Positions 1-22,232 of a stretch of DNA of 22,232 nucleotides are shown here, one piece after another. The translations under genes and the position numbers were made by a program. The DNA is from a virus. Every line of letters starts with the position of its first letter. Position 1 is the stretch's first letter. Where the stretch lies: IMG/VR virus record IMGVR_UViG_3300042945_001791, positions 1 to 22,232 of that record; one strand, 5' to 3'. The notes beneath the pieces are model-generated. The model saw only the letters and a program-made list of their open reading frames with translations. It did not search any database and was not told where the DNA came from.

Positions 1-770
1 TTTTCTGTCATAGGATTATCCTCCTTTGCTATCTTAATTGTTCTAATGCCTTTTGCACTATCAACTAAGAACTTTATCATTGTGGTTTTTTCTGAATCAT
101 TTTTTTCAACAAATCCAATATTTTTCATTTCTTCTCCAGAGACTGGGCTAAGCTCTGTTTCATTTTGAGAGACTGTAACAATGCCAGACTCTGAATCCCA
201 AAATACATTTTCAACAACAGTGTTTGCTGATGAACCAGTTAATGTATCTACACCGTCAACTTTTTCAACTGACATAATATTTGCAAACTGATTTGCAGGG
301 GAATCAACAAGACTCAACTCTATCAAATCGTATTCCTTAATAACTCTAATTGTCTTATCTGCTTTTTCATCATAAGCATCGTCCCACTTATTCATTCTTC
401 CGCCAATAGAAAAACCAGTGTAAGTTCCATCTAGAACTTTTTCCCATGCATCTTGTGCACCCTTAGAAATGTATGCTGAAACAAAAACACCTTTATAAAA
501 CTTTTTTGATTCTGGATCAAAATATTTTTCTTCTTTAAATGAAACCATCTTGCCTACTGCTGATGGCTGATGCATTTCTCTAATGTTTCCACGGAATTTT
601 GCAAAAGCTTCCATAGATGCTTCTGTTGTTACAATGTCATCTTGCTTATCTAGGTTATCTAGGGATGCAAAACCAGAAACAATACGACGGCCTTCATCAA
701 CCTTTGTAAGAGGCATGGATAGGCGAACTTTGTCGCCATCAGTAGTCCAGTGTGCTTTATTTATATTCAT
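1..770 (-). CDS. Prohead (capsid maturation) protease, XkdF/HK97-type, partial
   Basis: The frame is open from an ATG at 770 through the window edge (256 codons seen). I translated it by hand. Residues read VSGFASLDNLDKQDDIV near the N-terminus, then REMHQPSAVGK, YTGFSIGGR and IELSLVDSPANQ. This order of a His in a short M-H-x-P segment, a Ser in GFSIGG and a final ELSLVDxPAN is the usual signature of XkdF-like and HK97-type prohead serine proteases (His and Ser catalytic), which cleave scaffold and capsid during head assembly. The gene lies directly downstream of the portal gene, the common order in tailed phages. The start is supported by an extended -10 box 9 nt upstream and by the lack of an SD site. 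The C-terminal part after about residue 165 is Glu/Lys/Ser-rich and probably linker or scaffold. The end is outside the window. Confidence 0.85.
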   Translation of the reverse strand, partial: MNINKAHWTTDGDKVRLSMPLTKVDEGRRIVSGFASLDNLDKQDDIVTTEASMEAFAKFRGNIREMHQPSAVGKMVSFKEEKYFDPESKKFYKGVFVSAYISKGAQDAWEKVLDGTYTGFSIGGRMNKWDDAYDEKADKTIRVIKEYDLIELSLVDSPANQFANIMSVEKVDGVDTLTGSSANTVVENVFWDSESGIVTVSQNETELSPVSGEEMKNIGFVEKNDSEKTTMIKFLVDSAKGIRTIKIAKEDNPMTE

Positions 771-779
771 GACGATTCT

Positions 780-788
780 ATTATACCA
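780..788 (-). promoter_or_regulatory. Extended -10 promoter for the protease gene
   Basis: On the minus strand TGGTATAAT lies 9 nt before the ATG at 770. The 40-nt gap after the portal gene leaves no room for a leader with an SD site, so the transcript would be nearly leaderless. The same box precedes several other genes in this window. Confidence 0.6.
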
Positions 789-810
789 AACCTTTTATAA
801 CTTTTCTTAA

Positions 811-2421
811 TTATTGAGACGATCTGCCTTCGCCCTGTGCATTGCGCCCAGTTGTAGTTGCAGGACCATCGGATTGGTTATTTGCTCTTTCTGAATCCCT
901 TGATCTATTCCCAGCACTGTTGGCTGCAGCATCTGTAGCCTGTCTTGCAGACATTATAAATGGAGCGTCTCCATCTGGATGTTGTGGAAGACCAATAGCT
1001 TCACGAGCCTCATTTGGCATCATGACCTGAGTCTTAACGTATCTTTCAAGAATCTGTGACTGAGTAATCTCGTCAGTTAGCGTGAGTTCATTAAACTTAA
1101 GTTCAAGAATGTCTGTCTTTTCCTTAATGATTTTGCTAATCACTTTATTTAGGTGTCCTTGAGCTGGACGAGATACTTGCTCTTTAAATGTTCTATCCTG
1201 TGCAATTGATGCTGCGATTGCTGCTGAATCAGTACCGCCAAGTTTTGAAATTGGAACCTGATGTGCAACAAGAATGTCATCACGATTTTGCTTGCGGTAC
1301 TCTTTAAATGATCCATCTTGAATACCATTCTCAATTGGCTTCATATCAAACTCAACTTTATTTTGATCTGTATCGCCAGGAAGAGGTATGTAAAGAGTTC
1401 TATGTGATTGAGCCTTAAGGCCTGTCTGCAAGAAACGGAACATCTTATCTTCTGCCTCTCCAGATAGCTTTGCACCCTTGAGTGTTACGACATATCTTGG
1501 AACAGCCTTGTTTTCAAAATAATCAATATTGTATTGTGATGCAAGTTGATCGCCAATCAATGACGGTAGTGCTGCAATAATATCAGGGATTCCGTAATAT
1601 GTATTTAATGGAGAATATTCTTTAATATGAATAATTTCATTTGGACGTGGATCATCTGTTACTGGGTTAACATTCCTTGCACCAAAGTTTCTAAAGTAAA
1701 CAATCTTTTGTCCAATAATTTGCATATACCCATCACGTAAACGACGGATGCGAACAGTAGTTGAAGGGATGTGGCCAATGTATCCAATATCTCCGTTAAC
1801 AGTGCGACCTACTTCAATATATCCATTTCCAGTAGACTCAACATCTGTGTAAACCTTTTCCATTGTCTTTGTAAAAGAATCATCATCATTAAGATTTTCT
1901 AGCCAGTCACGCATTTCAAGTTTCATTCTTTCAATACGCTTACGAGCACGACCAACTGCTAACTCATCATCTTTATTTTCAAGACTTAGCATTGTACGAT
2001 CTGTTACTTCAAATGAATAACCAAGTCCAACAATGTTGGCTACCTTAGCATCAATAGCAGCATGGTTAGCAAAGGATGTGTCATAAAAATTTGCAAGTTC
2101 ATAAAGATTATATGGTGGAGTAATTACATCATAGATTCCATACCCATTGCGATATACAGTACCAGGATTTATAGCTTTTGATCCAGCATCTACGCCTGCG
2201 GGATTTGCATTTGCTGAGTCAAGGTATGCTGGATTATTTAAGTCTAATGCTTTTCCAATATTTCTTACAGTTCTTCTGCGAAAGTTTTGATTTAATCCAA
2301 CATAATCTTTTAAAATATCCCAAGACTTATTAAACGGATCTTGGTCTTTAAATGGATTTTCTTTTTCGTCTTGTGTATTTAAGCTTGCAGAAATATATGT
2401 GTAGTCTATATCGTTACTCAT
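811..2421 (-). CDS. Phage portal protein
   Basis: A 536-aa protein that should form the dodecameric DNA-entry ring of the head. Family features include the early segment VITPPYNLYELANFYDTSFANHA (split here as VITPPYNLY, then ELANFYDTS), the central LRDGYMQIIGQ, the stretch NEIIHIKEYSPLNTYYG-IPDI, IDYFENKAVPRYVVTL and KLGGTDSAAIAASIAQ near the end. These are typical of PBSX/HK97-like portals. A longer reading frame begins at 2475, but the ATG at 2421 is preferred: it overlaps the end of the upstream gene by 8 nt (GATGAGTAA), as in translationally coupled phage genes, and the longer form would overlap by 62 nt. The C-terminus is low-complexity and rich in Ser, Asn, Gly and Ala. It is followed by the prohead protease. 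Confidence 0.9.
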   Translation of the reverse strand: MSNDIDYTYISASLNTQDEKENPFKDQDPFNKSWDILKDYVGLNQNFRRRTVRNIGKALDLNNPAYLDSANANPAGVDAGSKAINPGTVYRNGYGIYDVITPPYNLYELANFYDTSFANHAAIDAKVANIVGLGYSFEVTDRTMLSLENKDDELAVGRARKRIERMKLEMRDWLENLNDDDSFTKTMEKVYTDVESTGNGYIEVGRTVNGDIGYIGHIPSTTVRIRRLRDGYMQIIGQKIVYFRNFGARNVNPVTDDPRPNEIIHIKEYSPLNTYYGIPDIIAALPSLIGDQLASQYNIDYFENKAVPRYVVTLKGAKLSGEAEDKMFRFLQTGLKAQSHRTLYIPLPGDTDQNKVEFDMKPIENGIQDGSFKEYRKQNRDDILVAHQVPISKLGGTDSAAIAASIAQDRTFKEQVSRPAQGHLNKVISKIIKEKTDILELKFNELTLTDEITQSQILERYVKTQVMMPNEAREAIGLPQHPDGDAPFIMSARQATDAAANSAGNRSRDSERANNQSDGPATTTGRNAQGEGRSSQ

Positions 2422-2821
2422 CAAATGCTTCTTTCCCGTGAGTCTTAAGAGTCTGTTGTGCTGCATGCCATGCACCTAAATCATTTCTTGATGGAATCAA
2501 TCCATTTACCATACGATCAAGTTGCTCTGAATGCTCTTCTTCACTAATCCTAGTTAGTCCTGGAACAAACACTGCGTCACCATCTCCTGGATCTCCATAA
2601 TGTCTTGCTGCATTCTTTAGCTCTGTAATCTTAGCAATATCACCACGCATAGACTCAATGTTTAAAACATTACCTTCTCCGTCTGTAAACCACTTTCCAG
2701 AAGCTTTTTTATAAACATATAGGCCCCAGTCATAGTTCTTTTCAATTACCTTTTTTCTGACATTACCTACAATAGGCAAGCCAGTCTTTTGATTAATTAA
2801 CGGATTATTTGTTGTACTCAT
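2414..2821 (-). CDS. Conserved hypothetical protein upstream of portal
   Basis: A 135-aa soluble protein of unknown function (starts MSTTNNPLINQ). No catalytic motif, signal peptide or membrane segment can be seen. It contains WGLYVYKKASGKWFTDGEGN, a short beta-rich segment, and an acidic segment with a GDPGDGD turn. Its place directly before the portal suggests a head-associated or packaging-related role, which is only a positional argument. Two ATGs are possible, at 2827 and 2821. I chose 2821 because the -10 box TATACT ends 7 nt before it, so the first would lie upstream of the expected transcription start. The gene overlaps the portal start by 8 nt. Confidence 0.7.
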   Translation of the reverse strand: MSTTNNPLINQKTGLPIVGNVRKKVIEKNYDWGLYVYKKASGKWFTDGEGNVLNIESMRGDIAKITELKNAARHYGDPGDGDAVFVPGLTRISEEEHSEQLDRMVNGLIPSRNDLGAWHAAQQTLKTHGKEAFDE

Positions 2822-2828
2822 AACCATA

Positions 2829-2837
2829 AGTATACCA
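2829..2837 (-). promoter_or_regulatory. Extended -10 promoter for the head module
   Basis: TGGTATACT on the minus strand, 7 nt before the ATG at 2821, with no SD site. It would start a leaderless transcript for the hypothetical protein, portal and protease, and separates them from the reductase gene upstream. Confidence 0.6.
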
Positions 2838-2868
2838 TAATCATGTTAAAATGAACCAGATCTAACCA

Positions 2869-4902
2869 TTAATATAGTTTAATCTCACAGGCATCTGTTG
2901 AGCAATAAGATTCACCTTCAGCCTCAAGATTTTCAATTCCATCATAAATAGCAGACCAGTCAATCTTGCCAATCGTGCCAACATATGTATTATATTCTTC
3001 TCTTGTGATTTCAGTATATGGTTGCTGAGGATAAGTCTTATTACCCATTGGAAGAAATGAAACTGCCTTAAGCTGGCCTTCATACATGTTGAGTGCTGGA
3101 GCAACAAACTGCTTTTCTGTTTCTTTGTCAAATGAGAGTGTTACAGAAACACCATTATCTGACCAGTACTTTTGAGCAGTTGCTGCCAAACCAATCTTTT
3201 CAAACAAGCTTACCTGCTTCTCAGCACGTCTATGTCCAGATGCAACGGGAAAATAAACTACTTGTGTATTTGCTGATACTAGATCTGGTTCAATCTTATA
3301 TCCCGCTGCTTTAAATAAATGTAGCATTGGATCAGTATTTCCAAAACGAATAGCACGAAGATAGAACTCTCCGCCAGGACCCCAGTGAACTCCAGGAGTA
3401 GCACCAGAAAGAAGTGACACAGATCCTGATGGCTTAACTGTTGTTACACGAACTGATTCACGAACACATAGCCATTCCGAATACTTGTGATCATAATAAC
3501 GGATCTTATTATATCCTTCATCCATCCACTCACGAGTTGTTGGAAGACCATGTTCATCTGCAAATGCAGCAATACCTGTAAGAGATGTACCAATGCGACG
3601 ATTTCTCTGCATGATACCGTTTGTTTGTTGCCAATGAGTTGGCATAAGTGTTACAGTTTTTCCATAAAGGTAAGCAAACTTCAATGTCTTGAGGAAGTCC
3701 TCCTTGGATTCATGACGATTAAGGTGCACTTCTACAAGTGTGCATAATTCGTAACTTTCCAATGGCTGCTCCGCACAAGGATTGAATCCCATAATACGGG
3801 AATCCTTATAATCAGGTGCATCTGCAAGACGGCCATAGTCTCTTGCAACATCAAGCCAAATAAAACCTGGCTCTCCATTATCTGCAATTAAATCTACATA
3901 GTCTTCATACTTTGTTCCAACTGTTGCCGAAATAGAATTGTTAGACATCCATGCCCAACCTGGTTTTTCTGGATCGTATGAGTTACGCTCTGGAAATACT
4001 TCTGGATTCTTTAGATTAATAAAACCATCATCTTCTGGTGTACCAAGAGCAAGGGTAGCAGAACGACGAACATTTCCAGAAACAACACAGGTACCAATAA
4101 GATTTACGATATCTACAATAGCACGGCTATCAAGGGCTTCACCTGCTCTAGAACCGATTACATTGCGAATGCGTGTATGGAGATCAATAAGTGGTGCTGG
4201 ACCGCTTGCAACGCCTCCAAAGCCTTTAATAGGGGCTCCTAGAGGACGGATAAGGTCATAGTTAAATTGCTGAATTGACTGGTTTTGACGTAGGAATGAG
4301 TTAATCAAAAGACGAACTGATTCAACCCATCCTTCACGAGTATCTGGAATTTCATAGATTGATTCTGGCTCAGTAGGAGCATAAATAGACATTTGCTTTT
4401 CTTGACCAAGGGTATCAAATCCAACTCCAATGCCTAGCATTAGCGCATCCATTACCCAGGCAAATAGGGCACCTGGATCATTACGATCAATGTCACGAGT
4501 AGAAACCATTGCACAGTTTTGAAGGGAAGCTGAGTTACGCTTCTCCATAGTCATTGGAGTTCCAAATGCCCATAGGCCACGTCCTGGTGGTGTCCACTTT
4601 AATTCAAACATTCTTTGAAATGCTTCTTGAGCTGACTTTTGTGACTTGTTATCATTCCATGGTAGACGGTTATCTTTAGCATGGTTCTTTTGTACTGAGT
4701 ACATACCCTCAATTACACGACGGCATACTTCATGCCAGCGCTCTTTTGTTCCGTCTTCTTTAACACGAGAATAAGTACGAATAAACGTAATCTCTCCTAA
4801 CGAGTTAGAGCCAGCATCTGAAAATCCAAACGGTGCTGGGATAGTAGAGTACTTATTTACAAAGTCCTCTGATAGACGAAATGAGAATACGCTTTCTGAC
4901 AT
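2869..4902 (-). CDS. nrdJ: Adenosylcobalamin-dependent (class II) ribonucleoside-triphosphate reductase
   Basis: A 677-aa protein that makes deoxyribonucleotides for phage DNA synthesis using a B12-derived thiyl radical, so it needs no oxygen and no small subunit. The residues match the monomeric Lactobacillus-type enzyme. C130 (in LQNCAMVS) and C387 (in ELCTLVEV) are the substrate-reducing pair, C376 in NPCAEQ is the radical cysteine with E378 as partner, and the C376-C387 spacing of 11 equals that of the reference enzyme (C408-C419). KPSGSVSLLSGATPGVHWGP (490-509) is the phosphate-site loop. The C-terminal shuttle pair is C667 and C672 in CSTDAC, again the same spacing as in the reference. 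At 677 aa it is somewhat shorter than the bacterial enzyme of about 740 aa. An AAAGGT site lies 10 nt before the ATG. Confidence 0.93.
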   Translation of the reverse strand: MSESVFSFRLSEDFVNKYSTIPAPFGFSDAGSNSLGEITFIRTYSRVKEDGTKERWHEVCRRVIEGMYSVQKNHAKDNRLPWNDNKSQKSAQEAFQRMFELKWTPPGRGLWAFGTPMTMEKRNSASLQNCAMVSTRDIDRNDPGALFAWVMDALMLGIGVGFDTLGQEKQMSIYAPTEPESIYEIPDTREGWVESVRLLINSFLRQNQSIQQFNYDLIRPLGAPIKGFGGVASGPAPLIDLHTRIRNVIGSRAGEALDSRAIVDIVNLIGTCVVSGNVRRSATLALGTPEDDGFINLKNPEVFPERNSYDPEKPGWAWMSNNSISATVGTKYEDYVDLIADNGEPGFIWLDVARDYGRLADAPDYKDSRIMGFNPCAEQPLESYELCTLVEVHLNRHESKEDFLKTLKFAYLYGKTVTLMPTHWQQTNGIMQRNRRIGTSLTGIAAFADEHGLPTTREWMDEGYNKIRYYDHKYSEWLCVRESVRVTTVKPSGSVSLLSGATPGVHWGPGGEFYLRAIRFGNTDPMLHLFKAAGYKIEPDLVSANTQVVYFPVASGHRRAEKQVSLFEKIGLAATAQKYWSDNGVSVTLSFDKETEKQFVAPALNMYEGQLKAVSFLPMGNKTYPQQPYTEITREEYNTYVGTIGKIDWSAIYDGIENLEAEGESYCSTDACEIKLY

Positions 4903-5027
4903 TTATTGTGTACCTTTCAAAGTAAAATTAAGTGAGTACTTCATAATTTCTGAAGTAGTGTTAAGTATATCACAGATTTAAAAAGAAAATTACGCTCAAT
5001 AATAGTCTATAAATCTTTACTTTATGG
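4903..5027 (-). promoter_or_regulatory. Reductase promoter and 55-nt leader
   Basis: Minus-strand TGATATACT at 4964-4972 predicts a start near 4957. The leader contains a possible 6-bp hairpin (TACTTC pairing with GAAGTA, about 4937-4957) and an AAAGGT site. Nothing else is seen in the gap; there is no clear terminator for the dioxygenase operon upstream. Confidence 0.55.
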
Positions 5028-5552
5028 TTAGTGGTTTATATAATTAAAAGCTGTAGACTCATCTCCAAAAACAAATGTACTTATTGAATATCTTTCTCCA
5101 TCTACAACTGGAAATACTTGATGCTTAATATTGGCATTATGAATAACCATGCTTCCCGCCTTTGGGGTAATGCTTAAACCAAGATCTGGGTATATTAACT
5201 CTCCTCCGTCAAAGTCATCATTTAAATAAATAGTAATACCAAAAACTATTTTTTTAAGACTATCGGGAGGTGTAAAATCTGTATGTGGCGACATAAACTC
5301 TGAATTTTTTAGCCTTCTTAGGTGATTAGAATACATCATTGATCCTATATTAATAAAAAATGTTTCAATATTTTTATATACATTTTCTAGTTTAAAATAT
5401 AATTCATCATCCATAACTTTAATTATATTTCCGATACTTTTGGTATCCCAGCCAATATCTATTTTAGCCTCAGATAAAAAAATAGTTATTTGTTTTTCAT
5501 CTAAAAACCCTTCAATTTCATATACACCCTCTGTGTGTTTTATTAGATTCAT
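5028..5552 (-). CDS. Fe(II)/2-oxoglutarate dioxygenase, prolyl-hydroxylase-like (copy 1)
   Basis: A 174-aa single-domain oxygenase, the shortest of the eight. It should couple decarboxylation of 2-oxoglutarate to hydroxylation of a substrate. The double-stranded beta-helix core is clear: H90 and D92 in MSPHTDF bind iron, then YLNDDFDGGELIYPD (109-123), a PKAGSMVIH strand, the distal iron ligand H144 in IKHQVFP, and R154 in GERYSIS as the 2-oxoglutarate anchor. It is the last gene of the oxygenase operon, 19 nt after the dehydrogenase gene, with an AGGA site 7 nt from its ATG. The substrate cannot be read from sequence. The N-terminal cap is only about 80 residues, so substrate choice may differ from that of the larger copies. 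Confidence 0.88.
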   Translation of the reverse strand: MNLIKHTEGVYEIEGFLDEKQITIFLSEAKIDIGWDTKSIGNIIKVMDDELYFKLENVYKNIETFFINIGSMMYSNHLRRLKNSEFMSPHTDFTPPDSLKKIVFGITIYLNDDFDGGELIYPDLGLSITPKAGSMVIHNANIKHQVFPVVDGERYSISTFVFGDESTAFNYINH

Positions 5553-5571
5553 TTTACTGTCCTATTCTTTA

Positions 5572-6240
5572 TTAACTATACTTGCTACTGTTGATATGGC
5601 AAATTTCAATTTCATTTACATTTACATGACTTGGTAAAGATCCAACCCAGCATATTGCCTCTGCTAAATCTTCTGCAGTTAAAGCATTATCTTTTTTTTC
5701 TACCTGAGTATCAATTGTGGCTGGACAAATCTCGGTAACTTTAATGCCGTACTGTGGAAACTCTAGCCTCATGGTTTCTACAAGTCCTATTTGACCCCTT
5801 TTGGCATTTGTATAATTTCCTCCTCCAGGATACGGTACTTTTCCACCAAAAGAATTTATAAAAATAATCGTAGGTGAATCTGATTTTTCCATACATGGCA
5901 CAAATAATTGAGATAAGTACATAGGCCCAGTGACATTTATATCGTATGCTATTCTAAAATTTTCTGGTGTTTCATTTATAATATGGGTTGGACTTGATCC
6001 ACCGCCAGCATTATTTACTAAAAGATCTAACGTAATATCTTTATATTTTTCAAAGAATACCTCTATTGCCTTGAAGTCTGTTATGTCTAGGCTGTACACT
6101 TCAACATTATCTGAAACCAGATCTACTAACTTTGATAGTTCTCTTGAAACAGCAATAACTTTATATCCGTTTTTTGAAAGGTGTTTAACTGTTGCTAAGC
6201 CAACACCTTTGCTAGCTCCAGTAACTATTGCTGTTTTCAT
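5572..6240 (-). CDS. Short-chain dehydrogenase/reductase
   Basis: A 222-aa classical SDR, an NAD(P)H-dependent oxidoreductase acting on an alcohol or keto group. Visible motifs are TGASKGVG (7-14) for the cofactor, NNAG (76-79), N102 in DINVTG, and the catalytic S130, Y143 and K147 (YTNAK). All members of the Asn-Ser-Tyr-Lys tetrad are present. R33 in VSRE after the second beta strand suggests NADPH preference, a weak indication. It lies between oxygenase genes (copy 2 ends at the adjacent base, and copy 1 follows after 19 nt), so it is surely on the same transcript. It could oxidise or reduce a product made by the hydroxylases, or act on a sugar or lipid. It is unusual in a phage. Confidence 0.9.
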   Translation of the reverse strand: MKTAIVTGASKGVGLATVKHLSKNGYKVIAVSRELSKLVDLVSDNVEVYSLDITDFKAIEVFFEKYKDITLDLLVNNAGGGSSPTHIINETPENFRIAYDINVTGPMYLSQLFVPCMEKSDSPTIIFINSFGGKVPYPGGGNYTNAKRGQIGLVETMRLEFPQYGIKVTEICPATIDTQVEKKDNALTAEDLAEAICWVGSLPSHVNVNEIEICHINSSKYS

Positions 6241-6933
6241 TTACATAACCTGAGACTTATTAAGGTCCATTCCATTGTGAATCCAGTGTCCAGGTACCAT
6301 GTATTTAAATCCCGTTTTTACAATGTGAGCAGTATGATGATATGGAGCTGAGGAAGGAAATATAATAATGCTTCCTGCTTTAGGCTTTAGGCCAAAATCA
6401 ATTTCATTGTTTGCTACAGCAATATCATAGTCAAGGTTGGGGGATGGAAACTCACCAAGGTTTTTATATTCAGACAATTTGAATGATATTTCTCCCCCAT
6501 CAAAATCATCATTTAAATACACAACTAAAGAATATCTTAAAGTTTGATCTCCATCTAGTTGATCAAAATGTGCTCCCATACCAATTCCAGGCTTATATTT
6601 CTTAATATTAAATACTGGAAATAGTCTTGGATCGTCTGTGTCTCCTATGAACATTGCAAAATCTTTAGATACATCATACATAGAATCCATTATTGTTTCA
6701 AATATAAATGACATTTCAGAACGCAGGGGCTCTTCTAGAGTTTCAATTTGATTTTTGTCAAAAGATTTAGTTTCTCCATAAATAAAGTTTTTATCATTAG
6801 AGGCTGTCCAATTTTCCCAAGGCTCACGATTATTTAATTCATTAACTCTATCAATAGCTTTTATAAGCTGATCAAAATTTTTAACACCATCTTCATAATA
6901 GTATACTTTTTCGTGTAGTATTTGTTTTTTCAT
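6241..6933 (-). CDS. Fe(II)/2-oxoglutarate dioxygenase, prolyl-hydroxylase-like (copy 2)
   Basis: A 230-aa oxygenase. H122 and D124 (GAHFDQ) and H200 (PYHHTAH) are the iron ligands. The core strand reads VVYLNDDFDGGEISFK. K210 in GFKYMVPGHW takes the place of the Arg that usually holds 2-oxoglutarate; Lys at this place is also used by animal collagen prolyl-4-hydroxylases. An insert of about 30 residues (151-180) between the two core halves is larger than in copy 1 and may shape the substrate site. The SD site AAGGA lies 7 nt from the ATG, and the gene starts 9 nt after copy 3. The short gap and lack of a promoter place it in the operon that begins at 9865. Confidence 0.88.
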   Translation of the reverse strand: MKKQILHEKVYYYEDGVKNFDQLIKAIDRVNELNNREPWENWTASNDKNFIYGETKSFDKNQIETLEEPLRSEMSFIFETIMDSMYDVSKDFAMFIGDTDDPRLFPVFNIKKYKPGIGMGAHFDQLDGDQTLRYSLVVYLNDDFDGGEISFKLSEYKNLGEFPSPNLDYDIAVANNEIDFGLKPKAGSIIIFPSSAPYHHTAHIVKTGFKYMVPGHWIHNGMDLNKSQVM

Positions 6934-6942
6934 TTTAAGTCC

Positions 6943-7605
6943 TTAGTATTTATTGTTCTCATAAAAACCTACAACTCTTACAAACCCTACGGTGACATAT
7001 CTTATAGGTCCTTCTCCAACGTGTCTAACCCCATGCTCATACTCTGCATTACCTGGAAAGATAAGCAAAGTTCCTGGAGCTGGCTTTAAGTCTGAATTTT
7101 CTTTATTTTGAAAAAATAGTGTTCCATCTTTATAGTCATCATTAATATACAATATAGTGGCATATTTAATTGCTGGATCTGTATGCTGATCTGTATGTGA
7201 TATTAATTGAACTCCTGGCTGCATTCTTTGAAGTGTTCCAAATCCAGTAAGCTCTAATGAAGGATCTGATAATTTAATTAATTTTCCGACCCTAGCTTGA
7301 AGTGTTTTGCTTATTTGATAATGAGTTATGCTTAAATTTTTATCTTGCCATCCATGAGTTATTTCAAATTTACCTTCAGCAACTAGGTTGTCTACGTCAT
7401 CTCTTCCAAACTTTTCCATACAAAATCTAGCAAGATTTTTTGTGTATTCTATAGACCACTCTTCATTAGGGGTTGTTGAAATTATTTCTAATAAAGTTTC
7501 TAGCTCTTCTTTTTTTAAAAAATCTTTTACAACAAGAATTTGCTCATGTAAAACCTCAGTCTGGTATCCAGCGTCATCAAACTCTTTTTTTAAAAAAACA
7601 TCCAT
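6943..7605 (-). CDS. Fe(II)/2-oxoglutarate dioxygenase (copy 3)
   Basis: A 220-aa oxygenase with a longer N-terminal helical part (1-110). The iron ligands are H137 and D139 (ISHTDQHTD) and H191 (YEHGVRHV); R202 in PIRYVTVGF binds 2-oxoglutarate. The core signature is slightly divergent, ILYINDDYKDGTLFF in place of YLNDDxxGGE, with the second Gly-Glu replaced by Thr-Leu. A second His-x-Asp (HTD, 141-143) follows the first, so 137/139 is chosen because of its spacing to the core. The RBS AGGAG lies 9 nt before the ATG, at the very end of copy 4, whose stop codon abuts this start. The substrate is unknown. Confidence 0.85.
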   Translation of the reverse strand: MDVFLKKEFDDAGYQTEVLHEQILVVKDFLKKEELETLLEIISTTPNEEWSIEYTKNLARFCMEKFGRDDVDNLVAEGKFEITHGWQDKNLSITHYQISKTLQARVGKLIKLSDPSLELTGFGTLQRMQPGVQLISHTDQHTDPAIKYATILYINDDYKDGTLFFQNKENSDLKPAPGTLLIFPGNAEYEHGVRHVGEGPIRYVTVGFVRVVGFYENNKY

Positions 7606-8352
7606 TTATAGATCTCCTACCTTATATTTATTTCCATCAATATCTATTTTATAACCTTCTTTAAGAAGTTCTTGCCATTCTGCTTTTTCACTTGCTTGCT
7701 TAGCTCTAGTTGCTTTCATCTCTGCAGCCCAAGCATCTCTCAATTCTTGTGGGTATGCATCTTCTTCACGGTCATCCCAGAAAGAACCAATGGTATATCT
7801 TACACCCTTAGTAATCATTGTTACCTCATGCATATTATTGAATCCCCCGTCAAAAACAGCAAGCATCCCAACCTGTGGTTTAATCTCTATGTTATGGTCT
7901 GGAAACCTAAGAAGTCCACCTTCAAATTCATCATTTAAATATAGAAAACCTGCATACCTGCTTCTTGTAAATGCTCCTGAATTCCCATGCTCATCAGTAT
8001 TGTCAGAATGAATTCTTGCATATGCTCCAGGCTCCCATTTTTGAGTATGGTATCCAATTTTACATATTATGTTTGGATCTAAGTCGTGTACTGAAGCAAT
8101 TGCTTCATGCATCACCTTCTCAATACCTGAAAATATTGTTGGCTCAAGACCTGCATCAATTACTTCTTGATCATTGTCTTGTGGCAGAACAGAAGAATAA
8201 GATTCATAAAATGATATTGGCATCCAAGACATCTTTCCTTTATTTTCTTGATCATCTAATGCTTTTATCATTTTTTTACAAGTGCTATCATCAATAAAAT
8301 TTTCATAAATAACAATATCTTTTGTTAGTCTTTTTTTATTACTTAAATTCAT
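7606..8352 (-). CDS. Fe(II)/2-oxoglutarate dioxygenase with charged C-terminal extension (copy 4)
   Basis: A 248-aa protein. The oxygenase core spans about residues 10-195: H115 and D117 in ARIHSDNTD, YLNDEFEGGLLRFPD, H175 in NMHEVTM and R185 in GVRYTIGSFW. It carries a C-terminal tail of about 50 residues (196-248) that is rich in Ala, Glu and Lys and probably alpha-helical, absent from copies 1-3. The tail could mediate oligomerisation or binding to a particle or ribosome; this is a guess. The ATG overlaps the stop codon of copy 5 by 4 nt (ATGA), with an AGGTG site before it, so the two are translationally coupled. Confidence 0.88.
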   Translation of the reverse strand: MNLSNKKRLTKDIVIYENFIDDSTCKKMIKALDDQENKGKMSWMPISFYESYSSVLPQDNDQEVIDAGLEPTIFSGIEKVMHEAIASVHDLDPNIICKIGYHTQKWEPGAYARIHSDNTDEHGNSGAFTRSRYAGFLYLNDEFEGGLLRFPDHNIEIKPQVGMLAVFDGGFNNMHEVTMITKGVRYTIGSFWDDREEDAYPQELRDAWAAEMKATRAKQASEKAEWQELLKEGYKIDIDGNKYKVGDL

Positions 8353-9203
8353 ATATTTGACACCTGATCCTTAATTGTTCCATCTGGATTTAAACCAAGC
8401 TTTTCATTATCTCTATTATAGCTATCAGCATAGTTTTCTGGGTTTGGGATATTCTTTTGTCTATACTCATGGATTTCAATCTGTTTCATTTCATTCCATT
8501 TTTCTAAACCATACTCTTTAGCCCCATCGTGCCAAGATTGATCGCCTTCGTATTGTGACTTCCAAAAAGATCTTACTATATATCTGTTTACATTAAAAGC
8601 TCTTTTTACTGCATGAAAATATGGAGATCGTGATGGAAAAATCATCATATCTCCTGATTTTGGCTTATAAGAAAATCTTGCATCTGACCCATCTTCTTCT
8701 TTAATTAAAAAACAAATTTCTCCCTGTTCATAATCATCATTTAAGTATAGCGTAGAGGTTATTTCAAACTTATGACCTGGCCAAGAGTCTTCTCCTTTTG
8801 TTTCATCAGAATGATATGCCATTGAAAATGTTTTACTGTGTCCTTTATCTTTATCAACTACATACTCACCAATTGATGGTGGTGAACCAATCCAATTTTC
8901 TAACTCCATTGGATACATGCTTAACCAATGTTGTGTATTTTTATAAAAAATTTTTCCATATTCTTCTGCAAACTCAGGATACTGGCTATTGTGTATGTAA
9001 TTTTTTATAAACTCATCATAGTTAGGGAAATTATTATGTGTTGGAAAAAAATTTGAAGTATTATATATTCTTCCATACATACCCCAATCACCCAGTTTGC
9101 TTTCATCTTGCTTTAAAAAATCATCTATCCAAAAACGTGGATTTTCAAAAGAGTTTGGGTATACAAGTATTTTTGGGTATATCTCTATAAAGTCAGCTGT
9201 CAT
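8349..9203 (-). CDS. Fe(II)/2-oxoglutarate dioxygenase, longest copy (copy 5)
   Basis: A 284-aa oxygenase, the largest of the set. It has about 120 residues before the core and a C-terminal extension of about 70 residues rich in Glu, Lys, Asn and aromatics (212-284). The metal site is H131 and D133 (AYHSDETKG) and H197 (PYFHAVKRA), with R207 in VNRYIVRSFW as anchor. The core strand is TLYLNDDYEQGEICF. It shares the RSFW-type end and C-terminal tail with copy 4 (GSFW), so these two are likely sister copies. The start overlaps the stop of copy 6 by 4 nt and a GGAAAGAG stretch lies before it. Confidence 0.88.
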   Translation of the reverse strand: MTADFIEIYPKILVYPNSFENPRFWIDDFLKQDESKLGDWGMYGRIYNTSNFFPTHNNFPNYDEFIKNYIHNSQYPEFAEEYGKIFYKNTQHWLSMYPMELENWIGSPPSIGEYVVDKDKGHSKTFSMAYHSDETKGEDSWPGHKFEITSTLYLNDDYEQGEICFLIKEEDGSDARFSYKPKSGDMMIFPSRSPYFHAVKRAFNVNRYIVRSFWKSQYEGDQSWHDGAKEYGLEKWNEMKQIEIHEYRQKNIPNPENYADSYNRDNEKLGLNPDGTIKDQVSNI

Positions 9204-9865
9204 GGCTGTCTCTTTCCTATATGTTTTTGTATTGTCCAGAAAAATGGTATCACGTATCTAACTCCAGAGGTGATCTCTCTTACTCCGTGTACATAGTTCA
9301 AATCCCCTGGAAAAAAATATGCTGCTCCTGGCTTTGGTTTAAATTCAATGTCTTGGTTTGGAAAGTATAACTCTCCACCCTCATAATCATCATTTAAGTA
9401 AAACAGTCCAGCTATGTCAAACCATGGGAAATCATTTGGTTCACCACTTGGTAACTGTTTATCAGCATGTGGCATTTGAAATTGTCCTGGAAGCCATCTT
9501 ACAATTGCTGGACTTGTTTCTTTTGCATCAACCTCAAAATATGAATCTACATCTTTTTTAAATCTTTTAACCATGTTAGAAATAACAACTGAAATATTTG
9601 GATCATTTTTGTCAAGAGTTGGACTAGTGGCAACCCTGTCTTTCCAATAATCTGAGTCATAAGTAATGACTCCATTTTCATTATAGTGTGTTTCTGTAAC
9701 GTCCCAAACTGTTATTTTTTTTGCTGCTTCTAATAAAAATTCATGTTCTTCTTTAGTCATAAAGTTTTCTCTAGATTGAATATGTTTTGGAGATGATCCA
9801 AAAAACCCAGGTGGGGTTATTGACTCGTACTTAACCATGTTACGATTTTGAATTTCTTCTATCAT
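9200..9865 (-). CDS. Fe(II)/2-oxoglutarate dioxygenase, first gene of operon (copy 6)
   Basis: A 221-aa oxygenase. The iron ligands are H133 and D135 (MPHADKQ) and H193 (YVHGVREI); R203 in GVRYVIPFFW anchors 2-oxoglutarate. The core reads LFYLNDDYEGGELYFPNQD, close to the canonical prolyl-4-hydroxylase-like pattern. The first ATG at 9865 is exactly 6 nt after a TATAAT box, so this gene should be leaderless and start the unit copy 6 - 5 - 4 - 3 - 2 - SDR - copy 1. A second ATG at codon 10 has no RBS and is less likely. Confidence 0.88.
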   Translation of the reverse strand: MIEEIQNRNMVKYESITPPGFFGSSPKHIQSRENFMTKEEHEFLLEAAKKITVWDVTETHYNENGVITYDSDYWKDRVATSPTLDKNDPNISVVISNMVKRFKKDVDSYFEVDAKETSPAIVRWLPGQFQMPHADKQLPSGEPNDFPWFDIAGLFYLNDDYEGGELYFPNQDIEFKPKPGAAYFFPGDLNYVHGVREITSGVRYVIPFFWTIQKHIGKRQP

Positions 9866-9871
9866 ATTTTT

Positions 9872-9880
9872 ATTATATCA
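9872..9880 (-). promoter_or_regulatory. Leaderless promoter of the main oxygenase operon
   Basis: Minus-strand TGATATAAT with AAAAAT between it and the ATG at 9865. With the last base of the box at -7, +1 falls on the A of ATG. It lies in the 19-nt gap after the gene at 9885-10610. Confidence 0.65.
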
Positions 9881-9884
9881 TCTC

Positions 9885-10610
9885 TTATTCATAGGACCTT
9901 TTAGTCCAAACCTTATTTTTATAAATACCACCATTTGGTACACGATACTTTTTACTATTTGTAGTATTGTTTATAAGAATTTCATCTATTGTTGGAATTA
10001 CTGTTTCAGATTTCCAGTCCTCTCTTAAAAATGGAATCATTTGAACATATGGTGTTCCAGCTGGGACTACTCCAGTCCATCCTTCTTGAACAAAAAATGG
10101 CATTGAGCCAGGAAGATTAACCTTATCATTATCTATTATTCCAGAAACAGTTATGAATGGAAGATCGTATCTATTAAATGGTGAAGAATAAAGTACGCTG
10201 TAGCCATTTGGAACTTTTATAGCCCACTCTGGAAACCATGCAAAGTGATTTTTATAATATCCATGTGGGTGCTCAAATTGTGGCATAGGATCTCTTCTTG
10301 TAACAAAATCTTGATAAAGTGGATCACCTACCTTGACAGTAATACTGCCAGAATCATTAAGAAAAAATTCTATATCGCAAGGAGTTACAAGGCTATACCC
10401 CGTTGTCATTATATCCAATAATGCTGGACATGCTTTCCATGTAGGAACCTTTCCAGTGTCTGGACCAATCCAATATTCCCCATTAGGCATCTTTGCAAAT
10501 CTATCTGCCTGTCTATACCAATTTGGTATAAACTTTGACATTGATTGCGGTCTTGACTCACTATCGCTCTTTAGCCAATATCTATTGCTTATAAAATTTA
10601 TTATTTTCAT
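9885..10610 (-). CDS. Conserved phage protein of unknown function, DUF6065-like relative
   Basis: A 241-aa protein without an HxD iron site, so not an oxygenase. Its pattern is known from T4-like and cyanophage hypothetical proteins: IPNWYRQA near the start, then ACPALLDIMTTGYSLVTPCDI, NGYSVLYSSPFNRYDLPF, SGIIDND and VPAGTPYVQMIPFLREDWK. The last part resembles a beta-barrel (cupin or dUTPase-like) closing strand, so a small-molecule or sugar binding fold is possible but unproven. It is related at a distance to the following gene product, which shares the GTP-xx-xIIP/QMIP segment and the SxxF/PF context. The start overlaps the end of that upstream gene by 4 nt (ATGA). I give no enzymatic role. 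Confidence 0.7.
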   Translation of the reverse strand: MKIINFISNRYWLKSDSESRPQSMSKFIPNWYRQADRFAKMPNGEYWIGPDTGKVPTWKACPALLDIMTTGYSLVTPCDIEFFLNDSGSITVKVGDPLYQDFVTRRDPMPQFEHPHGYYKNHFAWFPEWAIKVPNGYSVLYSSPFNRYDLPFITVSGIIDNDKVNLPGSMPFFVQEGWTGVVPAGTPYVQMIPFLREDWKSETVIPTIDEILINNTTNSKKYRVPNGGIYKNKVWTKRSYE

Positions 10611-11311
10611 CTTGAATTATCAATTACACTTAACTTTAAGTTTTTAACTTCGTGAGAGCCAATAGATTCTCCTTTTTCATTTGTTGCATTACGATACCAA
10701 TCAGTCCACTGGCCAGACTCATTTATTTTTCTAGCAGCAGAACCATATGCTATAGCATCATTGTTATATTCTTCAGTGGGCTCAAAATTTAATATTTCAA
10801 CTGATTCATCCTTAAGTGATGTAACAGAAATTGGAATTATTGTTGCTATTGGAGTTCCAGCTTTTATAGTTATTTCTTTATTTGCAGTTTTACATTTAAT
10901 TGCTAAGGGAAAGTCTGTTCTTAAAAAAGAAGTTGAAACTAAAGATGAAACCACCTCAAAGTCATTACTAAAATAGTTTGGTGGTGTTATTGTAAGAACA
11001 CTCATACTTTGATCTGTTCTTAACATAAACCCAGTATTGAAGCTTACTGTTGACTGACCTCTTCCAGTATAGGCATTATATTCACCTTCTATAATTTTTA
11101 CATTATCTCCACTTGTATCATTTATGCCGTTCCAGATAAATTTAAAATCTTTGTTAGAATAGATATACCATCCAAGAACATTGGCAGACGTTACTGGATG
11201 ACACCTATAGGCATGACCTTGCGGTGTTTCATCCATCCAATCTCTTTTAATAGACATTGGGGCTATCATCAGCCCATTTGGATCTTTTTTGTAGCATGTA
11301 ATTATTGACAT
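10607..11311 (-). CDS. DUF6065-family-like protein
   Basis: A 234-aa protein. The segments SIKRDWMDETPQGHAYRC, NVLGWYIYSNKDFKFIWNG, FNTGFMLRT, LTITPPNYFSNDF and VSTSFLRTDFPLAIKCKT, followed by IKAGTPIATIIPI, fit my memory of the DUF6065 family of unknown function, found in phages and bacterial genomes near oxygenase or glycan genes. The predicted content is mostly beta. It shares a stop-start overlap (TAATG) with the upstream oxygenase gene and a 4-nt overlap with the downstream gene, so the three are co-translated. The role is unknown; a substrate-binding partner of the oxygenases would fit the context but is inference. Confidence 0.7.
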   Translation of the reverse strand: MSIITCYKKDPNGLMIAPMSIKRDWMDETPQGHAYRCHPVTSANVLGWYIYSNKDFKFIWNGINDTSGDNVKIIEGEYNAYTGRGQSTVSFNTGFMLRTDQSMSVLTITPPNYFSNDFEVVSSLVSTSFLRTDFPLAIKCKTANKEITIKAGTPIATIIPISVTSLKDESVEILNFEPTEEYNNDAIAYGSAARKINESGQWTDWYRNATNEKGESIGSHEVKNLKLSVIDNSR

Positions 11312-11982
11312 TACGATCCAGTTTCTTGATAAAATTCTGGCTTGTGATATTTATCACTATAATCAAGCATAGTAACTAAAGAATATTTTATACCAGAATG
11401 CACAACCTTTGCTTGATGTGGATACATAAAGTTTGATGGGAATAAAACAACATCTCCAGCTTTTGGAATGTAGTTAATTCCTTGGAGTCTAAAGAAGAGC
11501 TCTCCGCCTTCAAAATTATCGTTTAAGTATGCTACTAAAGACAATGTGCAGTTATAGGAAAACCCATGATCATGGTGCTCCATAAAGTGATGTCCTGCTT
11601 CATACTTAATAAAATTAAAGGCTTCCCAATATCTTAAATTATTTATATTAAATTTTTTAGAATAGTCTTGTACTGCTAGGTTTTGTCTATCAAAACAATC
11701 TTGCCAAATTTCCTGAAGTTTTATTGAGTCTGGAGATAGATCACCTTGTATATCTGTTTTTTTAAATTTAAAATCTACACAATCTCTATACTCTGGCATT
11801 CTTTGTTTGTATCCAACATATGCTGGTTGCCACCTATAGTTGGTTCTTTCTCTACCTAAAATTGACTCTAGTCTATTGATAATATCTAAATCTTTTTTAA
11901 GAACATCGTGATAAACTATAATTCCTGGAGCTATCTCTTCGCAACTACTCCAAGAAACTTCTGTATTTTGATCTGTATTCAT
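11311..11982 (-). CDS. Fe(II)/2-oxoglutarate dioxygenase, RDC-motif subgroup (copy 7)
   Basis: A 223-aa oxygenase. The core has H136 and D138 (MEHHDHG), VAYLNDNFEGGELFF, KAGDVVLFPSNFMYPH with H189 as distal ligand, and K199 in GIKYSLVTM. The anchor is thus Lys. It shares with copy 8 the N-terminal YRDCVDFKF (65-73; RDCSDFKY in copy 8), the YWxxFN-like region WEAFNFIKY, the HDHG/HADHG metal motif and the GIKY/GTKY ending. These two form a subgroup distinct from copies 1-6. The start has a strong SD (AAGGAG) 6 nt upstream. The gene begins 21 nt after copy 8 ends. Confidence 0.88.
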   Translation of the reverse strand: MNTDQNTEVSWSSCEEIAPGIIVYHDVLKKDLDIINRLESILGRERTNYRWQPAYVGYKQRMPEYRDCVDFKFKKTDIQGDLSPDSIKLQEIWQDCFDRQNLAVQDYSKKFNINNLRYWEAFNFIKYEAGHHFMEHHDHGFSYNCTLSLVAYLNDNFEGGELFFRLQGINYIPKAGDVVLFPSNFMYPHQAKVVHSGIKYSLVTMLDYSDKYHKPEFYQETGS

Positions 11983-12003
11983 ACCTTCTCCTTAAATTAG
12001 ATT

Positions 12004-12714
12004 TTATTTATATGTTTGATGACCTAGAAGATTAATATCTGACATGACAACTATGCAATACTTTGTACCAGACTTTAATGGAAGTGATGCATGTTCATAA
12101 ATATAGTTTGATGGAAAAACTGCAATGTCTCCAGCTTTTGGCTTATAGGTTAAGTTGTCTAACCTTGGAAAATATATTTCTCCACCTTCATAATCGTCAT
12201 TTAAATAAGCGACAATAGATACAGTTGTATTATAGTGTGGGCCATGATCTGCATGAATTTTAAACTCTTGGCCCTCACCCTGATATTTTACAAAATTAAA
12301 TACCTCGTAGTAAACAACATTAAATCCCCAATACATAGCATAATCATTGACACATTTTTTTACTAGGTCTTCCATTTTTTCATAGATATGAATTAGACCA
12401 GCATTGCTTTCATTCTTAGGTCCCAAAGTTTTACTATTATACTTAAAGTCAGAGCAATCTCTTGCTGCTTTGATGGGTTTTTCAGAATTAGTAACCTTAG
12501 CTTCTTGCCAAGAATAAGTTGAACCATCGGACAAGCTACTTTCCAGGGTATTAATAACTAATTCTATGTCTTCAGCACTTATAGCATTTTCATAAATATT
12601 TAATCCAAGTGCTGGATTAGAAACATTTTTATTATCTAGTACTCTATGTACTCTATTTGATAATGATTCTGATCTATCTTTAGTAAACCAAGGATTTTCT
12701 TCTTCTGTGTACAT
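12004..12714 (-). CDS. Fe(II)/2-oxoglutarate dioxygenase, RDC-motif subgroup (copy 8)
   Basis: A 236-aa oxygenase and sister of copy 7. H154 and D156 (KIHADHG), H208 (IYEHASL) and K218 (GTKYCIVV) form the active site; VAYLNDDYEGGEIYFP is the core strand. ARDCSDFKY (84-92) is the shared N-terminal motif. It is the first gene of a second oxygenase unit (copies 8, 7, two DUF6065-like genes). It has its own promoter (12757-12765) and a 36-nt leader with GGGGG 9 nt before the ATG, not a normal GGAGG. That leader could be a target of C-rich RNA. Confidence 0.88.
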   Translation of the reverse strand: MYTEEENPWFTKDRSESLSNRVHRVLDNKNVSNPALGLNIYENAISAEDIELVINTLESSLSDGSTYSWQEAKVTNSEKPIKAARDCSDFKYNSKTLGPKNESNAGLIHIYEKMEDLVKKCVNDYAMYWGFNVVYYEVFNFVKYQGEGQEFKIHADHGPHYNTTVSIVAYLNDDYEGGEIYFPRLDNLTYKPKAGDIAVFPSNYIYEHASLPLKSGTKYCIVVMSDINLLGHQTYK

Positions 12715-12723
12715 TTGTAATTA

Positions 12724-12765
12724 CCCCCAAAATATCATAAAATTTATTACTTTATAATTATATCA
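12724..12765 (-). promoter_or_regulatory. Promoter and GGGGG ribosome site of copy 8 operon
   Basis: TGATATAAT at 12757-12765 predicts +1 near 12750. GGGGG at 12724-12728 is 9 nt before the ATG at 12714. There is no other purine-rich SD candidate in the leader. Confidence 0.55.
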
Positions 12766-12786
12766 TAGAACTAAAGATTAAACTTA

Positions 12787-13026
12787 TTAGTCTTCTCTTC
12801 CCCATTTTCCAATAGGACACTCTGCATTAGCAAGCCTTGTTTTTGCTGTCATAAAACAACCACATTTTTCACATTGTTTTGTTGTTTTTGTTAAAAACTC
12901 ACAGCCATTACATAAATCCATTCTTTTTTCAACTATAGATTTATCTTTAATTTGTCTGTTTGGATCTAGTAAATGCCAAGGTCTTGCATCTCCTAAATTA
13001 TTTTTCCATTCATTCCATTTTGACAT
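12787..13026 (-). CDS. Small cysteine-rich zinc-ribbon-like protein
   Basis: A 79-aa protein. Cys residues lie at 39, 42, 52, 55, 57 and 70 in the order CNGC, CEKCGC and ECPIGKW. The motif pattern C-x2-C, C-x2-C-x-C, then AxCPxGKW with KTRLA between is a recurring phage small-protein type that likely binds one zinc or a metal cluster. Its position between fibre and oxygenase genes recurs in my memory of aquatic phages, but I cannot name a function. The ATG lies 1 nt after the stop of the upstream gene and has no clear SD, so it may rely on coupling. Confidence 0.75.
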   Translation of the reverse strand: MSKWNEWKNNLGDARPWHLLDPNRQIKDKSIVEKRMDLCNGCEFLTKTTKQCEKCGCFMTAKTRLANAECPIGKWGRED

Positions 13027-13027
13027 A

Positions 13028-13459
13028 CTACTTTTTAAACCCCTCTACACTATAAACTTCTTTTCCATTCCACAAATCACCTAAGTCAGCATCAAGATAA
13101 TCAGAAATATTAATGACAATTACATTACTTTCTATAGCTGCCCTATATTTTTCAACAAATGGATGTTGATGGATTATTCTAAACATTCCAAAAACAATAT
13201 TTTCTGATAAAAATACATATGTGTCAGCATTTTGGTCAAAAGGTATAGGATCTTTTTCACTATTAAGGATAAAGTCTTGTCCATTCCAAGAAGAACCTAA
13301 ATTAAATTTTTGATCATGTTTAAGAAAAACTACTTTGGTTTCTTTTTTTGTACTTTCTTTATACCTTGCATCCATTTCTGAATTTTCTTCAGCATCTATT
13401 AAATGAAAAATTTCAAACAAGCTATCTTCTAAATTTACTGCAAGAGCATAAGTGCTAAT
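13028..13459 (-). CDS. Hypothetical protein with apparent AUU start
   Basis: A 143-aa protein of unknown function (after start: STYALAVNLEDSLFEIFHLI). In the frame, the first ATG/GTG/TTG is a TTG at 13420 with no RBS. Upstream of it, 13 more sensible codons run to an ATT at 13459, placed 7 nt after an AAGGGG site (13467-13472). The next gene upstream, the FN3 protein, has AAGGGG, 7 nt, then ATG, so ATT sits where ATG is expected. A GTG at 13467 is one base out of frame; it could reach this frame only by a -1 slip on six A residues. The extra N-terminus looks like real protein. The sequence contains acidic and hydrophobic segments and no recognised motif. Confidence 0.6.
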   Translation of the reverse strand: MSTYALAVNLEDSLFEIFHLIDAEENSEMDARYKESTKKETKVVFLKHDQKFNLGSSWNGQDFILNSEKDPIPFDQNADTYVFLSENIVFGMFRIIHQHPFVEKYRAAIESNVIVINISDYLDADLGDLWNGKEVYSVEGFKK

Positions 13460-13483
13460 TTTTTCACCCCTTTTAAATTAATG

Positions 13484-13499
13484 TATTTTTATTATACCA
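13484..13499 (-). promoter_or_regulatory. Extended -10 promoter for the AUU-start gene
   Basis: TGGTATAAT at 13491-13499 overlaps the stop of the FN3 gene. It predicts +1 near 13484 and a 25-nt leader holding AAGGGG. Confidence 0.6.
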
Positions 13500-14327
13500 C
13501 TAAAATCCGCAAGTACCACAATTGCAATAGAATCCTGATCCGCAACCACCAGGGCATGATGGGCAGAAGTATGGGAAGAACGGTCCAAATCCTGGGAAGA
13601 ATGGGAAGAATGGACCAAATGATGGGAAGAATGGGAAGAACGGAAAGAACGGAGGAAAAAATGGAAAGAATGGAGGAAAGAACGGTGACAATGTTGTTAC
13701 TGAAGCAGATGCTGCAGAAATAATTCCTGATCCATTGGCATTGGTTGCTCTAACTGTATATGTTTGAGATGTTCCTGCGGTATCTGCAATAACAATAGGA
13801 GATGTAGATCCTGTTCCTGAAGTTCCATCGCTACCATTTACGGTATAACCAGTAATTGCTTTACCGCCAGTAGCTGGACCTGTAAATGCAATAGAGTTTT
13901 GATTTACACCAGCTGTTGCTGTTGGTGCTGACATGGTTGCTGGAACAGTTGTTGCTGTTACAGAAGAAGATGTTGTACCAGTTGCAGTTCCACTTGCATT
14001 TTTTGCTTTTACAGTAAATGTATAAGATGTATTTGATGCAAGTCCTTGAAATGTATATGAAGTTGTAGAAGATCCAGTATCATGTGTGTAGGTAGAAGGT
14101 GTTGTTGTAATTACATATGATGTTGCTGCTATTGTTCCTGGCTGTGTCCAAGAAAGAGAAACAGATCCTCCAGTTCCTGCTGCAGAAGCTGCAGATGTTG
14201 TATTAGCTGTAGCCAAATATGGTCTGCTTGTACCAACATCTGTTGCTGTTAAGCTAGTTACATTGGATGGCTCTAAGAAGTTATCTTGAGCTGAAGACTT
14301 AATGCCTCTTTTTCTTGCTTGTGCCAT
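13500..14327 (-). CDS. Fibronectin-III tail protein with FFP-rich, Cys-rich C-terminus
   Basis: A 275-aa virion protein candidate. Two fibronectin-III-like repeats can be seen: about 44-128 (SVSLSWTQPG, SYVITTTP, YTFQGLASNTSYTFTVKAKN) and 130-212 (SAPTATAGVNQNSIAFTG, ITGYTVNGSDGT, YTVRATNANG). Then follow 40 residues (215-254) of FFPPFFPFFPPFF-type repeats, with about 30 Phe/Pro residues, and a last 21 residues with six Cys (CPSC, GGC, YCNC, GTC). Such FN3 domains often mediate carbohydrate or surface contact on phage tails. The FFP tail may be a hydrophobic, aromatic patch. The gene has AAGGGG 7 nt before its ATG. It ends at the promoter of the next gene. Confidence 0.82.
   Translation of the reverse strand: MAQARKRGIKSSAQDNFLEPSNVTSLTATDVGTSRPYLATANTTSAASAAGTGGSVSLSWTQPGTIAATSYVITTTPSTYTHDTGSSTTSYTFQGLASNTSYTFTVKAKNASGTATGTTSSSVTATTVPATMSAPTATAGVNQNSIAFTGPATGGKAITGYTVNGSDGTSGTGSTSPIVIADTAGTSQTYTVRATNANGSGIISAASASVTTLSPFFPPFFPFFPPFFPFFPFFPSFGPFFPFFPGFGPFFPYFCPSCPGGCGSGFYCNCGTCGF
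13559..13688 (+). repeat. Purine-rich tandem repeat encoding the FFP tail
   Basis: On the plus strand the segment is made of short units such as GGGAAGAAT and GGGAAGAAC, nearly all purine from about 13612 to 13688. It is the antisense of the Phe/Pro-rich codons (TTC/TTT and CCx). Repeats of this kind are prone to slippage and length change. Confidence 0.7.
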
Positions 14328-14346
14328 TTTTTATCCCCTTATTTCA

Positions 14347-16428
14347 TTATGCTGACAGATCGCCCATGACGACCCAAGTATTTTCTGCTCTCTTGAAAAG
14401 AGTTGCAGATGACCACTGTGCTCTTAGTTTTGCTGTATTAGATCCACCAGAAGGTGTGCAGTTTAGCGTTCCTCCAGATGCAATAGTGATAGAAACTTGT
14501 CCTGTACCAGTTTGTAGTATATCAATAGAAGTTCCTACTGGGTATGCTATCGTAGCATTTAGTGGAATTGTAAGAGTAGATGCACTTGACTTATTAACTT
14601 CAATCAACGAATCTCTTTCAGTTAATGCTGAAAGTGTGTATGAATCTGTCTTTTGAATGATTGGTGTACGTGATGCTACACCCTCTTTTGTCTGTGTTCC
14701 GTCTGTAAAGATAAATCCACCAGCTGTTGAGCTAATTACTGCAGTTCCATTTACCTTTAAATCTTTTCCAGAAGCAAGGTTAATATGCTCTGAAGAAGTC
14801 CAAGAGTCTGTGGCATCTACCCAGTTAAAAGTTTTGTCTGTTGCGCCCTTAAGTGTGATACCTCCACCATCTGCGGTTGTATCTGATGGGCTAGCAACTG
14901 AGCCTAGTTCAATATTTTTATCATCTATAGAAAGTGATGTTGAATTTAATGTTGTAGTAGTTCCATTAACTGTGAGATCGCCAGAAAGAGTTAAGCTAGT
15001 TCCAGCAATTGCTCCTGTGAATGTTGCTCCAGAAAGGTTTGCCTTTAGGTCAAGCGCTGTTTGCTGAGCAGTTGAAACTGGCTTGCTTGCGTCTGCTGTA
15101 TTATCAACATTTCCAAGGCCAACCATGGTTTTTGTAATTCCTGTTGCTGTTGTTGTTACAGCAAGTGTAGGAATTGTCACTGTACCAGTAAATGTAGGTC
15201 CAGCAACATCTGCTTTAGCTGTGAAGCTATCTGAAAGACCTGAAATCTTAGACTGTGCAATAGCTGCTGTAGCAGATATGTCACCATCTACGATTGTTGC
15301 ATCTGCAAGCATTGTGCTTGTTACTGTACCAGTATCGGCAACTGTAACTGCTGTACCTGAAATCTTAGTCTTATCAATTGCTGCAGAAGCATTAATATCT
15401 GCGTTAACAATTGTTCCGTCTGCAATCATTGCAGATGTAACAGTTCCTGTTGGAAGAGTCACTGTTCCTGAAAATGTAGGAGAAGCAAGGTCTGCCTTTG
15501 ATGAAAGATTTGATGAAAGAATTGATGTAGTCACTAGAACTGATGTATCTGCAATTCCGTGTATACCTGTTGTATCTGAACTATGTGCTGTGATATCTGC
15601 TGTAGTTGCAAGAGCTGATGTATCAGCAATACCGTGGACATTTGTTGTATCAGTATCGTGAGCAGAAATGTCTGCTGTAGTAGCAAGTGTTCCTGTAGCA
15701 TCTGGAAGAGTAATTGTACGATCAGCAGTTGGATCTGTAACTACCAAAGTAGTTTCAAAGTTATTGTCTGTTGCACCTTCAATAATGATTGAAGATCCAG
15801 GAACTATAAGATTTAGGCTTGAGTTAAGTCCTGCTACACCAGATGCTCCACCAATATCTGAAGTTTCAACATACCCACTTAAAGATGTATTTACTGATTC
15901 TATTAAGGCAACTGTTCCTGTTGCGTCTGGGAATGTGATAGTTCTATCTGCCGTAGGATCTTCTACTGTTAAAGTAGTTTCATGAGCATTTGCTGTAAGA
16001 CCTTCAAAGACAATTCCTGTTGTAGCATTAATTGTTGTGCTGTTAATAGTGGTAGTTGTACCGCTTACAGTTAAGTCTCCTGATACTGTAACATTTCCAC
16101 TGCCGTCAGCCAAAACCACTGTTCCGCTAGCATTTGGAAGAGTAATTGTACGATCTGCTGTAGGATCTGTTACGGCAAGAGTTGTTTCATAATCATTGGC
16201 GGTAGCACCTTCAAAAGTAATGCTAGAACCAAATGATGGGTTTACTGTTGAGTTAGCATCAATAAAGTAATCAAGGTTGATCCAGTGATTTGTTCCATCA
16301 CCAATTTTAAATTTATTTGTGTCGGTTTCATATCCGATTTCACCAGCGTTAAGGATAGGACCATTGCCAGAGTTTGTAGAAACCCATTGAGCTGCAGTTC
16401 CTCTGCGCTGTTGCATTCTTGTTGCCAT
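14347..16428 (-). CDS. Tail fibre protein with Mtd-like N-terminal domain
   Basis: A 693-aa fibre. Residues 1-55 contain MQQRRGTAAQWVSTNSG, NAGEIGYETDTNKFKIGDG and HWINLDYF, the pattern of the major tropism determinant N-terminal (Mtd_N) domain, which attaches fibres to the tail. Next come three copies of a ~33-aa motif, ETTLxVTDPTADRTITLPxAxGT, and repeats such as SGDLTVSGTTTTINST. A block near 465-545 (DDKNIELGSVASPSDTT, GGGITLKGATDKTFNWVD) is nearly identical in the 624-aa fibre. The C-terminal ~100 residues (after RTPIIQKTDSYTLSA) form a separate beta-rich tip. Its promoter is at 16461-16469 and it has SD AGAGGAG. Confidence 0.85.
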   Translation of the reverse strand: MATRMQQRRGTAAQWVSTNSGNGPILNAGEIGYETDTNKFKIGDGTNHWINLDYFIDANSTVNPSFGSSITFEGATANDYETTLAVTDPTADRTITLPNASGTVVLADGSGNVTVSGDLTVSGTTTTINSTTINATTGIVFEGLTANAHETTLTVEDPTADRTITFPDATGTVALIESVNTSLSGYVETSDIGGASGVAGLNSSLNLIVPGSSIIIEGATDNNFETTLVVTDPTADRTITLPDATGTLATTADISAHDTDTTNVHGIADTSALATTADITAHSSDTTGIHGIADTSVLVTTSILSSNLSSKADLASPTFSGTVTLPTGTVTSAMIADGTIVNADINASAAIDKTKISGTAVTVADTGTVTSTMLADATIVDGDISATAAIAQSKISGLSDSFTAKADVAGPTFTGTVTIPTLAVTTTATGITKTMVGLGNVDNTADASKPVSTAQQTALDLKANLSGATFTGAIAGTSLTLSGDLTVNGTTTTLNSTSLSIDDKNIELGSVASPSDTTADGGGITLKGATDKTFNWVDATDSWTSSEHINLASGKDLKVNGTAVISSTAGGFIFTDGTQTKEGVASRTPIIQKTDSYTLSALTERDSLIEVNKSSASTLTIPLNATIAYPVGTSIDILQTGTGQVSITIASGGTLNCTPSGGSNTAKLRAQWSSATLFKRAENTWVVMGDLSA

Positions 16429-16460
16429 TTATAGTCTCCTCTTTCGTGGTATCTTATAGT

Positions 16461-16469
16461 ATTATATCA
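16461..16469 (-). promoter_or_regulatory. Extended -10 promoter for the 693-aa fibre
   Basis: TGATATAAT with +1 near 16454, followed by a ~25-nt leader that includes an SD AGAGGAG (16436-16442). Confidence 0.6.
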
Positions 16470-16474
16470 GATAA

Positions 16475-16936
16475 TTAACTAAAATTATCTAATGGGCTTC
16501 CGCCGTCGTAACTGTTAGTCCAGTATTCTGAGTCATAGAATCCTGCAATTTCAGTTGATGTAAAAATTGAGTCGTAGAAGCCTGCGTCTTGGAATACTGA
16601 AACAATAAGTCCAGTTCCGTCAATTGCAGTATCGTGAATGTGCTGTCTAAGATCAGCGGTATCTGAAAATGTAGCAATCATTATCCATTCAGCCTGATCA
16701 GTAGAGTAAATAGATAGATGGCGTGATACTGTATCAAACCATAACTGTCCATCTACTGGAGATGTAGGTGCTGTTGATAATGCTGGAGCAACAGGAGCTT
16801 TTGTGTCTACATAAAGCTTAGTAGCTGCATGTGTGTTTTGAGTTGGGGTACCAACTGTGACAGTTCCTCCAAAAGTACCGCCTTGGGCTACATCTAGCCC
16901 ATGCTTTACCTTAAAGTCTCTATTTGTTGTTGTCAC
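16475..16936 (-). CDS. Short fibre/baseplate protein
   Basis: A 153-aa protein with GTG start. SD GGGAG lies 6 nt before the GTG (16934-16936), and there is no competing ATG nearby. N-terminal RDFKVKHGLDVAQGG resembles the KDFRVKAGLVVEGS start of the 624-aa fibre, then GTPTQNTHAATKLYVDTK, a pattern seen in fibre adaptors. A segment ADQAEWIMIATF-like (STDQAEWIMIATFSD) and a repeated AGFYDS (AGFYDSIFTS, AGFYDSEYW) follow near the C-terminus. It is probably a structural fibre or chaperone-like piece. It lies between the two large fibres on the same strand. Confidence 0.75.
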   Translation of the reverse strand: MTTTNRDFKVKHGLDVAQGGTFGGTVTVGTPTQNTHAATKLYVDTKAPVAPALSTAPTSPVDGQLWFDTVSRHLSIYSTDQAEWIMIATFSDTADLRQHIHDTAIDGTGLIVSVFQDAGFYDSIFTSTEIAGFYDSEYWTNSYDGGSPLDNFS

Positions 16937-16955
16937 AGTTGGCTCCCGTCTCTAA

Positions 16956-18830
16956 TTATGCTTCAATATAGGTCTTGCTTACCTTAACAGATGTATCTGC
17001 TGCTGCTGCGGTAACTTGAAGGAGAACATTGCCACCTGAGTAGACAGCATTTGTTGTTCCTAGTTCACCGTTGCTTTGTACATTAGCGTACTCTGTTAGG
17101 TATACATTGTTGTCACCATCAATGGCAACAAGTACTTCAATTACTTCAATGTTTCCAGCCTTCTTTAGCTGAACTACATACTTAGCAGCAGAATATGTTG
17201 TTGCTGACCATGTATCAATTGTTGTTGCTGAAGTTCCAGCAGTTGCTAGAGCAGAACCAACAAGGGCATCTGGTAGGGCAATGCTTGTTGCTGCTGCTGC
17301 ACCAAGAGTTGGTGTAACAAAAGTTGGGCTATTAGTAAATGCTACTGTTCCAGATCCTGCTTCATCAGTAAGTGCTGCTGCAAGGTTTGCAGAAGATGGT
17401 GTTGCAAGGAATGTGGCTACGCCAGTTCCAAGACCAGAAACATCATTTGCAATTCGTACTGTAAGTGTGTTGCTTGCACCATCAATTGTCTTATTTGTAA
17501 GAGTTTGTGCTGCTGCTGTTTCTAGTGTACCGTTTAGGTAAAATGCTTTACCAGAAGCAAGGTTAATGTGTTCAGATGAGGTCCATGCATCAGTTGCATC
17601 TACCCATGAGAAAGTCTTGTCTGTAGCACCCTTAAGAGTAATACCACCACCATCAGCACCTGCATCTGTTGGAGATGCTACTGAACCAAGTGTTAGGTTC
17701 TTATCATCAATTGTGATTTCTGTTGAGTTAATTGTAGTTGTTGTACCATTAACTGTTAGGTCCCCTGAAAGAACCAAAGATGTACCAGTTGCAGCACCAA
17801 TATTTGGTGTTACGAGTGTTGGTGTATTAGCAAAAACAAGTGCTCCAGTACCAGTCTCGTCAGAAATAACTCCTGCCAATTCTGCTGAAGTAGTTGCTGC
17901 AAAAGCATCCAACTTGTTATTTGTAAGAGCAACAGTACCTGTAGCATCTGGCAAAGTAATAGTGCGATCTGCTGTAGGGTTTGTTACTGTAAGAGTTGTC
18001 TCATTATTATCTGCTGATGAACCTTCAAAGACAACGCTTGAGTCATTAAGTGTAAGACCAGTTACTACTGGACTTGTAAGTGTCTTATTTGTAAGTGTCT
18101 GTGTATTTGTTGTTCCAACTACCGCACCAGTTGCACCGTGTGCTTCTGTTGCACCTGTGTGAGTTGTAAGGTCTGATGCTGAAGCCTTAGCAGCAAGATC
18201 AGTAGTAAGACCTGAAATCTTAGACTGAGCAATCGCTGCAGCAGAGTTAATGTCTGCATCTACAATTGTGTCATTAGCAATCTTTGCTGAAGTTACTGCG
18301 CCATCTTTAATTTCTGCTGTATCTACAGCATCATTTGCTATCTTAGCATTTGTTACTGAGTCTGAAGCAAGTTTTGCCTCTGTTACGTTAGCATCTTTAA
18401 TTTTTGCTGTTTCTACAGAGTCTGAAGCAAGCATTGTTGCTGTAACTGTTCCAGTATCACCAGATGTAACCACAGTACCTGATACGTTAGGTAGTGTGAT
18501 TGTACGGTCTGCTGTTGGGTCTGTTACTGTAAGAGTTGTTTCGTAATCATTTGCTGTTGCACCTTCAAATGTAATTGAAGATTCAAAAACACCAACTGCT
18601 GCTGGTGCTGACCACTCAACGCCGTATGTTGCGCCTGAGTTTGCTGTAAGTACTTGACCGTTTGTACCAACGCCTAAACGAGCAACTGCATCGTCTGCGC
18701 TACCAACAATCAAATCACCTTTAGCGTCAACGACACCTGCTGTGATAATATTCTTTCCATTAACGGTCGCTGTTGATCCCTCAACAACCAGTCCCGCTTT
18801 TACTCTAAAGTCTTTTGTTACTGTTGCCAT
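16956..18830 (-). CDS. Large tail fibre protein
   Basis: A 624-aa fibre. It starts MATVTKDFRVKAGLVVEGST, and 30-60 residues on reads VDAKGDLIVGSADDAVARLGV and GTNGQVLTANSGATYGVEW, a typical phage fibre adaptor. There are two copies of the ETTLTVTxPTADRTITLP motif and low-complexity stretches such as SVTNAKIANDAVDTAEIKDG. A block (DDKNLTLGSVASPTDAG, GGGITLKGATDKTFSWVD) matches the 693-aa fibre. The last ~80 residues (SAAKYVVQLKKAG, LTEYANVQSNGELGT) match the C-terminus of the 148-aa protein. SD AAGGAGAT lies 6-7 nt before the ATG. Confidence 0.82.
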   Translation of the reverse strand: MATVTKDFRVKAGLVVEGSTATVNGKNIITAGVVDAKGDLIVGSADDAVARLGVGTNGQVLTANSGATYGVEWSAPAAVGVFESSITFEGATANDYETTLTVTDPTADRTITLPNVSGTVVTSGDTGTVTATMLASDSVETAKIKDANVTEAKLASDSVTNAKIANDAVDTAEIKDGAVTSAKIANDTIVDADINSAAAIAQSKISGLTTDLAAKASASDLTTHTGATEAHGATGAVVGTTNTQTLTNKTLTSPVVTGLTLNDSSVVFEGSSADNNETTLTVTNPTADRTITLPDATGTVALTNNKLDAFAATTSAELAGVISDETGTGALVFANTPTLVTPNIGAATGTSLVLSGDLTVNGTTTTINSTEITIDDKNLTLGSVASPTDAGADGGGITLKGATDKTFSWVDATDAWTSSEHINLASGKAFYLNGTLETAAAQTLTNKTIDGASNTLTVRIANDVSGLGTGVATFLATPSSANLAAALTDEAGSGTVAFTNSPTFVTPTLGAAAATSIALPDALVGSALATAGTSATTIDTWSATTYSAAKYVVQLKKAGNIEVIEVLVAIDGDNNVYLTEYANVQSNGELGTTNAVYSGGNVLLQVTAAAADTSVKVSKTYIEA

Positions 18831-18843
18831 TTTATCTCCTTAG

Positions 18844-19290
18844 TTAAGCCTTCAAACCAATACGCAAATAGCGCAAGGTAATCGGGGTTTGTCCACCCAC
18901 TGGAACTACAGTTAGTGAAACTGTATCTCCTGCTCTAGACACGGAGATGGTGCCAATATTCCCATCGTTGTCCACTGTTCCATATTCACTAACACTCACA
19001 TCTGTGTTGTCAGGGACTATGGTTAATTCTGTGGCCCAATACTTGTTTGCACCACCAGAAGTCTTTTTAATTGAGACCATGTATTTTACTGATCTCCACT
19101 CGCTTGCTAAAAAGTTATCAAAAATTGTTGAGTTTTCAATGCCGTTAATTGTAACTTCATTGTTGCCATCTGAACCAAGGTCTGTTGATCTTGCAGAGGT
19201 ACTGTCAATCAAATCTTCATAGTTTGTTTGACTTGGACGGTCTCCAGTCTGAAAAAGACCCTTGATGCTTGCGATTGATAATTTAGCCAT
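18844..19290 (-). CDS. Fibre-associated protein sharing a C-terminal domain with the 624-aa fibre
   Basis: A 148-aa protein. The first ~60 residues (MAKLSIASIKGLFQTGDRPSQ) form a short adaptor seen in some marine and freshwater phage fibres: KLSxxxIKxLFxTGxxPTxxx. The remaining part, WRSVKYMVSIKKTSGG to the end, aligns with the tip of the 624-aa fibre (KY-V-KK, EY, GT and GGxVxLxV spacing). It is leaderless: TATAAT, 6 nt, ATG. The genes are 13 nt apart and likely on one transcript. Confidence 0.78.
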   Translation of the reverse strand: MAKLSIASIKGLFQTGDRPSQTNYEDLIDSTSARSTDLGSDGNNEVTINGIENSTIFDNFLASEWRSVKYMVSIKKTSGGANKYWATELTIVPDNTDVSVSEYGTVDNDGNIGTISVSRAGDTVSLTVVPVGGQTPITLRYLRIGLKA

Positions 19291-19296
19291 GACAGA

Positions 19297-19305
19297 ATTA
19301 TATCA
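19297..19305 (-). promoter_or_regulatory. Leaderless promoter of the 148-aa gene
   Basis: TGATATAAT with 6 nt (TCTGTC) to the ATG at 19290. It lies in the 21-nt gap after the 73-aa gene. Confidence 0.65.
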
Positions 19306-19311
19306 TATATT

Positions 19312-19533
19312 TTAAAGTATATAGTTAGAGAAACCAATAACTTGTAGCGGAATTGCTGGAACATTACCAATAGATGCTGGTATCTGTATTGCTGTAAATC
19401 TTATTCTAAATGGTAGTACTGAATTTATATTTACCCCACGATTTGGCTGGGTAATTTGCACATTTGGAAAAGAAACTCTTTCAACAGCTCTTGTGAAAAC
19501 TGGGGCATTGTTACTTATAACAACTGTTGCCAT
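19312..19533 (-). CDS. Small hypothetical virion-module protein
   Basis: A 73-aa protein (MATVVISNNAPVFTRAVERV) with beta-prone segments VNINSVLPFRIRFTAIQIPA and IPLQVIGFSNYIL. No signal peptide or motif. Its start overlaps the stop of the upstream gene by one base (TAATG), which suggests coupling. It is predicted to be a small baseplate/fibre connector on position alone. A 27-aa ORF in the parallel place after the other beta-sandwich gene has a similar I-x-P-x-I flavour, but the likeness is too weak to call homologous. Confidence 0.6.
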   Translation of the reverse strand: MATVVISNNAPVFTRAVERVSFPNVQITQPNRGVNINSVLPFRIRFTAIQIPASIGNVPAIPLQVIGFSNYIL

Positions 19534-19946
19534 TAGTTTGTAACATCCTCAAGGAGAGTAATCTTCCCTTGAGCAACTGTCCAAACAAGTGTGTTCTGTG
19601 GAAGACGTAATTCAATATCAAAAATATCATTTGTTCTAAGCAGTGCAGTTTGTGCTGCAGTTAGATTAACTTTAAACTCACCATCTTCATCTTCCAGATC
19701 TTGTTCTGGAGTAAGTGTAAAAATTAGTGTTGCAGTATCTGTGATTACTTGAGGATCTACTGGGGTGGTTGGTCTTTTAAATTCCGCTTCAATATCCCAG
19801 TCAGAAATAGTTAATGGCTCTTTAGCATCGTCAGTTAAATATACACGGAAGGATGCTGTATCACCTTTTACAATTGTCCAGTTAATAAATGGTGGTGCTT
19901 CACCAATGTCGTATGATGATGCGCCCTGTCCTCTATAAGTTGCCAT
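19533..19946 (-). CDS. Beta-sandwich baseplate/fibre protein (paralogue B)
   Basis: A 137-aa protein. MATYRGQGASSYDIGEAPPF is followed by INWTIVKGDTASFRVYLTDD and SDWDIEAEFKRP, and ends NTLVWTVAQGKITLLEDVTN. This is the beta-sandwich pattern of BppU-N-like upper baseplate and fibre proteins. It matches the gene at 21540-21956: both have (I/Q)W(T)(V/I)(V/R)(R/K)GD(T/S)ASF then GW/DW and a final IxV-GDVT/LEDVT. A longer frame up to 20027 exists, but the ATG at 19946 is chosen since the promoter box TGGTATAAT lies 6 nt upstream inside that extension. Confidence 0.75.
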   Translation of the reverse strand: MATYRGQGASSYDIGEAPPFINWTIVKGDTASFRVYLTDDAKEPLTISDWDIEAEFKRPTTPVDPQVITDTATLIFTLTPEQDLEDEDGEFKVNLTAAQTALLRTNDIFDIELRLPQNTLVWTVAQGKITLLEDVTN

Positions 19947-19952
19947 TTTTAT

Positions 19953-19961
19953 ATTATACCA
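19953..19961 (-). promoter_or_regulatory. Leaderless promoter of paralogue B
   Basis: TGGTATAAT followed by 6 nt (ATAAAA) and the ATG at 19946. It is divergent from the lysozyme promoter about 75 bp away. Confidence 0.65.
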
Positions 19962-20007
19962 CTTGAAAATAGCAATTATTAAGTTTAATAAAAAAATGTT
20001 ATAAAAC

Positions 20008-20088
20008 TTGCTTTTTGTGGCAATCACATGTTATACTTAGTTAGTGCTACCAACTGGTAGCATCTTTAGTCTCTAGGAGGTTATTTTG
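20008..20088 (+). promoter_or_regulatory. Lysozyme promoter, 5' hairpin and SD
   Basis: Plus strand: -35-like TTGCTT at 20008-20013, 18-bp spacer, extended -10 TGTTATACT at 20029-20037, predicted +1 near 20044. Directly at the 5' end lies GCTACC (20046-20051), loop AACT, GGTAGC (20056-20061), a perfect 6-bp stem. SD AGGAGG at 20075-20080 is 8 nt before the ATG at 20089. Confidence 0.7.
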
Positions 20089-20661
20089 ATGAGAAGAGAT
20101 AAAAAGATCTGGATTGGAATCCTTGCTTCAATTGGGCTGCTTGCACCACTAACAAATGCAGCTAATGCTTTAAGTACTGAAAATAATCTAAGTAAACCCT
20201 TAGTTTCTGAACCTTCAACCGCCAAGGCGGTTTTTTTGGTTTCTAAACCTAAGAGTCTTACAAAGGTAAAAAAGAACATAGAAGTTCTACATAAATATCA
20301 AGACTCAGTTAGCTTGACAGATCGTCAGCTAAAAGAACTATTACATGCTGTTGGCTTTCGTGGACAAGGGCTTGTAAAGGCTTGGGCAGTTGCTAAAAAA
20401 GAGTCAAACGGAAGGCCTTTGGCTTTTAATGGCAATGAAAAAACTGGTGACAACTCTTATGGTATTTTTCAGATAAACATGCTGGGAATGCTTAAGGAAA
20501 GTCGCAAAGACAAGTTTGGCATAAACTTTAATAGTGAATTGCTAAACCCTGTTATCAATGCACAGGTTGCATACCATATGAGCAATGCTGGTGAGAACTG
20601 GTCTGCTTGGCACGGGATAACTCCAAAAACTAAAAATTGGATGAAGAAGTTTCCGCACTAA
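20089..20661 (+). CDS. Secreted lysozyme / transglycosylase-like endolysin
   Basis: A 190-aa protein on the opposite strand to its neighbours. Residues 1-27 are a signal peptide (KKIW, hydrophobic core ILASIGLLAPLTN, cleavage around ANA-L). After a linker, the catalytic part (68-190) has SLTDRQLKELLHAVGFRGQGL, AWAVAKKESNGRP with E105 as likely catalytic acid, NSYGIFQIN (122-130), LNPVINAQVAYHMS and WSAWHGI. This is the SLT / lysozyme-like fold that cuts peptidoglycan. A TTG 3 nt upstream is an alternative start, but the ATG at 20089 is 8 nt from AGGAGG. Secretion by Sec would make it act without holin help, or it could be a virion-attached enzyme. An intrinsic-terminator-like hairpin lies within the gene (20217-20237). 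Confidence 0.85.
   Translation: MRRDKKIWIGILASIGLLAPLTNAANALSTENNLSKPLVSEPSTAKAVFLVSKPKSLTKVKKNIEVLHKYQDSVSLTDRQLKELLHAVGFRGQGLVKAWAVAKKESNGRPLAFNGNEKTGDNSYGIFQINMLGMLKESRKDKFGINFNSELLNPVINAQVAYHMSNAGENWSAWHGITPKTKNWMKKFPH
20217..20237 (+). terminator. Intrinsic-terminator-like hairpin inside the lysozyme gene
   Basis: AACCGC (20217-20222), CAAG loop, GCGGTT (20227-20232), followed by T residues to 20237 (TTTTTTT from 20231). It lies at codons 43-50, after the signal peptide, on the coding strand. Without ribosomes close behind the polymerase it should end transcription and give a ~194-nt RNA. It encodes TAKAVF, so codon choice alone does not obviously force it. Confidence 0.6.
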
Positions 20662-20670
20662 TTTATAAAG

Positions 20671-20709
20671 ATACCCCCTTGGCTATTTGCCTTGGGGGTA
20701 TTTTTTTTT
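20671..20709 (+). terminator. Terminator of lysozyme gene
   Basis: ATACCCCC (20671-20678) and GGGGGTAT (20694-20701) pair across an inner GGC/GCC stem, then nine T residues (20701-20709). The stem also works on the minus strand for the convergent collagen gene, but its U-tract there is poor (CTTTATAAATT). Confidence 0.85.
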
Positions 20710-21451
20710 ATGAAATTGAGATATACATTCCCTTAAGAATAATAGAGCTTTCATTATCTGCCCTTGCCTGAATGATTCCACCCTCTGATCTAATTTTTGA
20801 AATATCCACATACAGGGTTTGATTAATAGACATTTCGTAAGGATATTTATATTTAAGCATTCCGATATATCCTGTTGGAGATTCAACTTTTGGAATATAA
20901 GTTCTTATCCAAGCCTCAGTACTATTTGTGTCGGTAGTTAATGCTATATCATATCTGATATCTACTTTTGCTCCTACTTTTAATTGTTTGAAATTAATTC
21001 TTTGAGTAACAGAATTCCAGAGTGATACAGATCCTACTGGAAGAAATCTTAAAATATTATTATCTATGTCATCATCCATTAAAATATCTACCCAGCCATC
21101 GTCGCCTCTATCTGGTCCAAGTAGCATTGGTTTTTTATTTTTATTTTCATAATATGCCCAACCTGGGTATTGACCTGAAGGACTTTCATATCCTTCTCCA
21201 CCGCCTCTGCCAGGCTCTCCTTTAGGACCTTGTGGGCCTTGTGGACCGTCTTTACCATCTTTGCCTGGAATGCCTCTTTCACCCCTTGGTCCCTCTGGTC
21301 CTGGCGGACCTATGGGGCCTACTTCACCTTTTTCACCTTGGATTCCTGGAACAGCAATATACTCAGTATTATTTGCTTCTATGCTTTTTGTGGACTTAAC
21401 AGCTTCCGAATATTTTGTTTTTGGAGCATCCATATTTTTTGATATGGCCAT
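20708..21451 (-). CDS. Collagen-like tail fibre protein
   Basis: A 247-aa protein. Residues 36-83 form 16 uninterrupted Gly-X-Y triplets ([18 protein letters not shown] ... GEP GRG), expected to form a triple helix. Proline in the Y position, the place used by collagen prolyl-4-hydroxylases, occurs at residues 50, 62 and 80. The region after 150 ([22 protein letters not shown]) is a beta-rich tip. Collagen-like stems are common in phage tail fibres. The start at 21451 lies 4 nt after the stop of a 27-aa ORF and has no good SD, so it may be coupled. It is convergent with the lysozyme gene, sharing its terminator. Confidence 0.85.
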
Positions 21452-21455
21452 AAGA

Positions 21456-21539
21456 TTATTTCTTTACTTTAAAAATAGTTGTATTAATTTTTATCAATGG
21501 TGGAAGTTTTGGATTAGTATCCTTAATCTTAATAATCAT
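21456..21539 (-). CDS. Candidate 27-aa small protein
   Basis: The [21 protein letters not shown] continues to a Lys-rich end (FKVKK). It begins at the base after the stop of paralogue A and has GGAG 8 nt upstream, in that gene's final codons; it ends 4 nt before the collagen gene. Perfect packing suggests it is real or acts in coupling. It is basic and has no motif I know. The alternative is that it is chance filler. Confidence 0.4.
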
Positions 21540-21956
21540 TTAAGATACTCCGCCTATAGCATTTCTTACACCACTTGGAGTTACATCTCCCAAAACACAT
21601 ATTGTTCCAATAACTGGAGTCCAGGTAATTGTTGAGTTTCCATCTGGGACTGTTGCCTGTAGATCAAAAGATAGCTCTGCAACTACTGATCTATATTTTA
21701 TTCCCCAGTTTTCTGTTACAGAAGCTGGTGCAGTTACAGTTATAACTGATCCATTAATAGAAACTTCTAGTTCGTCAAGAATATCGCTGCTTGGATCATA
21801 TGCCGTTGCAGCAAAGCCCCATCCGTCTGTATCAAATTCAGTAACTTCGTCATTTTCAAGAAGAGACACAGTAAATGACGCAGAGTCTCCACGAACGACA
21901 GTCCATTGAATATTTGCTGGGGTAGCCCCAAATTTTTCTACGGTAGGTGAGCACAT
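21540..21956 (-). CDS. Beta-sandwich baseplate/fibre protein (paralogue A)
   Basis: A 138-aa protein. IQWTVVRGDSASFTVSLLEN and TDGWGFAATAY match INWTIVKGDTASFRVYLTDD and SDWDIEAEF of paralogue B, and both end in a Val-Thr-rich strand (GTICVLGDVTPSG; LLEDVTN). The fold should be a beta-sandwich as in BppU-N-like baseplate proteins. It starts ATG TGC, so it has a Cys as second residue. TGGTATAAT lies 7 nt before the ATG, so it should be nearly leaderless. It opens the unit for the 27-aa ORF and collagen-like fibre. Confidence 0.75.
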   Translation of the reverse strand: MCSPTVEKFGATPANIQWTVVRGDSASFTVSLLENDEVTEFDTDGWGFAATAYDPSSDILDELEVSINGSVITVTAPASVTENWGIKYRSVVAELSFDLQATVPDGNSTITWTPVIGTICVLGDVTPSGVRNAIGGVS

Positions 21957-21963
21957 ATCAATG

Positions 21964-21972
21964 ATTATACCA
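21964..21972 (-). promoter_or_regulatory. Leaderless promoter of paralogue A
   Basis: TGGTATAAT on the minus strand with 7 nt (CATTGAT) to the ATG at 21956. It follows directly on the terminator of the small RNA. Confidence 0.65.
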
Positions 21973-21976
21973 TAAT

Positions 21977-22036
21977 AAAAAGAATTGGCTCCTAGGGGCA
22001 GTGGGGTGGGGTATGCAGCAACCTAGGAACCAATCC
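21977..22036 (-). ncRNA. Candidate ~60-nt small RNA with C-rich loop
   Basis: On the minus strand, promoter TGTTATAAT (22043-22051) puts +1 at G22036. The RNA begins GG, then ATTGGTTCCTAGG (22034-22022), a 25-nt loop with ACCCCACCCCAC (22012-22001), then CCTAGGAGCCAAT (21996-21984). The 13 bp close with one G-U pair. TCTTTTTATT follows (21983-21974), an intrinsic terminator tail. It has no ORF of note. The 5' end fits the stem base to 2 nt, which is hard to explain as a mere terminator of an upstream gene. It could still be a plain terminator. Confidence 0.55.
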
Positions 22037-22042
22037 ATATGA

Positions 22043-22051
22043 ATTATAACA
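22043..22051 (-). promoter_or_regulatory. Extended -10 promoter of the small RNA
   Basis: TGTTATAAT on the minus strand, 6 nt before G22036. No clear -35 element. Confidence 0.5.
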
Positions 22052-22095
22052 TTGTATTATTTAAAATAACCAGGAAGTACGTTAATTATAACTTA

Positions 22096-22161
22096 TTGTT
22101 ATACTTCTAAATCGTTATCAAATTGTTATAGTCCTAAATGTCCGTTTTGTTATGTTATAGG
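22096..22161 (+). promoter_or_regulatory. Three tandem TGTTATA -10-like boxes
   Basis: Plus-strand TGTTATACT (22097-22105), TGTTATAGT (22124-22132) and TGTTATAGG (22153-22161), spaced 27 and 29 bp. They could be tandem promoters for rightward genes beyond the window, or operator repeats (TTGTTAT also recurs at 22147). From 22035 to the end no gene is seen. Confidence 0.4.
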
Positions 22162-22232
22162 TAATTAGCCAGGGTATTGAGTAGTGTATACTTAAAATAT
22201 ATAAAGAAAAGAACTATATCTAAACAAGGTTT

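Follow-up and report, generated by a model that had tools for sequence, protein, structure and literature searches.

An ordered array of prolyl-4-hydroxylase-like oxygenase genes in aquatic phages and its linkage to a Phe-Pro-repeat protein

Prolyl 4-hydroxylases such as PHD2/EGLN1, the algal Cr-P4H-1, vCPH of PBCV-1, PPHD of P. putida and P4H of B. anthracis share with the phage array described here the PF13640 domain, the HxD...H iron site and a basic 2-oxoglutarate (2OG) anchor. In contrast to these enzymes, which act on collagen, Ser-Pro, HIF or EF-Tu substrates, the array is a tandem set with an aromatic-proline tract as candidate substrate, and comprises five to eight or more orthologous oxygenase types across a family of aquatic phages. 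2OG-Fe(II) oxygenase genes are among the commonest phage genes without an explanation (PMC3037559, PMC9602691), and the cassette supplies a concrete candidate substrate. Since the cyanophage S-SCSM1 carries 24 such genes (PMC9602691), the "single or few" copies per phage assumed in the initial annotation of the present locus are too low a figure, and the novelty of the locus lies in a fixed, ordered cassette with a partner gene instead of in oxygenase number. The cyanophage enzymes (phrog_61) are likewise phage-borne with several per genome, e.g., about ten in ACG-2014h. Two of the latter adjoin tail-fibre genes, which resembles the array, and the oxygenases of ACG-2014h are dispersed; the identity of cyanophage oxygenases to the array enzymes is at most about 33% over full length, and no F/P tract was found in ACG-2014h. 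The haloarchaeal virus HF2 encodes a DUF6065 (PF19541)/phrog_7084 protein related to accessory genes of the cassette, and neither PF13640 nor an F/P tract was found in it. An ordered oxygenase cassette accompanied by a candidate substrate was absent from the papers searched.

Composition and conservation of the oxygenase array

The window, i.e., the whole analysed stretch of 22,232 nucleotides from the IMG/VR record IMGVR_UViG_3300042945_001791, contains eight intact, diverged PF13640 (prolyl-4-hydroxylase-like) genes within positions 5028-12714, all on the minus strand. An HMM search of each copy placed all eight, as first annotated, above the Pfam cut-off of 27 bits for 2OG-FeII_Oxy_3, with scores of 33-48 bits: C8 (12004..12714; 48 bits), C7 (11311..11982; 47 bits), C6 (9200..9865; 37 bits), C5 (8349..9203; 33 bits), C4 (7606..8352; 37 bits), C3 (6943..7605; 39 bits), C2 (6241..6933; 39 bits) and C1 (5028..5552; 43 bits). 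The HxD motif, the distal H and the basic K/R anchor of 2OG are present in 8/8 copies, and every copy features a YLND-like strand (YIND in copy 3), in agreement with the earlier statements that no copy has lost its metal ligands and that the core strand is shared. The phrog_61 profile was matched by seven of the eight, C5 matching only phrog_2297 and phrog_3531. The best pairwise identities are mostly about 22-45% (BLASTP, partial alignments), which indicates old paralogues and no recent tandem duplicates.

Comparison with 80 related IMG/VR loci, 74 of them scorable for gene order, revealed a nearly fixed arrangement (67/74). C8, C7, C6, C4 and C2 occur in 56/56 complete arrays, C2 being present in every array by which completeness is defined, C3 in 42 and C5 in 34 of them, and C1 is a variable accessory with 13 members in the clusters. 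In a tree of the copies with their relatives, each array position forms its own clade, C1 to C8 being separate and supported (e.g., 0.998 for C6 and 0.90 for C7, the sister of C8), and recent tandem duplication is thereby ruled out. The iron- and 2OG-binding residues are intact in 466/467 orthologues. Degenerate copies, named in the initial annotation as an objection, are thus ruled out, and so is an assembly artefact, since dozens of contigs share the gene order. The view of a dedicated modification system instead of drift is supported by orthologous copies, retained order and ligands that are almost never lost. A reading as a defence system was dropped, the PADLOC match being only to a generic 2OG profile listed as CRISPR-associated. 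The cassette DNA showed no similarity to phage isolates, and a scan of GTDB genomes for C8-like arrays returned four weak loci with a single enzyme each, all of which lack an array and an F/P tract.

Structure prediction, initially proposed for all eight copies, covered C8. Its AF2 model (pLDDT 88) has PHD2, algal P4H and PBCV-1 CPH as top Foldseek matches (TM 0.5-0.7; sequence identity only 13-18%), and the matched structures comprise PHD2 with a HIF peptide, algal P4H with (Ser-Pro)5, the PBCV-1 collagen prolyl hydroxylase and the P. putida P4H-EF-Tu complex. Profile matches of C8 in the PDB were to protein prolyl/lysyl hydroxylases only, with E-values to about 2e-7. By predicted fold and by sequence, peptidyl hydroxylases hence appear to be the nearest kin of C8, the one copy to which this assignment applies.

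Linkage of the array to a Phe-Pro-repeat protein

The gene immediately upstream of the array (13500..14327, minus strand) encodes a 275 aa protein in which fibronectin-III domains (PF00041 fn3, E 5e-11) are followed by a tract of (F/Y)FP(P) repeats at the C-terminus, with a tail rich in Gly and Cys. The tract includes SPFFPPFFPFFPPFFPFFPFFP; 92% of its residues are F, P or Y, and its units are almost all [F/Y]FP or [F/Y]FPP. Synonymous codons vary across the tract, so that conservation acts on the protein sequence. The gene had been overlooked in the initial annotation. The genes placed there within 5028-12714 are present, and the span was too narrow, the unit reaching 14327. Directly upstream of arrays lacking the FFP pattern, reading of the sequence where the model predicted a tract uncovered a second type, (FF[A/S/G]PPx)n, likewise in an fn3 protein, in three of the ten array contigs sampled by the portal gene. 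With these tracts the rule that every proline is directly preceded by F was abandoned. A literature search restricted to open-access papers found none in which the repeat string occurs in a biological context related to phages.

Homologues of the tract gene lie upstream on the array strand in 68/81 array loci. Twelve of the 13 remaining loci end within 1.4 kb upstream of the array, and the thirteenth (L081) keeps a cluster-15 homologue on a contig with split genes. The reverse test started from 61 stretches sampled by tract DNA alone, each with at least 4 kb downstream, and found an oxygenase on the same strand within 5 kb in 58 and three or more in 56 of them; for contigs outside the first set, the corresponding values were 17/19 and 16/19. 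Two further sets, 46 contigs in total, were sampled by the portal gene. Arrays, defined as five or more copies, occurred in ten of them, and an F/P tract was present in 10/10 contigs with an array vs 2/36 without (nominal Fisher p 1.6e-8, the contigs not being independent), so that a proline-repeat candidate substrate is genetically tied to the hydroxylases, as for collagen- or extensin-like proteins. G002 and G005 feature a tract without an array in their sequenced part, and the 38 kb contig G047 has a tract and no PF13640.

Relatives without the array have only about 148 bp between the adjacent tail-fibre gene and NrdJ (84-96% identity to the window's), and the block of about 9.3 kb from the tract gene to C1 is wholly absent. 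Thus, the repeat gene and the enzymes seem to enter or leave genomes as a single cassette. In G004 the array is situated elsewhere (57-66 kb) and the site beside NrdJ is empty. No correlation emerged between enzyme number and repeat-unit number (Spearman 0.10, p 0.5). Tracts were richer in Tyr in arrays without C3 (median 0.28 vs 0.04; p 6e-6 uncorrected, 0.02 tree-corrected), a link which is suggestive only, being one of several tests and coming mostly from one clade. Taken together, the linkage of array and tract is strongly supported. Nevertheless, adjacency in a late or tail region can result from co-transfer without a common function.

Candidate substrate and proposed function

As the array and the repeat gene come and go together, the enzymes probably modify the repeat protein, and hydroxylation of the Phe-Pro tract of this tail-module protein by the cassette is given a probability of roughly 0.6. 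The fn3 and Phe-Pro-tract protein would be co-produced with two DUF6065-type proteins and the oxygenase set, i.e., the core C8, C7, C6, C4 and C2 plus the optional C5, C3 and C1. The oxygenases would use O2, Fe(II) and host 2-oxoglutarate to add hydroxyl groups to the tract. Prolines are the most likely sites and Phe beta-carbons possible ones, and the paralogues would differ from each other in the repeat position or sequence context which they serve. The host-contact apparatus of the virion would thereby contain an adhesive or stiff element that is hydroxylated and PPII-like; the tract as substrate, the identity of the modified residues and the location on the virion are inferred. A more specific and clearly more tentative version is an assembly line, in which at least five distinct peptidyl oxygenases together with the DUF6065 proteins each modify one defined position of the low-complexity aromatic-proline polymer (Pro in FFP, Pro1 or Pro2 of FFPP, Phe) and yield a densely hydroxylated virion adhesive. 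If true, such an adhesive would be a class of biomaterial without a described counterpart. The "several substrates" suggested in the initial annotation are unproven, the data pointing to one repetitive substrate class, the upstream F/P-repeat protein.

Members of PF13640 have varied substrates, and the operon includes an SDR (short-chain dehydrogenase/reductase), joined in some loci by a glutathione-peroxidase-like gene. Both would fit oxygenases which act on a host envelope glycan, a small molecule or a host protein, with the tract gene as a mere neighbour in the same mobile block. This is considered rather unlikely, since the tract tracks the array in the contigs chosen by portal gene, also with a different tract sequence and with the relocated array of G004, and since every one of the nearest relatives with a solved structure is a peptidyl hydroxylase. 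Another repetitive virion protein might take the place of the F/P tract as substrate. Collagen is a substrate of vertebrate and viral P4Hs, and the window itself encodes a collagen-like (GXY) fibre at 20708-21451. Collagen-like ORFs occur, however, in only 13/81 array loci, a count limited by the flanks, compared with near-universal F/P tracts, and this substrate is therefore held to be very improbable. The same low probability applies to a generic auxiliary metabolism, in which the oxygenases alter host 2-oxoglutarate/nitrogen signalling or serve DNA repair, as proposed for phages with many oxygenases by Sullivan et al. 2010 (PMC3037559) and for S-SCSM1 (PMC9602691): a 2OG sink would hardly require five distinct, order-conserved and universally retained paralogues tied to a repeat protein, and single oxygenases in related phages occur without accompanying tracts.

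If tract hydroxylation is true, phages build post-translationally hydroxylated repeat proteins, which would be chemically modified proteins of a new kind made by viruses, and several hydroxylases for aromatic-proline polymers would be gained. For the cyanophage enzymes, the resulting rule would be to search the vicinity of the array for a Pro tract of low complexity.

Accessory genes, cassette borders and hosts

Of the genes initially described between the oxygenases, an SDR and two DUF6065-like genes, the SDR (5572..6240, minus strand; PF00106 141 bits, E 3e-41) was recovered as a variable accessory at the 3' end, and D2 (10607..11311, minus strand) proved to be a DUF6065 protein (PF19541, 107 bits vs 26.6). 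Most loci have D2 at the same place or a close paralogue of it, and the L027 homologue scores 102 bits for PF19541. The neighbouring D1 (9885..10610, minus strand) had no match in the Pfam search, and its kinship to D2 homologues is based on phrog_7084 (E 2e-31) and weak BLAST similarity; it matches HF2-type viruses at about 26%, and a search of solved structures with the D1 sequence returned nothing credible. No paper on DUF6065 was found in the search of open-access literature. Two small genes on the minus strand separate the tract gene from the array, a variable accessory for a DUF6171-like Cys-rich protein of 79 aa (12787..13026; PF19668, 28.6 bits vs 27) and a gene for a protein of 130 aa (13028..13420), which is not conserved in every locus and gave no match in Pfam and PHROG searches. 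Outside the cassette, likewise on the minus strand, the class II ribonucleotide reductase NrdJ (2869..4902; phrog_367, E 1e-142) flanks the 3' border and a tail-fibre-like gene (14347..16428) the 5' border, the latter with the same C-terminal motif as in array-less relatives, where it directly precedes NrdJ.

The position of NrdJ beside the array would be in line with a nucleotide or DNA modification pathway, in which the Fe/2OG oxygenases serve as TET/JBP-like base hydroxylases. D1, modelled with a pLDDT of 92, resembles dCTP deaminase/dUTPase weakly in Foldseek (E 3e-4; TM about 0.3 by query and 0.6 by target) and carries a dUTPase-like G-I-I-D-x-D stretch, and copy 1, as the only one, has a Tet_JBP (PF12851) match below the cut-off (18.7 bits vs 34.9). 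On the other hand, NrdJ is conserved in the array-less relatives and is hence a border gene, C2-C8 match PF13640/P4H and not TET/JBP, and the dUTPase-like motif is lost in D2. The gene-order comparison of the loci revealed no recurring glycosyltransferase or DNA methyltransferase in the cassette. Such a pathway is accordingly regarded as quite improbable in comparison with hydroxylation of the tract.

Beyond the cassette, the capsid maturation protease of Streptomyces phages of the Wakanda/Comrade/BillNye type is up to 54-55% identical to that of the window, and these isolates showed no match to C8 or the cassette DNA. WhiB was found in 8 of 15 long relatives, which suggests actinobacterial hosts.

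Layout and conservation of the oxygenase array

The window, 22,232 bases long, is a viral fragment from IMG/VR. On its minus strand, tail-fibre-like genes are followed by a gene for an fn3 protein with an F/P repeat (13500-14327), two small genes and then C8, C7, D2 (DUF6065; 10607-11311), D1 (DUF6065-related), C6, C5, C4, C3, C2, the SDR gene (5572-6240) and C1, after which come a gap, the class II ribonucleotide reductase gene nrdJ, a small gene, the portal and the head protease. The eight intact oxygenase genes claimed by the initial annotation (C1-C8; 5028-12714) were confirmed, all of them belonging to the prolyl-4-hydroxylase-like family PF13640 with complete sites. From the at least 564 relatives that a C8 scan of IMG/VR gave, a set of 80 loci was retained. 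An HMM built from the eight copies, applied to these loci and the window, detected 494 oxygenases, typically 6-7 and at most 11 per locus. In a tree of 471 sequences, every C type forms a separate clade (support 0.64 for C1, about 0.9 or higher for the remaining types), and the residues H, D, H and K/R are kept in 466 of 467 full-length copies. The order C8-C7-C6-C5-C4-C3-C2 was found in 67 of the 74 loci with at least four types, with C7 and C8 swapped in four and C5 terminal in three. Arrays with both C8 and C2 always contain C7, C6 and C4 (56/56), while C3 occurs in 42 and C5 in 34 of them. In the related loci, D1 and D2 or close paralogues of theirs occupy the positions between C8, C7 and C6. 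Spacing is operon-like there, with 30 bp or less separating 95% of adjacent array genes and a median value of 1 bp overlap. The array is a conserved machine.

Some arrays feature additional genes. In five loci having both C6 and C4, a glutathione-peroxidase-like gene (PF00255; L080:13557-14330, cluster u42) separates the two; C5 is missing from all five, as if the PF00255 gene took its place. More than 12 arrays have, inserted between D2 and C6, a gene for a protein of 151-156 aa that matches no family (L045:3934-4389 and L043:7064-7534; clusters u24 and u55). Near C1 and the SDR gene, an accessory gene (L073:10560-11174, cluster u30) resembles an FkbM-type methyltransferase by eye; comparison with Pfam and NCBIfam gave no match.

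Linkage to a phenylalanine-proline repeat protein

Directly upstream of C8, almost all loci encode a low-complexity, proline-rich partner, an fn3-domain protein carrying an F/P tract such as PPFFPFFPPFFPFFPFFP. Across 83 tracts, F, P or Y account for 92% of residues, and the repeat units are almost exclusively [F/Y]FP or [F/Y]FPP. Synonymous codons are used variably (TTC/TTT, CCA/CCG/CCT), so that conservation lies at the amino-acid level. The protein ends in a Cys-rich tail or, in some loci (L079:8637-9905, L033:8558-9895, L029:16933-17907, L360:8021-9409), in a Hint/intein-like domain assigned from Pfam matches below the cut-offs, which suggests self-processing. The tract also occurs inside other proteins, such as a 959-aa protein (L090) and a PASTA-like protein (L029), on contigs which bear arrays too.

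In 68 of the 81 loci with an array, a same-strand tract gene is present. Of the 13 exceptions, 12 are cut off within 1.4 kb, and L081 still has a cluster-15 homologue, on a contig with apparently split genes. Conversely, sampling by tract DNA revealed oxygenases downstream in 58 of 61 cases (17 of 19 among contigs absent from the first set). Of the long contigs with a tract, nearly all contain at least six PF13640 genes, the exceptions of at least 30 kb being G002 and G047 (none) and G005 (one). Sampling by the portal gene yielded six arrays in the first 20 contigs, all with the tract, which was also present in two of the 14 array-less contigs. In 26 further contigs of a second portal lineage, four arrays were found and the FFP pattern in one; the fn3 proteins immediately upstream of the other three bear another tract, FFAPPSFFAPPS or GFFGPPLFFGPP. 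A pattern for this second tract, composed after those three had been inspected, matched these contigs and none of 30 others tested. With both samples pooled, an F/P tract is present in 10 of 10 array contigs vs. 2 of 36 others (nominal Fisher p 1.6e-8, which overstates the strength because the contigs are fragments and phylogenetically non-independent).

Array and tract gene also appear to be gained or lost jointly. In portal-sampled array-less relatives, whose NrdJ is 84-96% identical to that of the window, the tail-fibre gene, with the C-terminal motif LRAQWSSATLIKRA..WVVVGDL as in the window, is followed by about 148 bp and then nrdJ; the block of about 9.3 kb from the tract gene through C1 is absent as one unit. 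In G004, the site is empty, the array lies elsewhere in the contig and tracts are present. A single PF13640 gene adjoins the portal gene in the related phages G077, G079, G082, G084, G086-G088 and G094, which have no F/P tract; it is a different, solitary oxygenase.

Proposed hydroxylation of the tract

Among solved structures, the C8 profile matched protein prolyl and lysyl hydroxylases only. Its model (pLDDT 88) matches PHD2 with HIF peptide, algal P4H with a (Ser-Pro)5 peptide, the PBCV-1 collagen prolyl hydroxylase and P. putida P4H with EF-Tu. We infer that the C enzymes hydroxylate the tract. The paralogues would share out its repeat contexts, namely F-P-F, F-P-P, P-P-F, two Phe positions and Tyr replacing the first Phe; as the repeat presents several contexts, several paralogues may be needed. 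A one-to-one assignment of five core enzymes to five repeat positions is speculation. Tract Tyr content is higher where the array has no C3, in data mostly from one clade; an action of C3 on or near Tyr would predict this. The hydroxylated tract might form a rigid or adhesive piece of the tail tip, its putative location in the virion.

Many 2OG oxygenases in one phage are already known, with 24 in cyanophage S-SCSM1 (PMC9602691) and usually 1-5 in T4-like cyanophages. The open-access literature searched did not mention the ordered array, the F/P tract or a link between them. Peptidyl hydroxylation of a repeat protein, as proposed here, is of a known kind.

Relatives, hosts and tail module

The D1 protein (9885-10610; L274:11908-12792) has a relative in the haloarchaeal virus HF2, a hypothetical protein situated near the ribonucleotide reductase and tail module of that virus. 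The D1 model (pLDDT 92) weakly resembles dUTPase/dCTP deaminase. As the head protease of the window is up to about 55% identical to Streptomyces phage capsid proteases and 8 of 15 long relatives carry the actinobacterial marker WhiB, the hosts are likely actinobacterial. Judging from the IMG sample numbers, the source samples are presumably mostly freshwater. The tail module includes a run of long, low-complexity, mutually related tail-fibre-like genes (14347-19290), combinations of which vary among relatives. One plus-strand gene (20086-20661, 191 aa) sits in this otherwise minus-strand module; its product looks lysozyme/transglycosylase-like by eye (SYGIFQIN) and had no match in PHROG or NCBIfam. 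The module also encodes a collagen-like (GXY) fibre protein (20708-21451, minus strand), which could be a second substrate; within the limited flanks, collagen-like ORFs were seen in 13 of 81 array loci.
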